From assembly GCA_002841335.1 (NCBI GenBank), contig PHEY01000005.1:62001-126000 (forward strand): a DNA stretch of 64,000 nt, given 5' to 3'. A model generated the notes under the pieces. It had not been told where the DNA came from, searched no databases, and saw nothing but the letters and a program-made list of their open reading frames with translations. Positions within the stretch are counted from its first letter, which is position 1. Every line of letters starts with the position of its first letter. Positions 1 through 64,000 of this stretch are shown piece after piece. Both the position numbers and the translations under genes were made by a program. Source of the DNA: Actinobacteria bacterium HGW-Actinobacteria-2. Its GTDB lineage: Bacteria > Actinomycetota > Actinomycetes > Propionibacteriales > Propionibacteriaceae.

Positions 1-232
1 GGAACGCGAACGGCGGATAGGGAAGCGCCGCATACGTGTCGGCACCGCTGTCGGTGGCGGCCTTCAACGAGTTCCGATAGATGTCCAGATCGAAGAAGAA
101 GTGCGGCTCAGGGGCACCCCAGAAAAGCACCCAGGTCGCCGCGATGGTCAGCGCGAGTCCGCCGAGAAACACCATGCCGACTAGACGTTGGCCTGTCTCC
201 GACCGGGCTGCCACGCCCATCCTGTCTCCCAT
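1..232 (-). CDS. GT87/DUF2029-like membrane glycosyltransferase, N-terminal part only
   Basis: Reading the minus strand from an ATG at 230-232 gives an open frame that runs off the left edge (77 codons visible). It has a basic N-terminus, one hydrophobic segment (about residues 21-37), then an acidic luminal-loop motif DLDIYRNS and an aromatic/proline motif YPPFAF. That order is typical of the first transmembrane helix and catalytic loop of GT87 polyprenyl-phosphate mannosyltransferases. An in-frame ATG at 218-220 is an alternative start. It lies downstream of rmlA on the same strand, which fits a surface-glycan locus. The family call rests on about 77 residues, so it is tentative. Confidence 0.5.
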   Translation of the reverse strand, partial: MGDRMGVAARSETGQRLVGMVFLGGLALTIAATWVLFWGAPEPHFFFDLDIYRNSLKAATDSGADTYAALPYPPFAF

Positions 233-265
233 CGACCTAGCCTCCTCCGTGCCACGCGGAACGCG

Positions 266-3563
<3,298 letters not shown>

Positions 3564-3616
3564 ACGCGTCCGACACCGCCTCGGGCTTCGTAACCCCCAT
3601 AATCGCGCTGGTATTC

Positions 3617-3628
3617 TCGACGCGTCGA
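3617..3628. promoter_or_regulatory. 12-bp perfect palindrome before the CDP-ribitol synthase gene
   Basis: TCGACGCGTCGA is self-complementary and lies 30 bp before the ATG at 3659, inside the 95-bp gap after rmlCD. A strong ribosome binding site (AAGGAGCTGA) directly precedes the start. The palindrome could be an operator, or a chance GC-rich match; no matching second copy was seen. Confidence 0.3.
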
Positions 3629-3658
3629 TATGCCTATTCGGGCGACTCAAGGAGCTGA

Positions 3659-5086
3659 ATGCAGACCTACGGTGTGGTGCTCGCCGGTGGCGTCGGTGCC
3701 CGACTGGGGCTCAGCGTCCCGAAGCAGATGATCAAGGTGGCCGGAAAGACCATCCTCGAACACACCGTGGCCACCTTCAACGCGGCCTCCGAAATCGACG
3801 AGGTGATCGTGATGGTCACCCCCGGATGGACCGAACGAGTCGCCACCCTGCTCGGTGACCGCTACCCGAAGGTGGGCCGCATCCTCGAAGGCGGCTCCAC
3901 CCGCAACGAGACCACCCGGCGAGTGGTGGATGCCCTGGGCGACACCGAATGCAAGCTGCTGCTTCACGACGCCGTCCGTCCGCTGCTCGATCAGCGGATC
4001 ATCACCGAATGCGTCGAGGCCTTGGACAACTTCGGCGCTGTCGACGTGGTCATTCCCTCAGCCGACACGATCGTCACCGTCGACGACGAGGACATCATCA
4101 CCCATATCCCCAACCGAGCCACCCTGCGTCGCGGCCAGACCCCGCAGGCGTTCCGACTGTCGGTGCTGCGCAGCGCCTACGAGCTGGCCGTCGAGGATCC
4201 CTACTTCAACGCCTCCGATGACTGTGGTGTCGTGCTGAAGTACCGCCCGGACGTCAAGATCAAGTGCGTTCTCGGCGCCGAGCACAACATCAAGGTGACC
4301 TATCCGGTCGATCTGTTCATCGCCGACAAGCTCTTCCAGCTCGGCTCGGAGTCCTCCGCTCACCGGACCCGCGACGAACTGCACGAAGCGTTGGCCGGCA
4401 AGACCATCCTGGTCTTCGGCGGCTCCTACGGCATCGGCGCCGAGATCGCCCGCCTGGCCCGTGATGCCGGCATGAACGTGATCGCCCACGGTCGCTCCAC
4501 CACCGGTCTGCACGTCCAGGACGCCGCGTCACTGGGCGCAGCGCTTGACGCAGCGGCTACCAAGTACGGTGCCGTGGACGCGGTGGTACTGACCGCCGGC
4601 GTCCTGCACGTCGGCCCCTTGGCCGAGGCCAGCGATGAGGTGGTGACCGAGTCGATCGCGGTGAACTACACCGCCGCAGTGAACGTGGCGCGGGCGTCCT
4701 ATGAGCACCTGAAGGCGAGCAAGGGCCACCTGCTGCTGTTCACCTCCTCGTCCTACACCCGCGGCCGCGAGAACTACGCGCTGTACTCCTCGACCAAGGC
4801 CGCCCTGGTCAACCTCACCCAGGCCCTCAGCGAGGAATGGTCCGAGGTGGGCATCCACGTCAACGTGGTCAACCCCGAACGGACCAACACGCCGATGCGT
4901 CAGCAGGCGTTCGGCCAAGAGCCGCCCGACACGTTGCTGCCGGCCGAACTGGTCGCCCAGTCGGCGATGGAGATGATCGCCTCCAACGCCACCGGGTTGG
5001 TCATCGACGTTCGCCGCGAATCGCGTGGCCGAGCGCGCAACGCTGCTCCCGCGCTCCAGTGGGAAGACCCCGAAGCCAGTAGTTAG
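3659..5086 (+). CDS. Bifunctional cytidylyltransferase / SDR reductase, probable CDP-ribitol synthase (Bcs1/Acs1-like)
   Basis: Residues 1 to about 235 are an IspD/TarI-type cytidylyltransferase (LAGGVGARLG at the N-terminus, PKQ, DAVRP, a conserved GQTPQAF). Residues from about 245 are a short-chain reductase (GGSYGIG near residue 254, YALYSSTKAA active site). This domain pair is known from Haemophilus capsule enzymes, where ribulose-5-phosphate is reduced to ribitol-5-phosphate and activated to CDP-ribitol. The ATG has an ideal AAGGAGCTGA upstream. Two polyol-phosphate transferases follow, which is the expected destination of CDP-ribitol. Convergent with, and overlapping by 4 nt, the next gene. 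Erythrulose or another polyol cannot be excluded. Confidence 0.82.
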   Translation: MQTYGVVLAGGVGARLGLSVPKQMIKVAGKTILEHTVATFNAASEIDEVIVMVTPGWTERVATLLGDRYPKVGRILEGGSTRNETTRRVVDALGDTECKLLLHDAVRPLLDQRIITECVEALDNFGAVDVVIPSADTIVTVDDEDIITHIPNRATLRRGQTPQAFRLSVLRSAYELAVEDPYFNASDDCGVVLKYRPDVKIKCVLGAEHNIKVTYPVDLFIADKLFQLGSESSAHRTRDELHEALAGKTILVFGGSYGIGAEIARLARDAGMNVIAHGRSTTGLHVQDAASLGAALDAAATKYGAVDAVVLTAGVLHVGPLAEASDEVVTESIAVNYTAAVNVARASYEHLKASKGHLLLFTSSSYTRGRENYALYSSTKAALVNLTQALSEEWSEVGIHVNVVNPERTNTPMRQQAFGQEPPDTLLPAELVAQSAMEMIASNATGLVIDVRRESRGRARNAAPALQWEDPEASS

Positions 5087-6699
5087 GCCTTGGCTTCGAG
5101 TGCGGCCGACACCGCCGCATCGAAGGTCGCCAGGTTCTCGCTCAGCGCCGACTCGCCGAGGTAGTAGGCCCGGACCGCAGCACGCTTGGCGGCCAACTCG
5201 TCGGGACCCAGCAGTCGCGCCACCGCCTCGGACGGATCACTGCCGAGCACCAGGGGAATCGCCGCCTCAGACAGGGGCGTGCGAGCAACCGGTGCGGTGA
5301 CCGCCGGCAAGCACAGCACGAAGGGCTTGTCGGTGAACAGGTAATCCGGCACCAGGCTGGAGTTGTCGGCGATCATCGCCGTGGACTGGTTCATGCACTC
5401 GAACGCGGTCAGCGCGGACGCCTGACTGCTCCCCCGATGTGCGCCACCAGCGGCAGCCAGCAGCTCGTCGACCTGTCGGATCAGCACCCGCGAGGTCGCG
5501 TCCCGGTACGACAGCGGATGCGGTCGGAAGATCACCGTGGCCCCGGCCGCCAGCAGCGCATTGACGATGGCTGCGCCGTGGTCGAGCGAACTCAACTGCA
5601 TATCGGTGATGCTGCCGCGCCAGGTGGGGGCATACAGCACCGTCGGTGGCTTCCCCACCCCGGAGTTGCGGTGCAGAGCACCCACCAGCTGGGGGCGTCC
5701 GATCACCACGAACTTCTCCGCCGGGATGAGCACGCCATGGTCGGCGTAGCGCTGGGCACCCGCCGGTCCGGCCACGAAGATCTGGTCGTAGATCGCGGTG
5801 AACGCCGCGTAACTCGACGGCTTCTCGCTGTCGCCGTGCCCCAGATGGACGTGCCGCAGCGCCGGGTAGCGCACCATGTCGGCATTACGTGCCTCGTTGT
5901 TCACGTAGAACACCGTGGTCAGCCCGGGCACGAGCAGGAACTCGATCGCCTCCACCGACTCGGCGTACACCACCGGCAGCTCACTCACCGCGGCGGCGAT
6001 GGGCAGGAAGCTGGGTTCCCGCACGATCAGCACCCCCTTGGCGCCCGAGCGCGCCAACAGCCCCAGCCACAGCTGCAGTTGGTAGGCGCCTTCGTCCGGC
6101 CCGGAGTAGTAGACCGCGTATCGGGGCGCGTACGCGGCCAACGCGGCGCGTACCTCTTTGGCGTCCACGCGGCGACGGACCCGCACCAGGTGCGCGGCCG
6201 CCAGTAGGCCGCCGGCCGCCGCCACCAACACGACCACCACGATCGTCACCGGCTCACCGATCAGCCCGGACGCGCGCAGCGCGATCGTCACCGCGGACAG
6301 GCAACTGGCGACGAGCATCGGGGTGGACAGCCGCGCCAACGGCGGACGCGTCCCGCCCAGAAGCACCGCCCGCACCCGCGGACGAATCGCCCGATCAACA
6401 CGGGGCTGCACCAGGATCAACGCCACTGCGATCAGGACGGCCACGGCCGTGCGCAGATCATCGACCGCCGGTTTCATGCCGAGGGCGACCACCATCGCGA
6501 CCAACGCCGCCCCGGCGGTCGGAGTCGCGGACCCGCGACCCTGCCACCAGAGCATGACGGCCGCCAAGACGGTCACGATGCCGGCGAACAGCGGTTGACC
6601 GGCGAACACCAGGGCGATCACGACCAGCGCGCCGAGCCAGGCCAGCAGCCGTGGCAGGACCCGTCCGAGCACTCGTCGGTAGCGATCCCACAGATACAC
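5083..6699 (-). CDS. CDP-glycerol/CDP-ribitol polyol-phosphate transferase family protein (TagF/TarL-like)
   Basis: Transfers polyol-phosphate units from a CDP-polyol to a membrane-linked acceptor. The 538-residue protein starts at a GTG behind AAGGGGGC and has about 170 residues of membrane helices. The family motifs follow: LGHGDSEK, VIGRPQ, LYAPTWRG, FRPHP and MIADNSSLVPDYL, which contain the catalytic His and donor-site residues of TagF. The membrane-spanning N-terminal half is unlike short peripheral TagB/TagF proteins. Its neighbours are the CDP-ribitol synthase and a second paralogue on the other strand. Whether it is the primer or the polymerase cannot be told from sequence. Confidence 0.82.
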   Translation of the reverse strand: MYLWDRYRRVLGRVLPRLLAWLGALVVIALVFAGQPLFAGIVTVLAAVMLWWQGRGSATPTAGAALVAMVVALGMKPAVDDLRTAVAVLIAVALILVQPRVDRAIRPRVRAVLLGGTRPPLARLSTPMLVASCLSAVTIALRASGLIGEPVTIVVVVLVAAAGGLLAAAHLVRVRRRVDAKEVRAALAAYAPRYAVYYSGPDEGAYQLQLWLGLLARSGAKGVLIVREPSFLPIAAAVSELPVVYAESVEAIEFLLVPGLTTVFYVNNEARNADMVRYPALRHVHLGHGDSEKPSSYAAFTAIYDQIFVAGPAGAQRYADHGVLIPAEKFVVIGRPQLVGALHRNSGVGKPPTVLYAPTWRGSITDMQLSSLDHGAAIVNALLAAGATVIFRPHPLSYRDATSRVLIRQVDELLAAAGGAHRGSSQASALTAFECMNQSTAMIADNSSLVPDYLFTDKPFVLCLPAVTAPVARTPLSEAAIPLVLGSDPSEAVARLLGPDELAAKRAAVRAYYLGESALSENLATFDAAVSAALEAKA

Positions 6700-6836
6700 G
6701 CCAGCCCCCTTTTGCAGCCGCCCAACAGCCTAGCGAGCCACCACGTCAAGGCGGTGGCACCCCCGCCCGAGTTGAGCCACGGCCGCGCCCGCGGAGCGTG
6801 TTAGGTTAGGCGTCGCCGTACGCGAACAGGAGGACG

Positions 6837-8549
6837 ATGAAACCATCGACCAGCCTCCGGGCTCAGTTACTGCGTGGACTCCGGGCGGTTGACGCCCGCA
6901 CCTTGGCGGTCAGCGGCCTGGCTCTGCTCATCTTCTTCGCCGCGATCGTGCTGCCGTCCGTTCTTGCGCCGACGGCGATCCTGCTGCTGGGCGTCGAGTT
7001 CGCCTGGTCGGCCTATCGGGTGTTGCGTTACCGCGGCGAGCGGACCGAACTTCGACTCGGCGCGGACGCTTTGGCCAGGGTGGTGGTGGTCGGCGCAGTC
7101 TGCGTGGCCGCGGCGCCGCTGGGCGGCTGGGTGCTGGTGGTCGGCCTGGTGGTCGGCCTGCTGACGCTGTTGGAGCAGGCGCTGCGGCTGCCGGTGGAGA
7201 CCGCGTTGCCGATGGCGGCCAACATCGACGGCGTGGACGTCCCGGTGCCGTCCATCGGCTTGGCCAATGCATTCCACCTGGTCAATGTCGCTACGGCGGT
7301 GACATTGGCGCTCAGCCTGATCCCGGGCGTCCCGGCGATCATCGCAGCCGTGCTCGCCGTCGCCAGCCTGGCATTGGCCGCAGCGATGTCGTTCCAGGCG
7401 GTGCGCTATCTGTACCGGCGCACCCGGTTCGAAGCCAAGCTGCCGGGGCTGATGAAGAAGCTGGCGCCCCAGTTCGCCTTCCATTGGCACGCTCCCCGCG
7501 GCACCGCCTACCAGGCCGCGATGTGGCTGCCGTACCTCGACCGCCTCGGCGTGCCGTACTTCGTGCTGGTGCGCAGTCGCGACAACTTCGAGGAGGTGCG
7601 CAAGCTCACCTCGGCGCCGGTGATCCTGCGGCTGCGCCTGGAAGACCTCGATCCGATCGTCTGCCCGAGCCTGAAGGCGGTGTTCTACACCAACACGGCG
7701 GTGCGCAACTCGCACATGATCCGGTTCCCGCATCTGCGCCACATTCAGCTCAACCACGGCGACTCCGACAAGATCACCAGCGTCAGCCCGACCTTCCGCC
7801 AGTACGACAAGAATTTCGTCGCCGGCCAGGCCGCCATCGATCGTTTCGCCTTGCACAACGTGGCGATCCTGCCCGAGCAGATGGTCATCGTCGGACGTCC
7901 GCAGCTGGAGAAGGTCGTCCCGGCCACTACTGGGATCGACCAGATCACGGCCCCGCGGGTGCTCTACACCCCCACCTGGTCAGGGTTCTACGACGACTCC
8001 GACTACAGCTCGCTGCGTGGCGGACGGCAGCTGGTCGAGAAGCTCCTGGAGCGCGGCTGCACGGTGGTGTTCCGCCCGCACCCCTATGCGCGGCTGAAGT
8101 CGATCAACGCCGAGGCCTGCAAGCAGATCATCGAAATGCTCACCCAGGACGGGCTGACCAGCGGACGCCAACACGTCTTCGGGCCGAAGGCGGAGACCGA
8201 ATGGTCGGTGATCGACTGCTTCAACGGCTGCGACGCCATGATCACCGACGTGTCCAGCGTGGCCTCGGACTTCCTGATCGCCAACAAGCCCTTCGCGATG
8301 GCGGCGGTGTCCAGCCACGGCGACGACTTCGTGGCCAGCTTCCCGCTGACCAAGGCCGCCTACGTTTTCGACGTCGCCAAGGACGGATCGACCAGCGGAC
8401 TGGACGAGACCCTCGACGCGCTGCTGGGTGCCGACCCGAAGGCCGAGGAGCGCCGCTCGATCCGGCGCTACTACCTCGGCGACATCGAGCCGCAGGATTG
8501 CGTGGCGCACTTCGTCAGCCAGGCGCGCGCCGCTCTCGCCGAGGCCTAA
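6837..8549 (+). CDS. Second CDP-polyol phosphotransferase (TagF/TarL-like)
   Basis: A 570-residue paralogue of the gene to its left, divergent from it across 137 bp. Helical segments occupy roughly residues 15-190. The catalytic part then shows LNHGDSDK, VIVGRPQLEK, LYTPTWSG, FRPHPYAR and MITDVSSVASDF. The start has AGGAGG 5 nt upstream. Two such enzymes beside one CDP-ribitol synthase suggest a primase/polymerase division of labour, as for TarF/TarL, but assignment is inference. It ends 3 nt into the convergent GT2 gene. Confidence 0.82.
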   Translation: MKPSTSLRAQLLRGLRAVDARTLAVSGLALLIFFAAIVLPSVLAPTAILLLGVEFAWSAYRVLRYRGERTELRLGADALARVVVVGAVCVAAAPLGGWVLVVGLVVGLLTLLEQALRLPVETALPMAANIDGVDVPVPSIGLANAFHLVNVATAVTLALSLIPGVPAIIAAVLAVASLALAAAMSFQAVRYLYRRTRFEAKLPGLMKKLAPQFAFHWHAPRGTAYQAAMWLPYLDRLGVPYFVLVRSRDNFEEVRKLTSAPVILRLRLEDLDPIVCPSLKAVFYTNTAVRNSHMIRFPHLRHIQLNHGDSDKITSVSPTFRQYDKNFVAGQAAIDRFALHNVAILPEQMVIVGRPQLEKVVPATTGIDQITAPRVLYTPTWSGFYDDSDYSSLRGGRQLVEKLLERGCTVVFRPHPYARLKSINAEACKQIIEMLTQDGLTSGRQHVFGPKAETEWSVIDCFNGCDAMITDVSSVASDFLIANKPFAMAAVSSHGDDFVASFPLTKAAYVFDVAKDGSTSGLDETLDALLGADPKAEERRSIRRYYLGDIEPQDCVAHFVSQARAALAEA

Positions 8550-10822
8550 CCCGCCGAGGGCCGCAACCCCGGTGCGGCAGCCGGTCCTGGCGGCATCACT
8601 CGGGCGTCGATGTGTACCGTGCCCGTGCGGGAGACCAGGCAACGCCACCGCCGTTCGCCGACGAAGTGGACGTTCGGCACCGCGGCCAGGTAGCCCGGTG
8701 CGGCCAGGACCTTCACCGGTTCACGTCGCCCAGCCAGCTGCGCCCACAGGTCGTAGCCGCCGTCGACCTGATCGGCCAGCTCCAGCTGCCACCCGTCGGC
8801 CACCGTGGTGGCCGGGATCGAGCCCTTGGCCGACTTCAGCCACACCTTGGTCACCGCGGCGCCCCCGGCAGCGCAGGTCGCCAGAGACAGCGCAGCGCGC
8901 GAGCCGTCGAAGCGCACTGCGGTGAGCTCGACATGATCAGCGGGGGTGCTCAGCAGCACCTGGCCCTCGTCATCGGTGGTGAGCAGCACCGATCCCGCCG
9001 GCTGATGCACCAGGCCACGCAGCGGCACCCAGCCTGCGTCGTCCGAACGAGTCAACCGATGAGACTGCCCTCGGGAGCGACCGAGCCGGTCGAGCTCTGC
9101 GGTCGCGATGACGGCTCGGGAGCCCACCACCGGGAACTGCACCCGTCCCTCGTCCAAGGCGACCTCGGTCATCTCACCGCCAAAGGTGAGCTCCACACCT
9201 TCGGGGATCAGCCGCGAACCCGTCACCCATGCCGGTTCGGGCGCGATCGTGATGGTGACCGCATCGGTGACGACCCCCGGCCGCAGCCAACAACCCGCTA
9301 CCGCTGCCGCGCCGAGCCGACTGGCGGCGAACCACCGGGTGCCGGCCGGGAGCGGGTCGGTGAACGCGAGTTCGCCCACCGTGGTGCGCACCCGCAAGGT
9401 CGCCGACGAACCGGCCGCGGCGAGCGCTGTCACCGGCACCTGCGCCACGAAGTGGGCGCGAGGGTAGGACAACAGGGTGTGGCCGTCACCGAACGGCGCG
9501 GCGGACGCGTCCACCTCGGCGGCCACCTCAGCGACCAGCGTGCCGTCAGCCGAGCACACCTGGACGACGTGAGCGATCTCGACGCCCGCCTCGTCCAACC
9601 CGGGCAGGTAGTGACGTCCGCCGATCAGCAGCGCGTCGGGCTGCCAAGCCGCCTGAAGGAACTCCGTGCGCATCGTTGCGGCGTCGAGCGCCACCTCCCG
9701 GCGCGGAGGAAGGTCACCGGCGGTCAGCGCCGGTTGCCAGAACACCCGTTGACCCTCGACGACGAAGCGCTGCTGCGCCGGCTCGAAAGCGCCGAGCTCC
9801 CGCCACCGCACCAGATCATCGTGGCGATCCTCGCGCAGCAACTCCAGGCTGAACGCCTTCGCCGAGGGCAGCAGCGGCAGGAAGCGGTCGAGCTCGGGCA
9901 GCCGAGCGACGATCTCGCGGAGCTGTGCCCAGTAGTCGGCCTCCACGATCGAGGCGCTGTCCAGATACCAATGGACGTGGGTGCGGTAGACGGTGTCGAG
10001 CCAGGCCGTCCGGATCGGCTCCGGCGTGCCGTCCTCGGCGAAGTAGTCCAGCGTCGCCCACCACGCCAGCGCCCGCGCCTGCAGGTCGGCGATGGTGTGG
10101 GTCTGTTGACTGGTGGAGGACTGATCCTCGCGCAGGCGCCACTCGTACACCGGATCGGCCAACGACACGATCCCATTGGCCTCAATGAGCAGTCGGGTGA
10201 CCAGAGGCTGGTCCTCGTAGACCACCCCTTCGCGGAAGGCGCCGCCGGCGGCGTCCCAGAACGACCGACGTAGCAGCTTGCTGGCCGCGTAGAAGTTCCG
10301 CACCAACTCGGGCCGCTCGCTCAGCGACGCGAAGTACTGGTCGCTGCGATGCAGCTCACTGCCCCAGCGCGGAACCCACTTGCGGACGCTGGTGAAGCGG
10401 GCCAGCGGACCCATCACGATGTCGGCGTGGTGCTTCTCGGCGGCGGCCACCATGCGTGCCAACGCCTTCTTGGGCAGCCGATCGTCGGAGTCGATGAAGA
10501 ACAGGTACTCCCCGGTGGCGCTCTTCGCCGCCGTGTTGCGTGCCGCACCTTGCCCCTGGTTGGTCTGGGTGAGCACCTTCACTCGGCGATCGGAGGCGGC
10601 ATAGTCGGCCAGAATCGTCGGCGAGGAGTCAGTGGACCCGTCGTCGATGACGACCAGCTCGACGGCCACGTCGCCTTGACTGAGCACACTGTCGAGGCAT
10701 TCGCGCAGGTAGGCCGAACTGTTGTAGACCGGAACCACCACACTGACCAGCGGACCCCGAGTCGAGCGGGCGGCCAGCAGCCGATCCCGCACCCGTCGCA
10801 ACACCGTCTTCACCTGTGACAC
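8546..10822 (-). CDS. Large GT2 family glycosyltransferase with long C-terminal region
   Basis: Residues from about 22 to 250 are a GT-A fold transferase (VSVVVPVYNS, DDGSTDSSP, an FFIDSDDRLP DxD region, NxxAxxSAxGE). About 500 further residues contain no motif I recognise and look beta-rich. The overall layout, GT-A domain plus long accessory region, recalls wall-teichoic-acid glycosyltransferases such as TarS, and the location beside polyol-phosphate polymerases supports decoration of that polymer. This role is inference. GTG start with AGGAGGGCAG upstream; convergent with the preceding transferase. Confidence 0.78.
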   Translation of the reverse strand: MSQVKTVLRRVRDRLLAARSTRGPLVSVVVPVYNSSAYLRECLDSVLSQGDVAVELVVIDDGSTDSSPTILADYAASDRRVKVLTQTNQGQGAARNTAAKSATGEYLFFIDSDDRLPKKALARMVAAAEKHHADIVMGPLARFTSVRKWVPRWGSELHRSDQYFASLSERPELVRNFYAASKLLRRSFWDAAGGAFREGVVYEDQPLVTRLLIEANGIVSLADPVYEWRLREDQSSTSQQTHTIADLQARALAWWATLDYFAEDGTPEPIRTAWLDTVYRTHVHWYLDSASIVEADYWAQLREIVARLPELDRFLPLLPSAKAFSLELLREDRHDDLVRWRELGAFEPAQQRFVVEGQRVFWQPALTAGDLPPRREVALDAATMRTEFLQAAWQPDALLIGGRHYLPGLDEAGVEIAHVVQVCSADGTLVAEVAAEVDASAAPFGDGHTLLSYPRAHFVAQVPVTALAAAGSSATLRVRTTVGELAFTDPLPAGTRWFAASRLGAAAVAGCWLRPGVVTDAVTITIAPEPAWVTGSRLIPEGVELTFGGEMTEVALDEGRVQFPVVGSRAVIATAELDRLGRSRGQSHRLTRSDDAGWVPLRGLVHQPAGSVLLTTDDEGQVLLSTPADHVELTAVRFDGSRAALSLATCAAGGAAVTKVWLKSAKGSIPATTVADGWQLELADQVDGGYDLWAQLAGRREPVKVLAAPGYLAAVPNVHFVGERRWRCLVSRTGTVHIDARVMPPGPAAAPGLRPSAG

Positions 10823-10854
10823 CTGCCCTCCTGGTGCCTCAGCCTAGAGGCTCG

Positions 10855-11601
10855 CTACGGCGATGCCAGCGAACCCATCACGGCGTCTCTGACCCTGACC
10901 GCGAGCCGGGGATCGTCGGTGAAGAAGCCATCCACATCGGCGCGGATCAACGTGGTCATGCGCTCGGCGGTGTTGGCCACCCATACTCGGACAGCGAGCT
11001 TGCGCAGGTGCGCCCGTCGTACCCAACCCGCGCCGCGGAAGAGGCGGCGGTCAGGGTGCAGGCCCGAAGCTCCCAGCGCCTCGGCGGTGCGCAGCGGACG
11101 GATCAGCGGACGGGAGTAGATCAGCGACACCTCGGCGTCCGGGGCCAGCGCCACCAGGCGCCGGACCGAATCCGCCGAGAACGAGGAGTAGACCGCGCGG
11201 CGGCTCATGCCGGCCTCGGCCACCGCAGCCAGCACAGCCTCCTCCAAGCCGGGGTAGTCGATCTCGGAGTTCTTCAGCTCGATGTTCACCCGCAGCGGGG
11301 TCGGCGCGACCAGCGCCAGCACCTGTTCCAGCCGCGGGATCGACTCGCCGGCGAAACCGTCAGCGCCGCCGGACGCGTCCAGGGCGAGCAGCTCCGCCAG
11401 CGTGTGGTCCTTCACCCAGCCGTGGCCGTTGGTGGTGCGTTCCAGAGTTTCGTCGTGAATCACCACCGGATACCCGTCGCTGCTGAGTTGGACGTCGAAC
11501 TCGATCCCGTCCGCACCGACGTCGATCGCCACGGCGAACGCTGCCAAGGTGTTCTCGGGGGCTTCGGCCTTGGCGCCACGATGGGCCCAGATTTCGACCA
11601 C
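10855..11601 (-). CDS. Glycerophosphodiester phosphodiesterase family protein
   Basis: Hydrolyses glycerophosphodiesters to glycerol-3-phosphate and an alcohol. The GTG at 11601 was chosen because AAGGAAGG lies just upstream and it places the catalytic WAHRGA motif at residue 4; the longer open frame adds 20 unsupported residues. Conserved APENTLAAF, a GADGIEFDVQ metal-binding motif and HDETLERTTNG are all present, so the enzyme should be active. No signal peptide is visible, implying cytoplasmic action. It may recycle glycerophospho units from lipids or from the adjacent teichoic-like polymer pathway. Confidence 0.9.
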   Translation of the reverse strand: MVEIWAHRGAKAEAPENTLAAFAVAIDVGADGIEFDVQLSSDGYPVVIHDETLERTTNGHGWVKDHTLAELLALDASGGADGFAGESIPRLEQVLALVAPTPLRVNIELKNSEIDYPGLEEAVLAAVAEAGMSRRAVYSSFSADSVRRLVALAPDAEVSLIYSRPLIRPLRTAEALGASGLHPDRRLFRGAGWVRRAHLRKLAVRVWVANTAERMTTLIRADVDGFFTDDPRLAVRVRDAVMGSLASP

Positions 11602-11678
11602 GTCACCCTTCCTTTCGGTTGCCGATTCGATCCTAGGCCAGCCACCACCGGCGGGGTTCAACAGCTAGAGTCGGACGG

Positions 11679-13355
11679 GTGAACCCACGCCCAACAACCG
11701 CGATCGACGCCATCGCAGATGCCTACACCCAGCAACTCGCACAGCTCGACCCCATCGGCGCCACCTACATGGGGATCAGCGGCCATGACCACCAGATGCC
11801 CGACCTGTCGCCGGACGGCCACGCCGCCATCGCCGACCTGTCGCGAGCCACGCTGGCCCAGCTGGACGTGACCCCCGCCGCCGACAACACCGACGAGGTG
11901 ACGCTGGCGGCGATGCGGGACCGTCTCGGACTGGCGGTGGAGACCTTCGAGGCAGACGAGTGGTTGTGCGATCTGAACGTGATCGCCTCGCCGCTTCAGG
12001 GGCTGCGCGATGTGCTGGATCTGATGCCGACCGCGACCACCGACGACTGGGCCAACATCGCCTCCCGACTGCGGCTGATGCCCGAATCGATTCGCGGCTA
12101 CATCACTTCGCTTCGCGAAGGTGCCCGCCGCGGCCTGGTGCCGGCCCAACTGCAGGTCAGTGAAGGCATCAAGCAGGCCTCCGAACTCGCCGATCCGACC
12201 AGTTCCTTCTTCGTCACCTTCGCCGCCGGCGCACAACCTGAGGGTGCCCCGGCCAGCGGTGGCCTGGCCAACGATCTGACCGTCGCCGCCGGACGCGCGG
12301 CAGCCGCGTACGGCGAGCTGGTGACCTTCCTCACCGACGAACTCGCCGCTCTGGCCCCCGCCGACGATGCCGTCGGCCGGGATCGTTACGCGCTGCACTC
12401 GCGCGGCTTCGTCGGCGCCGAGGTGGACCTGGACGAGACCTACGCCTGGGGCCTGGACGAGCTGGAGCGGATGGCCACCGAGCAGCAGCAGATCATCGAA
12501 CAGATCGCCGGCCCAGGTGCCACCATGGCCGACGCGGTGCGGGTGCTGGACGCCGATCCGGCGCTCACCTTGACCGGCACGGACGCGCTGCGCGAGTGGA
12601 TGCAGACCACCGCCGACGCCGCCATCGCCGCTCTGGACGGGGTGCATTTCGACATCCCCGCCGAGCTGCGGACGATCGAATGCATGATCGCCCCCACCGA
12701 GACCGGCGGCATCTACTACACCGGACCCAACGAGGACTTCACCCGTCCGGGTCGGATGTGGTGGTCGGTTCCGCCGGGCGTGACCACGTTCTCGACCTGG
12801 CGGGAGAAGACCACGGTCTACCACGAGGGGGTGCCCGGCCATCACCTGCAGGTCGCTCAGGCCGTGCTGGTGCGTGACCAGTTGAACTCGTGGCGTCGCC
12901 TGGTGAGCTGGAGCTCCGGCCACGGCGAGGGCTGGGCGTTGTACGCCGAGCGGCTGATGGCCGAGTTCGGGTTCATGGACAACCTGGGCGACCGCCTCGG
13001 CCTGGTCGACGGGCAGCGGATGCGCGCTGCGCGCGTGGTGGTCGACATCGGCGTGCACTGCCGGATGCCCGCCCCCGAACGCTGGGGCGGCGGCATCTGG
13101 AACGCCGAGAAGGCCTGGGAGCTACTGAAGGCCAATGTGAACCTGGACGAGGCCTTCCTCCGCTTCGAACTGAACCGCTACCTGGGGTGGCCGGGGCAAG
13201 CTCCGTCCTACAAGATCGGGCAGCGGCTGTGGGAGAAGGCCCGCGCGGACGCCCAGGCCAAGGCCGGCGCGTCCTTCGACCTGAAGGCCTGGCACACCAA
13301 GGCGCTCAACCTCGGTTCGGTGCCGCTGGCGATCCTGCCCGACGCTCTGGTCTGA
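11679..13355 (+). CDS. DUF885 family protein, putative zinc metallopeptidase
   Basis: A 558-residue full-length DUF885 protein. The zinc-site motif HEGVPGHH begins at residue 382, with a downstream GEGWALYAE helix carrying the third ligand Glu, the arrangement seen in this gluzincin-like family. No signal peptide is visible, so it is probably cytosolic. The family's substrates are poorly defined; some members are peptidases. GTG start, 77 bp from the divergent glycerophosphodiesterase start. Not part of an obvious operon. Confidence 0.87.
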   Translation: MNPRPTTAIDAIADAYTQQLAQLDPIGATYMGISGHDHQMPDLSPDGHAAIADLSRATLAQLDVTPAADNTDEVTLAAMRDRLGLAVETFEADEWLCDLNVIASPLQGLRDVLDLMPTATTDDWANIASRLRLMPESIRGYITSLREGARRGLVPAQLQVSEGIKQASELADPTSSFFVTFAAGAQPEGAPASGGLANDLTVAAGRAAAAYGELVTFLTDELAALAPADDAVGRDRYALHSRGFVGAEVDLDETYAWGLDELERMATEQQQIIEQIAGPGATMADAVRVLDADPALTLTGTDALREWMQTTADAAIAALDGVHFDIPAELRTIECMIAPTETGGIYYTGPNEDFTRPGRMWWSVPPGVTTFSTWREKTTVYHEGVPGHHLQVAQAVLVRDQLNSWRRLVSWSSGHGEGWALYAERLMAEFGFMDNLGDRLGLVDGQRMRAARVVVDIGVHCRMPAPERWGGGIWNAEKAWELLKANVNLDEAFLRFELNRYLGWPGQAPSYKIGQRLWEKARADAQAKAGASFDLKAWHTKALNLGSVPLAILPDALV

Positions 13356-13375
13356 CCGCCCCGCGTTCCTGCTGT

Positions 13376-13407
13376 CCCGCCCGGCCGAAAGGCTGTCTGC
13401 GGGCGGG
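13376..13407 (+). terminator. GC-rich hairpin after the DUF885 gene
   Basis: CCCGCCCG and CGGGCGGG form an 8-bp perfect stem around a 16-nt loop, 20 bp after the stop. There is no U-run, so termination efficiency is uncertain. Confidence 0.4.
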
Positions 13408-13497
13408 TCACCGCTGCACCGGGCGAGCGGCTCGTCTCGGGTGTTCAGTGGCCGATCTACGGACGCGCCCCGATGCCGCCCCTGCTAACTTGCGGCC

Positions 13498-14238
13498 ATG
13501 GTTGAACTCGTCCACGACACCCACGGCTCCGGGCCGCTGCTGGTCCTGGTTCACGGCATCACCGAGAACCGTCACTCCTGGGATCCGATCCTCGATCGCC
13601 TCGCCGCCACCCACCGGGTGTTGCGTGTCGACCTCCGCGGTCACGGTGAATCGCCGTTCGCCGACAGCTACAGCCTCGCCGACATGGCCGACGACATCGC
13701 CGCCCTGGTCGACGAGCCGCCGCTGGTCGTCGGGCACTCCCTGGGTGGCACCGTGGCCACCGCCTACGCCGCCCGCCACCAGGTGCGCGGCACGGTGAAC
13801 ATCGATCAGACCCTCAACCTGGTGCCCATGCAGGCGGGCCTGCAGGCCCAGGCAGAGCTGCTGCGCAGCGAGCACTACCCGCTGTTCATGGACGCCCTGT
13901 TCGACTCCCTGCGCGGCCAGGTCGATGACGCCGGCTGGCAGCGACTGACCGAGCTGCGCCGCTACGACCAAGCCGTCATTCTGGGCGTGTGGGGCGTCCT
14001 GCTCGACACCACCCCCGCCGAACTGGACGAGGTGGTCGCCGCCGTCACCACGGGGATCACCGCCCCGTACCTGGAGCTCAACGGCTTCGACCTCGGCCCG
14101 GACTACCCCGAGTGGCTGCGCGCCCGCATCCCGAGCGCCGTCGTCGAAACCTGGGACGGCGTGGGCCACTACCCGCAGCTGGTCCGGCCCGAGGAGTTCC
14201 TCGCCCGGCTGGCCGCCTTCGAGGCCACGCTCTCCTGA
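13498..14238 (+). CDS. Alpha/beta hydrolase
   Basis: A 246-residue alpha/beta-hydrolase fold protein. LVHGITENRHSW is the oxyanion-hole region, GHSLGG holds the nucleophile Ser81, and GVGHYPQL near residue 220 holds the catalytic His. Cap residues lie between about 110 and 170. No signal peptide. Substrate cannot be deduced; small-molecule esterases and lactonases look like this. It is convergent with the amidohydrolase that follows (7 bp between stops). Confidence 0.85.
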   Translation: MVELVHDTHGSGPLLVLVHGITENRHSWDPILDRLAATHRVLRVDLRGHGESPFADSYSLADMADDIAALVDEPPLVVGHSLGGTVATAYAARHQVRGTVNIDQTLNLVPMQAGLQAQAELLRSEHYPLFMDALFDSLRGQVDDAGWQRLTELRRYDQAVILGVWGVLLDTTPAELDEVVAAVTTGITAPYLELNGFDLGPDYPEWLRARIPSAVVETWDGVGHYPQLVRPEEFLARLAAFEATLS

Positions 14239-14245
14239 GATTCGA

Positions 14246-15514
14246 TCAGGACGGGTTGGCGCTGGTGCCCAGCCACTGCTTCGCGGCGGCCACCAGCGCG
14301 GCCGCCCCGATGTTCAGCGTCGGCTCGATCACCGGGGCGTAGCCCGAGGAGTGATTGGACGGAATGGTGTCCATCACCCGAATCATCTCGGCGGCGGTGC
14401 CGGCCTGGCTGAACAGGGTCGGATCGGCACCGCCGAGGATCCAGTACACGCACGGCGCGCCGGCAGCGGTGGCGAAATGGCCGACGTCCTCGCTGCCGGT
14501 CACCGGGCCGGGATCGATCAGCCGCTCGCCCACGACCTGCCGTAAGGCGTCGGCCGTCCGGGCGGAACCGTCGAGGTCGTTGAACAACAGCGGCAGTGGC
14601 GTGGTGTAGACGATCTCCGGCTCACGCGGAGCGCCCGAGGCCAACGCCTCAGCCTTGATGATGCGCTCGATCGAGGCCAGCACCCTGGCGCGCACCTTGT
14701 CGTTGTAGGTGCGTACGTTGACCTCGAGCACGGCCTGGTCAGGGATGATGTTCATCTTGGTGCCGGCATGCAGGGTGCCCACGGTGACCACCGCCGAGTC
14801 GGCGCCAGGCACCTCGCGAGACACGATGGTCTGCAGCCGCAGCACCACCGCGGCCGCCATCACGATCGGGTCGATGCAGGCTTCCGGACGCGAGCCGTGC
14901 CCGCCGGACCCGAACAGGGTGACCTTGAGCGCGTCCGAGCTGGCGAACGCCGGGCCGGGATGCAGCCCGAGGAAACCGGCCGGGAGCGGAGCCACATGCT
15001 GACCGAGCACCACGTCGGGACGTCCGAACCGTTCGAACAGGCCGTCGTTGACCATGTCGAGCGCACCGGTGCCCAGCTCCTCGGCGGGCTGGCCGACCAA
15101 CATCAGCGTCCCGGTCCAGGACGTATCCGCTGCCAGCTGCGCCGCGGCGGCGAGCAGGCAGGTGACGTGCACGTCATGGCCGCAGGCGTGCATCACGCCC
15201 ACCTCGGTGCCATCCGGGTCGATGCCGCGCTGGGTACTGGCATACGGCAGCCCGGTGGACTCGGTGACCGGCAGCCCGTCCATGTCGGCCCGCAGCAGGA
15301 CGGTGGGGCCCTCACCTCGGCGAAGCAGACCGACGACACCCGTGCCGCCGACGCCCGAGGTCACCTCGTAGCCCAAAGCCGTCAAGGACTCGGCGACCAC
15401 CTCGGCGGTCCGCGTCTCCTGGTTCGACAGCTCCGGATGCGCATGCAGCCAGCGGTACACCTGCGCCAACTCCTCGGCCCCGGTGGTCGGGGTGACGATC
15501 ACTTCTGCACTCAT
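14246..15514 (-). CDS. M20 family amidohydrolase (IAA-amino-acid hydrolase/carboxypeptidase type)
   Basis: Hydrolyses N-acyl or amide bonds of an amino-acid-like substrate using two metals. The ATG at 15514 has GGAGGAAGC directly upstream, whereas the frame extends 47 codons further without support. The 422-residue protein has HAHPELSNQE, the metal-binding DMDGLP, HACGHDVH and a dimerisation GSGGHGSRPE segment, typical of the M20D subgroup. It lies 59 bp after the kinase gene on the same strand and may be co-transcribed with it. Confidence 0.9.
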   Translation of the reverse strand: MSAEVIVTPTTGAEELAQVYRWLHAHPELSNQETRTAEVVAESLTALGYEVTSGVGGTGVVGLLRRGEGPTVLLRADMDGLPVTESTGLPYASTQRGIDPDGTEVGVMHACGHDVHVTCLLAAAAQLAADTSWTGTLMLVGQPAEELGTGALDMVNDGLFERFGRPDVVLGQHVAPLPAGFLGLHPGPAFASSDALKVTLFGSGGHGSRPEACIDPIVMAAAVVLRLQTIVSREVPGADSAVVTVGTLHAGTKMNIIPDQAVLEVNVRTYNDKVRARVLASIERIIKAEALASGAPREPEIVYTTPLPLLFNDLDGSARTADALRQVVGERLIDPGPVTGSEDVGHFATAAGAPCVYWILGGADPTLFSQAGTAAEMIRVMDTIPSNHSSGYAPVIEPTLNIGAAALVAAAKQWLGTSANPS

Positions 15515-15573
15515 GCTTCCTCCGTGCTCCTGCAGCCGCGCCCAGCCTAATCCGGGCTGGCCGCCGGACACGC

Positions 15574-16203
15574 TCAGCGCGCCAGCACCCGATCGGCACG
15601 GACGGCGGTGGCGGCCACCTGCACGGCATTGGGTTCGTCGACCTGATCGACCCAAGCCCGAGCCGCAGCAGCGCTCTTGCCGAACTGCTCATGGCGGGAT
15701 CGCAGCCGCGCTTGGCGTTCAGCGTCATCGAGATGGACGTAGATCACCTCGTCCAGCAGGCCGGGCACCTGACTCCAGGGATCATCCTCGGCCAGCAGAT
15801 AGTTGCCTTCGGTGATCACCACGGCGACCTCGGGATCGACGGCGATGGCGCCGGCCAGCGGCTGCTCCAGCTCACGATCGAAGCCGGGCGCGAAGACGGT
15901 GTGATCGGTCTCGGCGCGCAACCGCCGCAGCAGCGCGACATAGCCGTGGCCGTCGAAAGTGTCGATCGCGCCTTTGCGGTCCACCCGTCCCAGGCGGCGC
16001 AAGGTCACATCGGCCAGATGGAAGCCGTCCATCGGCACCGTGACCGCGACCACACCGGACGCCGCCAGCGCGGCCAACAGTTCGGCGGCGACGGTGCTCT
16101 TGCCCGCGCCCGGCGCACCGACCAGCCCGATCAGGCGGCGCGGTGGCCCCGCCAGGACGAGTTCAGCGGCAAGTTCGGCGACGGTGACGACCTGCGGCGA
16201 CAC
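15574..16203 (-). CDS. Nucleoside/nucleotide kinase family P-loop protein
   Basis: A 209-residue P-loop kinase with Walker A GAPGAGKS at residues 29-36, a PMDGFHLAD substrate motif and an EGNYLL strand. These are the signatures of the uridine-kinase/pantothenate-kinase-like family annotated as nucleoside/nucleotide kinase family protein. The phosphoryl acceptor is unknown. GTG start 6 bp after the hypC-like stop, so it sits in the operon of the orphan hydrogenase-like large subunit; whether that link is functional is unclear. Confidence 0.8.
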   Translation of the reverse strand: MSPQVVTVAELAAELVLAGPPRRLIGLVGAPGAGKSTVAAELLAALAASGVVAVTVPMDGFHLADVTLRRLGRVDRKGAIDTFDGHGYVALLRRLRAETDHTVFAPGFDRELEQPLAGAIAVDPEVAVVITEGNYLLAEDDPWSQVPGLLDEVIYVHLDDAERQARLRSRHEQFGKSAAAARAWVDQVDEPNAVQVAATAVRADRVLAR

Positions 16204-16209
16204 GATGAT

Positions 16210-16455
16210 TCAGCCGGCCTCGGCAGAGAGCTCGATCACACCCAGCTCAGCGAAAGCGGCCAGCGAATCAGCGGCCGCCTGCGGGTCGAGCACGTCCATC
16301 ACGAAGCCGTTCTGCAGCAACACGTAGTCGCCGATCTGCGCCTCGGGGAAGTACGCCAGCTGGCAGTCGAGCTCTTCACCGTTGAGCAGCACCCGCGCCA
16401 TCGGCAGGACGCCGGGCGTGATCGCGATGATCTTGGCCGGAATGCCCACGCACAT
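16210..16455 (-). CDS. hypC1: HypC/HupF family hydrogenase maturation chaperone, copy 1
   Basis: HypC carries the Fe(CN)2CO group with HypD and docks on the hydrogenase large-subunit precursor. The ATG at 16455 has GGGAGGG upstream and yields the diagnostic N-terminus MCVGIP, whose Cys2 is essential. The rest (81 residues) has the expected OB-like pattern with GDYVLLQNGFVMDVL. Its start lies 1 bp after the stop of the large-subunit-like gene, so it is translationally coupled to that gene and is probably dedicated to it. A second hypC lies at 31278. Confidence 0.92.
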   Translation of the reverse strand: MCVGIPAKIIAITPGVLPMARVLLNGEELDCQLAYFPEAQIGDYVLLQNGFVMDVLDPQAAADSLAAFAELGVIELSAEAG

Positions 16456-16456
16456 C

Positions 16457-17713
16457 TCAGTTCCCTCCCTCGGCGGCCACCGTGTCCACCTGTAGCCCCA
16501 TTCCACCCACCGGTGCCGACGAGCACGGCAGGCACGGATCGGCCTCGCGCACAGCATCCTCCAAGTCGAGGGCCGACGTCGAGCCGGACGCCGCCGCCAG
16601 CAGCAGATCAGCCAGCCACGGTTCGTTCTGAGCAGTGGGTGTGAGGATCTGCGCCGCGACCAGTCGTCCGTCGGTGCCGGTCTGGTAGCGATGTACCAAC
16701 AGCCCGCGCGGGCCATCGACCCAGCCGACCCCCACCGCCTCGGGGGCGAACCCGTCGACCGGGACGGCCACCTGCTCCTCGTACAGTTCCGCCGAGGCCA
16801 GCAGGTCGAGGATCGCCTCGACGGCGTGGACGGTCATGATCGCGCGGGCACCAGCGGCGTCCCCGCTGCCGGCCAGCCACTCGGCCTGGAGCTCGGCGGC
16901 GATCGGCGTGGTCAACACGCCGACGCGGAGCTGGGCCACCGGACCGACCCGGTAACGGCCGTTCTCCGGGCCGAGCGCCAGCAAGTAGGGGTGGGGTGCA
17001 GCGGCACCGGGGTACTGCTCGGCGATCAGCGAGTCCCAACAGGCCGTGGCGGCCCCCGAGACCAGGGTGTCACCATCGGCGCTCACCGCACGCAGCCGCT
17101 CACCGACCAGGTCGGGGCTGCCGAAGCGGTCGACCAGGGCCACGTCCGCGCCGGCGAAGACCGGCAGCGAGGCACCCGCGGACAGCTGCGCCCGGGCCAG
17201 GTCGACCAGCACACTGCGCAGGATGTGCGCGTCGGCGGCCAGTTCTTCGGTGGCCTCGGCGGTGACCGACGCCTTCACTCCACCGGGAACCGCAGTGGCA
17301 GGGAAGTGCCCCGGCGATCCCGCGGCGGCCATCGCCGCCTTGCCGACGCGGCGCATCGACAGCGCCGTCTCGCGGTTGTGAGCGATCAGCCGCGGGGCGT
17401 GCGTCTCCAGTGCGGAGCCGTGGTGCAGCAGGCGCCGAATCGCTATCGCCGCCGGCGGCAGCTCGCTGACATCGGCCAACGCTTCCAAAGCACGGACGCC
17501 GGCCAGGTGGTGAGCCGCCGGGCAGATGCCGCACAGCTTCTCCACCAGATTGGGTACTGCAGCGGCCTCTTGGCCGGCCAGCAGCGCGTCCACTCGCGGC
17601 AGCCCCGCGAGGTCGAATCGCGCCGCCCGGATCTGACCAGCGGCGTCGGTCTCGACGACCACCTTCGCCCCGAAGGGGTCGACGATCTCGTCCAGTACCC
17701 AGCGCTGTGTCAT
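16457..17713 (-). CDS. Orphan group-3-like [NiFe]-hydrogenase large subunit homologue
   Basis: A 418-residue nickel-dependent hydrogenase large-subunit homologue, much shorter than the group 1 subunit nearby. The N-terminal metal-site motif is KLCGICPAAHH (Cys61, Cys64) and the C-terminal one DPCLPC (Cys394, Cys397), so all four nickel-binding cysteines remain. DGPRGLLVHRY and TPTAQNE are group 3-type motifs. Odd points: the usual Arg two before Cys61 is Lys, the GPxAR motif reads GPVAQ, and the His or Arg three residues after the last Cys, where the C-terminal peptide is normally cut, is Ala, followed by 18 more residues. No small subunit or diaphorase gene is nearby. Start ATG at 17713; coupled to hypC1. 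It could be a truly orphan enzyme, a nickel-site scaffold, or decaying. Confidence 0.85.
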   Translation of the reverse strand: MTQRWVLDEIVDPFGAKVVVETDAAGQIRAARFDLAGLPRVDALLAGQEAAAVPNLVEKLCGICPAAHHLAGVRALEALADVSELPPAAIAIRRLLHHGSALETHAPRLIAHNRETALSMRRVGKAAMAAAGSPGHFPATAVPGGVKASVTAEATEELAADAHILRSVLVDLARAQLSAGASLPVFAGADVALVDRFGSPDLVGERLRAVSADGDTLVSGAATACWDSLIAEQYPGAAAPHPYLLALGPENGRYRVGPVAQLRVGVLTTPIAAELQAEWLAGSGDAAGARAIMTVHAVEAILDLLASAELYEEQVAVPVDGFAPEAVGVGWVDGPRGLLVHRYQTGTDGRLVAAQILTPTAQNEPWLADLLLAAASGSTSALDLEDAVREADPCLPCSSAPVGGMGLQVDTVAAEGGN

Positions 17714-17758
17714 CGTCCCTGCCCTTCCCCAGACCACTCTGCACCCAAACCTGCGTCC

Positions 17759-17802
17759 CTGCGCCCGAAAACCCCAGCGCACAGTGACACCATCGGGCGC
17801 AG
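17759..17802. promoter_or_regulatory. Inverted repeat in the divergent promoter of the orphan large subunit and hypA1
   Basis: CTGCGCCCGA (17759-17768) and TCGGGCGCAG (17793-17802) are perfect 10-bp inverted arms 24 bp apart, in the 133-bp gap between two divergent genes. The position suits an operator serving both directions, or a hairpin in one leader. Confidence 0.4.
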
Positions 17803-17846
17803 AGTCGCGGCGATCATGACAGACCAGCCTCTGGCATCATGGGCGG

Positions 17847-18197
17847 GTGCATGAACTCGGGCTGTTGAAGACCGTCGTAACGGCGGTCGAAAAGGCCGTC
17901 GCTGATACCGACGCCCCCGTCGAGGCCGTCGGCCTCCGAGTGGGCACACTCTCCGGAGCAGTCCCCGAGGCACTCCTCGGATCCTGGCCCATCGCAATCG
18001 CAGGCACCCGCCTGGCCGGCGCACGACTCGACATCGAGGTTGTTGCAGCACAGGTTTGGTGCAGCGCCTGCCAGAAGGCTCAAGAGGTCGACGAGTTCTT
18101 CGCGCTCACGTGCCCGGCGTGCGGCGTCGGCTGCGGAAACCTCATCCACGGCCGCGAGTTCGAGGTCGCCTTCGCCGACGTGGCCGACACTGCCTGA
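17847..18197 (+). CDS. hypA1: HypA/HybF nickel metallochaperone, copy 1
   Basis: HypA delivers nickel to the hydrogenase large subunit with HypB. The GTG start at 17847 gives MHELG, keeping the nickel-binding His2 and Glu3. The zinc site is two CxxC pairs, Cys72/Cys75 and Cys89/Cys92. Length (116) is normal. It is divergent from the orphan large subunit and convergent with the protease gene (9 bp between stops). A second, clearly different hypA lies at 24370, so each large subunit may have its own HypA. Confidence 0.92.
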   Translation: MHELGLLKTVVTAVEKAVADTDAPVEAVGLRVGTLSGAVPEALLGSWPIAIAGTRLAGARLDIEVVAAQVWCSACQKAQEVDEFFALTCPACGVGCGNLIHGREFEVAFADVADTA

Positions 18198-18206
18198 CTC
18201 CACCGC

Positions 18207-18752
18207 TCAGCCCTCCGCGTCCAACGCGGCCAACCAGTCGGTGAGCACCGCTGTGGCCCGCTCCACCGCTTCGTCCAACGCGCCCGTGACCGCCTCAGTC
18301 CTGTTCAGGGTGAGATCGACGTGCCCGGGGACGATGCCCACGACGGTCACTTCGCTGGGTTCGGTGCCGAGCATCCGCGCGGCCGCGAACAGGTCGAGCA
18401 GGCCGACCTGGTGAGGGGAAAGCTTGGTGGCCAACAGTCGCGGTACCTGATCGCCGTCGATGGTCACCACCGTGCCTGGGACCGGACCGGCGACCGCGTC
18501 CAGGATCAACAGCCGGGTGGCCTCCTGGACGACAGGCAGCAGCTCCATGCCACCGGTTGCGCCATCGACGAAGGCGATCCGGGGATCGTCCAGGCTCTCT
18601 TGAAGCCGCTCCAACAGCACCAGCCCGATGGAGTCGTCGCCCATGATCAGGTTGCCCACGCCCAGCACGGTGATCGGCGCGACCGCCGGCTCGAACGGCG
18701 GCCGGTAGGCCAGGCTGTCGGGGCGAACCCGGGAAGTTGCAGGCGTAGTCAT
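18207..18752 (-). CDS. hyaD: Hydrogenase maturation protease (HyaD/HybD family)
   Basis: Removes the C-terminal peptide of the large subunit after nickel insertion. The core begins about residue 28 with GVGNLIMGDDSIG, where the Asp-rich motif supplies nickel ligands, followed by DGATGGMELL, LDAV and SPHQVGLLD with the third ligand His. The 181-residue protein carries about 25 extra N-terminal residues. It is last on the strand after the cytochrome gene and separated from it by a strong hairpin. It is the only protease in the window, and only the group 1 large subunit shows a normal cleavage site. Confidence 0.92.
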   Translation of the reverse strand: MTTPATSRVRPDSLAYRPPFEPAVAPITVLGVGNLIMGDDSIGLVLLERLQESLDDPRIAFVDGATGGMELLPVVQEATRLLILDAVAGPVPGTVVTIDGDQVPRLLATKLSPHQVGLLDLFAAARMLGTEPSEVTVVGIVPGHVDLTLNRTEAVTGALDEAVERATAVLTDWLAALDAEG

Positions 18753-18784
18753 GAAGGTCCTTCGAGCGTTACGGGGAAACGGGA

Positions 18785-18820
18785 ACTCCCCGAGGTTCGA
18801 TCATTCGAACCCCGGGGAGT
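18785..18820 (-). terminator. Long hairpin between cytochrome b and protease genes
   Basis: A 16-nt arm (18785-18800) pairs with 18805-18820 with one mismatch around a 4-nt loop. It lies just after the cytochrome stop and 33 bp before the protease start. No clear U-run follows. It may be a partial terminator or an mRNA-stability element lowering protease expression relative to structural subunits. Confidence 0.6.
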
Positions 18821-18834
18821 CTAAACCGAATGTG

Positions 18835-20082
18835 TCATCCGATCTTCGGTGAATCAACGGGCTTGGAGCCGCGGCGCAGCCACACCCCACCGTTGATCAT
18901 CGAGGAGATGCCGCCGTGCCGCTCCAGCGAGTCGGACCGCACCGCCAGGTAGATGTGCAGGATCACGAAGGCCCAGATCAAGAACATGACGATCGCGTGG
19001 AAGACCCGGACGTTGGTGATGCCGAACCAGTCGACCGGCGTGGAGACGATTCCCCAGAACCAGCTCGAGTTCTTGTGCACCATGCCGTACAGGGTCAGGC
19101 CGGTGACCATCTGGATCGCGCCCAACACGTACATGCCGGTGTAGCCCAGTTGCTGCAGCGGGTTGTGCGCCAGGTACAGCGGGGCGTGCTTGCGGATGAA
19201 GAGGTAGTGGCCAACAACCGCGCCGAGGTTCTTGACGTCTTCCTTCTTCTTCAACGGCCACAGGGTCGGCCAGCGCAAGTACCGGTCACGAGAGCGGAAG
19301 GCCGAGACCACCCGCGCGGCACCGATGACCAGCCAGATGAAGGCGGTGGTGAAGTGGATCACCCGCACCCAACCCATCAGGTACCCGGGGGACTGGACAT
19401 CGTTGGTCGCCGACGGACCGAAGAACGGATCCATGATCAGGTAGCCGGTCAGGCTCAGCACCACGATGGCCAACACGTTCGACCAGTGCTGCAACCGCAA
19501 CGAGGCCGACCACAGATTGACCCGTGCCCAGGAGTCGGGACTGGCGGCCACGTCGTCGGCGAAACCGGCCGGGTTGGCCGAACGCAGCTCGATGTAGCCC
19601 TGGAAGGTGAAGGCGCCGACGGTGTCGCCCTCGCCGACCGGGGCCGAAGCCACGGCCAGCGGACGGAAGCCCCGTCGCGATGAAAGGTCGGCGTTCTTCA
19701 CCGCCACCGCGCGGTCCTCGCGGCTGATCTTGCACTCCTTCAGCACGGAGGCCAGATCACCCCGCATCACCACGAAGTCGCCGGTTCCCTTGCCGCCGGG
19801 CAGCTGGAGGTCGTGCACCCGAGTGAGGCTGTAGCGACGATCCATCCGAGCCGGATCGACATCGCCGTCCGCCACGGTGGGCAGGGCGATGTCGTCACGC
19901 TCGTCAGCCAGGCGACCGGCCAGAACGACGTCCACGGGATCGGTCGAACCGGCGGGAGCGGCCGCTGCCGCCATCGCCAGCACCCGGCCGACGTTCATCT
20001 TGCCGGCGGTGAAGATCGAACCCGCCGTCAGCTTCAACGCGGCCTGCTCAGCGGCAGGTGCCGCCTGCTCGTCCACCGTCAT
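18835..20082 (-). CDS. hyaC: Hydrogenase b-type cytochrome with P-type-ATPase-like N-terminal domain
   Basis: The C-terminal part (from about residue 185) is the Ni/Fe-hydrogenase cytochrome b that passes electrons from the small subunit to quinone. It has four helices with haem-ligand candidates in LQHW, RVIHF, RVFH and ILHIY. Residues 1-180 are an unusual soluble extension. Its order of motifs (TAGSIFTAGKM at 19-29, TDPVD at 47-51, FVVMRGDLASVLKEC at 103-117, RRGFRPLAVA at 136-145, then a glycine and hydrophobic strand) parallels the P-type ATPase stretch from DKTGTLT through the nucleotide-binding KGAP and GxRxLAVA motifs, but the phosphorylated Asp is lost. Family comparison is from memory. 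ATG at 20082 overlaps the large-subunit stop (ATGA). Confidence 0.85.
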   Translation of the reverse strand: MTVDEQAAPAAEQAALKLTAGSIFTAGKMNVGRVLAMAAAAAPAGSTDPVDVVLAGRLADERDDIALPTVADGDVDPARMDRRYSLTRVHDLQLPGGKGTGDFVVMRGDLASVLKECKISREDRAVAVKNADLSSRRGFRPLAVASAPVGEGDTVGAFTFQGYIELRSANPAGFADDVAASPDSWARVNLWSASLRLQHWSNVLAIVVLSLTGYLIMDPFFGPSATNDVQSPGYLMGWVRVIHFTTAFIWLVIGAARVVSAFRSRDRYLRWPTLWPLKKKEDVKNLGAVVGHYLFIRKHAPLYLAHNPLQQLGYTGMYVLGAIQMVTGLTLYGMVHKNSSWFWGIVSTPVDWFGITNVRVFHAIVMFLIWAFVILHIYLAVRSDSLERHGGISSMINGGVWLRRGSKPVDSPKIG

Positions 20083-21827
20083 GACACCACGACCTGAATC
20101 TCTTGGCCTTCCGGGTCGAGCACGTGCACCGCACACGACATGCACGGATCGAAGGAGTGGATCGTACGCAGCACCTCGAGCGGACGATCAGGATCGGCCA
20201 GCGGGTGCGTGCCGTCCCCGGCCAGCGAAGCCTCGTAGGGGCCCTGCTGTCCGTCTTCGTCACGGCCGCCGGCCAACCAGGTGGTCGGAACCACGGCCTG
20301 GTAGCGATCGACCTTGCCGTCCTTGATGGTGACCCAGTGGCTCAGGTTGCCGCGAGCGACCTCCACGAAGGAGAAGCCGCTGGCTTGCTTGGGCCAGGTG
20401 GACGGGTCCCACTTGGTGGAGTCGAACACGTCGATGTCGCCGCCCTTGATGCCGTCGACGAAGCTGTTGAAGATCGTGCCGAGGGTCTCCACCGAGGTGA
20501 CGGCTTCCACGCAGCGAGCCAGCGCGCGGCCGGCGGTCGAGTTGAGCTGAGCCGGCTTGATGCCGATCGCGCCCATCGCGAAGTCGACCAGTTCCTTGGT
20601 GCGCTTGTGACCCTGGGCGTAGGCCAGGATCACGCGAGCCAGCGGACCCACCTGGACGGGCTTACCGTCGTAGCGGGGCGCCTTGCTCCAGGTGTACTTG
20701 TCGGCGTCGCCGAGCCACTCGTACGGCGGCTTGGGGCCGGTGTACTTGACCTTGGTCTCGCCCACCGACGGGTGCAGCGTCTTGGCGCCGCCGTCGTACT
20801 CGTACCAAGCCGAGAAGATGCCTTCGGCGATCTTGGCCGGGTCGAACGGCTGGACGTTGGCCAGGTCGAGGTTCATGATCACGCCCGGCTTCACCTCGGC
20901 GTGCGGCGAGGTGTTGCCACCCTTGTTGGGATCACCGGAGTAGGTCGCACCCGACATGCCGACGGCCAGGAAGTTCGGCACCGAGGCGCCGATGTCGAAG
21001 TACTCCTTGTAGACCGTGACCACGGCCAGCGCATCGGGCAGGTACACCCGGTGCACGAACTCGTCGGCTTCGGCGATCCACTTGGCGATCTCGTCGATCT
21101 GCACCTGGTTGACGGTCTCGGACTTGTCCGGGTCGATCGAACTGGCCATGCCGCCGACCAGGAAGTTCGGGTGCGGGTTCTTGCCGCCGAACACGGTGAC
21201 GATCCGGATCATGGAACGCTGGAACTCCAGCGCGTCCAGGTAGTGCGCCACGGCCATCAGGTTGGCCTCGGCCGGCAGCTTGTAGGCCGGGTGACCCCAG
21301 TAGCCACCGGTGAAGATGCTCAGCTGGCCGGAGTCGACGATCGACTTCACCGTGGCCTTGACCTCGGCGAAACGCTCGACGGTGTTGCCCTTCCAGGACG
21401 ACACTCCGGCGGTCTTGGCGACCGAATCGGCGAAGGCCTTGGTCTTGACCGGGTCGGCTTCCAGCGCCTTGGTCACGTCCACCCAGTCCAGCGCGTGCAG
21501 GTGGTAGAAGTGAATGACGTGGTCCTGGACTTCCTGGGCGGTCAGCACCAGGTCACGAATCGCCTTGGCCTGCTTCGGCGGGTTGGAGCCGATGGCGTTC
21601 TCCACGGCCGAGATGCTGGCGATGGCGTGCACCGAGGTGCACACGCCGCAGATGCGCTGGACGAAGGCCCACACATCGCGGGGGTCGCGGCCCTGGACGA
21701 TCTCCTCGATGCCGCGGAACTGAGTGGTCTCGCTCCACGCCTTGGTGATCTTGCCACCGTTGGTTTCCAGCTCGATGCGGAGGTGCCCCTCGATCCGGGT
21801 GATCGGATCAACAACTACGCGTGCCAT
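20079..21827 (-). CDS. hyaB: Group 1 [NiFe]-hydrogenase large subunit
   Basis: Catalytic subunit of a periplasm-side (cell-exterior) uptake hydrogenase, oxidising H2. The 582-residue protein has the N-terminal RIEGHLRIE, the proximal nickel motif RICGVCTSVH (Cys60, Cys63), GPLARVILAY, and the C-terminal DPCMSCAVH (Cys562, Cys565, His568) followed by a 14-residue peptide expected to be removed by the protease. All active-site residues are intact. It is 3 bp after the small-subunit gene and overlaps the cytochrome start, forming small-large-cytochrome order. Confidence 0.96.
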   Translation of the reverse strand: MARVVVDPITRIEGHLRIELETNGGKITKAWSETTQFRGIEEIVQGRDPRDVWAFVQRICGVCTSVHAIASISAVENAIGSNPPKQAKAIRDLVLTAQEVQDHVIHFYHLHALDWVDVTKALEADPVKTKAFADSVAKTAGVSSWKGNTVERFAEVKATVKSIVDSGQLSIFTGGYWGHPAYKLPAEANLMAVAHYLDALEFQRSMIRIVTVFGGKNPHPNFLVGGMASSIDPDKSETVNQVQIDEIAKWIAEADEFVHRVYLPDALAVVTVYKEYFDIGASVPNFLAVGMSGATYSGDPNKGGNTSPHAEVKPGVIMNLDLANVQPFDPAKIAEGIFSAWYEYDGGAKTLHPSVGETKVKYTGPKPPYEWLGDADKYTWSKAPRYDGKPVQVGPLARVILAYAQGHKRTKELVDFAMGAIGIKPAQLNSTAGRALARCVEAVTSVETLGTIFNSFVDGIKGGDIDVFDSTKWDPSTWPKQASGFSFVEVARGNLSHWVTIKDGKVDRYQAVVPTTWLAGGRDEDGQQGPYEASLAGDGTHPLADPDRPLEVLRTIHSFDPCMSCAVHVLDPEGQEIQVVVS

Positions 21828-21830
21828 GTC

Positions 21831-23084
21831 TTACTCCGCCTTCTTGGAATCGTCAGTGGTGGTCTCGGCCGGTGCCTCCGCGTCCGCGGACTCGACCTTC
21901 TTGGGGTTGGGCAGCCAGACCCGCTCGGAGTCACCGAACGCCTGCAGCGGCTCGTTGCCGGAGGCGGCATTGCGGCTGGCCGCATTCGCGGCCGCGGTGA
22001 CGCCCGCGTGGATCGCCACACCAGCAGCGGCAACTCCGACGACGCCCCAGCCGACAGCCTCAGCGGTGCCTTCGACGCCGAAGCCACCGACATTCGGCAG
22101 CGTGGAGTAGAAGGGGGTGAAGTTGTCGAAGAAGTTCTTCTCGGTGCAACCCAGGCACGGGTGACCGGCCTGGACCGGCCAACTGGTGCCCTTGTTCCAC
22201 TTGATGATCGGGCAGGCAGCGAAGGTGCTCGGACCCTTGCAGCCGACCTCGTAGAGGCACCAGCCGTTGCGAGCGCCGTCGTCATCGAAGCTGCGGACGA
22301 ACTGGCCGGCGTCGAAGTGGGCGCGACGCTGGCAGGAGTCGTGGATGCGCTGGTCGTAGGCGAACAGCGGACGGCCCTGGTTGTCGAGCTTGGGGGCTTC
22401 GCCGTGGGTGAGCAGGTAGGCGATGGTGGCGGTGATGACCTCGCCGATCGGCGGGCAGCCGGCCACGTTGATCACCGGGCGGCCGGTGATGATCTGATCG
22501 ACACCCACCGCGCCGGTCGGGTTGGGCTTGGACGCCTGCACCGAACCCCACACGGCACACGCGCCGACAGCGATGATCGCCGAGGCCTTCTCCGAGGACT
22601 TGCGCAGCACCGACTCGGCGGACTCGCCGCCGATGGTGCAGTAGATGCCGCCGTCCTTGGTCGGGATCGACCCGTTGACTACGAGCACGTGCGGCTGGGC
22701 GTTGGCGGCTTCGAGCGCCTTGTTGGCCGCGGCACCGGCGGCCGGCATGACCAGTTCGTTGTACTCCACCGAGAGCAGCCGCAGCACGGCGTCCTCGATG
22801 GTGGTTCCGCCGGAGCGCAGAGCGCTCTCCATGCAGCCGGTGCATTCCTGCAACTGCAGCCACACCACGACCGGCTTGGTCAGGGCGCCCATCTTGTCGG
22901 CGATGACCTCAGCCGGCACGGGAGCGGCGAAGGCCGGCGTAGCCGAGCCGGCGACCGCACCGCCGACGGCGAAGACCGCGGCCAGCTCGCCGCAGTACTT
23001 CAGGAAGTCGCGGCGGTCGAAGCCCGCCTTGATCAGGTTCTCTTCGAGGGTTGGCTCAGTCCAACCGTTGAGTTCAAAAGACAC
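21831..23084 (-). CDS. hyaA: Group 1 [NiFe]-hydrogenase small subunit, Tat-exported
   Basis: Carries the iron-sulfur relay from the nickel site to the cytochrome. The twin-arginine motif RRDFLK is at residues 24-29, followed by a hydrophobic stretch and AFAAP cleavage region, so the folded heterodimer should be exported by Tat. Proximal-cluster cysteines begin with LQECTGC; HDSC, CLYEVGCKGP and PCLGC supply the other clusters. A C-terminal helix (about residues 330-355) anchors it, and an acidic/alanine-rich tail follows. GTG start at 23084 with AAGGGAGAG upstream. First gene of the structural operon, behind a 383-bp gap. Confidence 0.95.
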   Translation of the reverse strand: MSFELNGWTEPTLEENLIKAGFDRRDFLKYCGELAAVFAVGGAVAGSATPAFAAPVPAEVIADKMGALTKPVVVWLQLQECTGCMESALRSGGTTIEDAVLRLLSVEYNELVMPAAGAAANKALEAANAQPHVLVVNGSIPTKDGGIYCTIGGESAESVLRKSSEKASAIIAVGACAVWGSVQASKPNPTGAVGVDQIITGRPVINVAGCPPIGEVITATIAYLLTHGEAPKLDNQGRPLFAYDQRIHDSCQRRAHFDAGQFVRSFDDDGARNGWCLYEVGCKGPSTFAACPIIKWNKGTSWPVQAGHPCLGCTEKNFFDNFTPFYSTLPNVGGFGVEGTAEAVGWGVVGVAAAGVAIHAGVTAAANAASRNAASGNEPLQAFGDSERVWLPNPKKVESADAEAPAETTTDDSKKAE

Positions 23085-23467
23085 GAGCGTGCTCTCCCTT
23101 ATCGCTCATCCCCGGACGGGGAAGCCCCCGACCCGCTAGCGGCTCGCCCGGTACGCAAGAGTGCGGAGCAAGCCATGGCGCATCATAGCCACGCAAGAGG
23201 GGGTTTTGCATCACGAAAGCGGTGATTTAGCCAACAGGTTTTCTTGCCGACTTTGAGAACACCCGTCCTGTCGAGCCGATCCCTCCCGGCCGCAGACCCG
23301 AGCAACAACACCCGTAGCCACACCAAAGAACCCGGAACCGGCTACCCACCCCGTGAGTGGACGGCGACGCCTGAGCGCGGCGCCGATTGTCAACACATTA
23401 TTGTAAATACAAATCGCTTGTGTTGCATTAATTTGCGGGTTTCCGCAATTCCCGCGGGCGGCCGGAC
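23085..23467. other. Non-coding control region upstream of the hydrogenase structural operon
   Basis: No convincing gene is present. The hypB-proximal part (about 23385-23450) is strikingly AT-rich for this genome and holds a nested palindrome (listed separately) and a second hairpin, TTGCGG...CCGCAA (23433-23448), which lies about 20 bp after the hypB stop. A minus-strand TTGACA (23388-23393) could be a -35 but no good -10 sits 17 bp away. The remaining roughly 300 bp up to hyaA is ordinary GC-rich DNA, probably a long 5' leader. Confidence 0.6.
23391..23425. promoter_or_regulatory. Nested AT-rich palindrome upstream of hyaA, candidate operator
   Basis: CAACACA (23391-23397) pairs with TGTGTTG (23419-23425), and inside it TTGTA (23401-23405) pairs with TACAA (23408-23412) around an AA centre. 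Both nests are perfect. Isolated AT-rich dyads of this kind in a GC-rich genome are typical binding sites of helix-turn-helix regulators. The regulator is not identifiable here. Confidence 0.5.
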
Positions 23468-24370
23468 TCAGTCGTCCGCGGCGCCCCCGGTCAGCCACTC
23501 CAGCCACGCCTCGACACCCTCGCCGGTACGCGCCGACAACTCGAACACCTTGGCCGTCGGGTTGACCGCGGCAACGTTGCGGTAGAACAGCTCCATATCG
23601 AAGTCCAGGTAGGGCGCCAGGTCGAGCTTGTTGACGCAGATCGCCTCCACCGAGCGGAACATCACCGGGTACTTCAGGGGCTTGTCCTCGCCCTCGGTGA
23701 TCGCATAAACCATCGCCTTGGTGTGCTCGCCCACCTCGAACTCGGCCGGGCAGACCAGGTTGCCGACGTTCTCGATCACCACCAGGTCGAGGGTCTCCAG
23801 ATCGAGACCCCGCAGCGCCTTGGCGATCATCGGAGCGTCCAGGTGACATTCGCCGCCGAACCCGTTGCCGGTGTTGAGCAGGGAGATCTGGGCGCCGTAC
23901 CCACCCAGGCGCTCGGCGTCCAGAGGGGTCTCGATGTCGCCCTCGATCACACCCACCCGCACCGAGCCTTCCAGCGCGGCCAACGACCGCTGCAGCAGGG
24001 TGGTCTTACCCGAACCCGGGGAGCTCATCAGATTGATCACGCGGACGCCGGCGGCGTCGAAGGCGCGGCGGTTGGCGTCGGCCAGACGGTCGTTCTCGGC
24101 GTAGATGTCTTCGAGGATCTCGATGCGCTCGCGTCCGGTCTGGTAGCCGGAGTGGTCACCGATCAGCTCGGCCAGCGCCTCGTCGTGGGCGTGGTCGTGC
24201 CCCTCGTCGTGGCTGTGGTCGTGGGAGTGGGAATGGCTGTGCCCGTCATGATCGTGGTCGTGGTCGTGGCTGTGCCCGTCATGATCGTGGTCGTGGTCGT
24301 GGCTGTGACCGGCCTCACCGTGATCGTGGGAGTGGACGCTGCCGTCATCGTGGCGGTGGAAGCGACCCAT
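23468..24370 (-). CDS. hypB: HypB, nickel-storing GTPase for hydrogenase maturation
   Basis: GTPase that drives nickel insertion with HypA. The first 65 residues contain about 24 histidines in GHSHDHDHDHD-type runs, a nickel-storage region. The GTPase part has the P-loop SSPGSGKTTLL, EGDIETPLD, the CHLDAPM metal site, VIENVGNLVCP and NKLDLAP. At 300 residues it is full length. ATG at 24370 overlaps the hypA2 stop by 4 nt, so hypA2 and hypB are coupled. Confidence 0.96.
   Translation of the reverse strand: MGRFHRHDDGSVHSHDHGEAGHSHDHDHDHDGHSHDHDHDHDGHSHSHSHDHSHDEGHDHAHDEALAELIGDHSGYQTGRERIEILEDIYAENDRLADANRRAFDAAGVRVINLMSSPGSGKTTLLQRSLAALEGSVRVGVIEGDIETPLDAERLGGYGAQISLLNTGNGFGGECHLDAPMIAKALRGLDLETLDLVVIENVGNLVCPAEFEVGEHTKAMVYAITEGEDKPLKYPVMFRSVEAICVNKLDLAPYLDFDMELFYRNVAAVNPTAKVFELSARTGEGVEAWLEWLTGGAADD
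24235..24300 (-). repeat. 33-bp exact tandem duplication within hypB
   Basis: Units 24235-24267 and 24268-24300 are identical and encode an 11-residue Asp/His block twice. Unit length divisible by three keeps the frame, so the histidine count can change by slippage. Confidence 0.85.
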
Positions 24371-24735
24371 CAGGATTCTCCTTTCGTGACCCTCGCGGGG
24401 TCACAGATATCGATCGCGGTGAGGGTGAACTCCTCGCCGCTGGTCACCCGGGTGTGGCCGGAGCCGCAGGAGCGGCAATCGAAGCCGAGTTCGGGACCGA
24501 GTTCAGTAGTGGCGCCGCAGTCATCGCAGGTGATCGCCGCCGGAATCGACGTGATCCGTAGCGCTGCACCGTCCAGCGTGGTCCCGCGGACGACGAATGT
24601 CCAGGCGTGAGCCATGGCATCGGGCACAACCTGACGCAACCCGCCGATGCTCACCTCAACCGCTTCGACCCGGCGTTCGCCGGCGGCGCGAGTGACGGCG
24701 GCAGCCAGCGAGCGGCACAACGAGACCTCGTGCAC
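24370..24735 (-). CDS. hypA2: HypA/HybF nickel metallochaperone, copy 2
   Basis: Second HypA (121 residues), coupled to hypB. The GTG at 24735 follows AAAGGGGGCGAG and gives the N-terminus MHEVSL with nickel ligands His2/Glu3; the upstream extension of the frame has no support. The zinc site is CDDC and CRSC. It differs widely from hypA1, so the two are old paralogues rather than a recent duplication. Probably serves the group 1 enzyme together with HypB. Confidence 0.92.
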   Translation of the reverse strand: MHEVSLCRSLAAAVTRAAGERRVEAVEVSIGGLRQVVPDAMAHAWTFVVRGTTLDGAALRITSIPAAITCDDCGATTELGPELGFDCRSCGSGHTRVTSGEEFTLTAIDICDPARVTKGES

Positions 24736-24817
24736 CTCGCCCCCTTTCACCTGGCCGCGGCTAGTGTTCCACAACCGCGCCGCGACCACGCCACCCCCTG
24801 AGCTCTCCCGGCGAAGT

Positions 24818-24893
24818 GGGACGATTTGCGCTCTGGATGCTGATTTCTGGTCCTCAACAGCCGCTGAGGAGTATCTGCGGTGCAAATCGTCCC
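24818..24893. repeat. 76-bp palindromic element between hypA2 and hypF
   Basis: GGGACGATTTGC (24818-24829) and GCAAATCGTCCC (24882-24893) are perfect 12-bp inverted ends. Inside, TCCTCA (24851-24856) pairs with TGAGGA (24865-24870). The interior is less GC-rich than its surroundings. It ends 21 bp before the hypF start. It could be a miniature mobile element or a structured leader; it does not match a riboswitch class I know. Confidence 0.55.
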
Positions 24894-24914
24894 GCCCAGT
24901 CGCATACTTGGCGC

Positions 24915-27380
24915 ATGCTGACCCGCCGGGAGTACTTGCTGCGCGGCGTCGTGCAAGGAGTCGGGTTCCGTCCACATGTGGCCGTGGTGGCCGCGCGACA
25001 CCCGGTCACCGGACTGGTCGGCAACGACGACCGGCAGGTGTTCATCGAAGCCCAGGGCGAGATCGGCGCCCTCGAGGCATTCGTGGCCGACGTGCTGGCT
25101 ACCTTGCCGCCGCTGGCGCGGGTGATCGCGGTGAGTTCGCGCGACCTGGACGTCGAGGACGGCGAGAACGCGTTCGCGATCGTGGCCAGTCGCCGACTGC
25201 CCGGCGTGCGCACCCTGATCCCGCCGGACGTGGCCACCTGCGACGACTGCCTGGCCGACATGGCCGATCCGGCGAACCGGCGCTTCGGGTATGCCTTCAC
25301 CACCTGTACCAATTGCGGCCCGCGGCTGACCATCATCGAAGACCTGCCCTACGATCGCCCGGCCACCACGATGAAGGTCTTCGCGATGTGTCCGGCGTGC
25401 GCGGCCGAATACACCGACCCGTCCGACCGCCGCTATCACGCTCAGCCGATCAGCTGTTTCGACTGCGGGCCCACGCTGTGGATTCAGGACGTCGCGGCCA
25501 GTGGTTTCGACACCGACGCTGCGCGCCCTGCCCAACCAGCGGCAGGAAGGGCTGTCGCGAAACCCAGCCCCCGCTGGTTGAGGAGCGGCGAAGCCGCGTC
25601 TCGAAACCACGACGAGATCCGCGCCGAACATGCGGCGGTGATCGTCGAGGCCCGCCGGCGGCTGCGGGCCGGACAGATTCTGGCGGTGAAGGGTCTGGGC
25701 GGTTTCCACCTGATGTGTGACGCCCGCAACCCCGACGCGGTCGGACGGCTGCGGCTACGCAAGCGGCGCTCAGGCAAGCCGTTCGCGGTGATGGTCTCCG
25801 ACGTCGCTGAGGCGTTGGGGTTGGCCGAACTCAGCCCCGATCAGCTCGGCCAACTCACCAACCCGACCCGGCCGATTCTGATCGCGCCGATGGCGTCCAG
25901 CTACGACTTGGCCGACGCAGTGGCCCCCGGCCTCGGCGATGTGGGCGTGATGCTGCCGTACGCCCCGCTGCACACTTTGCTGCTGGAACCGGGTCTGGCG
26001 CTGGTGGCCACCTCCGGCAACTCCAGCGAAGAGCCGCTGTGTTACACCAACGACGACGCGCTGGCCCGACTGGCCGGCTTCGTCGACGCCTTCCTGCTGC
26101 ACGACCGCGACATTCACGTGCCGGTCGAGGACTCGGTGATGCTCGCCCTGCCCGGCTCGGACGCGCTGCCGATCCGCCGCTCGCGGGGGCATGCGCCACT
26201 GCCGGTGCTGCTGCCGACAACCACTCCGTTCCCTGAGGAAGCCACAACACCGGTCGTCCTCGGCGTCGGCGGGGAACTGAAGAACACCTTCGCGCTGGCC
26301 ATCGACGACCTGGCGTTCGTTTCGGCGCATGTCGGCGACATGGGGTCGCTGGCCTCGCAGCAGGCGTTCGAGGCCTCGGTGAACCAGCTGCTCACCATGC
26401 AGCGCCGCGAGCCCGACATCGTGGTCTGCGATCTGCATCCCGGCTATGCCACGACCAGCTGGGCCGAGCGCTACGCCGACGCCCACGACGTTCCGCTACT
26501 GCGTGTGCAACACCACTACGCGCACGCGCTGTCGCTGCTGGCCGAGTACGGCATCGCGTCCGGGCCGGTGGTGGTGGCTGCCCTGGACGGCACTGGCTAC
26601 GGCACCGACGGCACCATCTGGGGCGGCGAGATCCTCACCCTCGGCGCGGACGGCACCTCCCCGGCCACCTGGGAGCGCACCTGGCACCTGCCCACGTTCG
26701 CCCTGGTCGGCGGCGATCGGGCGATCCGCTACCCGTGGCGCATCGCCCGCGGTCTGGCGCATTCGTGGGGCCTGGACACCTCGGCCACCCCAGCCATGAC
26801 CGAAGCCCCCGACGCGGAGCTTCGCCTCGTGGCGTCCCAACTGGCCTCGGGCAACGGCGTCGTGCAGACCAGTTCGGCCGGACGCCTGTTCGACGCCGCC
26901 GCGGCCATGCTCGGCCTGTGCCAGGAGGCCACCTACGAGGCGCATGCGGCGATGGCGCTGGAGCGCGCGGCCGCGCAATGGGCACGCCAGCAGGGCATTG
27001 AGATCGACCGCTGGGGAAGCCCCGGCGACGCGGACGCCCAGGCGCAGCTGTCCCGGCTCTGGGTACCGATGAGTGACCCGCGATCAGCCTTCGGCAAGCT
27101 GCTCACTGAGACCGACGCCAGCGTCGGCGAACGCGCCTGGGATTTCCACTTGGGCCTGGCCTCGGCGTTCACCGCGAAGCTCATCGACGCGGCCCGCGCC
27201 GCCGGCACCACCACCATCGGACTCACCGGCGGCGTCGTGGTGAACCGCATCTTCACCGCCGCCCTGCGCGGCTGGCTGGAGGGCGACGGCTACACCGTGC
27301 TCACCCATCGTGTGGTGCCACCCACCGACGGCGGCCTCAGCCTCGGCCAGGCCTGGGCCGGACGGCTGCTCCATGGCTGA
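24915..27380 (+). CDS. hypF: HypF carbamoyltransferase, with in-frame repeat insertion
   Basis: Makes the cyanide ligand precursor from carbamoyl phosphate for HypE. Order: acylphosphatase domain (GVVQGVGFRPHV, residues about 10-85), two zinc fingers of C-x2-C-x18-C-x2-C type (about 110-185), YrdC-like domain (KGLGGFHLMCDARN, KRRSGKPFAVM), then a Kae1-like domain with HHYAHALS and GLTGGVVVNR. The ATG at 24915 was chosen for domain fit. Between the second zinc finger and the YrdC domain are about 40 residues absent from E. coli HypF (compared from memory). They are encoded by two inverted repeat copies at 25501-25610. The frame stays open, so the protein is probably functional. Confidence 0.93.
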   Translation: MLTRREYLLRGVVQGVGFRPHVAVVAARHPVTGLVGNDDRQVFIEAQGEIGALEAFVADVLATLPPLARVIAVSSRDLDVEDGENAFAIVASRRLPGVRTLIPPDVATCDDCLADMADPANRRFGYAFTTCTNCGPRLTIIEDLPYDRPATTMKVFAMCPACAAEYTDPSDRRYHAQPISCFDCGPTLWIQDVAASGFDTDAARPAQPAAGRAVAKPSPRWLRSGEAASRNHDEIRAEHAAVIVEARRRLRAGQILAVKGLGGFHLMCDARNPDAVGRLRLRKRRSGKPFAVMVSDVAEALGLAELSPDQLGQLTNPTRPILIAPMASSYDLADAVAPGLGDVGVMLPYAPLHTLLLEPGLALVATSGNSSEEPLCYTNDDALARLAGFVDAFLLHDRDIHVPVEDSVMLALPGSDALPIRRSRGHAPLPVLLPTTTPFPEEATTPVVLGVGGELKNTFALAIDDLAFVSAHVGDMGSLASQQAFEASVNQLLTMQRREPDIVVCDLHPGYATTSWAERYADAHDVPLLRVQHHYAHALSLLAEYGIASGPVVVAALDGTGYGTDGTIWGGEILTLGADGTSPATWERTWHLPTFALVGGDRAIRYPWRIARGLAHSWGLDTSATPAMTEAPDAELRLVASQLASGNGVVQTSSAGRLFDAAAAMLGLCQEATYEAHAAMALERAAAQWARQQGIEIDRWGSPGDADAQAQLSRLWVPMSDPRSAFGKLLTETDASVGERAWDFHLGLASAFTAKLIDAARAAGTTTIGLTGGVVVNRIFTAALRGWLEGDGYTVLTHRVVPPTDGGLSLGQAWAGRLLHG
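25501..25610. repeat. Composite palindrome of two 40-bp dispersed elements inside hypF
   Basis: Copy A (25501-25542) reads GTGGTTTCGA to CAACCAGCGG. Copy B (25571-25610) reads CCGCTGGTTG to TCGAAACCAC, the inverse. The outer 10 bp and inner 10 bp match perfectly as inverted repeats. A third copy, in the orientation of B, is intergenic at 59629-59668. Confidence 0.85.
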
Positions 27381-27425
27381 ACCGACCCCCGTGAACCGGA
27401 CGGGCGCCTGCGGGCAATAACGGTC

Positions 27426-27953
27426 GTGAGCACCCCCAACCTGGTAGCCGATCTCTTCGACGCACACGCCGCGGAGCTCTACCGCTACCTCGCCAGACGC
27501 GCTGGACACACGGCGGCCGAGGAGGTCTTGTCACAGACCTTCCTGGCCGCGGTGGAACAGCAGCAACGCTTCGACCCGAACCGCGCCAGCGCTCGCGCCT
27601 GGCTGTACGGGATCGCGGTGAACCTGCTGCGTCACCACTACCGCAGCGAAACCCGAAAGTGGCAGGCCTACGCCCGGTTCCCGCTGGAACTGGTCGAGGA
27701 CACCGCGGACGTGGCCGCCAGCCGCGCCGATGCCACCGCCGTCCAACGCAGCCTGGCCCGGCCGATCGCCGAACTCAACGAAGCCGACCGAGATGTGCTG
27801 CTGCTGTATGCGTGGGCGGACCTGTCCTACGCCGAAATCGCAGCCGCTTTGCACGTCCCCGTCGGCACGGTGCGCTCACGCCTTCACCGAGTGCGGACCC
27901 AACTCAAGGCCGCCCTCGCCGCCGACCATCCCCTTGAGGAGAGCGTGTCATGA
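27426..27953 (+). CDS. ECF-type RNA polymerase sigma factor
   Basis: A 175-residue sigma-70 family protein with region 2 (LFDAHAAELYRYLARR, EEVLSQTFLAA, ARAWLYGIAVNLLRHHYR) and region 4 (ADRDVLLLYAWADLSYAEIAAAL, PVGTVRSRLHR helix-turn-helix). No region 1 or 3, as expected for ECF sigmas. GTG start. Its stop overlaps the start of the CU044_5270-type gene by 4 nt, the usual pairing with a membrane partner that may act as anti-sigma factor. It sits between hypF and hypE, but no link with hydrogenase control is shown. Confidence 0.92.
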   Translation: MSTPNLVADLFDAHAAELYRYLARRAGHTAAEEVLSQTFLAAVEQQQRFDPNRASARAWLYGIAVNLLRHHYRSETRKWQAYARFPLELVEDTADVAASRADATAVQRSLARPIAELNEADRDVLLLYAWADLSYAEIAAALHVPVGTVRSRLHRVRTQLKAALAADHPLEESVS

Positions 27954-28987
27954 CTCAACTCGAAGACGATCTCGATCTGGAGATCCTGCGTTCGATCAAC
28001 GCCGACGTCGTCGCCGACGCCGATGCCCTGGCCCGCGTCCGCAAGCTCGTGGCCGCAACTCCGCCTCGGCGGACCGTCAGCACTTGGCCGAAGTTGGTTG
28101 CGGTCGCCGTGGCTGCGCTCGCCGTCGGGGTGGGGGTGGCAATGGTGGTGCCGAGGTTCACCGGCCCTGCTGCCCCGAGCCCGACGTCCTCCCAGACGGT
28201 GGCGACCTTCACTGCCGCGGCCGCGTCGGCCAACCTGTTGCGCACTCCGCTGGGGCCCACCGCAGGCCAGTACCGCAAGGTAGTGGCCCGTGATATCTCC
28301 AGCGGCGGCCAGGTCGTCGTCATCAGGGACGACGGCACAGCCACCCCCGTCGACCATCCCTTCCGCATTCACAGCACCGTCACGACCTGGGTCCCCGGCG
28401 ATCCGACCCGCCTCTGGGTGCGGACGATGTCAACCACCTTGGAGCCGGTGGATGATGCCGCCCGGCGCTACCAAAAGGCACATCCCGACACCATGGGGAC
28501 CACCACCACCGAGCCCGTACGAGCAGCCAATGGCGACTTCAACGCAGCTGAGCCCGCGGAGGACGGCTGGCTCAACCCGTCCCAGGAGTTCCTCAACACG
28601 CTCCCTCGTGATCCGGCCAAGCTGCTGGAGTCGGCCCGAGCCTGGAACACCGCGCACTACATCACCAACGACCCGCAGAGCGTGCTGGAGGTGCTGGCTC
28701 GGCCACTCGCCGACAACTGGATTGAGGACGCCGAACTGCGGGCAGCGCTGTTCACCGCAATCGGCCAGATCGACGGCGTCCAACTGACCCCGGACGCCAC
28801 CATCGCCGACCAGCGAGGCACCCTGTTGACCGGGTTGAGCCAGACGATCCCGGAACTGCGCACCGAGGTGCTGTTCGATCCGACCGACTACCGACTCCTG
28901 GCCTGGCGCTTCGTGAACGACCGCGAGGGCTCCGTCACCACGAGTGAAACCTCTTTTTCCAGCACCGTGGTTGACTCAGCCCCGTAG
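27950..28987 (+). CDS. CU044_5270 family membrane protein, possible anti-sigma partner
   Basis: A 345-residue protein with an acidic cytoplasmic N-terminus (about 45 residues), one transmembrane helix (LVAVAVAALAVGVGVAMVV, about 49-67) and a large extracytoplasmic domain. The layout and the QYRKVVARD and WLNPSQEFLNTLPRDP-like motifs match the CU044_5270 family commonly encoded next to ECF sigma factors. No zinc-type anti-sigma motif is visible, so a regulatory role is inferred from context only. Confidence 0.8.
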   Translation: MTQLEDDLDLEILRSINADVVADADALARVRKLVAATPPRRTVSTWPKLVAVAVAALAVGVGVAMVVPRFTGPAAPSPTSSQTVATFTAAAASANLLRTPLGPTAGQYRKVVARDISSGGQVVVIRDDGTATPVDHPFRIHSTVTTWVPGDPTRLWVRTMSTTLEPVDDAARRYQKAHPDTMGTTTTEPVRAANGDFNAAEPAEDGWLNPSQEFLNTLPRDPAKLLESARAWNTAHYITNDPQSVLEVLARPLADNWIEDAELRAALFTAIGQIDGVQLTPDATIADQRGTLLTGLSQTIPELRTEVLFDPTDYRLLAWRFVNDREGSVTTSETSFSSTVVDSAP

Positions 28988-28997
28988 TCTCTTGACC

Positions 28998-29033
28998 AGT
29001 GAGGCGGTGATCTGAGGGGTTCGCCGCCTCACT
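28998..29033. terminator. Bidirectional hairpin between convergent genes
   Basis: AGTGAGGCGG (28998-29007) and CCGCCTCACT (29024-29033) form a perfect 10-bp stem with a 16-nt loop, overlapping the last 5 bp of the pentapeptide-repeat gene. It lies between two convergent genes. Confidence 0.55.
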
Positions 29034-29706
29034 CCACGGTCACACCGAGGCGCCCGGCCAGGATCGGCGCGAGGTCGAACAGCTGATCGGTGGAGATGGT
29101 GACTCCCCGCAGCCCTTCCACTCCGGAGACGTCGGCGAAGGTCGCGCCGCGCAGATCGACAGCTTCGAGCCGGGAGTGCGCCAACTCCAGTCGATTGATC
29201 CGACAGCCGCTCAACGAGACTCGCTTGGCCTTGGCCCGCATCAGGTCGAGGTCTTCGATCACGCAATCAGCGAAGACCACGTCGGCGGCGTCGACGTCGC
29301 GCAGGTTGACGTAGCCCAGCTTGCAACCGGTGAACGCCACCCGACGCAGGTTGGCCTGATGCAACTCCAACGAGCCGAGACGACTGTTGGCCACGACCAC
29401 ATCGCGCCATCCCGATTCCGGTGCCGACAGCGCGACCACGTCCAGCTGGCTCAGCCGCGATTCGGAGAACGACGAGGCCCTGACTCGCCAGCGCTGGATG
29501 GTCAGGTCGCGGACGCTGGAGGCGTCCAGGCGGCGACGTCCGTCCCAGTGGACCTCGTCAAAGCTCCCGTCGACAAACTCGACGGCTTCCAGATCGTCAC
29601 CGTCGGTGGCGGCGAACTCGTCGGCGTCGATGGCGCGCAACTCCCCGAGCTTCACCACCCCCAGCTTGGGTGCCGCAGTGACCGGACGGTGGGAACCAGA
29701 GACCAT
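29029..29706 (-). CDS. Pentapeptide-repeat protein
   Basis: A 225-residue protein whose middle and C-terminal parts (about 80-205) follow a five-residue periodicity with a hydrophobic centre (LSQLDVVAL, LRRVAFTGCKLGYVNLRDVDAADVVFADC, RVSLSGCRINRLELAHSRLEAVDLRGATF), the right-handed quadrilateral helix pattern. No signal peptide. Such proteins range from DNA-mimic gyrase protectors to unknowns; nothing here decides. Lone gene on the minus strand within the hydrogenase island. Confidence 0.82.
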   Translation of the reverse strand: MVSGSHRPVTAAPKLGVVKLGELRAIDADEFAATDGDDLEAVEFVDGSFDEVHWDGRRRLDASSVRDLTIQRWRVRASSFSESRLSQLDVVALSAPESGWRDVVVANSRLGSLELHQANLRRVAFTGCKLGYVNLRDVDAADVVFADCVIEDLDLMRAKAKRVSLSGCRINRLELAHSRLEAVDLRGATFADVSGVEGLRGVTISTDQLFDLAPILAGRLGVTVE

Positions 29707-29750
29707 GACCGCACCCTAGTGGCGGCGTCCGACAGCCTCGATCGGGGCGG

Positions 29751-30029
29751 TCAGGCCGTACACACCCCATCCTCGTAGTGGAAATGGGGCATCGCCGCAG
29801 ATGTGAAGCGGCCGATGAAGGCAGCGTCGATCACCTTGGTCGGTTTCGGCGTGAACAGCCCTCGGGCCACGGCCCAGTCGTACGCGCCAACTCCTACCGG
29901 GTACTCGGTCAGCACTCCCGATAGACCGAGTTCTGCGACCCATTGGTCGGCTTGGTCCAGGGAGTTGAACACACCGGAAGGGAAGGTCGCCCCGGGTGCG
30001 ACGAACACCCACACTGTCGACTCAGCCAT
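29751..30029 (-). CDS. DUF7710-like small protein
   Basis: A 92-residue protein with the pattern VWVFVAPGATFPSGVF, GVLTEYPVGVGAYDW and a C-terminal FTSAAMPHFHYEDG. I recognise this as the DUF7710 type from memory; function is unknown. ATG with GGGGAGGACC upstream. It lies 39 bp after the hypE stop's far side (hypE ends at 30069) and is co-directional with the pentapeptide gene. Confidence 0.72.
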   Translation of the reverse strand: MAESTVWVFVAPGATFPSGVFNSLDQADQWVAELGLSGVLTEYPVGVGAYDWAVARGLFTPKPTKVIDAAFIGRFTSAAMPHFHYEDGVCTA

Positions 30030-30068
30030 GGTCCTCCCCTCGTCGTTGAACGCTGGAGCTAGCTCAGT

Positions 30069-31172
30069 TCAGCAGATGCGCGGCAGCGGGTCGCCGACCA
30101 GCATGTCGACCATGCGGGTGCCGCCGAAGCCGGTCACCAGCACCACCGAGGACGCCGGTTCGAGCACGATCCGGCCCACCAGACCGGCCTCTTCGCCACC
30201 GGGAAGTGCCTGCACTGCGGCCAGCGCGGCTTCGGCCTCGTCGGCGGGGACGATGGCCACGAAGGTGCCCTCGTTGGCTACGTACAGCGGGTCGATGCCG
30301 AGCATGTCGCAGGCGCCGCGGGTCATGTCGTGGACGCGAATCGCCTCGTCCTCGACCACCACGCCCAGTCCGGTGGCCTGAGCGAGTTCGTTGAGGACAG
30401 TGCCCAGCCCGCCACGGGTGGCGTCACGCATCCAGCGGGTGTTCGGGGCCGCTTCGAGCAGCGCGGCCACCATGTGGTTCACCGCGCGGGTGTCGGACTC
30501 GATCGGGGCGTCGATAGCCAGATCGCCGCGGGCCATCATCACCGCCATACCGTGATCGGCGATCGCGCCCGACAGCAGAATCTTGTCCCCGCGCTGCACC
30601 TGCGCGGCACCGAGCTTGCGTCCGGCCGGGACGATGCCCACCCCGGCGGTGGTGATGAACAACTGATCGGCCGCACCGCGGGCGACCACCTTGGTGTCGC
30701 CGGTGATGATCCGCACTCCTGCGGCTTCGGCAGCGGCCCGCATGGCCGCCACTTCGCGCCGCAGCACCTCGACGCTGAGCCCTTCTTCGATCACGAAGGC
30801 AGCCGAGATGGCGGTCGGTACCGCGCCGGAAACGGCCAGGTCGTTGACCGTTCCGTTGACGGCGAGCTCGCCGATCGAGCCGCCCGGGAACTGGATCGGC
30901 GAGACCACGTAGGAATCGGTCGACATGGCCAAACGGGCGCCGTCAACCAGTTCGGGCAGGCTCACCACGCCGGCGTCGCCCATCTCGGCCAGCACGTCGT
31001 TGCCGTAGCCGTCGAGGAAGACCGAGTCGACCAGGGCCGCGGACGCCTTGCCGCCGGCTCCGTGGGCCAAGGTGACGTGATCGTCGGTGAAACGCGGGCG
31101 CCGGGAGCGCACCTGCCCGATGCGGGAGTTGACCTCGGCCTCGTTGTCGTTGAGCCGATTCTTCGGTTCCAT
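30069..31172 (-). CDS. hypE: HypE, carbamoyl dehydratase for hydrogenase cyanide ligands
   Basis: Receives the carbamoyl group from HypF on its C-terminal cysteine and dehydrates it to thiocyanate. The 367-residue chain ends in PRIC, the required terminal Cys. The ATP-binding N-terminal part shows LAHGAGGKAS, AMSTDSYVVSP, GELAVNGTVNDLAVSGA and TGDTKVV; the C-terminal part has MRDATRGGLGTVLNELA. About 30 extra N-terminal residues precede the core. It is divergent from the hypC2-hypD pair across 105 bp. Confidence 0.96.
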   Translation of the reverse strand: MEPKNRLNDNEAEVNSRIGQVRSRRPRFTDDHVTLAHGAGGKASAALVDSVFLDGYGNDVLAEMGDAGVVSLPELVDGARLAMSTDSYVVSPIQFPGGSIGELAVNGTVNDLAVSGAVPTAISAAFVIEEGLSVEVLRREVAAMRAAAEAAGVRIITGDTKVVARGAADQLFITTAGVGIVPAGRKLGAAQVQRGDKILLSGAIADHGMAVMMARGDLAIDAPIESDTRAVNHMVAALLEAAPNTRWMRDATRGGLGTVLNELAQATGLGVVVEDEAIRVHDMTRGACDMLGIDPLYVANEGTFVAIVPADEAEAALAAVQALPGGEEAGLVGRIVLEPASSVVLVTGFGGTRMVDMLVGDPLPRIC

Positions 31173-31277
31173 CTGCGCTCCGCTCGCTTGTTCGACGGGG
31201 TCTTGGCTAGCGCAAACCCCATCTCAGAGGTGATGATAGCCGGGCACCGGCAGTAGCCGGACGAGCAAGGAGAGCGT

Positions 31278-31553
31278 ATGTGCCTGGGTGTTCCCGCTGA
31301 GGTGGTGGCCATTCCTGATCCGGAGGTGCCACGAGCGCGGGTGGCGATCAGCGGCGTTGAGCGCGTGGTGGCCACCGACCTGCTTCTGGACGAAGGCCTG
31401 ACCGTCGGCGACTGGGTGCTGGTGCACGTCGGTTTCGCGTTGAGCAAGATCGACGCCGACGAGGCCGCGATGACCCTCGACCAGATCAAGCGGCTGGGCA
31501 ACAACACGTTCGAGGACGAGCTGGCGTCGTTCAAGAGTTCGGCGATCGAATGA
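31278..31553 (+). CDS. hypC2: HypC family chaperone, copy 2
   Basis: A 91-residue HypC beginning MCLGVP, with essential Cys2. It overlaps the hypD start by 4 nt (ATGA), the usual HypC-HypD pairing for Fe(CN)2CO assembly. Its sequence differs strongly from hypC1 at 16210, especially after residue 20. AGGAGAGCGT lies before the ATG. Presumably dedicated to the group 1 hydrogenase. Confidence 0.95.
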   Translation: MCLGVPAEVVAIPDPEVPRARVAISGVERVVATDLLLDEGLTVGDWVLVHVGFALSKIDADEAAMTLDQIKRLGNNTFEDELASFKSSAIE

Positions 31554-32701
31554 AGTACGTCGACGAGTACCGCGACCCCGAGGCGGCCAAGGCGCTGCTG
31601 AAGACCATCGAGGCCCAAGCCGCCAAGCTGGACCGTCCGATCGCGGTGATGGAGATCTGCGGCGGCCACACCCACACCATCTACCGCCACGGGCTGGAGC
31701 ATCTGCTGCCCGAGAGCATCGAGTTGATCCACGGCCCCGGCTGCCCGGTGTGCGTGATCCCGATGGGCCGGGTGGACGACGCGATGTGGCTGGCCACCCA
31801 ACCCAACGTGATCCTGACCACTTTCGGCGACATGATGCGCGTGCCCGGATCGAAGGGCCAGTCGCTGCTCGACGTGCGCGCCGACGGCTCCGACGTCCGC
31901 TTCGTCTACTCCCCGCTCGATGCGCTGACCATCGCCAAGGACAACCCCGACAAGGAGGTGGTCTTCTTCGCCGTCGGCTTCGAGACCACCGCACCGTCGA
32001 CCGCGGTGACCTTGGAGCGGGCTCGGCTGGAGAACATCACCAACTTCTCCGTCTTCAGCAACCACGTGACCATCGAGCCGCCGCTGCGGGCGATCGTCAA
32101 CGGCGGCGAGACCCGCGTCGACGCCTTCATCGGGCCCGGCCATGTGGCCACCGTGGTGGGCACTGATGCGTTCGAGTTCCTGCCGCGGGAGTTCAATCTG
32201 CCGGTGGTGGTGACCGGCTTCGAGCCGCTCGACATCCTGCAGGCTGTCGCGATGATCTTGAACCAGTTCGTCTCCGGCGAGGTGGCCGCGGGCAAGGCGT
32301 CAGTGGGTAATCAGTACGCCCGCGTCGTCCGTCCGGCCGGCAACACGGCGGCGTTGACCCTGATGGGACGCACGTTGGCGCTGCGTAACACCTTCGAGTG
32401 GCGCGGCCTGGGCTGGATCGAGAACTCCGGCCTCGGCGTCTCGCCCGACTACGCCGCGTGGGATGCCGAAGCCAAGTTCGCCGTTCCCGGCGAGCGGGTG
32501 GCCGATCCGCCGGCGTGCGAATGCGGCTCGGTACTCACCGGCAAGCTCAAGCCGTGGCAGTGCCGGGTCTTCGGCACCGCGTGCACTCCCGACACCCCGA
32601 TCGGCACCTGCATGGTGTCTCCGGAAGGTGCCTGCGCGGCGTACTACAACTTCGGCCGGATCGACCGCGACATGGCCCACTCGGTCGTGATTCAGGACTG
32701 A
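31550..32701 (+). CDS. hypD: HypD, scaffold iron-sulfur protein for Fe(CN)2CO assembly
   Basis: A 383-residue HypD with all key motifs: MEICGGHTHTIYRHG, HGPGCPVCVIP, FAVGFETTAPST, FIGPGHVATVVG, and the C-terminal cysteines of ACECGSVLTGKLKPWQC and the MVSPEGACAAYYNFGR end that hold the 4Fe-4S cluster. Overlaps hypC2. It is the last hydrogenase gene on this side; a hairpin follows its stop. Confidence 0.96.
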   Translation: MKYVDEYRDPEAAKALLKTIEAQAAKLDRPIAVMEICGGHTHTIYRHGLEHLLPESIELIHGPGCPVCVIPMGRVDDAMWLATQPNVILTTFGDMMRVPGSKGQSLLDVRADGSDVRFVYSPLDALTIAKDNPDKEVVFFAVGFETTAPSTAVTLERARLENITNFSVFSNHVTIEPPLRAIVNGGETRVDAFIGPGHVATVVGTDAFEFLPREFNLPVVVTGFEPLDILQAVAMILNQFVSGEVAAGKASVGNQYARVVRPAGNTAALTLMGRTLALRNTFEWRGLGWIENSGLGVSPDYAAWDAEAKFAVPGERVADPPACECGSVLTGKLKPWQCRVFGTACTPDTPIGTCMVSPEGACAAYYNFGRIDRDMAHSVVIQD

Positions 32702-32704
32702 GCC

Positions 32705-32739
32705 CACTCGCTGGTTGAGCAGGCCGCCCAGCGGGAGTG
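32705..32739. terminator. Hairpin between convergent hypD and response-regulator genes
   Basis: CACTCGCTGG (32705-32714) pairs with CCAGCGGGAGTG (32728-32739) with one bulged G. The left arm and loop contain CGCTGGTTGAG, the start of the dispersed 40-bp element seen in hypF, so this terminator may derive from a decayed copy. Confidence 0.5.
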
Positions 32740-32741
32740 CT

Positions 32742-33413
32742 TCAGCTGCCGTTGAGGTAGGCCAGCACCGCACGGACGCGGCGATTCTCCTCGTCAGGGC
32801 CGAGATCGAGCTTGGCGAAGACGTTCGCGACATGCTTGGCCACTGCGGCCGGGGTGATCACCAGGGCCTCGGCGATCTGGGAGTTGGACGAGCCGTCGGC
32901 CATCAGCGAGAGCACCTCGTGTTCGCGCGGGGTGAGCCGTCCGAGTTTCGAGTCGCCGCGGCGAGACTGCAGCAACGAACGGACGACCTCCGGGTCGATC
33001 ACCAGCCCGCCGCCGGCCACCACCTGCAGCGAGTTCATGAAATCGGCCACCCGTCCGACCCGCTCCTTGAGCAGGTAGCCGGTGCCTGGCGCCTGCGGCT
33101 GGGCGGCCGCGTCCAGCAGGGCTGAGGCGTAGGCCGGGGCGACGTACTGGCTGAGCACCATGATCGGCAGGTTCGGATGCCGCCGCCGAATCTCCACCGC
33201 GGCGCGCAGCCCGTCATCGGTCATCCCCGGCGGCATCCGGACGTCGGTGAGCACCACATCGGGCAACGCGCCCTGAGCGGCCAGGCTTTCGACGGCCGCC
33301 ACCAACCCCGGAGCATCATCGGCTTCGGCGACGACCTCGTGGCCGGCCCGCTCCAACAGGCCGATCAGTCCGGCGCGCAGCAGCGCGGCATCGTCAGCGA
33401 GCGCGAGTCTCAT
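32742..33413 (-). CDS. NarL/LuxR-family response regulator
   Basis: A 223-residue two-component regulator. The receiver domain has ADDAALLRAG with the acidic pair, the phospho-acceptor in DVVLTDVRMPP (about residue 56) and a C-terminal Lys. The LuxR helix-turn-helix is in LTPREHEVLSLMADGSSNSQIAEAL. Its start overlaps the end of the kinase gene by 20 nt, and an ABC exporter lies further upstream on the same strand, so all four genes probably form one operon. A candidate 7-2-7 site lies before that operon. Confidence 0.93.
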   Translation of the reverse strand: MRLALADDAALLRAGLIGLLERAGHEVVAEADDAPGLVAAVESLAAQGALPDVVLTDVRMPPGMTDDGLRAAVEIRRRHPNLPIMVLSQYVAPAYASALLDAAAQPQAPGTGYLLKERVGRVADFMNSLQVVAGGGLVIDPEVVRSLLQSRRGDSKLGRLTPREHEVLSLMADGSSNSQIAEALVITPAAVAKHVANVFAKLDLGPDEENRRVRAVLAYLNGS

Positions 33414-34620
33414 GGCTTCGATCGTAAGGCAGGGTGACGCTGATCCTGGTGGGTCCGCCCTCGGGGCTGTTCAGCACGAAAATGCCGCCGGCGGTCTGGG
33501 TGCGTTCGGCCAAGCCGCTGATGCCGTGTCCGGGCACCCACCGGGCTCCGCCGCGTCCGTCGTCGGTGAGGTCGATGCGCACCTCGGCGCCGGTGAAGGT
33601 GAGGGCCACCCAGGCCTGGGTGGCACCGGAGTGCTTGGACACGTTGGTCAACGCCTCGGAAATCACGTAGTAGGCGGCACTTTCGGTCTGCGGCGGCAGC
33701 GGCACCGGCGTCCCGTGGCATTCGAAGCGGGTGGGCAGCGGTTGCCGTCCGGCGAGTTCGTCGACCGCCGCCACCAGCCCACGATCGGTCAGCACCTGGG
33801 GGTGAATGCCTCGGATGGTGTTCCGCAGCGCGACGAGGGCGTCCTCGACCGCGCTCTGGGCACCCAGGACGGCAGCGCGAGCCGCCTCGGAGTCCTCAGC
33901 GTCGAGCCAGTAGACGGCCTCCCCCAAGCGCATGGTGGAAACCACCAGATGCTGTTGCGCGCCGTCGTGCAGGTCGCGTTCGATGCGGCGGCGTTCACCT
34001 TCGAAGACGTCCACCAGTTCACTGCGGGAGCTGGTGAGCTGGTCGACCTGCCGGGTCAGCGCCGAGTACGGCAGCAGCAGCGAATGCTCCAGGTAGGCCT
34101 GGCCGGCGGCCAACACCCACGACACGTAGAGCGAGAACACCACCATGAACGCGAGCCAGCCCACGCTGAGCACGAGTCCTAGCGGCTGGAAGTTTCGGGC
34201 GAAGCTGGCTTGAATGCCGGCCACCCCGGCGAACAGGCCCACCGCCAGACCCAAGATCGGCATCAGGTTGATCAGGCCGAAGACCGCCGTCAGCGCCCAC
34301 ACCCCCATGGACGCCTCACCACGGCCGGCGAACGTCTCCCGCCAGCCCGGACGCGAGCCGGGCACGGCCACCAGGCTGGGCAGCCCCAACATCACCACCC
34401 GGCGCCGCTCGATCGCAGTGGTCGCGTAGGCGATCCACGGCAGGAAGATCACCCCCACCAGTCCGATCAGCAGCGCCGCGCCACCGATCACGATCGAGAC
34501 GAACGCGTACGCCGCCGAGCGCCACGCCAGCCCACTGGCGACCACCAGCAACGGGTTGCGGGTGATCGTCAGCTGTTGGCGCAGCACCACATACGGATCG
34601 GCTGCTGGTGCGGTGGTCAC
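33394..34620 (-). CDS. Sensor histidine kinase (HisKA_3 type) with membrane sensor domain
   Basis: A 408-residue kinase. Residues about 15-180 hold several transmembrane segments resembling the putative-sensor domain of actinobacterial kinases. The dimerisation/phosphorylation box is ERRRIERDLHDGAQQHL with His in LHDGAQ, followed by an ATPase domain (YYVISEALTNVSKHSGA as N box; DDGRGGA and GHGISGLAERT as G boxes). GTG start, 46 bp after the permease stop. Partner of the adjacent regulator; the signal is unknown but may be an envelope-active compound exported by the ABC pair. Confidence 0.92.
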   Translation of the reverse strand: MTTAPAADPYVVLRQQLTITRNPLLVVASGLAWRSAAYAFVSIVIGGAALLIGLVGVIFLPWIAYATTAIERRRVVMLGLPSLVAVPGSRPGWRETFAGRGEASMGVWALTAVFGLINLMPILGLAVGLFAGVAGIQASFARNFQPLGLVLSVGWLAFMVVFSLYVSWVLAAGQAYLEHSLLLPYSALTRQVDQLTSSRSELVDVFEGERRRIERDLHDGAQQHLVVSTMRLGEAVYWLDAEDSEAARAAVLGAQSAVEDALVALRNTIRGIHPQVLTDRGLVAAVDELAGRQPLPTRFECHGTPVPLPPQTESAAYYVISEALTNVSKHSGATQAWVALTFTGAEVRIDLTDDGRGGARWVPGHGISGLAERTQTAGGIFVLNSPEGGPTRISVTLPYDRSHETRAR

Positions 34621-34666
34621 GGCTCCAACCTAGAACCTTCCCCGGCCCGGCTCGGCGCAATGGCGA

Positions 34667-36022
34667 TCACTGGGCGAGGTCCGCGGTGAGGCCGCGGGCC
34701 ACGAAGCCGGTGGCGGCCGCGCCGGCCATCACCATGGCGGCGGTGGTCAGCACGCTGGCGATGAAGATCATCGCCACCGTCGGCTCGGCGAAGGCGCTGG
34801 CGCCGATCGCCGGGACCATCACCACCAGCACGCTGGCGGTCGCCGTCCCCAAAGCTGCGATCAGCGGAATGGACGTCTCCCGCAGCCGGGCCCGATCCAG
34901 CGTCTTGGTGTCCGAGCCGGCCAGCACCAGATTGCGGTACTCCTGGCGCTGGTCGATCAGCCGTCCAGCCTGCATGACGCCGGTCGAGACCGCCGCCAGC
35001 ACCCCGGCGATGACCAGGGTCAGCAACCCGCCAGTAGTCAGATCGGTCATCAACACCTGGACGTCGGGCTCGTTGTCGGCCGCGTCGGCGAACAGCCCGA
35101 CCAGCGAGGTGATACCGGCGATGAAGGTGGCGATGGCGACGCCACCGACGCTGCGCCAGGCGGCTTTCGGGTTGTCGGCGATGCGCCGTCCGGCCAGCAG
35201 GGTGGCGGCGCTGCGCGCTTGGCTGGCGGTGATCCGTCCGACGATCTGGAGGACGAAGGGACCGATCAGGTTCAGCACGCCGATCCCCAAGGCGACGAAG
35301 CCGCCGAAGACCAGCACCACGAACAGCCCCACCAGCGAACCCATCACCTGCACCGACAGGAACGCTCCTGCTGCGGCCACGAGCAGCCCGGTCAGACGGA
35401 AGATGCTCAGCTTCGGCGGAGAAACCCGGGCGGCCACGCCCAGCGGTGTGATCCGCACCCGTTGCAGGCTGGACGCCGCCGAGAGCACCCCGACCGCAGC
35501 CACGCCCAGCACCGTTGCGGCCAGTATCGGGAAGCCGACCCACAGCTCGGCCAAGCTCAACTGCCGACCTTCGAAGCTGAGTTGAGCGACCAGCGGCAGG
35601 ACGGCCAGGTAGCCGGCGACCCCGATCACCGAGCCGATCACCGCCTGCACCCCGGCGTCGAGGAGGGTGATCACCGACACCTGCCAGCTGGTGGCCCCGG
35701 CCAGCCGCAGCGCCGCCAGCCGAGCGTCCCGGCGCGCCATCGACAGCCGGGCGGCAGCCGCGCCCAGGGTGGCCAACGGCACCAGCAGGAGCAGGGTAGC
35801 GAAGCCGGCCAGCATAACGTACAGCTTCGGGTCGTTGTTGCCGACCTTCAGGCCGTCCTGCCAGCGGTGAATGAAGGCCATCAGTCCGCCGACCACGACC
35901 AGCGACACCGCCGAGGTCGCCGCGAAGGCGATCACGGCCAACACCGAGGTGAGTCGCGCCGAGGTAGAGCTGTCGTTTCGGGCGTAGCGGCGCAGCAGCA
36001 GCCACAGTTGGGTCGCACTCAT
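34667..36022 (-). CDS. FtsX-like ABC permease
   Basis: A 451-residue membrane protein with the MacB/FtsX arrangement: helices near both ends and in the middle and long extracytoplasmic loops. The ATG at 36022 overlaps the ATPase stop by 4 nt and gives a short cytoplasmic N-terminus; the longer frame reaching 36154 lies inside the ATPase gene. Small (one copy of the domain plus extra helices), as in actinobacterial drug/lipid-active exporters linked to two-component systems. Substrate unknown. Confidence 0.88.
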   Translation of the reverse strand: MSATQLWLLLRRYARNDSSTSARLTSVLAVIAFAATSAVSLVVVGGLMAFIHRWQDGLKVGNNDPKLYVMLAGFATLLLLVPLATLGAAAARLSMARRDARLAALRLAGATSWQVSVITLLDAGVQAVIGSVIGVAGYLAVLPLVAQLSFEGRQLSLAELWVGFPILAATVLGVAAVGVLSAASSLQRVRITPLGVAARVSPPKLSIFRLTGLLVAAAGAFLSVQVMGSLVGLFVVLVFGGFVALGIGVLNLIGPFVLQIVGRITASQARSAATLLAGRRIADNPKAAWRSVGGVAIATFIAGITSLVGLFADAADNEPDVQVLMTDLTTGGLLTLVIAGVLAAVSTGVMQAGRLIDQRQEYRNLVLAGSDTKTLDRARLRETSIPLIAALGTATASVLVVMVPAIGASAFAEPTVAMIFIASVLTTAAMVMAGAAATGFVARGLTADLAQ

Positions 36023-36828
36023 CGGGCTGCTCCACCGACGCCACCGAAGATCGCCGGCGGAGGCGGCGGGACGAGCTGCGCCTCCAGGCTGGTGGGCTGT
36101 TGGACAGCGACGTTGGAGATGCGCCCGTCGGTCATCGTGATCGTCCGCGCGCACCAGTGGGCCACCTCGGGGTTGTGGGTGACGACCACCAGCGCCGCGC
36201 CGCAGATGTAGGCCGACTCCTTCAGGGCGCGCATCACGTCCCAGCCGGTGGCCTGGTCGAGCGCGCCGGTCGGCTCGTCGGCGAAGATCACCTCCGGGTC
36301 GCTGACCAGGGCACGCGCGATGGCCACCCGCTGGGCTTGGCCGCCGGACAACTCGCCGGGACGGCGCTGCTCCAAGCCGGCCAGCCCGAGGCGTCCCAGC
36401 TGTTCACGCGCCAACTGCATCGACATCGAGCGGTCGATCCCGGCCAGCAGCAGCGGCAGCGCGGCGTTCTCCAGCGCGGGCAGCTCGGGCAGCAGCTGGC
36501 CGGACTGGAACACGAAACCGAACTCGGAGCGGCGCAGCTTGGTGCGATCGGCGTCCGACATCGACGCCAGGTCGCGGCCGCGCCACGACACCGTCCCCGA
36601 GGTGGGGGCGAGGACGCCGGCGAGCAGATGCAGCAGGGTGGTCTTGCCCGAGCCGGAGTGGCCCATGATGGCGATCGACTCACCTGCGGCGATCTGCAGG
36701 TCGACGCCCTTCAGGGCGTGGGTTTCGACCGGTGCACTGCCGTAGATCTTGGTCAGGGCGTTGGCCCGCAGGACCGGGCCGAACGGGGCCTCGGGTGCGG
36801 GGGCGAAGGGTGGTTGCGGGGCTGTCAT
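36019..36828 (-). CDS. ABC transporter ATP-binding protein (LolD/MacB type)
   Basis: A 269-residue ATPase from the ATG at 36828. Walker A GHSGSGKTT, Q loop FVFQSGQLLPEL, signature LSGGQAQRVAIARAL, Walker B VIFADEPTGALD and H-loop VTHNPEVA are all intact. The frame extends 21 codons upstream, and a GTG there is an alternative start; neither has a strong ribosome site. Coupled to the permease gene. Confidence 0.92.
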   Translation of the reverse strand: MTAPQPPFAPAPEAPFGPVLRANALTKIYGSAPVETHALKGVDLQIAAGESIAIMGHSGSGKTTLLHLLAGVLAPTSGTVSWRGRDLASMSDADRTKLRRSEFGFVFQSGQLLPELPALENAALPLLLAGIDRSMSMQLAREQLGRLGLAGLEQRRPGELSGGQAQRVAIARALVSDPEVIFADEPTGALDQATGWDVMRALKESAYICGAALVVVTHNPEVAHWCARTITMTDGRISNVAVQQPTSLEAQLVPPPPPAIFGGVGGAAR

Positions 36829-36902
36829 GGATGCGAAGTTCGTCACGGATCCAGCCAACTGTGAATCGTGGCCCGGCACACGGGCGCCCACCGGCGTCTG
36901 GG

Positions 36903-36920
36903 GGTAGTGCTGGCACTACC
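36903..36920. promoter_or_regulatory. Candidate 7-2-7-type operator upstream of the ABC/two-component operon
   Basis: GGTAGTGC (36903-36910) and GCACTACC (36913-36920) are perfect 8-bp inverted arms with a 2-bp centre, 75 bp upstream of the ATPase start. Inverted heptamers 2 bp apart are the known layout for NarL-type regulators, and the operon encodes one. Confidence 0.5.
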
Positions 36921-36943
36921 TCCCGCTTCTTGGGGCTAGCTGG

Positions 36944-37561
36944 TCAGGACTGGCGTCGAGGCTTGTCGTTGGCGGGACGGGAGTCCAGCAGTGGCCAGAG
37001 CTCGCCCTCTTCGGGGGCCTGGGACGGCACCACCTGCGGCTCGTAGCCCTCGACGGCGGTGAGGACCGGACGCAGGTAGGGCTGCAGTTCAGGACCGGCA
37101 GCAGCGATGAGTTGCTCCTCGCGGGCAAGGGCGCGATCAACGCCGACCGGGAGCGGCCACGACATCCGGTTGAGGCGCCTCAGGTCACGAGCCAGCGCCC
37201 CGGCCTGGGGCCCGCGAACCCGCCACCACCCCGGCGCACGCTCGGTACCCAGATCGAGCGCCGCCCGTCCGGCCGCCTGGACCAGAACCTGGTCGCTGAG
37301 CTGGATTCGACGCGGCCCCGCCGTCAGCAGGAAGACCAGGACGATGCCACCGCCGATGGAGATCACCATGCTGCTCGGCACGCCGAGAATGCTCGCCACG
37401 AGCCCCCAGCCGACGGCGGTGGTGAGGAGCACCGCCTGCCACACGCGCTTCAGGCCGGCACGGTAGATCAGAGCCAACCGACCCGACTGCGGCATCGTCA
37501 CGCAGTCGAGTTCGTCGAATCGGGCGGTCCATTCCCGGAATCGTCGCATCGGTGTCTTCAT
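36944..37561 (-). CDS. Small membrane protein, paralogue 1 of a tandem pair
   Basis: A 205-residue protein of unknown function. Two hydrophobic segments (about residues 40-80) divide an N-terminal cytoplasmic part (MRRFREWTARFDELD) from a C-terminal soluble domain ending PRRQS. Its C-terminal half has LIAAAGPELQPYLRPVLTAVEG, matching the equivalent region of the next gene upstream. The ATG at 37561 overlaps that gene's stop (ATGA). No known domain recognised. Confidence 0.75.
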   Translation of the reverse strand: MKTPMRRFREWTARFDELDCVTMPQSGRLALIYRAGLKRVWQAVLLTTAVGWGLVASILGVPSSMVISIGGGIVLVFLLTAGPRRIQLSDQVLVQAAGRAALDLGTERAPGWWRVRGPQAGALARDLRRLNRMSWPLPVGVDRALAREEQLIAAAGPELQPYLRPVLTAVEGYEPQVVPSQAPEEGELWPLLDSRPANDKPRRQS

Positions 37562-38241
37562 GTGCGGTTGGGGCGTCGTCGGGGCTGGTCCCAGGTGGGG
37601 TTGCCGGATTCGAGTACCGGCCAGGGGGCACCGGGAGCGAGCGGGGCAGCAACGTCGACCATGCCCAGCGGCTCGTTGCCGTGCTCGCCCGCAGTCAGGA
37701 CGGGACGCAGGTAGCGGCGCAGCACCGGACCCGCAGCGGCGATGTGCAGGCGTTCGTCGTCGGCGGTAGGACGTGCGCCGTCCCGTCTGGTGGCGGACGG
37801 CAGCCGCTGCAGGCGGATCAACTCCGCACCGAGCGCCGCCGCTGGGGCGCCGACGATCCGCCGTTCGTACTTTCCGGTCTGGGTTCCGAGGTCCTCGGCC
37901 GCGCGGGCCACTGCCGAGGCCACGCACCCGTCCGTCCAGGTACCGCCCACCGGCAAGAGCCGGATCACCTGGGCGAACAGCAGCATCAAGGGAAGGATGA
38001 TGATGGGCCAGGCAATGGCGAGGGCGAACACCGCGGCCACCGCCGCCAACGAGATCACCACGCCGACGACGACGCGGCGCTGCCCCGACATGTAGGAAAA
38101 GGTCGTCGGCGGCGTGCTGGCCGGCGACGGCCCGACGGTGACCTTGAGTCGGGCCTGCTGGTCGAACCAGGCACGGACGCGCTCAGGAAGGCTGGGCACA
38201 GCGGACGGCGTCGCCTTGGTCTTCGCCGCCTCGTCCGTCAT
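37558..38241 (-). CDS. Small membrane protein, paralogue 2 of a tandem pair
   Basis: A 227-residue protein of the same build: basic N-terminal segment with WFDQQARL, two adjacent hydrophobic helices (about 58-95), then a soluble domain with LHIAAAGPVLRRYLRPVLTAGE and a Pro/Arg-rich tail. The shared C-terminal motif and gene overlap indicate tandem duplication followed by strong divergence. Possibly a hetero-oligomeric membrane pair; function unknown. Confidence 0.75.
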   Translation of the reverse strand: MTDEAAKTKATPSAVPSLPERVRAWFDQQARLKVTVGPSPASTPPTTFSYMSGQRRVVVGVVISLAAVAAVFALAIAWPIIILPLMLLFAQVIRLLPVGGTWTDGCVASAVARAAEDLGTQTGKYERRIVGAPAAALGAELIRLQRLPSATRRDGARPTADDERLHIAAAGPVLRRYLRPVLTAGEHGNEPLGMVDVAAPLAPGAPWPVLESGNPTWDQPRRRPNRT

Positions 38242-38266
38242 GGGTTCAGCCTAGGCGGCACCTGGA

Positions 38267-38590
38267 TCAGGCGCGCTCGCAGGCGATGCCGTCCTTGTCG
38301 CGGTCGAGGCTCTTGCGGTATTTGATGATCTTCTTGTACAGGCTGTCGGAGTGCAGGAATGAGGTGACCGGCGTGCCGCTGGTGTGGTCCTTGGCGTTCT
38401 TCTTGCCTACGCCGTTGGCATAGACCTTGTTGAGCGCGGTGCAGTTCTTGAACTTGTATTTGAGCGCCTGCGGCTTGACCACTGACGTCCGGACGACCGG
38501 TGCGGCTTGAGCGGGTGTGGTGGTGACCGATACGCCGATGACCGGTGTGATGACCAGTGCGCTGACGAGCGCAGCAACCGTGATTCGCAT
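38267..38590 (-). CDS. Secreted excalibur-domain protein
   Basis: A 107-residue protein. The ATG at 38590 follows GGGGGAAGAAGC and gives a classical signal peptide ending at AQA-A (about residue 29). The mature part has YKFKNCTALNKVYANGVGKK and ends DRDKDGIACE, the calcium-binding excalibur motif with its two cysteines. Such proteins are extracellular in Gram-positives, often beside nucleases; here the next divergent gene is an HNH endonuclease. Confidence 0.9.
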   Translation of the reverse strand: MRITVAALVSALVITPVIGVSVTTTPAQAAPVVRTSVVKPQALKYKFKNCTALNKVYANGVGKKNAKDHTSGTPVTSFLHSDSLYKKIIKYRKSLDRDKDGIACERA

Positions 38591-38773
38591 GCTTCTTCCC
38601 CCTTGATCACGGCAGTCTCGTCCGGAACCGCGAGCAGCGCTGCACGTTCGGATCCGGAAGCTCATCACCGTGTCATGTCAATGGATTTTGCCCAATTGTG
38701 GATTGCACTTCTGGTTATCCACAATAGCGGAATTACGTTCGATTTTGTCAGTGGTGCGCGGCAGAATCGAGGC

Positions 38774-40354
38774 ATGGAAACAGGCATGCTCATCCCGGCC
38801 GGCGAGGCGCTGGCCGAGGTGGCGCGCGTGCTTGATCTGGTTGACCCGAACCGAAGCGGCACTGCACCTGAAGTGCGCTTGGAGTTGGTGCGCGCCGCTC
38901 GGCACGCGAGCGGACGACTGCAGGCACTCACCGCGCTGTTGGTGGGCGAGGCCGAGCGTGCGCAGGCGTCCGAGCGGGTGGCCGGGACGCCGCTGACGTC
39001 ATGGCTGGGCATGGGCGAGACGTTATCCCGCAAGGAGGCCGCGGCGGCCGTCGGGCAGGCGAAGACGATGAGCGCCCACCCCGAGGTCGCCGAGGCCGCG
39101 GTGGCCGGACGGGTCGGAGCCGGCCAGGTGCGCTCGATCGGGCGGGTGCTCGATTCCTTGGCCCCGCAGCTCGATGGTGCGCAGCAGGCTGCGGCCGAGC
39201 AGGTCATGGTCGAGCTCGCCGCGCACCTCGATGCCGACCAACTCGCCCAGGCCGCTCCGCAGGTGCTCGCCCGGGTCGCACCGGCGTCCGGTGATGAGCT
39301 GCTGGAGACCCGGCTCCAGCAGGAAGCCGAAGCCGCGCATCGGAACCGTTCGCTGCGGTATTTCCGCGAAGGCGGCTCACTGCGGTTCGAAGGTAGCCTG
39401 CCGCGCCTCGAGGGTGAGCGCTTCGTCTCGCTGCTGAACGCGCACGCCGAGCAGCTGCGTCGCACCGCGATCGAGGCGCGCGATCCGCTCGCCGATCACA
39501 CGAGCGTCGAGCAGCGGCGAGCCGACGCCTTCATCGCCCTGCTGACCAGCGTGGAGAAGTCCAAGCCCGTCGCCGGGCTGGGTGGGGCGCGAGTGGTCGT
39601 GACCCTCGACTACCAGCGGCTGCGGGACGGCGCCGCCGGTGCCGGCCTGGCCGCCGAGGGGCTGGCCCTGTCCGCTGGTGAGCTGCGGCGAGTGTGCTGC
39701 GACGCCGAGATCGTGCCCGCGGTACTGGGCAGTCGCTCCGAGGTGCTGGACGTCGGTCGCGCTGAGCGCCTGGTCACGGGCGGCATCCGCACGGCTCTCA
39801 ATCTGCGTGATGGTGGCTGCGCCTTTCCGGGCTGCGACGTCCGGCCCGAGCTGTGCGAGGCGCACCACATCACGCCCTGGTGGGCGGGCGGCGCGACGGC
39901 ACTGGGCAACCTCGTCCTGCTGTGCCATCACCACCATGGCGTGGTCGAGCCCGCCAAGTACGGACTACGCGACCAGTGGCAGGCGGAGATCGCGGCCGAC
40001 GGATTGCCACAGTTCGTCCCGCCGGCCCGATTCGATCCGCAACGAAGACCACGGCGACACCAGCGGCGGGAACGCCCGCCGGAAGCCGATCAGCTCAGCC
40101 CGCCGGACTCGCCGGACTCACAGACAGCCAGGGCGACCTCGGCTGGTCGGATGCCGCCAGGAATGGCGGGTCGAGACGGGCGGGGTGAAGGCACTGGTCT
40201 GCCCATCACCGCCACCGACGCCACCGCTGTGACCGTGGTCACTGGGGCCTCCGGGGTCACTGGGATCACAGCGATCACCGGGGTCACCAGGGTCGCAGCG
40301 GACGTCGCTACTGCACCGACCAGCCACCGTCCGACGGCAGGATCACCCCGGTGA
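38774..40354 (+). CDS. DUF222 / HNH endonuclease
   Basis: A 526-residue protein of the DUF222-HNH type abundant in actinobacteria. The DUF222 helical domain covers about residues 30-310; the HNH part is CAFPGCDVRPELCEAHHITPWWAGGATALGN split as a zinc-bound core with HHITPW and LCHHHHG. The ATG at 38774 was chosen over an upstream ATG at 38677 because family similarity begins there. After residue 430 comes a Pro/Arg-rich linker and then a low-complexity Thr/Val/Gly/Ala tail encoded by GTCAC-rich repeats. The last 47 nt overlap the convergent SDR gene. Confidence 0.87.
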   Translation: METGMLIPAGEALAEVARVLDLVDPNRSGTAPEVRLELVRAARHASGRLQALTALLVGEAERAQASERVAGTPLTSWLGMGETLSRKEAAAAVGQAKTMSAHPEVAEAAVAGRVGAGQVRSIGRVLDSLAPQLDGAQQAAAEQVMVELAAHLDADQLAQAAPQVLARVAPASGDELLETRLQQEAEAAHRNRSLRYFREGGSLRFEGSLPRLEGERFVSLLNAHAEQLRRTAIEARDPLADHTSVEQRRADAFIALLTSVEKSKPVAGLGGARVVVTLDYQRLRDGAAGAGLAAEGLALSAGELRRVCCDAEIVPAVLGSRSEVLDVGRAERLVTGGIRTALNLRDGGCAFPGCDVRPELCEAHHITPWWAGGATALGNLVLLCHHHHGVVEPAKYGLRDQWQAEIAADGLPQFVPPARFDPQRRPRRHQRRERPPEADQLSPPDSPDSQTARATSAGRMPPGMAGRDGRGEGTGLPITATDATAVTVVTGASGVTGITAITGVTRVAADVATAPTSHRPTAGSPR

Positions 40355-41336
40355 GATTGGTGGCGTCATCACTGAGCAGGAAGGTGATCGACGCCGCCAA
40401 TTGGTCCGGCATGGCCACCGGCGGAATGTTGGCCAACAGGCCGCCGATCCGTTCTTGCCCCAAGGCTGAGTCGAAGGTGGCCTGAATGTTGGTCGCCACG
40501 GGTCCGGGGGCGACCGCATTCACCCGAATGCCGAGCCGGGCATAGGTGAACGCCGCACTGCGGGTGATCCCGACCACCGCATGTTTGCTGGTGGTGTAGG
40601 CCAAACCCGCGGCCGAGCCGCGCAGGCCGGCCTCGGAGGCGATGTTGACGACCGCCCCGCTCTTGGCTTCGACCATCTTCGCCAACACCGCGCGGCTCAG
40701 CCGGAACAGCCCGTCGACGTTGACCGCCATCACCCGTGCCCAGACCTCGTCGGACACCTCGTGCAACGGGGTCATGTTGTCCATAATCCCGGCTACATTC
40801 GCCAGGCCATCGATCCTGTCCCCGGCCGCCGCCACGACGGCATCCACGTCAGCCTGCTTGGTGATGTCGCCGGTCATCACGGTGACGTCGGTGCCGGGCA
40901 CCGAGGCCTGGAACTCGGCCAGCCGATCGGCAGAGATGTCGACCGCGATCACCCGTGCGCCCTCGCGCGCCAGCCGAGACGCCGTCGCCTTGCCGATGCC
41001 CGAGCCGGCACCGGTAACGATCACCGTCTTGCCGGCGAAGCGACCCGGCGTCACCTGCTCGACCCACGGCTGGGTGGCGTCGCTGATCGCGGCGGGAGCC
41101 TCGGGCATCACGCCACCGTTGGCGTCGAGCACCAGGCCGTCGATCACGGACTGAGGCACCTGACCTTGGCTCAGCGCGACAAGCTGCTGCAGCGGGAAGG
41201 TCTTGATGGGCGCGAGGGAACTGTCATCCTGGCCACCTTGAGCAAGGAAGCCTCGCAGCAGCGGGCCACCGACCGGGTCGTTGAGCCAGGTTTCGATGGA
41301 CGATGCGCCGGTGAGCGGCGTGTTCTGATCTGCCAT
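40308..41336 (-). CDS. SDR oxidoreductase with extra N-terminal domain
   Basis: The C-terminal 240 residues are a classical short-chain dehydrogenase: TGAGSGIG at 108-115, a modified NVAG, INIASE-type Ser region, YTTSKH active site and PGPVATN. The first 95 residues are not part of the SDR fold; they contain SSIETWLNDPVGGPLLRGFL and FPLQQLVALSQGQVPQSV. I have a weak memory of this helical module at the C-terminus of some glycosidases. Cofactor is probably NAD. Substrate unknown. Confidence 0.82.
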   Translation of the reverse strand: MADQNTPLTGASSIETWLNDPVGGPLLRGFLAQGGQDDSSLAPIKTFPLQQLVALSQGQVPQSVIDGLVLDANGGVMPEAPAAISDATQPWVEQVTPGRFAGKTVIVTGAGSGIGKATASRLAREGARVIAVDISADRLAEFQASVPGTDVTVMTGDITKQADVDAVVAAAGDRIDGLANVAGIMDNMTPLHEVSDEVWARVMAVNVDGLFRLSRAVLAKMVEAKSGAVVNIASEAGLRGSAAGLAYTTSKHAVVGITRSAAFTYARLGIRVNAVAPGPVATNIQATFDSALGQERIGGLLANIPPVAMPDQLAASITFLLSDDATNLTGVILPSDGGWSVQ

Positions 41337-41438
41337 GTCGAAACGATGGTCCCCTCAGCATCGCCGGTCAATGTCCCCTCAGCACTTGCGTCCCGCCCCT
41401 TGCGAAACCAGCCCGAGTTCTGATCCGGCAGCTGTGAG

Positions 41439-42776
41439 TCAGCTGTGAGGCATCGTCGTCCAGGTCTCCGGGTGAACCACCCGGGTCCGGGTCGCGGCCG
41501 GGTAGGAGCACACCTGCCAGATGCGATCGATCGGCATCACATGCAGCCGATCGGCATGGGTGTAGGAACGGCTGCCGGTGGTGAGCACCACACCGGCCCG
41601 GAATCTGGCGCCCAAGGCGTCGCGCAGTTGCGCCAGGCCGCTGAACACCGGGGCGGTGGCTCGCTCGTTGCCGGCCACCTCGATGGCCACCACGTCGCCG
41701 TCGTCGAACTCCACCACCAGGTCCACCTCGGCGCCATCCGACGTCCGCCAGTGGCCCAACGTCACCGGCTCGTCCAGCCAGGCCGCCTGCTTGCGCAACT
41801 CCCCCACCACGAAGGTCTCCAGCAACCGACCCAAGGTGCCCATCGCGCCGGGCTCGAAGTCGACCAGCTTCGCTGGGGTCTGCCGCAACAACCGTGCAGC
41901 CAGCCCCGAATCCACCAGGTGCATCTTGGCTGTGGCACTCACCCGGGAGCGAAGCTCCGTGCCCCACGCCGGCAGCCGCGAAGTCAGGAACAAGTCTTCG
42001 AGGAGCCGCAGGTAGGCCTCCGCCGTCTTCCGGTCGACGCCGACGGCGTCGGCCGCCTTCGTGACGTTCAGCAGCTGACCGGTTTGGGCCGCCACGTAAC
42101 TGAGCAGCTCGGCCAGCGCCTGACGTTGGCGCACCTGACCGAGCTCCTGGGCGTCCCGGTCGACCGACTGGCGCACGTAGTCGTCGAACCAGCGGGCCCG
42201 CGCGGTCTCGCTGCGACCCAAAGCCAGCGGCAACCCGCCGGCACAGACCCGCTCGGCGTAGCCGGCCCTGGTCTCGTCGGACGGCTGCTGGGCGGCCACC
42301 ACACCCTCGGCGTCCTCGCGGATCGCCGGCAGGAACTCCTCGGCCACCCCGGCCATCTCACCTTGGGACAGCGGCCAAATTGTCAGCGAGTGCAGCCGCC
42401 CGGTCAGCGCCTGCGCGGTCCGCGGCAGCGCGTCCTGGCGGGTCGAGCCGGTGATCACCGCCAACCCCGGACGGGTGCCGTCGCGGTTGAGTCGGGCCTT
42501 GATCGCGTCCAAGATCTCCGGCACCCGCTGATACTCATCGATGCACAGCGGCACCTCGCCCATGGTGACCATCCGTGGGTTCGCCGCCAGCGCCTCCCGG
42601 GTCTCCACGTCGTCCAGATCGATCACCCCGACGTGATGCGCCTCAGCGAGTTTCCACAGCACAGTCGACTTCCCGACCGAGCGCGGACCATGCAGCGCAA
42701 TCACCGGTTCCTCGTCGACGAGCCGCTCCAGCAGGGCACTCACTCGTCGTTCCACCATCACGTAGCCGCCAGCCAT
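41439..42776 (-). CDS. AAA ATPase with DUF4143 domain
   Basis: A 445-residue ATPase. The N-terminal part has Walker A GPRSVGKST (about residue 30) and a Walker B-like CIDEYQRVP, then ITGSTRQ as sensor. The C-terminal part is the DUF4143 domain with a winged-helix-like segment (TKAADAVGVDRKTAEAYLRLLEDLFL) and a nuclease-fold remnant (EVDLVVEFDDGDVVAIEVAG). The family is widespread, with no firm role. The ATG at 42776 is preferred over 42839; an internal ATG 6 codons later is possible. Confidence 0.85.
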   Translation of the reverse strand: MAGGYVMVERRVSALLERLVDEEPVIALHGPRSVGKSTVLWKLAEAHHVGVIDLDDVETREALAANPRMVTMGEVPLCIDEYQRVPEILDAIKARLNRDGTRPGLAVITGSTRQDALPRTAQALTGRLHSLTIWPLSQGEMAGVAEEFLPAIREDAEGVVAAQQPSDETRAGYAERVCAGGLPLALGRSETARARWFDDYVRQSVDRDAQELGQVRQRQALAELLSYVAAQTGQLLNVTKAADAVGVDRKTAEAYLRLLEDLFLTSRLPAWGTELRSRVSATAKMHLVDSGLAARLLRQTPAKLVDFEPGAMGTLGRLLETFVVGELRKQAAWLDEPVTLGHWRTSDGAEVDLVVEFDDGDVVAIEVAGNERATAPVFSGLAQLRDALGARFRAGVVLTTGSRSYTHADRLHVMPIDRIWQVCSYPAATRTRVVHPETWTTMPHS

Positions 42777-42988
42777 GTCAGCCACCCTAGCCAGAGTCGG
42801 CGCAGTTACTCCCCATTTGTGAGCGTGTCTAATGCACAATCGTGAGCAGCCGTCGGCCCCAACCTTGAGCCACTCCGATCCCCGATCCTGAGGAGGTGTC
42901 CACGCCGGTAACCCGCGCGAAATCGGGATCTTCGTAAGGTGCCGCCAGATCCCGACGCCACCCGGCGTCGCTGAACAGGAGGTGACGC

Positions 42989-43294
42989 ATGGCCGATTTG
43001 AAGCACCACATCTTCGTTTGTTGTAGCTTCCGCGGAAACGGCAACGCCCAGGGCATCTGCAACAAGGCCGGGGCGGTCGCCCTGCTGCCCTACATGCAGG
43101 AGGAGCTCTCCGACCGCGGCATGCATGACGTGCTGGTGACCAGCACCGGCTGCCTCAAGACCTGCGAGAAGGGTCCGGCAATGGTGGTCTACCCCGAGGG
43201 CTGGTGGTACGGCGGCATCCGTGGCCAGGACGACATCGACACCATCCTGGACGCCCTCGAAGAAGGCACCCAGGCCACCGAGTTCGCGATGTAG
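42989..43294 (+). CDS. Thioredoxin-fold [2Fe-2S] ferredoxin
   Basis: A 101-residue protein of the thioredoxin-like [2Fe-2S] ferredoxin family. Cysteines lie at 11, 12 and 24 (FVCCSFRGNGNAQGIC) and in STGCLKTCEKGP, matching the family pattern C-x10-12-C...C-x3-C. An AGGAGGTGACGC site precedes the ATG. Such proteins resemble the NuoE/HoxE ferredoxin fold and often act with hydrogenases or nitrogen metabolism. It lies 10 kb from the hydrogenase genes, so partnership is only possible. A small hairpin (42953-42970) sits before the ribosome site. Confidence 0.85.
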   Translation: MADLKHHIFVCCSFRGNGNAQGICNKAGAVALLPYMQEELSDRGMHDVLVTSTGCLKTCEKGPAMVVYPEGWWYGGIRGQDDIDTILDALEEGTQATEFAM

Positions 43295-43336
43295 CCCGGT
43301 AGCCCGGTAGCCGCCGCCCGAGCCCCCTGGGACACG

Positions 43337-43404
43337 GGGGACGGTTCCTGGCGTCCCGCTTTGCCAGGTCCGTGCGAGCGGATGGGATCGCGGGAACCGT
43401 CCCC
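43337..43404. repeat. Dispersed palindromic repeat with GACGGTTCC ends, copy 1
   Basis: GGGGACGGTTCC (43337-43348) pairs with GGAACCGTCCCC (43393-43404), 12 of 12. Inside, CTGGC and GCCAG form a second stem. A related element with the same GACGGTTCC/GGAACCGTC ends lies at 59551-59588. Confidence 0.6.
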
Positions 43405-43431
43405 TCTGCCCCAGATCACTCCCGGAAAAGC

Positions 43432-43464
43432 TCGAAGGGCCGGACGTGTCGCCCGGCCCTTCGA
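43432..43464 (-). terminator. Terminator of tRNA-Arg
   Basis: TCGAAGGGCCGG (43432-43443) and CCGGCCCTTCGA (43453-43464) form a perfect 12-bp stem with a 9-nt loop, directly after the tRNA on the minus strand, followed by GCTTTTCC. Confidence 0.85.
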
Positions 43465-43469
43465 TCTTG

Positions 43470-43542
43470 CGCGCTCGGAGGGACTCGAACCCCCAACCTT
43501 CTGATCCGTAGTCAGATGCTCTATCCATTGAGCCACGAGCGC
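43470..43542 (-). tRNA. tRNA-Arg (anticodon ACG)
   Basis: The minus strand folds as a 73-nt cloverleaf: acceptor GCGCTCG/CGAGCGC, anticodon stem TCTGA/TCAGA around CTACGGA, T-loop GGTTCGAGTCC. The anticodon ACG (wobble inosine expected) reads CGN arginine codons. The 3' CCA is not encoded. Confidence 0.95.
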
Positions 43543-43690
43543 AGGAAAGCGTCTTCAACCATACTTCACGGCCCGGCGAGCGTCCAACTGAGCGTCCGGA
43601 GCGCCCCCGCGACCGCACGGTTTCATGGTCTGACATTGCACCCTGGCGTGATCACCGCTGGTCAGGCCTTAATCTCGGCTCTAATGTTTG

Positions 43691-43717
43691 CTGTCTGAAC
43701 CAGCCCAGTTCGGACAG
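43691..43717. promoter_or_regulatory. Dyad in the pckG upstream region
   Basis: CTGTCTGAAC (43691-43700) and GTTCGGACAG (43708-43717) are inverted with one mismatch and a 7-nt centre, about 80 bp before pckG. It may be an operator or leader hairpin; the rest of the 252-bp gap shows no gene. Confidence 0.4.
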
Positions 43718-43794
43718 TAAGGCTGATCATCCCGCCAACTTGCGCGAGAATGAACCACCGGAACCACGACGAGTAACTCTCCGAGGAGATCCCT

Positions 43795-45645
43795 ATGGCA
43801 CCAGAGGCCGCAACCACCCCCACGAATGCGCCAGCAAACGCCCCTCAGCCCCTGCTGGACTGGGTTGCCGGCGTCGCCACGCTCACCCAACCCGACCAGA
43901 TCTACTGGTGCGACGGTTCAGAGGCTGAACGTGACCGGCTGCAGAAGCTTCTGGTGGACTCCGGCACCTTTGTTGCCCTGAACCCCCAGATTCGGCCCAA
44001 CTCGTTCCTGGCTCGCTCCGACCCCGCAGACGTTGCCCGCGTCGAGTCGAGCACCTACATCTGCTCGGTCAACGAGTCGGACGCCGGCCCCACCAACAAC
44101 TGGGCCGAGCCGAACCAGATGCGCACCACCTTGGCCGGGTTGTTCGCTGGTTCGATGCGCGGTCGCACCATGTATGTCATCCCGTTCTCGATGGGTCCGG
44201 TCACCAGCCCGCTGGCACGCCTCGGCATCGAGATCACCGACAGCCCCTACGTCGTGTTGAACATGCGGATCATGACCCGCATGGGCTCGGCGGCGCTGGA
44301 GCGCATCGCCGCCGGCTACTACTGGGTGCCCGCGGTGCACTCGGTCGGCTACCCGTTGATCGACGCGCAGGGCAACACCCGTCCCGATGTGGCTTGGCCG
44401 TGCAACGAGACCAAGTACATCACCCACTTCCCCGAGACCCGCGAGATCTGGTCCTACGGTTCCGGCTACGGCGGCAACGCCCTGCTCGGCAAGAAGTGCT
44501 ACGCGCTGCGCATCGCCAGCGTGATCGCCCGGGACGAGGGCTGGCTGGCCGAGCACATGCTGATCCTCAAGCTCACCTCGCCCGAGGGCAAGGAGTTCCA
44601 CCTCACGGCGGCGTTCCCGTCGGCCTGTGGCAAGACCAACCTGGCCATGCTGCGTCCGACCATCCCGGGCTGGAAGATCGAGACCGTCGGTGACGACATC
44701 GCCTGGATGCGTCCGGGCAATGACGGCCGCCTGTACGCGATCAACCCCGAGAGCGGCTTCTTCGGCGTGGCCCCCGGCACCGGCGAGAACACCAACCCGA
44801 CCGCGCTGCACGCGCTCGGCCGCGACGTCATCTTCACCAACGTCGCGCTGACCGACGACGGCGACATCTGGTGGGAGGGCATGACCGACGAGCCGCCGGC
44901 CCACCTGATCGACTGGCAGGGCAACGACTGGACGCCGGATTCCGGTCGTCCGGCCGCGCACCCGAACGGACGTTTCACCGTCTACGCCGCGCAGGCCGAG
45001 TCGATCTCCCCGGACTGGGAAGAGCCGGCCGGTGTGCCGATCGACGTGATCCTGTTCGGTGGACGTCGCGCCACCAACGTCCCGCTGATCTCCGAGGCTT
45101 ACGACTGGGAGCACGGCGTCTTCGTCGGCGCCACAGTCTCCTCCGAGCAGACCGCCGCGGCCGAAGGCACTGTCGGTGCACTGCGCCGCGACCCGTTCGC
45201 CATGCTGCCGTTCTGCGGCTACAACATGGGCGACTACTGGGCGCACTGGCTCAAGCTCGGCGCCCAGCTCGGTGAGAACGCCCCGAAGATCTTCCAGGTC
45301 AACTGGTTCCGCAAGGGCGCCGACGGCAGCTGGCTGTGGCCGGGCTTCGGCGACAACTCTCGTCCGATCGAGTGGGCGCTGCGGCGCATCGCCGGCGAGG
45401 TCGGCGCAGTGGACGCGATCAGCGGTCGCCTGCCGCGCCCGGGCGACCTGAACCTGACCGGCCTGGACATGTCGCGGGAGCAGCTGGACGCGCTGTTCGC
45501 GCTCGACCCGGACGCCTGGGCTGCCGAGGCCGACCTCACCGAGGAGTACTTCGCCCAGTTCGGCGACAAGCTGCCGGCCGAGATGACTGACCAGCTCGCC
45601 GATCTGCGCGACCGGATCGCTCGGGTCAAGGCGGCCACCGCCTGA
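43795..45645 (+). CDS. pckG: Phosphoenolpyruvate carboxykinase (GTP)
   Basis: Interconverts oxaloacetate and PEP with GTP/GDP, central to gluconeogenesis and, in propionibacteria-like metabolism, to the PEP-oxaloacetate node. The 616-residue enzyme has family motifs [16 protein letters not shown], the hyper-reactive Cys278 in [17 protein letters not shown] and FGGRR. GAGGAGATCCCT precedes the ATG. A strong terminator follows. Stand-alone gene. Confidence 0.97.
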
Positions 45646-45661
45646 CGTTTCACGTCTGCCG

Positions 45662-45693
45662 AAAGGGCGCGCTCCTCACCGGGCGCGCCCTTT
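45662..45693 (+). terminator. Intrinsic terminator after pckG
   Basis: AAAGGGCGCGC (45662-45672) and GCGCGCCCTTT (45683-45693) form a perfect 11-bp stem with a 10-nt loop and end in TTTCTG, 16 bp after the stop. Confidence 0.9.
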
Positions 45694-45729
45694 CTGCGTC
45701 CATCACCTCGTGCGTCGCCACTGAGTAGG

Positions 45730-45741
45730 CGTCTCGAGACG
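45730..45741. other. Palindrome in the pckG-secreted protein gap
   Basis: CGTCTCGAGACG is a perfect 12-bp palindrome. It is preceded by TGAGTAGG and followed by AGCTCGAA, loosely like the TTGAG...CTCGAAACC dispersed element, so it may be a decayed copy. No gene is seen in the 253-bp gap. Confidence 0.35.
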
Positions 45742-45898
45742 GTCAGCTCGAACCCGGTGATCGCGCGTCTGTCTCGCGGAGAGATCTCCCCCTACCCGTA
45801 CGACCCTGCTGTGAGTACGCTGTTCACGCTGCCACAGGCAGCTGCACAGGGGACTACCGCCGCACGGCACAACTGCGGCGATGATCGGAGGATCACAC

Positions 45899-46681
45899 AT
45901 GCACTTCAGTTCGCTCATTCGTAAGAGCGCCATCGTGGCTGCTGCGCTGGCAGTGGGGGGCACCACCTTCCTCGGCGCGCCGGCCACCGCGCAGGCGGCA
46001 CCGGCTTTCGAGATCACGGCCATCAACGCCGCGACCACCCTGACGGTGCCGACCACGCGCACCGACTTTCCCGTGACGGTGACCTTCGACGGCCCTGACG
46101 CCACCGCCGACCTCGTCTACCGTTCGTACTCCAGCACCTACGACGGTCCCTCCGTCACCCACATTGACGGACTGGTTTCGTCGCCGAGCAAGCCGTCATT
46201 CTCCGTTACGCCGGGTTCGGTGGCTCCTCGCACTCCGGCGCAGTACGCGATCTCCCTCAGCCCGTACACCGATCCTGGCAAGTACCGGATCACGATTCCC
46301 ATCTCGCAGAAGAACTACGACACCAGCGCCGTCGTCGACAAGGTGGCGACCTACGAACTGACCGTCATTGCCAACCCGGCAGTGACCGCCAGCGAGAGCA
46401 GGTACGACGGCTACGGCAAGTACAGCAAGAAGTCCAAGTGGACCTGGTCCTACTCCGGCCCCAGCTACATGTCCGCAGCCCCGGTGAAGGTGTACTACAA
46501 GGCCAAGGGCAAGAAGAAGTACGTCAAGGTCGCGTCCGGCTGGACGAGCGCGAGCGGCTCGGTGACGTTCAAGGGCAAGAAGGGCGCGATCCGCAAGAAG
46601 GGCACGGTCTACTTCGTCATCGGTGGCGTGGCCTACGCGCCAGGCTTCCAGAGTGCTGTGATGAAGCTGGTCACCCGCTGA
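45899..46681 (+). CDS. Secreted protein of unknown function
   Basis: A 260-residue protein. The ATG at 45899 has GGAGG 10 nt upstream; an upstream in-frame ATG at 45881 would include that site and is less likely. A signal peptide ends near QAAPA (about residue 35). The mature part looks beta-rich, with two Ig-like segments (about 40-160) and a Lys/Tyr/Gly-rich C-terminal domain (KVYYKAKGKKKYVKVASGW, FKGKKGAIRKKGT) resembling actinobacterial surface repeats. No enzyme motif. Probably an exported wall-associated protein. Followed by a terminator. Confidence 0.8.
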   Translation: MHFSSLIRKSAIVAAALAVGGTTFLGAPATAQAAPAFEITAINAATTLTVPTTRTDFPVTVTFDGPDATADLVYRSYSSTYDGPSVTHIDGLVSSPSKPSFSVTPGSVAPRTPAQYAISLSPYTDPGKYRITIPISQKNYDTSAVVDKVATYELTVIANPAVTASESRYDGYGKYSKKSKWTWSYSGPSYMSAAPVKVYYKAKGKKKYVKVASGWTSASGSVTFKGKKGAIRKKGTVYFVIGGVAYAPGFQSAVMKLVTR

Positions 46682-46734
46682 ACACCGCGGCATTGATCCT
46701 CCAGGCCGCAAACCAGGCCTGACAGATCATTTCG

Positions 46735-46768
46735 CAGGGCGCGATTTCCTCCGGGACTTCGCGCCCTG
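46735..46768. terminator. Hairpin between convergent secreted-protein and transporter genes
   Basis: CAGGGCGCGA (46735-46744) and TCGCGCCCTG (46759-46768) form a perfect 10-bp stem with a 14-nt loop, 54 bp after one stop and 14 bp before the other gene's end. Confidence 0.7.
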
Positions 46769-46782
46769 TGTGCATTCCGGGG

Positions 46783-47694
46783 CTAGCCGAATCGCACCAA
46801 CAGGACCCCGCCCAGCACCGCGGCAGCAGCCACCAACCGCCACAGCGTGACCGGACGACGGGCCACCTTGATCCAGCCGGTGTGATCCAGCGCCAACCCG
46901 GCCGAGACCTGTCCGAACTGCACCACGCTCACCGCCAACCCGGTGCCCAGAAGCGGGCCGTTGATCGCGTTCACCAGGATGAATGCCGCGCCCAGCAGGC
47001 CGCCGCTGAACATCCAGCCACGCGGACGTCCGCTGCGCTGGATGCGCTGGCGACTGATCAGCCACAGCACCGCCAAGCCGACGGTGCCGATCACGAACGA
47101 CACCAACGCGGCCGCGAGCGCCGAGTTCATCACCTGGCCCAGGCGTCCGTTCACGGCGGTCTGCACCGCCATCAACGCTCCGGCGAGCACCGCAACCACC
47201 CACAAGATCACGTGGGTGCGCCCGTGGGCCTCACCCACGGCCATCCGCCGACGTCCGATCAGATTCACGGCCACCGCACCGACCACCACCAGCACGGCAC
47301 CCAGACCCCGCAGCACCGTCAGCGCCCGCGGCGTGGTGTCGAACGCTCCGAGCAGGTCGATCAGTACCCCGCCGAGCACTTGGCCGACCAGCGGCAGGAT
47401 CACTGTGGCGGACGCACCGATCCGCGGCAGCAGGACGATGTTCAGCGTCAGGAAGATCAACCCGCAGATGCCGCCCAGCCAGATCCACCACGGCTGCGTG
47501 GCGACAGTGGCCATCAGCGGGACAGGCGTCCCGGTGACCACGACGGCGACCGCCAAGGCCGCCGTGCCGACCGCGAACGAGATCAGCGAAGCAGGCAGCA
47601 CCGCGCCCAGCCACTTCGACAGGCGGGAGTTGATCGCGGTCTGGATGGGCACCATTGCGCCGACGATGACGCCGAGCACGATAGACAGCAGCAC
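46783..47694 (-). CDS. DMT family transporter, YdcZ/DUF606 type (internally duplicated)
   Basis: A 303-residue membrane protein of ten hydrophobic segments. Halves share the motif VPIQTAINSRLSKWLG (residue about 16) and MAVQTAVNGRLGQVMN (about 170), showing a tandem fusion of two five-helix DUF606 units, as common in actinobacteria. Substrate unknown. GTG start. Likely in the same transcription direction as, but not overlapping, the oxidoreductase upstream (84 bp). Confidence 0.88.
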   Translation of the reverse strand: MLLSIVLGVIVGAMVPIQTAINSRLSKWLGAVLPASLISFAVGTAALAVAVVVTGTPVPLMATVATQPWWIWLGGICGLIFLTLNIVLLPRIGASATVILPLVGQVLGGVLIDLLGAFDTTPRALTVLRGLGAVLVVVGAVAVNLIGRRRMAVGEAHGRTHVILWVVAVLAGALMAVQTAVNGRLGQVMNSALAAALVSFVIGTVGLAVLWLISRQRIQRSGRPRGWMFSGGLLGAAFILVNAINGPLLGTGLAVSVVQFGQVSAGLALDHTGWIKVARRPVTLWRLVAAAAVLGGVLLVRFG

Positions 47695-47778
47695 AGGAGT
47701 TCCTTCAGATCAGTCGAATGGGAACCTGACCGGGGTGCCGTTTCGCACCGTGAGGGGTGACAGGGGGACGAGGTGGGG

Positions 47779-48873
47779 TTAGCGCACGGGTTCTCCGGCC
47801 GGCCACCGTCCACGCAGGTACGAGTCAGGGTAACGAGCCATCGCATCGGCGTCGAGTTCAGCGGCCGCGCGCAGCGGCCAGCTCGGCTCACGCAGGGCCA
47901 CCCGCGCCAGTGAGATCGCATCGGAGTCGCCGGCGTCCAGGATGGCCTGGGCTTGGGCCGGGCTGGTGATCTGGCCGGCCACGGTCACCGGCAGCCCGGC
48001 GGCGCGAACCGCCTTGGCCATCGGCACCTGGTAGCCCGGGGCCGAGGGGATCTTCACCATCACATTGCCCCCGGTGGAGATGTCCATCAGGTCGACGCCG
48101 TGCGCGGCCAGCATCCGGCTCACCTCGGTGGCCTCCTCGACGCTGAACCCGCCCTCGGTCCACTCGGTGGCTGACAGCCGCACCAGCAACGGCTTGTGCG
48201 CCGGCCACACCGCGCGGACGGCGTCGGTCACCTCCAGCAGCAGCTTGGCCCGTCCGGCCAGGTCCCCGCCGTACTCGTCGGTGCGCCGATTGCTCAGCGG
48301 CGAGAGGAACTGGAACAGCAGGTAGCCGTGGGCGGCGTGGATCTCGACCGCGTCGAAACCGGCCTCATCGGCGCGCCGGGCCGCCGCGGCGAAGTCGGCA
48401 ACCACCTTCGCCAGGTCTTCGGCGGTGGCCGCACGGGGGTTCGCCAGACCGGGGAACGGTTCGGCGGTCGGCCCGATGGTCTCCCACCCGCCGTCGTCCA
48501 GCGGCACCGAGCCGTTCTTGCCCGCTTCGAAGTCACGGTAGACCGACGCCTTGCGTCCGGCGTGCTGAAGCTGAATCGCGAACGGTGCGCCCTGGGAGTG
48601 GACGAAGTCGACCACCGGCTTCCAGGCCTCGACCTGCTCGTCGTTCCAGATCCCGCAGCACCACGGGGTGATCCGGCCCTCGGGCGATACCCCGGACGCC
48701 TCGGCGATCAGCAACCCGAAGCCGCCGGCTGCACGGGAACCGTAGTGCACCAGATGCCAAGCGGTCGGGACGCCGTCGCGCCCGTTGCATTGGTACTGGC
48801 ACATCGGCGCCAGGATGATCCGGTTGGGCAGGGTCAGATCGCGCAACTGAAGCGGGGCGAACAAGCTCGACAT
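47779..48873 (-). CDS. Old yellow enzyme family NADH:flavin oxidoreductase (YqjM-like)
   Basis: A 364-residue TIM-barrel FMN protein. PMCQY with Cys25 is the thermophilic-like/YqjM subgroup flavin-tuning cysteine; LQHAGRKA, HAAHGYLLFQFLSPLSNRRTDEYGG carries the substrate-binding His pair, and RLSATEW follows. Reduces activated alkenes using NAD(P)H. No operon partner; physiological substrate not deducible. Confidence 0.92.
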   Translation of the reverse strand: MSSLFAPLQLRDLTLPNRIILAPMCQYQCNGRDGVPTAWHLVHYGSRAAGGFGLLIAEASGVSPEGRITPWCCGIWNDEQVEAWKPVVDFVHSQGAPFAIQLQHAGRKASVYRDFEAGKNGSVPLDDGGWETIGPTAEPFPGLANPRAATAEDLAKVVADFAAAARRADEAGFDAVEIHAAHGYLLFQFLSPLSNRRTDEYGGDLAGRAKLLLEVTDAVRAVWPAHKPLLVRLSATEWTEGGFSVEEATEVSRMLAAHGVDLMDISTGGNVMVKIPSAPGYQVPMAKAVRAAGLPVTVAGQITSPAQAQAILDAGDSDAISLARVALREPSWPLRAAAELDADAMARYPDSYLRGRWPAGEPVR

Positions 48874-48952
48874 GGGCTCAGGCTAACCCGGCGTGGACGC
48901 CCCGCTGTCCGATTCTGCCCAGCGGGCCGTAGCCTTGCCGAGAGGTGAAGCG

Positions 48953-49555
48953 ATGACTGACTCAGCAACGTGGAACGAACGATATGCCGCGACCGAACTG
49001 GTGTGGAGCAGCGAACCCAACCAGTTCGTGGTCGAGACCTGCGCCGGGCTACGCCCGGGCCGCGCCCTCGACCTGGGGGCCGGCGAGGGCCGCAATGCCG
49101 TCTGGCTGGCCGGGCGAGGCTGGACGGTGACCGCGGTCGACTTCGCGGAGAACGCGGTCAGCCGGATCACCGCTCGATCGGCCATGGAGGCGCTCAAGAT
49201 CACCGCAACGGTGGCCGACGCGGTCAGCTACCAGCCCCCAGCCGGCAGCCTGGAGCTGGCGCTGTTGTGCTACCTGCAACTGCCATTGGCTCAGCTGCGC
49301 AAAGCGATCACCCATGTCGCCGCCGGCCTGGTCGCGGGCGGGCGACTGGTGGTCATCGCGCACGACGCGTCGAACCTGCAGCACGGGTACGGCGGCCCGC
49401 GCGACCCGAACATGCTCACCACCGCCACCCAGGTGGCCCAGGCGATGACCGAGGCCGGCCTTCAGGTCGACAGCGCGGACGTCCGCGAGCGCCAGGTACT
49501 GGTCGACACCGGCTTCCGCTACGCGCTCGATCACGTGGTGATCGGTAGCCGCTGA
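48953..49555 (+). CDS. SAM-dependent methyltransferase (TehB-like class I)
   Basis: A 200-residue methyltransferase. The ATG at 48953 follows AGAGGTGAAG; the frame's upstream 20 codons are unsupported. Motif I is LDLGAGEGRNAVWLAGRGW, then VDFAENAV (motif II region). The WNERYAATELVWSSEPNQF opening is typical of small TehB/thiopurine-like methyltransferases. It ends 1 bp before the convergent livF gene. Substrate unknown. Confidence 0.88.
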   Translation: MTDSATWNERYAATELVWSSEPNQFVVETCAGLRPGRALDLGAGEGRNAVWLAGRGWTVTAVDFAENAVSRITARSAMEALKITATVADAVSYQPPAGSLELALLCYLQLPLAQLRKAITHVAAGLVAGGRLVVIAHDASNLQHGYGGPRDPNMLTTATQVAQAMTEAGLQVDSADVRERQVLVDTGFRYALDHVVIGSR

Positions 49556-49556
49556 G

Positions 49557-50309
49557 TCAGGCGACGGCCGCGGCCAGGTTCCCCTTGCCAAGGTAGACGT
49601 CCTGGATCTGCGGGTCGTCCAGCAGGTCTTGCGCGCTACCCGACAACACGATTTCGCCGGTGGCCAACACGTAGCCTCGTGAGGCGATCGACAACGCCAA
49701 CTCGGCCTGTTGCTCGACGAACAGCACCGCCACCCCCAACTCGGTGTTGATCCGGACGATCTCGTCGAGCACCTGGTCGACCAGCTTCGGCGACAGACCC
49801 ATCGTGGGCTCGTCCATGCAGATCAGCTGCGGACGGCTCATCAGCGCCCGGGCGAAGGCCAGCATCTGCTGTTCCCCGCCGGACAGCGTCCCGGCTTCCT
49901 GGCGGCGACGTTCGGCCAGCCGCGGGAAGTGATCGCGCATCCGTTCGAGGTCTTCGGCGATGCCGGCCTTGTCATTGCGGGTGAAGGCGCCGGCCAGCAG
50001 ATTCTCGTCCACGGTCATCTGCGGGAAGACCCGGCGAGCTTCGGGCACCGAGGCGATCCCGGCGCGGACGCGCTGGCTGGTGGGAGCTTGAGTGATGTCG
50101 CGTCCGGCGAACCGCACCCGCCCGGCCTTGACCTTCACCAACCCGAGGATGGCCTTCATCGTGGTCGACTTGCCGCTGGCATTGCCGCCGAGCAGCGAGA
50201 CGATCTCGCCCTTCTGCACCGTGAGGGTGTTGCCCCGCAGCGCGTGAAAGGGCCCGTAATAGGCATGGACGTTCTCCAGGCTCAGCAACTCGGTGTGGAT
50301 CTCACTCAT
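49557..50309 (-). CDS. livF: Branched-chain-amino-acid-type ABC transporter ATPase LivF
   Basis: Second ATPase of a HAAT-class importer (250 residues). Walker A GGNASGKST is slightly unusual (Asn for Gly/Pro), signature LSGGEQQMLAFARAL, Walker B LICMDEPTMGLSPKL. ATG overlaps the livG stop. Last gene of the five-gene operon that starts with the UroD-like gene. Confidence 0.94.
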   Translation of the reverse strand: MSEIHTELLSLENVHAYYGPFHALRGNTLTVQKGEIVSLLGGNASGKSTTMKAILGLVKVKAGRVRFAGRDITQAPTSQRVRAGIASVPEARRVFPQMTVDENLLAGAFTRNDKAGIAEDLERMRDHFPRLAERRRQEAGTLSGGEQQMLAFARALMSRPQLICMDEPTMGLSPKLVDQVLDEIVRINTELGVAVLFVEQQAELALSIASRGYVLATGEIVLSGSAQDLLDDPQIQDVYLGKGNLAAAVA

Positions 50310-51160
50310 TCTGGTTCTCCTCCCAAACCCCGGCGGCGACCGAGGTAGGCCTCGACCACCGCCGGATCACGGCGGACGTGCTCAGGGCTGCCCTGGGCGA
50401 TGATCCGTCCGCCATCCATCACGATCACTCGGTCCGAGACCGTCAGCACCAGGTCGAGCTTGTGCTCCACCAGCAGGATGGTCTGCCCTTCGGCTTTGAG
50501 CTCGAGGAGCTGGCTGAGCACCTCGGCGGTCTCGGTTTGGTTCATTCCGGCGGTGGGTTCGTCGAGCACCAGCAGCTTCGGCTGCAGTGCCAACGCTCGG
50601 GCGATCTCGGTGCGGCGCCGGTTGGCGTAGCTCAGCGAGTAGGCCGGATCGTCGCGGCGAGGCCGCAGCCGCGCCTCGAAGCGATGGATCTCAGTCTCGA
50701 CGACCTCCTCGATCCGGCGCTGCTCGCGGCGCGAGGCCGGGGTGCCGACGACGGCGATGAACAGCTCGGCCAACAGCGGGATCCACCGGAGCAGAAACAC
50801 CCCCGACAGCCGCCGGAACGGACGGCTGGCGTGCAGCGTGGAGTGCAGCCCGACATCGATGTTGTCGGCCACTGACAAGGTGGCGAAAACTCGTCCGTTC
50901 TGGAAGGTCCGGGCCACGCCCTGCTCGGCGATGCGTGCGGTGTCGGCGTGGTCGATCCGCACCCCGTCGAGGGTGATGGTGCCGCCGTGGGCCGGGATCG
51001 TCCCGGTGACCAAGTTGAGCGTGGTGGTCTTGCCCGACCCGTTGGGGCCGATGATCGACACCACCTCGCCGGGGGCCACCGAGAAGGAGATGCCGTCCAC
51101 GGCTTTGAGTCCGTCGAAGTGGCGCTCCAGGCCCACCACGTCCAGCAGGTGCGCGCTCAT
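50306..51160 (-). CDS. livG: ABC transporter ATPase LivG
   Basis: First ATPase of the importer (284 residues). Walker A GPNGSGKTT, Walker B LLVLDEPTAGMN, H-loop VEHKLDLV. A 35-residue insertion of hydrophobic/aromatic character (LLRWIPLLAELFIAVVG) lies between the Q loop and the signature region, which reads LSYANRRRTEIARAL, the normal LivG variant. Overlaps its neighbours on both sides by 4 nt. Confidence 0.94.
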   Translation of the reverse strand: MSAHLLDVVGLERHFDGLKAVDGISFSVAPGEVVSIIGPNGSGKTTTLNLVTGTIPAHGGTITLDGVRIDHADTARIAEQGVARTFQNGRVFATLSVADNIDVGLHSTLHASRPFRRLSGVFLLRWIPLLAELFIAVVGTPASRREQRRIEEVVETEIHRFEARLRPRRDDPAYSLSYANRRRTEIARALALQPKLLVLDEPTAGMNQTETAEVLSQLLELKAEGQTILLVEHKLDLVLTVSDRVIVMDGGRIIAQGSPEHVRRDPAVVEAYLGRRRGLGGEPE

Positions 51161-52959
51161 GAGTTCCTCACCAACACTCCGCCGGGACGGAACCTGACCA
51201 CTCCGATCAGCACCAGGCCGTAGACGATGATCCGCAGCTCGGGGGTGAACCGCAGCAGCTCCATGGCTCCGATCAGCACCAGCGCCCCGACGACCGCGCC
51301 GTGCGGCAGGCTGACCCCGCCCATGATCACGATCGTCACCACCAACAGCGACATCAGCATGGTGAAGATGGTCGGGTCGATGTAGGTGTATTGATGGGCC
51401 AGCAGGGCGCCGCCGATGCCGGCGAAGAACGCCGAGATGGCGAACGCCAACGCCTTGTAGTCACGCACTCGCACGCCGGACGCCAGCGCGGCGACCTCGT
51501 CCGATCCGACCGAGGAGATCACCCTGCCTAGGTGGGAGTTCCGGATCCGCCACATCAGGCCCAAGGTGATCAGCAGGACGACGAAATCGATCAGGTAGAA
51601 GCCCACCGGCGTGCTCAACGACACCCCGCCCCACTGCGGGCCGGGAATGCCGTAAATGCCCTGGGGCTCGACCAGCCGAATGATGGCCACGATCACGGTG
51701 CCCACGCCGAGGGTGGCGATCGAGATGTAGTGGCCCTTCACGCCCCAGATGGGTGCGGCCAACACCGACGCGATCACCGCAGCCACCAGCCCGGCGGTCG
51801 GGACGGCCGTCCAGAACGAGAACGGCAGGTGGAGGGTGAGCAGGGCCGAGGCGTAGGCGCCGAGGGCGATCGGACCGGCTTGGCCCAGCGCGAGCACGCC
51901 GGCTTGGCCGGCGGTCACGGTGAAGCCGGCGGCGATGATCGCGTAGATCAACACCTGGGTGCCGGTCATCAGCAGGTAGTCGCCACCGAACAGCGGCACC
52001 ACCACCCCGCCGATCACGGCGGCGATCAACCACACCCACGCCGGGATTCGCAATGGACGTCCCTTGCCCAGGAAGGTGCCGGTGAGCGGCTCGGTCGAGA
52101 TCAGCGGAACCCGTCCCAGCAGGCCCCCGGGACGCAGGATCAGCACCGCGATCAGCACGACGAAGACCACGATCTCGCGGGCCGAGTCGCCGAAGAAGTG
52201 GATGCCGAAGGCTTCCAGGATGCCCAGGACGAAGCCGCCGATCACCGCGCCGACCAGGGAGCCGAGTCCACCGAGGGTGGCGGCCACGAACGAGGTCATG
52301 CCCACGTTCATCCCCGAGGTGGGGTTGGCGATACCCACATACAGCGCGATGAACACGCCGGCGACCCCACCCAGGGCGGAGGCGATCACGAAGGCGACGT
52401 GCTGCACCAACGCGACCGGAATGCCCATCTGCAGGGCGGCTTCCTGGTCCTGGGCGGTGGCGCGAATGGCCCGTCCGATCTTTCCGTACTTCAAGAACAG
52501 CGCCATCACCACCATGGTGGCCGCGGTGAAGCCGAGCATGACCAGGTCGGAGGTGCCGAAGCGCATGTTGCCGACCTGGAAGTCGGACGTCGGCAGCACC
52601 TTCGGGAACACCCGGAACTGTGCGGTGAACGCGATCTGGGAGACGTTGTCCAGAATCTGGGAGACCGCATAGGTCGACAGCATCGCCGCCAGCGGCAGGA
52701 AGGACGCCAGCGGACGGACCACCGCGATGTTGATCACCAGCCCGAGGGCCGAGCAGATCACCACCACGAGGATCAGCGCGAGCCAGAACGGCAATCCGAT
52801 TTGGGCGACGAAGAACCACGCCAGCATCGCGCCGAGTCCGAAGAAGGAGAACTGGGCGAAGTTGACGACGTTCATGACGCCGAAGACCAAGGAGATGCCG
52901 ACCGCTCCGAGGGCGTAGACGTTCCCTCGGAGCAGGCCGGCAATCAGTGTGTCGAACAT
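51157..52959 (-). CDS. livHM: Fused ABC permease LivH-LivM
   Basis: A 600-residue fusion of both permease subunits. Residues 1 to about 290 are LivH-like (GAVGISLVFGVMNVVNFAQ, NPTSGMNVGMTSFVAATLGGLGS). After a basic linker around LGKGRPLRIP, residues about 305-600 are LivM-like (GQAGVLALGQAGPIALGAYASALL, GGVSLPHGAVVGALVLI). Fusions of this sort are known in actinobacteria and proteobacteria. 25 bp after the binding-protein gene. Confidence 0.93.
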   Translation of the reverse strand: MFDTLIAGLLRGNVYALGAVGISLVFGVMNVVNFAQFSFFGLGAMLAWFFVAQIGLPFWLALILVVVICSALGLVINIAVVRPLASFLPLAAMLSTYAVSQILDNVSQIAFTAQFRVFPKVLPTSDFQVGNMRFGTSDLVMLGFTAATMVVMALFLKYGKIGRAIRATAQDQEAALQMGIPVALVQHVAFVIASALGGVAGVFIALYVGIANPTSGMNVGMTSFVAATLGGLGSLVGAVIGGFVLGILEAFGIHFFGDSAREIVVFVVLIAVLILRPGGLLGRVPLISTEPLTGTFLGKGRPLRIPAWVWLIAAVIGGVVVPLFGGDYLLMTGTQVLIYAIIAAGFTVTAGQAGVLALGQAGPIALGAYASALLTLHLPFSFWTAVPTAGLVAAVIASVLAAPIWGVKGHYISIATLGVGTVIVAIIRLVEPQGIYGIPGPQWGGVSLSTPVGFYLIDFVVLLITLGLMWRIRNSHLGRVISSVGSDEVAALASGVRVRDYKALAFAISAFFAGIGGALLAHQYTYIDPTIFTMLMSLLVVTIVIMGGVSLPHGAVVGALVLIGAMELLRFTPELRIIVYGLVLIGVVRFRPGGVLVRNS

Positions 52960-52984
52960 GATGAATCAGGCAGGGCCGACCGGC

Positions 52985-54136
52985 TCAGCCCTTGTACTCC
53001 ACCCATTTGCCGCCGGTCAGAATCGTCGGCGTGAGCTTCGGTGAGGCGACTCGACGGGTGGTCGGGTCGAAGGTGACCGTGCCGTAGACGATGCTGGGCA
53101 CGTCCTTGATCTGCTTGAAACCGGCCAGGATGCCGTCGCGGGTCGGGCCTCCGGCCTTGGCCGCAGCGACCGCCACGGTGAACGCGTCGTAGGCGCCGGC
53201 CTCGAAGCCGGTCACTTGGGCTTCGTTGGGGTACTTGGCCTTGAACGCCTTGACAAACGCCTGGACGTCCGGGTCGGAACTGGCCGCCAGGAACTGAGCG
53301 CCCACGATCGAGCCCTCGGCATCGGGGGTGGCGTTGAACGACTTCTCGTCCTGGCCTCCGAAGAAGGTGCCCTGGTAGCCGATCGAGCGCAGCTGGGTGA
53401 CGATCTTGGCCGCGTCCGGTCCGTAGCCGACGTGGACGAAGGCGTCCGGCTTGCCCTCGACGGCTTTGGTGAGTGAGGGACGGTAATCGTCGGAGGTGTC
53501 CAGCACGCCCTCGGCGTCGGTGATGACCAGCCCGATCTTGTCGGCCTCGGCCTTGAACGCGTTGAACGCCGGGATGCCCCAATCAGCCGTGTTCAGGTAG
53601 GTGACGCCGACCGACTTCACGCCCTGCGACTTGATGTAGTCGGCGTTCCAGGTGTAGCTGGCGCTGGTGGTGATGGAGGTTGACCACTGGTACTGCGAAC
53701 CCTTGGCGGTGAAGTCGGGGTTGGAGTTGTTGAAGCCGTACTGCACCAGCTTCCCGGCGGTGTAGATCGGCGATGCCGGGATCGATGCCGAGGAGGAGTA
53801 GTCACCGAAGACCAGCACCACGCTGGGGTCGGCGACGAACTTCTGCGCCACGGTCACCGACTGCTTGGGGTCGGACTGGGAGTCCTCGTACTTCAGGACG
53901 ACCTTCTTGCCGTTGATGCCACCGGCAGCGTTCACCTGCTCGGCGGCCAGGTCGAAAGCTTCCTTGAACTGCTGGCCGTACTGGGCGTACGGCCCGGTGA
54001 TCGCTGCCGAGACCCCGAAGTAGACGGTGTTGGCGTCGGCGGCGCCGCTGGCGCCGGTGCAGGCGGCCAGGGCGAGCGTCGGGCTGACGGCGAGGAGGGC
54101 GACGGCGAGGCGTCGCAGCTTGGTGTTGGGCTTCAT
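52985..54136 (-). CDS. livK: ABC transporter substrate-binding lipoprotein LivK-like
   Basis: A 383-residue periplasmic-binding-type lipoprotein. The signal peptide ends in a LALAAC lipobox (Cys26). The mature part begins VYFGVSAAITGPYAQYGQQFKEAFDLA, the class I HAAT ligand-binding start, and ends with a family-typical WVEYKG. Members bind branched amino acids, amides, urea or aromatic acids, so the ligand is open. Gene order after the UroD-like gene suggests the ligand is processed by that enzyme or by the divergent monooxygenase. Confidence 0.93.
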   Translation of the reverse strand: MKPNTKLRRLAVALLAVSPTLALAACTGASGAADANTVYFGVSAAITGPYAQYGQQFKEAFDLAAEQVNAAGGINGKKVVLKYEDSQSDPKQSVTVAQKFVADPSVVLVFGDYSSSASIPASPIYTAGKLVQYGFNNSNPDFTAKGSQYQWSTSITTSASYTWNADYIKSQGVKSVGVTYLNTADWGIPAFNAFKAEADKIGLVITDAEGVLDTSDDYRPSLTKAVEGKPDAFVHVGYGPDAAKIVTQLRSIGYQGTFFGGQDEKSFNATPDAEGSIVGAQFLAASSDPDVQAFVKAFKAKYPNEAQVTGFEAGAYDAFTVAVAAAKAGGPTRDGILAGFKQIKDVPSIVYGTVTFDPTTRRVASPKLTPTILTGGKWVEYKG

Positions 54137-54188
54137 GGTGGTGGTGTCCTTTCGTGGTTCGCTGTGGTGCAGGTGGTGGGGGCCGGTG

Positions 54189-55256
54189 TCAGCCGGCGTC
54201 CCGGAGCAGACGCAGAGATTCCGGGTCGGCTGGGGTCGGGATGGTGCAGCTGGGCGCCAACAGGAACGGCGCCGAGGGTGCTGCGGCGAGGGTGGCGGCC
54301 AGCTGGGCGCTCACCTGGGCGTGGTCGGCACCTTCGGCGAACAGGGTGTTGTTGACCCCGCCCACGGCGGTGACGCCGAGTTGGGCGTTCAGTGCGGGGT
54401 TGCCGGGCAGGAACTGATCCCAGTGCAGGGCGCTGATCGGGTAGCTGGTGAACCATTCGGGGTTGGCGTTCGGTCCGCAGGAGTGCAGGACGACCGGCGC
54501 CCCAGCTGCGGCGCCCAGCACCTGCAGGTCGAACGGACGGGAGAACTCGGCGAAGGTCGCCTCGTCGAAGTACCCGGCCGAGGCTGTGCCGGTGACGGCA
54601 TAGAAGATGCCGTCCAGCCCGGCGCCGCCGTCCTCGATCGGGGCCAACAGTGCCCGGACGTAGTCGGCGAAGGTCTGGGCGATCGCCGCCAGGGCTACGC
54701 GCACCCCGTCCGGCTTGGCGCGCAACAGATCATCGGCGGTGAAGGGCGTGGTCGCTCCCGGCACCGGTACGCCGCGATAGACCGGCAGGCCGGCCAGTTG
54801 CAGCAGCACTGACAGCGGGGAGAACAGAGTCTGCAGCACCGCGCGGTCACCGAACTCCTGGCGAATCAGCCGAGCTGAGGCCAGGTGCTCGGCCAGCACC
54901 GGGTTGGTGGCCACGTCGAGCGGAGTGATGGTGTCCAGGTCGGCGAATGTGCCGATCGCCGGCGACACCAGTCGGGGCACCACCCCGTGGTAGTCGTGGG
55001 GATCGAAGACCGATCCCCAGGCTTCGGCGTAGTAGACCGCGCGCGGGTTGATCTTCACCCAGTCCCAATCCCAGCGGCGGTTGAAACCGATGGTGGCCGC
55101 GGCGAACCGTTCGGGGTCGTACTCGTCGCCGACCGGGTGTTGCCATGCGCTGGTGAGGAAGGGCTGATCGAGTTCTCCGCGCAACAGAGCGGCGAACTCC
55201 GTGCGCCGGTCGGCGATGAGGTCCGTGCTGACCGCACGGGCAGGGGATGACGACAT
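54189..55256 (-). CDS. UroD-superfamily protein with MtaA-like zinc site, putative thiol alkyltransferase
   Basis: A 355-residue member of the uroporphyrinogen-decarboxylase fold. The RQAGRY-type substrate motif of true HemE is absent. Instead the zinc motif H-x-C-Xn-C of methylcobamide:thiol methyltransferases is seen: His258-Ser-Cys260 (VVLHSCG) and Cys337 (LLAPSCTIP). This predicts transfer of an alkyl group to or from a thiol rather than decarboxylation. AGGAGCCCCGAC precedes the ATG. First gene of the operon with livK, livHM, livG and livF. Haem synthesis is an unlikely role since no hem genes are near. Confidence 0.85.
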   Translation of the reverse strand: MSSSPARAVSTDLIADRRTEFAALLRGELDQPFLTSAWQHPVGDEYDPERFAAATIGFNRRWDWDWVKINPRAVYYAEAWGSVFDPHDYHGVVPRLVSPAIGTFADLDTITPLDVATNPVLAEHLASARLIRQEFGDRAVLQTLFSPLSVLLQLAGLPVYRGVPVPGATTPFTADDLLRAKPDGVRVALAAIAQTFADYVRALLAPIEDGGAGLDGIFYAVTGTASAGYFDEATFAEFSRPFDLQVLGAAAGAPVVLHSCGPNANPEWFTSYPISALHWDQFLPGNPALNAQLGVTAVGGVNNTLFAEGADHAQVSAQLAATLAAAPSAPFLLAPSCTIPTPADPESLRLLRDAG

Positions 55257-55726
55257 GTCGGGGCTCCTTAGCAGGACTGAGTGTGGGGGTGGGGGCGGTA
55301 GCCGGACGCACGACAGCGTCCGGGGACGCCGCTGCGACGGCGAGATCGGTGATGAGGCTGAGCCTCAGATCAGGCGTGGTCGCCGGTGCCGAAGCACGGG
55401 GCGATCACGGCGGGACGCGGTTACCTCAGCAAGCTCGCTGGCTACGCATCAAGCGACAGCACATGGCACCGGTATGCATCTGGCGGCGGGTCGGGCCACT
55501 GATCATTCGGGTCATCACAGGTCGCTTTCTGTCAGGGCCGGACGGTGCTGGATCACAACGAGGGTGCCGCTGACCTGCCGAACGCTAGCAGCGCCCGAAA
55601 GGTGGAACCAGCCGATTCCCGCATTGTGGACACGTGTGTATACAGGTGCGTACGAGCTGCCCATTTCGTGTTAGACATGGGGCTCCACCACACCGCTCCC
55701 CGCGATCACGAACAAGGAAACAGACC
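55257..55726. other. 470-bp divergent control region of the UroD-like/Liv operon and the monooxygenase cassette
   Basis: No protein gene of ordinary size is convincing. The minus-strand side holds a Cys-containing short ORF (55426-55464) followed by hairpins: GTGC-TTCG-GCAC and GAGGCTCAGCCTC (near 55350-55365), before the UroD-like start. The plus-strand side includes TATACA at 55639-55644 as the best -10-like hexamer before the monooxygenase, and AAGGAAACAGACC as its ribosome site. Confidence 0.55.
55426..55464 (-). CDS. Candidate Cys-containing leader peptide
   Basis: A 12-codon ORF on the minus strand encodes MCCRLMRSQRAC and stops 170 bp before the UroD-like start. Short actinobacterial leader peptides with a CCR-type start and terminal Cys control sulfur-metabolism operons by ribosome stalling at Cys codons; this one fits that form. 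Hairpins lie between it and the structural gene. An in-frame ATG five codons upstream is an alternative start. No clear ribosome site is visible, so a leaderless transcript may be used. Confidence 0.5.
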   Translation of the reverse strand: MCCRLMRSQRAC

Positions 55727-56767
55727 ATGGCACCGATCAAGCTCGGCTTCTTCACCCGCTTGCTGGAACGCGCCAGCGCCGCCGACCGCTACCAGTACGC
55801 GCTCGAACAAGCCCAGCTGGCAGAGCAGCTCGGCTACAACACCGTCTGGGTCGCCCAACACCACTTCCACGCCGAAGAAGGCGGCCTGCCCTCACCCTTC
55901 GTGTTCCTCAGCCACTTGGCCGCCCGCACCAGCCGCATCCACCTGGGCACCGGCGTGATCACCCTGCCGCTGGAGAACACCATCCGGGTGGCCGAGGACG
56001 CCGTCGTGCTCGACCTCCTGTCCGGCGGACGCTTCGAGTTCGGCATCGGCTCCGGTGCAACCGACGCCTCCCTGGCCGCCTTCGGGGTGGTGCCGTCCGA
56101 TCGCGCCACGGTGTACGAGGCGGGCGTCCATCAACTCGTCGAAGCCCTGCGTGGTCACGAGATCGCCCATCCGGAGAACCGGCTCTACCCGTCCGGCGAG
56201 AGCCTGCTCAACCGCATCTGGCAGTCCACCTTCTCCGCCTACGGCGGCACCCGCTCGGGCCTGCCCGGCCACGGACTGTTGGTCTCGCGCTCGCAGCCCC
56301 GTCCGGCCGACCAGCCCGATCTGCCGCTGTCCGCCCTCCAGCAGCCGATCCTGGACGCCTACTTCGCCGCCCTGCCGGACGGCGTGGCGCCGCGGGTACT
56401 GGCGTCGCGAACCCTGGTGGTCACCGACACCGAGGCCCAGGCCGAGCAGTACTTGGACGACGCCTACCAGCGCTACCTCACCCGTCCCGGTGCTGGCGGT
56501 GGTCTGATCGTTGAGGCCGACGATGCCCGCACCTGGGCACGACGCACCGACACCCACATCGGCACCCCCGAGCAGGTGATCGCCTCCCTGGCCGATGATC
56601 CGATCATCCCGCAGTCGACCGAAGTGGCCTTCCAGGTGCACAGCATCGATCCCGGCCACGAAGCCACCCTGCGTTCGCTCGAACTGATCGCCCAGAAGGT
56701 GGCCCCGGCCCTGGGCTGGGAAACCAGCGCCTCGTCAGTCGCCGCCGTGCCGGCCGGCGTTGCCTGA
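55727..56767 (+). CDS. FMN-dependent luciferase-like monooxygenase (KPN_01858-type)
   Basis: A 346-residue LLM-class flavoprotein. The N-terminus IKLGFFTRLLERASA, VWVAQHHF, GTGVITLPLENTIRVAEDAVVLDLLSGGRFEFGIGSG are bacterial-luciferase-family signatures. With the two downstream CMD-domain genes it forms a three-gene cassette that I recognise from Klebsiella and Agrobacterium naming (KPN_01858, Avi_7170, Avi_7169). Expected to oxidise a small organic substrate with reduced FMN. ATG at 55727 follows AAGGAAACAGACC. First gene of the plus-strand operon. Confidence 0.88.
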   Translation: MAPIKLGFFTRLLERASAADRYQYALEQAQLAEQLGYNTVWVAQHHFHAEEGGLPSPFVFLSHLAARTSRIHLGTGVITLPLENTIRVAEDAVVLDLLSGGRFEFGIGSGATDASLAAFGVVPSDRATVYEAGVHQLVEALRGHEIAHPENRLYPSGESLLNRIWQSTFSAYGGTRSGLPGHGLLVSRSQPRPADQPDLPLSALQQPILDAYFAALPDGVAPRVLASRTLVVTDTEAQAEQYLDDAYQRYLTRPGAGGGLIVEADDARTWARRTDTHIGTPEQVIASLADDPIIPQSTEVAFQVHSIDPGHEATLRSLELIAQKVAPALGWETSASSVAAVPAGVA

Positions 56768-56775
56768 GGCCTGCG

Positions 56776-57372
56776 ATGAGTACCGACATCATCGATCAGC
56801 TCGCCGGCCTCACCGCCGGGTCGGGGGCCGAGGTCCTGCGCCATCAGCGCGAGCAGGCCCGGGCTCAGTCCCAGGCAAGCTACGACGCACTGTTCACCGC
56901 TCCCGACCTGACCGGGGTGAGCCCCACCGAGCGACTCGCTGTGGCCACCTTCGTCGCCGCCTTGCACGGTTCGTCCGCCGCGTTGACGCACTACAGCTCG
57001 CGACTGGCGGCAACGTCCTCGGTGGAGATCGCCGATCACGTCACCCTCCTGGCCACCGCTGCGGCGGTCGCCGGTCCCTATGGACGATTCCCCGCCGGCA
57101 CAGACCTGCACGACGAGGACGCTCCCGGCCCGGTCCTGCACCTCGACCCGGCCACTGTGACCACCCTCGGACGGCGGCTCAGCACCGCCTTCGAGCACGC
57201 CCATCTGCTGGTGTTCCGTCCGCGCGAGTCCTCACCCGAGGCGCTGGTCGCACTGCTGGACGCCGGCTGGTCGACTGCCCAGATCGTGACGTTGTCACAG
57301 CTGGTGACCTTCTTGGCCTTCCAGCTGCGTGTGATTCACGGGCTGAGCGCGTTGGACGGAGAACTGGCATGA
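56776..57372 (+). CDS. CMD domain protein (Avi_7170-type)
   Basis: A 198-residue helical protein of the carboxymuconolactone-decarboxylase/AhpD superfamily, without a CxxC pair. It begins DIIDQLAGLTAGS and carries SPTERLAVATFVAALHGSS, then AAALLDAGWSTAQIVTLSQLVTFLAFQLRV-type helices. Always found next to the AhpD-domain partner that follows; the two probably form a complex. Starts 8 bp after the monooxygenase stop and overlaps the next gene by 4 nt. Confidence 0.85.
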   Translation: MSTDIIDQLAGLTAGSGAEVLRHQREQARAQSQASYDALFTAPDLTGVSPTERLAVATFVAALHGSSAALTHYSSRLAATSSVEIADHVTLLATAAAVAGPYGRFPAGTDLHDEDAPGPVLHLDPATVTTLGRRLSTAFEHAHLLVFRPRESSPEALVALLDAGWSTAQIVTLSQLVTFLAFQLRVIHGLSALDGELA

Positions 57373-57980
57373 GCATCGATCAGGCGCTGCATCCGACCGT
57401 GGTCTCCCCGACCGGCTTCACTCAGGACCGCATCGGCTGGCAGCCGTGGCTGGAACCGGTGGACGAGTCCGAACTCAGCCCGACTCAGCGCGATGCGCTG
57501 ATCGACGCCGGACGCGCCACGTCGCCCTACTTCCGCCTCCTGGCGCACGATCCGGCGATCCTGAAGGCGCGCACGCTGACCGATGTCGACATCTTCTACA
57601 ACCTGCAGGCGGGCTTGCCGCGTGGGGAACGCGAGTTCGCCGCGGCTGCCACGTCCCGGTTCAACGGGTGCATCTTCTGTGCGTCGGTCCATGCCCGCTT
57701 CGCCGCTCACTTCCTCGACGACCCCGCCGAGGTCGCGACCCTCCTGGAGGAGGGGGTCGATGCCACCTTGACTCCCCGAACCCGGGCGATCGTGGACGCC
57801 GCGGTGGCGCTGACCCGCACCCCCATCGAGTTCCGGGCCACCCACGTCCGTTCGCTGCGTGCGGTCGGGCTCGATGACGGGGCCATCGCCGACCTGATCC
57901 ACGCCGCGGCCTTCTTCAACTGGGCCAACCGGCTGATGCTGTCGCTGGGCGAACCGGACGCCAGCAATCTGTCCGGCTAG
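57369..57980 (+). CDS. Alkylhydroperoxidase-domain protein (Avi_7169-type)
   Basis: A 203-residue AhpD-like protein with the redox motif CIFCASVH (Cys101, Cys104, His108), so a thiol peroxidase or thiol-exchange role is possible. Upstream it has SPYFRLLAHDPAILKART and downstream LTPRTRAIVDAAVALTRTP, AFFNWANRLMLSLGEP. Third gene of the cassette; followed by a strong terminator. May detoxify a peroxide or sulfenic product of the monooxygenase; inference only. Confidence 0.87.
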   Translation: MSIDQALHPTVVSPTGFTQDRIGWQPWLEPVDESELSPTQRDALIDAGRATSPYFRLLAHDPAILKARTLTDVDIFYNLQAGLPRGEREFAAAATSRFNGCIFCASVHARFAAHFLDDPAEVATLLEEGVDATLTPRTRAIVDAAVALTRTPIEFRATHVRSLRAVGLDDGAIADLIHAAAFFNWANRLMLSLGEPDASNLSG

Positions 57981-57997
57981 CGGCGTCCGGACATGCG

Positions 57998-58037
57998 AAG
58001 GGGCCGACTCGAGCGGGCTGTCTCGAGTCGGCCCCTT
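57998..58037 (+). terminator. Terminator after the monooxygenase cassette
   Basis: A 16-bp perfect stem: 57998-58013 (AAGGGGCCGACTCGAG) pairs with 58022-58037, with an 8-nt loop. It probably serves the convergent lipoprotein gene as well. Confidence 0.9.
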
Positions 58038-58056
58038 GCCGGAGGTGAGTACTACC

Positions 58057-58575
58057 TCAGGACTTGGCCCACACCGTGCCCTTGCCGCTGTTGACGTCAT
58101 GGCTTCCGATGTAGACCCCGACCACGTCCTTGCCGTCATCGCCACTGAGCGGCACACAAATGGTCACCGTCTTGCCGGCCAGGAAATCGGCTGTTGCTTG
58201 GTTTGAGTCCGCCACGTTGCCGGAGCACTCGTCCGGGCCGGAGCCCATCGTGTCCAGGTAGTTGCCGTCGCTGAGCTTGGCGAACACCGAGGAGCCCACT
58301 CCCGTAATCGTCCCGCTCGCCTTGCTCGGATCAGTGAGCTTGGCGTCGACGGTCGCGAAGTACAGCTTGTCCTTGATGTCGTACTTGGCCACCACCTCGG
58401 CCGGCGCCTCGACCACCGACTTCACGGTGACCTCGTAGGTGTACTTCGGATCCTTGGTGCCGCTGAGATCGATCACAGCGCTTTGGCCCAGCTTCAGATC
58501 ACCGGCACCACAACCGGTGAGGCTCAGGACTGCGGCCAACAATGCAGGCACGACTAACAGATGTGCGCGTTTCAT
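58057..58575 (-). CDS. Small lipoprotein of unknown function
   Basis: A 172-residue protein with a signal peptide and LTGC lipobox (Cys22). The mature part is a single beta-rich domain (YTYEVTVKSVVEAPAEVV, YFATVDAKLTD, VTICVPLSGDDGKDVVGVYIG), like the Ig-like DUF4352 group found in actinobacterial lipoproteins. Two Cys residues (PDECSG and TICVP) may form a disulfide. Membrane-anchored on the outer face. No partner gene identified. Confidence 0.82.
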   Translation of the reverse strand: MKRAHLLVVPALLAAVLSLTGCGAGDLKLGQSAVIDLSGTKDPKYTYEVTVKSVVEAPAEVVAKYDIKDKLYFATVDAKLTDPSKASGTITGVGSSVFAKLSDGNYLDTMGSGPDECSGNVADSNQATADFLAGKTVTICVPLSGDDGKDVVGVYIGSHDVNSGKGTVWAKS

Positions 58576-58712
58576 ATCTACCCCTCAAGCTTGTTCGGGC
58601 TCTTCCAACCCAGCCACCAAGGCTGAAGGACGCGCGCGGGCTCATCACACCTGCAGAACCAACTCCGAAGAATCCCGAACGCGATGTCTCACTATGCGAG
58701 GCAGGCTCTCGG

Positions 58713-59435
58713 TCAGTGACGACTCAGAGGCAGGAGTTGCTGGCCGTCAGCGTCGAAGTTGGAAGCGTCCAGCCAACGCCGCTGACGGCGGTCGATCGCT
58801 GGCCACTCGGTGTCGATGATCGAGAACCAGTCGGTGTCGCGGTTGCGTCCTTTGGTCACCAGGTGCTGGCGGAACCGTCCTTCTTCGGTGAAACCCAGTC
58901 GGAGAGCGGCCCGCCGAGACGGCTCGTTCAGGCTGTCGCACTTCCACTCCACGCGGCGGTAGCCCAGGGCGAACACCTCGGCCAACAGCAGGTGGATCGC
59001 TTCGGTGGCGGCACGGGTGCGCTGCATTGAGCGAGCAAAGATCACGTTGGAGATCTCGACCACCCCCTGCTCAGGGACGATCGGATGCAGCACGGCCACG
59101 CCTTCGCCGGCGCGGCCTTCCGGGGAGAACACATAGGCCACGCTGGTCTCGTGCGCGATCATCGGCGCCAACACGGCGTCGGTGAGCTGGTCGATCGAGA
59201 TCGGACGGGTGGTCTGTCGGTAGGTCCACAGCGGCTCGTCCTCAGCACCACACAGCGCCGCGAACAGCTCAGCGGCATGCTCAGCTCGCAGCCGATGCGC
59301 CTCGACGTATGCCCCCCGAAGCGGCCGTCCGTCCGGCCGAGGCCGCGGCAACTCGGTGGCCACGATCGGCCCCACCAGCTGCCCGTATTGATTGGACACC
59401 GGCCGATCGGCCGCCGCCTCGTCCACACTCATCAT
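58713..59435 (-). CDS. GNAT family acetyltransferase
   Basis: A 240-residue acetyltransferase of the RimJ/RimL-like type. RGAYVEAHRLRAEHAAELFAAL opens the fold; VEISNVIFARSMQRTRAATEAIHLLL contains the acetyl-CoA loop, and ALGYRRVEWKCDSLNEPSRRAALRLGF the C-terminal hairpin. Two consecutive ATGs (59433-59435 and 59430-59432) are possible starts; AGGGG lies just before. Acceptor unknown. Confidence 0.87.
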   Translation of the reverse strand: MMSVDEAAADRPVSNQYGQLVGPIVATELPRPRPDGRPLRGAYVEAHRLRAEHAAELFAALCGAEDEPLWTYRQTTRPISIDQLTDAVLAPMIAHETSVAYVFSPEGRAGEGVAVLHPIVPEQGVVEISNVIFARSMQRTRAATEAIHLLLAEVFALGYRRVEWKCDSLNEPSRRAALRLGFTEEGRFRQHLVTKGRNRDTDWFSIIDTEWPAIDRRQRRWLDASNFDADGQQLLPLSRH

Positions 59436-59550
59436 GGCCCCTACGGTAACGGCCACCGTGACTCGATGAGGCAGCCGAACCCTGTGGCTCAACCCGGCGA
59501 GCACTCACAGCGGATCCGCAGCGCGCCCGGGCCGACCCCTGTGGATCAGT

Positions 59551-59588
59551 AGACGGTTCCTCGTCCACCGGCGCAGAAGGAACCGTCT
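59551..59588. repeat. Dispersed palindromic repeat with GACGGTTCC ends, copy 2
   Basis: AGACGGTTCCT (59551-59561) pairs perfectly with AGGAACCGTCT (59578-59588) around 16 nt. Shares GACGGTTCC/GGAACCGTC with copy 1 at 43337-43404; both have GTGTCCC or its complement close by. Confidence 0.6.
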
Positions 59589-59628
59589 CCGATGTGTCCC
59601 CCCGATGTGCCCCCGGCCCACCCAGCCA

Positions 59629-59668
59629 CCGCTGGTTGAGCAGGCCGCGCGGCGGCCGTGTCGAAACC
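59629..59668 (+). repeat. 40-bp dispersed element, intergenic copy
   Basis: Begins CCGCTGGTTGAG and ends TCGAAACC, with a GC-rich central dyad (GGCCGC/GCGGCC). Same length and ends as copy B inside hypF (25571-25610); the centre differs. Confidence 0.75.
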
Positions 59669-59782
59669 CCCAGAGAACCACCCCCGCCGACCCCCGGCGC
59701 TCACCGCACCTCGGCCGCACTCGCAACGGGATTCACAGCGCAGCCACGCCGACACATGGCAGGCTGGCTGTGGAGGACAGAC

Positions 59783-61534
59783 ATGTATTGGGAACTTGCC
59801 GCCATCATCGCCGTGGTGCTGACGGTCTTCGGAGTCAGCCTGGCGCCACGACTGGGGGTTGCCTCTCCGCTGCTGCTGATCGGGCTCGGCTTCGGGATGG
59901 CCATGCTGCCGTGGGTGGACAGCATCACCGTCAACCCGGAATGGGTGCTGGCCGGGGTGCTCCCGCCGCTGCTCTACGCGGCCGCCGTCAACACCCCCGT
60001 GATGGAGTTCCGCCGCGATCTGCGACTGATTTCGACATTCTCCGTGGTGCTGGTGGTGGTCACGGCCGTGGTGATCGGCTGGGTGGCGACAGTGCTGGTG
60101 CCGGGGATGCCGCTGGGGGTGGGCATCGCGCTCGGCGCCATCATCAGCCCCACGGACGCGGTCGCCGTCTCGATCGTCCGCAAGTCCGGGGTGTCGAGCC
60201 GACTGGTCACAGTGCTGGAAGGCGAGTCGATGCTCAACGACGCGTCCGCTTTGGTGCTGCTGCGCACGGCGGTAGCGGCCGTCGGGGTGTCGGTGTCGCT
60301 GTGGAGCGTGGTGGCCAGCTTTGTGTGGGCCGTGGTCGCTGCGGTCGCTATCGGCTGGGTGGTCGGCAAGGTCAATCTGTTCGTCCGGCGCTGGATCACT
60401 TCACTGCCCGCCGGAGTTGCGCTCTCGCTGGCGGTGCCGTTCATCGCCTACCTCCCCGCCGAGCACTTGGAGGCGTCTGGCCTGGTGGCGGCGGTCACCG
60501 CCGGCATCGTGGTCAGCTACGAGTCACCTCGACGCATCGGCGCCGAGGAACGGTTGGCCGAGCGTGCTGTCTGGGCGACGGTGGAGTTGCTGCTGGAGAG
60601 CGCGGTGTTCTTGTTGGTCGGGGTGGAGCTGCCGAGCCTGGTGGCCCAGTACAGCGAGGACGGCACCTACCTCACCCACCCGGTCGGACTGGCCACAGTG
60701 ATGTTCACCTTGGCCCTGCTGATCCGGACGGCCTTCGTGGCGTTCGGCGTGTGGCGGCTGGCCGGCCGCAACCGGCGCCTGGCACCGGCGCGTGACCGGC
60801 TCAGCGAGATCCATGACCGACTCGTCGACGGTGAGCTGCCGCCACTGTCGGAGGCCAAGACGTCCCGCCGGGTGCGCCTGCAGCGGATCAAGGCCGGCCC
60901 CGAACGGATCTCCCGTTGGCGCCACATGCTGCAGCGCCGGATCGCCGACCTGGACTACCTGGCCGCCGAGCAGTTCAGCTGGCGTGACGGCACGATCCTG
61001 GTGTGGGCGGGCATGCGTGGCGCCGTCACGATCGCCGCCGCCCAGTCCCTGCCGGCCGAGATCGCCCACCGCCCGCTGATCATCCTCACCGCCACCGTGA
61101 TCGCGGTCGGCACGCTGATCATTCAAGGGCTCACCTTGGAGCCGCTCGCCAAGCGCCTGGGCGTCAGCACGTCCGACAGCGGCGCCGATCCGGACTTGTG
61201 GCGGGAATTGCAGGCCGAACTCGACTCGGCCGCCCTGGCGGCCCTTCCCCCTGCCGGCGATGACGATGCCAGTGACCTGATCCGTCGGGTCCGTGAACGC
61301 CTCAGCCAATCCGCGGAGGGTGCGGGCAAGAACTGGTTCGGACTCCAGGGGCAGGAGGCCGAGCAGGCGTGGGCCAGCTTCCGCGAGCTGCGGCTGACCA
61401 CCCTGGCCGGGCAACGGGCCAAGTTGCTCGAACTGCGCAGCCTCGGCACCTACCCCACCGCCATGCTGGACGACGCCCTGGCGCAGCTCGACGCCCAGCA
61501 GATCAGCATCGAGTTGCGCCAGCAATACGACTGA
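59783..61534 (+). CDS. Na+/H+ antiporter (CPA1/NhaP family)
   Basis: A 583-residue antiporter. The ATG at 59783 follows GGAGGACAGAC and directly begins the first helix; the longer frame runs through the repeat region. About 12 helices span residues 1-390, with the ion-site motif SPTDAVAVS and ESMLNDASALV in the fifth and sixth helices, typical of CPA1. A basic then acidic cytoplasmic tail of about 190 residues follows (with GTILVWAGMRGAVTIAAAQSLP as a late membrane motif). Role in pH and sodium balance. Single gene. Confidence 0.92.
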   Translation: MYWELAAIIAVVLTVFGVSLAPRLGVASPLLLIGLGFGMAMLPWVDSITVNPEWVLAGVLPPLLYAAAVNTPVMEFRRDLRLISTFSVVLVVVTAVVIGWVATVLVPGMPLGVGIALGAIISPTDAVAVSIVRKSGVSSRLVTVLEGESMLNDASALVLLRTAVAAVGVSVSLWSVVASFVWAVVAAVAIGWVVGKVNLFVRRWITSLPAGVALSLAVPFIAYLPAEHLEASGLVAAVTAGIVVSYESPRRIGAEERLAERAVWATVELLLESAVFLLVGVELPSLVAQYSEDGTYLTHPVGLATVMFTLALLIRTAFVAFGVWRLAGRNRRLAPARDRLSEIHDRLVDGELPPLSEAKTSRRVRLQRIKAGPERISRWRHMLQRRIADLDYLAAEQFSWRDGTILVWAGMRGAVTIAAAQSLPAEIAHRPLIILTATVIAVGTLIIQGLTLEPLAKRLGVSTSDSGADPDLWRELQAELDSAALAALPPAGDDDASDLIRRVRERLSQSAEGAGKNWFGLQGQEAEQAWASFRELRLTTLAGQRAKLLELRSLGTYPTAMLDDALAQLDAQQISIELRQQYD

Positions 61535-61548
61535 CCGCCCGTGGAGTC

Positions 61549-61718
61549 CCACCGCCGAGTTACCTGGCTTTTCAGGGCCGTCCCGGCGGATCGGCGGCAT
61601 CACCGCCGAGTTAGCGGGGTTATCAACCCGATTCGGTGGCTCATAACCCCGACAACTCGGCGATCAGCGGGGCAGCCTGCCAACGCCCCCGCCATAACCC
61701 GGACAACTCGGCGATCAG
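61549..61718. repeat. Four copies of a CGCCGAGTT motif in both orientations
   Basis: Near 61550 and 61600 the DNA reads CACCGCCGAGTTA; near 61642 and 61693 it reads ATAACCC-GACAACTCGGCGATCAG, the inverse complement. The second and third copies form a large stem. The region is intergenic between the antiporter stop and tRNA-Ser. No gene is present. Confidence 0.65.
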
Positions 61719-61727
61719 CGAAAACCA

Positions 61728-61765
61728 GAAGCGCCCCGCCCGGGCCAACCCGGACGAGGCGCTTC
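61728..61765 (-). terminator. Terminator of tRNA-Ser
   Basis: GAAGCGCC (61728-61735) and GGCGCTTC (61758-61765) pair perfectly; on the minus strand the stem follows the tRNA by 7 nt and is followed by TGGTTTTCG. Confidence 0.75.
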
Positions 61766-61772
61766 CTCGTTC

Positions 61773-61866
61773 TGGCGGAGGCGGCGAGATTTGAACTCGC
61801 GAGAGGGTTGAAGCCCTCAACCCGCTTAGCAGGCGGGCGCCATAGACCGGACTAGGCGACGCCTCC
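61773..61866 (-). tRNA. tRNA-Ser (anticodon GCT)
   Basis: A 94-nt minus-strand cloverleaf with long variable arm: acceptor GGAGGCG/CGCCTCC, anticodon stem CCCGC/GCGGG around CTGCTAA, variable stem GAGGGCTTCAACCCTC, T-arm GAGTTCAAATCTC. The 3' CCA is encoded. Reads AGC/AGU serine codons. Confidence 0.96.
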
Positions 61867-61978
61867 AGAACCGCCGCTCAGCCTACAAGCCGAGCAACCT
61901 GTGCGGCAAAAGCTTGGCGCACACCCGGGCTGCCCATCCGGCTCGGCATCGTGTGCACGGCTCCGGTTGCTTCTGCTT

Positions 61979-61996
61979 TAGTATGCGCGCATACTA
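61979..61996. promoter_or_regulatory. Perfect 18-bp palindrome upstream of the SRPBCC-MarR operon
   Basis: TAGTATGCGCGCATACTA is fully self-complementary and ends 5 bp before the ATG at 62002. Length and symmetry match MarR-family operators, and a MarR gene is second in the operon, so autoregulation is likely. With no room for a ribosome site, the transcript may be leaderless. Confidence 0.7.
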
Positions 61997-62001
61997 GTTT
62001 C

Positions 62002-62424
62002 ATGATTGCGCTCGCTTCCGCCCACGCCACCTCGACGGCGTCTCCGGCCGCCTTCTTCGCTCGTTGGATCGACCACGACACTTGGACCACCTGGGACACC
62101 GACACCGAATGGGTACGACTCGACGGCCCGGCAACCCTGGGCACCACCGGCACCCTCAAGCCGAAGGGCGGACCCCAGACCCGCTTCACGATCAGCACCC
62201 TCACTCCCGACCGTGAGTACACCGACACCAGCAAACTGGTGGGCGCCACGTTGACCTTCCAGCATCTGGCCGAAGTGGTCGATGGACGCACCCACCTCAC
62301 CGCCCACGTGACCCTCACCGGCCCCCTGGCCCGGCTGTGGGCTGCCATCCTCGGCGCCGGCTTCGTCGAATCCGTCCCGACTGCGCTGAACCGACTGGTG
62401 ACCCTGGTTGAGTCCCAGCCCTGA
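62002..62424 (+). CDS. SRPBCC (START-like) family protein
   Basis: A 140-residue helix-grip protein. The ATG at 62002 follows the palindrome and starts at the first strand; the longer frame includes the operator. SPAAFFARWIDHDTWTTWDTDTEWVRLDGPATLGTTG covers the usual SRPBCC opening with WxxW. Binds a small hydrophobic ligand; identity unknown. Operon with the MarR gene 19 bp downstream, which may sense or control the same ligand. Confidence 0.85.
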   Translation: MIALASAHATSTASPAAFFARWIDHDTWTTWDTDTEWVRLDGPATLGTTGTLKPKGGPQTRFTISTLTPDREYTDTSKLVGATLTFQHLAEVVDGRTHLTAHVTLTGPLARLWAAILGAGFVESVPTALNRLVTLVESQP

Positions 62425-62443
62425 TGCCCGCAACGATGTGACC

Positions 62444-62893
62444 ATGAGCGAAGACCGCGGACTGCACACCGAATTCGCCGATGCCGATGACAGCACCGGC
62501 TTGGTGTTGTGGCGGGTCACCAACGCCTGGCAATCCGCCCAACGGCAAGCTCTGCGGCCCTTCGATCTGACCCACGTGCAGTTCGTCCTGCTGGCCTCAC
62601 TCACCTGGCTGGATGCCGATTCACCCACCCAGCAGCAACTGGCCCACCACGCCGGGACCGATCCGATGATGACCTCACAGGTGGTGCGCGCTCTCGAAAC
62701 CAAAGGCCTGCTGACTCGACGTCCACATCCGACCGACGGCCGCGCCCGACGCCTGGAGGTCACCCCCGCCGGACGTGAGCTGGCCAACCGCGCCGTGGTC
62801 GTCGTCGAGGCCTGCGACCGGGCCTTCTTCGCCGCGCTCGACGCTGATCGCGGGCGCTTCACCGCACTGTTGGCCCGCCTCGACGCACGGTAG
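62444..62893 (+). CDS. MarR family transcriptional regulator
   Basis: A 149-residue winged-helix regulator. LTHVQFVLLASLTWL, QQQLAHHAGTDPMMTSQVVRALETKGLLTRRPHPTDGRARRLEVTPAG is the full MarR DNA-binding region (recognition helix near residue 75, wing with DGRARR). ATG at 62444 preferred over GTG two codons upstream. Likely repressor of its own operon through the palindrome at 61979-61996. Confidence 0.92.
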   Translation: MSEDRGLHTEFADADDSTGLVLWRVTNAWQSAQRQALRPFDLTHVQFVLLASLTWLDADSPTQQQLAHHAGTDPMMTSQVVRALETKGLLTRRPHPTDGRARRLEVTPAGRELANRAVVVVEACDRAFFAALDADRGRFTALLARLDAR

Positions 62894-63018
62894 ACCGGCA
62901 GTCCTACCACCTGTGGCCACCTCGGCGGCGTGTCTGTCGGACCCAAGCCGTGGGCCTGGGTAGGGTCCGAAGTGGTGGCATCCCACAGCCGCCGCCGCGA
63001 CCCTTTGGAGGGGGTGCT

Positions 63019-63186
63019 ATGCCCGCGAAGTTGAAGACCATCCTGATCGTCCTGGTCGCCATCTTCCTGACCTACGCGGTCGTGCGCGACCCCGAACGCG
63101 CGGCCGCCGTGATCAAGTCCATCTGGGACCTGCTCTACACCACCCTCGAAGGCTTCGGCCGGTTCTTCGCGTCCCTGGCGGGCTGA
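63019..63186 (+). CDS. Small single-pass membrane protein
   Basis: A 55-residue protein with GGAGGGGG before the ATG. One hydrophobic helix (LIVLVAIFLTYAVV, residues about 8-22) follows a Lys-rich start, then an amphipathic segment with RDPERAAAVIKSIWDLLYTTLEGFGRFFASL. It ends 1 bp before the PH-domain gene, so the two are coupled. Function unknown; probably a membrane partner. Confidence 0.8.
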   Translation: MPAKLKTILIVLVAIFLTYAVVRDPERAAAVIKSIWDLLYTTLEGFGRFFASLAG

Positions 63187-63187
63187 C

Positions 63188-63910
63188 ATGACCGGGCGCT
63201 GGTTGCCCGAGGCCGGTGTGAAGAGCCTGGACAAATACCTGGTTCCCAACGAAGAGCGCATCGTCTTCGTGGTACGCCGGCATTGGACGATCATGACCGA
63301 GCCGATCCTGACCACGGTGGGGTCCGGGATCGCGATGGTCTTCCTGGTCGTGGTGCTGGGCGAGAAGTTCGCCGATCTGGCCAACATCATCTTCATCGCC
63401 TGGCTGGTGGTCCTGGGTCGGCTGATCTTCCACATCATCGAATGGCGCGATTCGTGGTTCGGCTCGACCCAACGACGGCTGATGCTCATTCACGGCCTGG
63501 TGACCCGAAAGGTGGCGATGATGCCGCTGGAGAAGGTCACCGACATGAGCTACGGACGCTCCCCGATCGGCCAGGTGCTCGGCTACGGCGAGTTCGTCCT
63601 GGAATCCGCGGGCCAGGAACAGGCGCTGCGATCGGTCACCCACGTGCCGCACCCCGATCAGCTCTACCGGCTGCTGCTGTCGACGATGTTCGTCCGCACG
63701 TCCGGCGGACGGGCGGTGCCGGCCAGCTCGACCGGCACGGAGTCCGCGCCCGCCATCACCCCCGCACCGACTCCTCGGGTGACGCCGGCACCGGGGCCGA
63801 GCGGCGAGCTCCGCGAATTCCCCTGGCAGGAGCGGATCGCCGAACTCCTCAGCCACGATGACCAGCCGACCGTGCCCAACGTCGTCGAAATCGACGAGCG
63901 CGAGGACTGA
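63188..63910 (+). CDS. Bacterial PH (DUF304/bPH2) domain membrane protein
   Basis: A 240-residue protein. Two hydrophobic helices (about residues 38-80) are followed by the bPH2 domain with STQRRLMLIHGLVTRKVAMMPLEKVTDMSYGRSPIGQVLGYGEFVLESAGQ spread over residues 95-150. A Pro/Thr-rich linker and acidic tail (ELLSHDDQPTVPNVVEIDERED) end the protein. The actinobacterial family has no firm role; membrane scaffolding is likely. ATG at 63188, coupled to the small gene before. Confidence 0.87.
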   Translation: MTGRWLPEAGVKSLDKYLVPNEERIVFVVRRHWTIMTEPILTTVGSGIAMVFLVVVLGEKFADLANIIFIAWLVVLGRLIFHIIEWRDSWFGSTQRRLMLIHGLVTRKVAMMPLEKVTDMSYGRSPIGQVLGYGEFVLESAGQEQALRSVTHVPHPDQLYRLLLSTMFVRTSGGRAVPASSTGTESAPAITPAPTPRVTPAPGPSGELREFPWQERIAELLSHDDQPTVPNVVEIDERED

Positions 63911-63927
63911 GCCTCGGCAGCGTGGCC

Positions 63928-63945
63928 ATTCCCGGTATCGGGAAT
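63928..63945. promoter_or_regulatory. Near-perfect 18-bp palindrome after the PH-domain gene
   Basis: ATTCCCGG and TATCGGGAAT make a dyad with one mismatch pair about 18 bp after the stop. It may be an operator for a gene beyond the right edge. The last 90 bp of the window contain no visible start. Confidence 0.35.
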
Positions 63946-64000
63946 AGGTTCTTTGGCGTACCCAGCTACGCTAGGGCCGTCAAAGTCTGCAAAGGACCGT

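Follow-up and report, generated by a model that had tools for sequence, protein, structure and literature searches.

Methyltransferases of the MtaA, MtbA and MtsA type (SCMTs) and methionine synthases of the MetE type carry a zinc-type His/Cys site and act on thiol substrates. Polycysteine leader attenuators of actinobacteria were reportedly the subject of work by Canestrari (2020). In the excerpted text of Kountz and Balskus (PMC10418091), UroD-superfamily methyltransferases of type 1 mlp clusters are proposed to salvage methyl-sulfur or methyl-selenium compounds; these clusters combine two or three Mlps with a corrinoid protein and an activase and occur in obligate anaerobes. Polycysteine leaders precede sulfur genes in Propionibacterium acnes, cbs of Bifidobacterium longum and others, according to the excerpts of Seliverstov (2005, PMC1262725) and PMC9094748. 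Bifidobacteria are described in the excerpted text of PMC11540073 as making no direct use of sulfur and as having a poorly understood sulfur amino acid pathway. In the open-licence literature, no title among the matches listed combined a UroD gene, an HAAT importer and a Cys leader, the only close paper being PMC10418091 as far as its excerpt goes, and no paper joining UroD with Bifidobacterium, cysteine and sulfur was found.

The window, the whole 64,000-nucleotide stretch analyzed here, lies on contig C3 of an actinobacterial genome (G000; other G and L numbers denote genomes and loci compared). All of the genes named in an earlier note on this DNA were present, with LivH and LivM found to be a single fused permease. 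The UroD-like gene and a monooxygenase gene diverge from a shared region of 470 bp. The features are as follows.

49557-50309, minus strand: LivF, HAAT ATPase (PF00005; best NCBIfam model LivF, below cut-off)
50306-51160, minus strand: LivG, HAAT ATPase (PF00005 and PF12399)
51157-52959, minus strand: LivHM, fused HAAT permease of 600 aa (two PF02653 stretches)
52985-54136, minus strand: LivK, HAAT-type substrate-binding protein (PF13458, E 5.1e-50)
54189-55256, minus strand: UroD-superfamily protein of 355 aa, first gene of the operon (PF01208, E 5.7e-17; WDWDWVKINPR signature)
55426-55515, minus strand: Cys-containing leader ORF of 29 codons plus stop, MTRMISGPTRRQMHTGAMCCRLMRSQRAC, homologous to the leaders of L008, L009, L012 and L045
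55582-55587, minus strand: TAGCGT, putative -10 element, 45 nt from the operator start, spaced as before a MetY-like gene
55616-55632, minus strand: 17-bp operator-like site TGTCCACAATGCGGGAA; TGYCCRYAWTNYGGRMW matches here and at one other place in the genome
55727-56767, plus strand: FMN-dependent luciferase-like monooxygenase, TIGR04027 (464.2 bits, cut-off 412.9), divergent from the UroD gene
56776-57372, plus strand: CMD-domain protein, TIGR04029 (175.2 bits, cut-off 100.75), accessory, of uncertain membership in the system
57369-57980, plus strand: AhpD-like protein, TIGR04030 (252.3 bits, cut-off 233.15), accessory, of uncertain membership

The product of the first gene returned zero matches in an NCBIfam profile search. 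It has the UroD fold of zinc thiol alkyltransferases, as judged from PF01208 over its cut-off and from Foldseek: the top solved folds for its AlphaFold model (pLDDT 93.5) were UroD enzymes and the M. mazei methyltransferase 4ay8, with TM scores of about 0.7-0.8. The metal site of such enzymes was found as well, in that the zinc-type motif H258-x-C260...C337 was invariant in 23/23 aligned relatives; we presume from the family that this motif binds zinc. Motif and predicted fold are consistent with the thiol-directed zinc enzyme that had been proposed. PF01208 occurs in just one other gene of the window's own genome, which lies on another contig. The UroD-like gene is patchily distributed: among 77 sampled genomes, 8 have it, and in 5 of these Liv genes lie beside it.

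The importer is complete, with a substrate-binding protein, two permease domains and two ATPases. LivK follows UroD in 42 of the 50 UroD rows; a second tally, from which the window was omitted and to which L046 (the region of L010) was added, gave 41/50, since its 38% identity threshold excluded L013. Liv genes lay downstream of UroD in 26/28 contig loci, some of them truncated at contig ends. By sequence comparison, the UroD-like gene and the genes of the HAAT importer belong to one conserved operon, and the co-occurrence in other genomes that the earlier note had asked for was found. Related UroD genes adjoin ABC importers of other types (SBP_bac_3, SBP_bac_5, SBP_bac_6 and FecCD). On the UroD tree, the HAAT label needed 7 changes, at least 5 of them forced, using importer labels that we assigned ourselves (for the second UroD of L025 on two ATPase-like matches only; for L112 and L115 on matches to SBP_bac_3 or a permease). 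This swapping of importers around one UroD clade suggests varied substrates.

In HAAT binding proteins for amino acids, an acidic residue is the ligand for the alpha-ammonium group. LivK has the neutral Gln262 at this position, invariant in 21/21 aligned relatives; among the solved relatives shown, the residue is D, E, N or S, with D in 4gnr and E in the Leu complex 4n0q. Gln262 is nevertheless compatible with an amino acid ligand because 4q6b, which has Asn there, is titled a Leu complex.

We next consider the shared divergent region, in which a short ORF, MCCRLMRSQRAC, had been noted. This ORF is present on the minus strand but does not stand alone: it is the 3' part of the 29-codon ORF, and the 12-residue leader as earlier written was dropped. 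The window leader has three Cys within its last 15 residues, a number that 6/40 shuffles match and that is unremarkable by itself; its weight derives from the leaders of the four homologous loci, which are longer, Cys-rich and alignable with it. Besides the window, the leader survey comprised 49 rows drawn from L008-L035, L044, L045, L047 and L102-L119. The unit of the leader and MetY counts is the row and not the species: two rows come from each of L033, L114 and L119 (in L119 because UroD is in two pieces), near-identical loci of the Bifidobacterium asteroides clade inflate the counts, and genes in the compared loci were called as greedy ORF picks with no gene finder.

At least three Cys in the last 15 leader residues were found in 8/8 rows outside the Bifidobacteriaceae, window included, but in only 6/34 Liv-linked Bifidobacteriaceae rows. 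The latter is only modestly above the shuffle expectation, which was 4.42 over all 42 Liv-linked rows. At least four Cys occurred in 10/42 Liv-linked upstream regions versus 1/42 antisense regions and 0.58 expected from shuffles. The signal came from the eight rows outside the Bifidobacteriaceae and from the Alloscardovia clade. The arrangement makes this a candidate Cys leader attenuator of the actinobacterial kind, since Cys codons lie close to the stop of a short ORF that precedes what we infer to be a sulfur operon. The downstream hairpins that had been described gained no support. The fold of 55257-55480 had a z-score of -1.56, 16/200 shuffles folded equally well, and no intrinsic terminator was found. 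On these grounds an attenuator of the hairpin or intrinsic-terminator type was dropped, as was an Rfam element, the sole match in the Rfam scan, to a microRNA model, having fallen far short of the gathering score.

The operator-like site takes the palindromic form TGTCCGYAATNYGGACA in L008, L012 and L045. The pattern TGYCCRYAWTNYGGRMW, derived partly from sites that it later matched, has exactly two sites in G000, one before UroD and one before an O-acetylhomoserine-sulfhydrylase-like (MetY-like) gene at locus L137. At both sites there is a Cys leader, and TAGCGT lies at the same distance, 45 nt. This hexamer is a putative -10 element; no sigma-70-type site was found. The pattern also occurs once each in G430, G475 and G471, before UroD, and twice in the UroD-negative G427. 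The similarity of the UroD and MetY promoters of G000 is moderate, with 3/300 shuffles scoring equally high. An upstream Cys leader was found at 1 of 12 PF01053 loci scanned in six genomes, and an operator upstream of MetY only at L137 among 10 regions, including those of G430 (L138) and G475 (L141). The other strong PF01053 gene of G000 (L132) had neither. The combination of leader and operator before MetY was seen only in the window's own genome; the MetY genes of its relatives do not share it. A MetY-like gene lies within the locus itself, in several orientations, in 26 of the 38 Bifidobacteriaceae rows (of 42) that have at least 6 kb on both sides.

The PAPS- and sulfite-reductase families PF01507 and PF01077 had no match in G000, G430, G475, G406 or G408, and from this gene content the host bacteria seem incapable of using sulfate. 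The association of UroD with a missing PF01507 had a p-value of 0.018 when weak matches in G439 were discounted and 0.16 when they were counted; PF01507 is missing as well in 15/37 UroD-negative family members. The Cys leaders of the closer relatives, the leader and operator shared with a MetY-like gene of the same genome, the adjacency of MetY in bifidobacteria and the lack of these reductase families in the window's genome all point to the sulfur role and cysteine control suggested previously. We consider the UroD-Liv locus to be probably a cysteine-starvation-induced organosulfur-scavenging operon (probability about 0.6).

We infer its substrate and chemistry as follows. As reported for mycobacterial polycysteine leaders, scarcity of charged Cys-tRNA would stall the ribosome in the leader and raise expression of the operon. 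The cargo of LivK-HM-GF would be a small organosulfur molecule, not a simple alpha-amino acid but perhaps a sulfonium or an S-alkyl carboxylate. With a thiol or thiolate held on zinc by His258, Cys260 and Cys337, the UroD-like enzyme would shift an alkyl group, most likely methyl, between sulfurs with no corrinoid protein. Either the thiol or sulfide so released or the alkylated acceptor could then pass into homocysteine or methionine via MetY and on to cysteine by transsulfuration. A broader reading, to which we give somewhat less than even odds, is a previously undescribed corrinoid-free S-alkyl sulfur route in sulfate-incompetent actinobacteria, bifidobacteria included. This route would join a zinc UroD clade to interchangeable importers (HAAT, SBP_bac_3, SBP_bac_5, SBP_bac_6 and FecCD) and MetY capture, with cysteine shortage as the inducing signal, relayed by a leader and, in some lineages, a dedicated operator.

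The monooxygenase, CMD and AhpD proteins of the window, all over their TIGR04027, TIGR04029 and TIGR04030 cut-offs, had been included in the system. In favor of this, TIGR04027 over cut-off adjoins UroD in all three of the searched UroD genomes that have it. However, 24/27 have none over cut-off (the 27 may be 26 genomes, as G408 and G473 gave the same positions and look like one), and a CMD and AhpD pair accompanies the UroD-linked monooxygenase only in the window: neither was found in L045, where the contig stops about 1.2 kb past the gene, or in L130. The predicted co-occurrence of UroD-Liv and the trio was thus largely absent from other genomes, and we assign the cassette to the UroD-Liv system only weakly. 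In the other bacteria inspected, the trio or its equivalent mostly accompanies a TIGR04028 importer (L068-L071 and L129; TIGR04028 is not listed in L067). These included 5 of 125 plasmid records with a monooxygenase relative, from a gene table that is incomplete. In the window, TIGR04028 had no match in five flanking ORFs (47782-49552 and 58060-61531) or the eight genes between them. No title on the trio appeared among the open-licence matches listed. In the three members that have it, the FMN monooxygenase at the shared divergent promoter may provide an oxygen-dependent C-S cleavage route, with a product expected at the thiol or sulfide level because no sulfite reductase family was found. A sulfonate-to-sulfite role of the monooxygenase in sulfur supply was dropped because G000, G430 and G475 had no NIR_SIR match.

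The importer could instead carry a common sulfur amino acid or something close to one (methionine, homocysteine or S-methylmethionine). The UroD-like protein would then form methionine alongside MetY, acting as a corrinoid-free homocysteine methyltransferase whose methyl donor is either cellular or imported as well. The MetY neighborhood and Cys leader fit this idea, methionine synthases rank 30-50 among the Foldseek matches, and the best solved matches of LivK include Leu/Ile/Val binders. We nevertheless regard it as unlikely, given the absence of any NCBIfam match to the UroD-like protein, the absence from LivK of the acidic residue of 4gnr and 4n0q, and the varied importer classes. Moreover, B12-binding domains occur in just two ORFs of G000, one of 1163 aa and the other of 808 aa, and are restricted to contigs C1 and C2; the 1163-aa ORF is presumably MetH, so a second methionine synthase seems unnecessary.

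Zinc-thiolate alkyl transfer runs in both directions in the UroD superfamily, and the AhpD and CMD proteins of the window belong to redox-type families. Both points would suit detoxification, in which UroD would dealkylate modified thiols or electrophile adducts and yield sulfur only as a by-product. We find this improbable: the Cys leader and the operator common to the MetY-like gene point to sulfur supply, and a dedicated importer is difficult to explain.

A corrinoid:thiol methyltransferase of the SCMT/Mlp type draws support from the nearest solved methyltransferase, M. mazei 4ay8 (TM 0.77/0.80), and from MetY, which can accompany type 1 mlp clusters too (PMC10418091, excerpted text). This reading, now very improbable, was dropped on the survey of B12-binding domains, which found none over cut-off in 26/26 UroD-bearing Bifidobacteriaceae (9 had 20-25 bits, below cut-off) and none on contig C3. 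Likewise, no corrinoid protein or reductive activase was found among the scanned neighbors of UroD genes. Identity to the sole SCMT compared, M. mazei 4ay8/4ay7, was 18% in structural alignment, versus the >25% required for Mlps in the excerpt of PMC10418091. Finally, the locus might have no part in sulfur metabolism, pairing a UroD-fold enzyme with the import of nitrogen or carbon compounds, with leader and operator similar by chance. This would fit the 28/34 Liv-linked Bifidobacteriaceae rows with no three-Cys leader, the mostly amino acid or aromatic cargo of solved HAAT relatives (by title) and the lack of an operator at MetY of G430 and G475, but is scarcely credible against the leader enrichment over shuffles and antisense, the leader and operator before the MetY-like gene of the same genome and the 26/38 MetY adjacency.

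Sulfur sources of bifidobacteria and sulfate-incompetent propionibacteria are poorly understood, and the scavenging operon favored here offers a conserved gene set, a likely partner enzyme and a candidate cysteine switch. If this is true, its enzyme would be a thiol dealkylase that needs no cobalamin, and the operon would help to trace which organosulfur compounds feed these bacteria.

The system resembles type 1 mlp clusters in its UroD superfamily and in the MetY and other methionine genes that some of them carry. It differs in having one UroD gene, not Mlp2 and Mlp3 in one cluster, together with an importer and a Cys leader; no corrinoid protein is adjacent, and the B12-binding domains of G000 lie off the window contig. 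With the SCMTs and cobalamin-independent MetE, the UroD-like protein shares a fold superfamily, a zinc-type His/Cys site and a predicted thiol substrate, but it is only 18% identical to the M. mazei enzyme, no corrinoid partner was found for it, and it is not a MetE-like double domain. All three enzymes of the trio seen with a TIGR04028 importer in Agrobacterium, Pantoea, Rhizobium and G343 are present, yet that importer is missing from the scanned flanks and the trio diverges from UroD-Liv. LivK, fused LivHM, LivG and LivF are those of an HAAT importer, except that LivK has Gln for the aligned acidic residue of 4gnr and 4n0q and the importer has a dedicated UroD partner. Like polycysteine attenuators, the locus has a short upstream ORF with Cys codons; whereas those attenuators are reported before cys operons and cbs, the leaders here precede a UroD-HAAT operon and a MetY-like gene.

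The host genome (G000) comprises 2.92 Mb and is 98.6% complete; the window corresponds to positions 62001-126000 of its contig C3. The UroD-Liv operon and divergent monooxygenase cassette described in the earlier note were confirmed, with every gene present and the three cassette proteins scoring above curated cut-offs:

54189-55256, minus strand: UroD-like gene, heading an operon that continues with livK, a fused livHM, livG and livF
Divergent from this operon: FMN monooxygenase, above the TIGR04027 cut-off
Divergent from this operon: CMD protein, above the TIGR04029 cut-off
Divergent from this operon: AhpD protein, above the TIGR04030 cut-off

Intergenic gaps in the minus-strand operon are ~50 and ~25 bp, after which the genes overlap. 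The flanks encode an old-yellow-enzyme-type oxidoreductase (47779-48873; best NCBIfam models under cut-off) and a Na+/H+ antiporter relative (59594-61534; 230 bits, cut-off 279.6).

The proposed co-occurrence held for UroD and Liv but largely failed for the full gene set. A scan of GTDB contigs yielded 28 UroD loci: 24 from Bifidobacteriaceae, three named Propionibacteriales or Propionibacteriaceae, and one from an Actinomycetota MAG (L009) that groups with the window's clade on the UroD tree. Liv genes lie 3' of UroD at 26 of these loci and, in a larger set, LivK does so in 42/50 UroD rows. UroD was carried by 8 of the 77 sampled genomes near the window's and 34 of the 151 sampled Bifidobacteriaceae. 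Phylum-wide, it occurred in 5/396 sampled genomes: that of the window plus four others with UroD at 33-35% identity, whose fetched flanking stretches lacked LivK.

Several lines of evidence support the claim that UroD-Liv functions in sulfur scavenging, to which we assign a probability of roughly 0.8. Of the Bifidobacteriaceae rows, 38 extend at least 6 kb to either side; 26 of these contain a MetY-like PLP enzyme within the fetched locus, in line downstream, in line upstream or divergent, and 17 contain a cystathionine-gamma-type relative. Five MetY-like examples scored 436-464 bits against TIGR01326 (O-acetylhomoserine sulfhydrylase; cut-off 495.1) and are thus relatives rather than certified members. 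In G000, neither PF01507 (PAPS reductase/CysD type; controls 14/14 positive) nor PF01077 (sulfite/nitrite reductase; controls 11/14 positive) was matched, so the organism probably takes in sulfur at the thiol or sulfide level. Both families were likewise unmatched in G430, G475, G406 and G408; G439 clearly matched PF01077 and weakly matched PF01507 (best E 2.7e-9). PF01077 was positive in G471, G472 and G477, and negative in G476, G484 and G488. Within the window's family, PF01507 occurred in 22/37 UroD-negative genomes versus 0/5 UroD-Liv genomes (p 0.018), or 14/21 versus 0/5 after filtering for completeness (p 0.012), in both cases discounting the weak matches of G439; counting them gives 1/5 (p 0.16). 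UroD carriers are not the only genomes to lack sulfate reduction.

The cysteine ORF of the earlier note exists, but is the 3' end of a 29-codon ORF, the N-terminal half of which aligns with the leaders of four relatives (for example MSRSISGESHRTMRAAAMSRRCCPCQRCMSSVN in L008). Leaders were scored as short ORFs up to 500 bp upstream of UroD, counting Cys over the last 15 residues. At least four Cys were found in 10/42 Liv-linked rows, versus 1/42 antisense and 0.58 expected from shuffles; at least three were found in 14/42, versus 5 and 4.42, respectively. In the eight non-Bifidobacteriaceae rows (window, L008, L009, L010, L012, L044, L045 and L047), all had at least three and seven had at least four. 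The four Alloscardovia-clade leaders contain 7, 4, 3 and 2 Cys, and 3/30 remaining Liv-linked Bifidobacteriaceae rows reached three. None of the eight UroD rows without Liv had a leader with at least three. Taken alone, the window's leader has three Cys, matched by 6/40 shuffles.

Two strong PF01053 genes occur in G000. The MetY-like one (C1:67528-68784, locus L137) follows a Cys leader ORF, MTSTSTAPLCCCCMPSMARCRMC, whose stop lies 122 nt upstream of the MetY ATG. Its start is 7 nt past TAGCGT, so the transcript would be leaderless. The regions upstream of UroD and this gene share a block that includes a 17-bp site, TGTCCACAATGCGGGAA at UroD and TGCCCACATTGCGGGAT at the MetY-like gene. In both, TAGCGT lies exactly 45 nt from the start of the site. 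A local similarity as high as that between these promoter regions arose in 3/300 shuffles. The corresponding site is near-perfectly palindromic in L008, L012 and L045, and degenerate in L009. An IUPAC pattern drawn to cover five of these sites matched only two places in G000; G430, G475 and G471 each had one match, at UroD, and G472, G439, G406 and G408 had none. Of four UroD-negative family members, G427 had two matches and the others none; with the backward control, each genome yielded 0-1 matches. Because the pattern was built from these sites, the sole new information is the near-absence of others. An upstream Cys leader was found at L137 alone among 12 PF01053 loci of six genomes, as was the 17-bp site among 10 PF01053 upstream regions, MetY of G430 and G475 lacking it. 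These upstream sequences therefore indicate co-regulation of UroD and MetY for the window's genome alone. A LacI-family regulator immediately 3' of livF in two relatives (L008:6521-7537 and L045:3350-4387) is a candidate operator-binding protein; none was seen adjoining the window operon.

The UroD-like protein matched no NCBIfam model and scored 61.1 bits against PF01208, versus 359.7 for the only other such gene in G000, presumably the haem enzyme. H258, C260 and C337 are unchanged in all 23 aligned relatives, which also conserve W62-D-W-D-W66, K68 and N70-P-R72. Searched with Foldseek, an AlphaFold2 model (pLDDT 93.5) matched best, among solved structures, UroD enzymes and 4ay8, a methyltransferase from M. 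mazei (TM 0.77/0.80, 18% identity); ranks 27-29 went to a subunit of acetophenone carboxylase, and methionine synthases appeared from rank 30 on. In MetE and SCMTs, H-x-C...C holds zinc and activates the thiol. By analogy, the motif of the UroD-like protein would do the same. Dealkylation of the imported compound is our best guess, at about even odds. In one Bifidobacteriaceae genome (L119:9696-10729), UroD is split into two pieces, and the Liv genes and MetY are retained.

UroD relatives without Liv context adjoin other ABC importers:

L112: SBP_bac_3-type importer
L116: SBP_bac_6-type importer, MetY divergent
L114, 4691-16091: SBP_bac_5-type importer, then UroD and MetY
L110, 5199-16387: SBP_bac_5 (oligopeptide-type) importer, UroD, FAD-oxidase/GNAT reading frame, MetY-like gene
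L115: two permeases
L048, 6404-10851: FecCD-type importer, more distant UroD relative (about 38%)
L050, 8564-16448: hydantoinase A/B, LysR and permease, more distant UroD relative (about 38%)

When 50 UroD rows are placed on a tree, explaining the HAAT label takes 7 changes, of which well-supported branches force at least 5. The simplest reading of this swapping is that the enzyme acts on the importer's cargo, the substrate varying with the importer. The L050 relative, on a very long branch, may be a different enzyme; its locus may instead resemble acetophenone carboxylase, with subunit ApcE as the UroD-fold match. In L114, two UroD relatives bracket the importer operon, whose last genes encode an acyl-CoA thioesterase/BAAT-like protein, UroD and MetY. 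The L110 genes form an apparent operon in which the FAD-oxidase and GNAT domains share one reading frame; the latter calls to mind alkylcysteine salvage in Bacillus, which involves acetylation.

LivK has Gln at position 262 in 21/21 rows. At the aligned position, 3hut has Ser, 4gnr Asp and 4n0q (titled a Leu complex) Glu; Asn occupies it in 4mlc/4q6b (the latter titled a Leu complex) and in 4obb, the title of which gives a ligand beginning 3-methyl-2-, which we take to be a 2-oxo acid. For the N280D mutant 4nv3, the title specifies a bound ligand starting 'v', presumably valine. This mutant looks like the same protein as 4obb, and on our reading of the numbering N280 is the position aligned to Gln262. 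This alignment hints that the LivK ligand may lack a free alpha-amino group.

TIGR04027 exceeded its cut-off in 3 of 27 UroD genomes searched (possibly 26, as G408 and G473 look like one): G000, G430 and G475. In all three, the monooxygenase adjoins UroD divergently. Neither CMD nor AhpD turned up next to it in G430 and G475. Support for the proposed membership of the cassette is weak: we rate the monooxygenase as slightly less than an even bet to belong functionally to the system, and CMD/AhpD as less likely still. In L045, the monooxygenase is followed by 6-phosphogluconate dehydrogenase at the contig end; in L130, by an unrecognised ORF and an F420-oxidoreductase-like ORF. A putidacin-L1-like lectin bacteriocin relative (L130:7453-9189; 150 bits, cut-off 275) lies a few genes away. 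TIGR04027 occurred in 2/396 genomes of the phylum sample. In Agrobacterium, two Pantoea, Rhizobium and G343, the monooxygenase accompanies a TIGR04028 importer, with neighbours including an NtaA/DmoA-type monooxygenase (L071) and sulfatase genes (L069); the genes listed for both Pantoea loci include no separate CMD gene. This context differs from that on a Paracoccus plasmid (L067:1-15755), where the trio lies amid sarcosine oxidase, purU and ring-hydroxylating dioxygenase genes. The five ORFs scanned on either side of the window's cassette and operon had no TIGR04028 match. The trio could plausibly serve a sulfur role.

Mycobacterial Cys leaders are leaderless, as the L137 leader would be if the TAGCGT placement holds. 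Cys leaders are reported to precede cys operons in mycobacteria and P. acnes and cbs in B. longum (PMC1262725), and those of mycobacteria reportedly act as cysteine-responsive attenuators (Canestrari 2020, cited in PMC9094748). PF02310 exceeded its cut-off in 0/26 UroD-bearing Bifidobacteriaceae genomes searched (controls 12/14 positive), nine having sub-threshold matches of about 20-25 bits; G000 has two such domains, one in a 1163-aa ORF (presumably MetH) and one in an 808-aa ORF (presumably methylmalonyl-CoA mutase). The lack of a corrinoid domain in these Bifidobacteriaceae sets the system apart from the type 1 mlp clusters of Kountz and Balskus (PMC10418091), which encode a corrinoid protein. 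Some type 1 mlp clusters do share with UroD-Liv loci the company of MetY.
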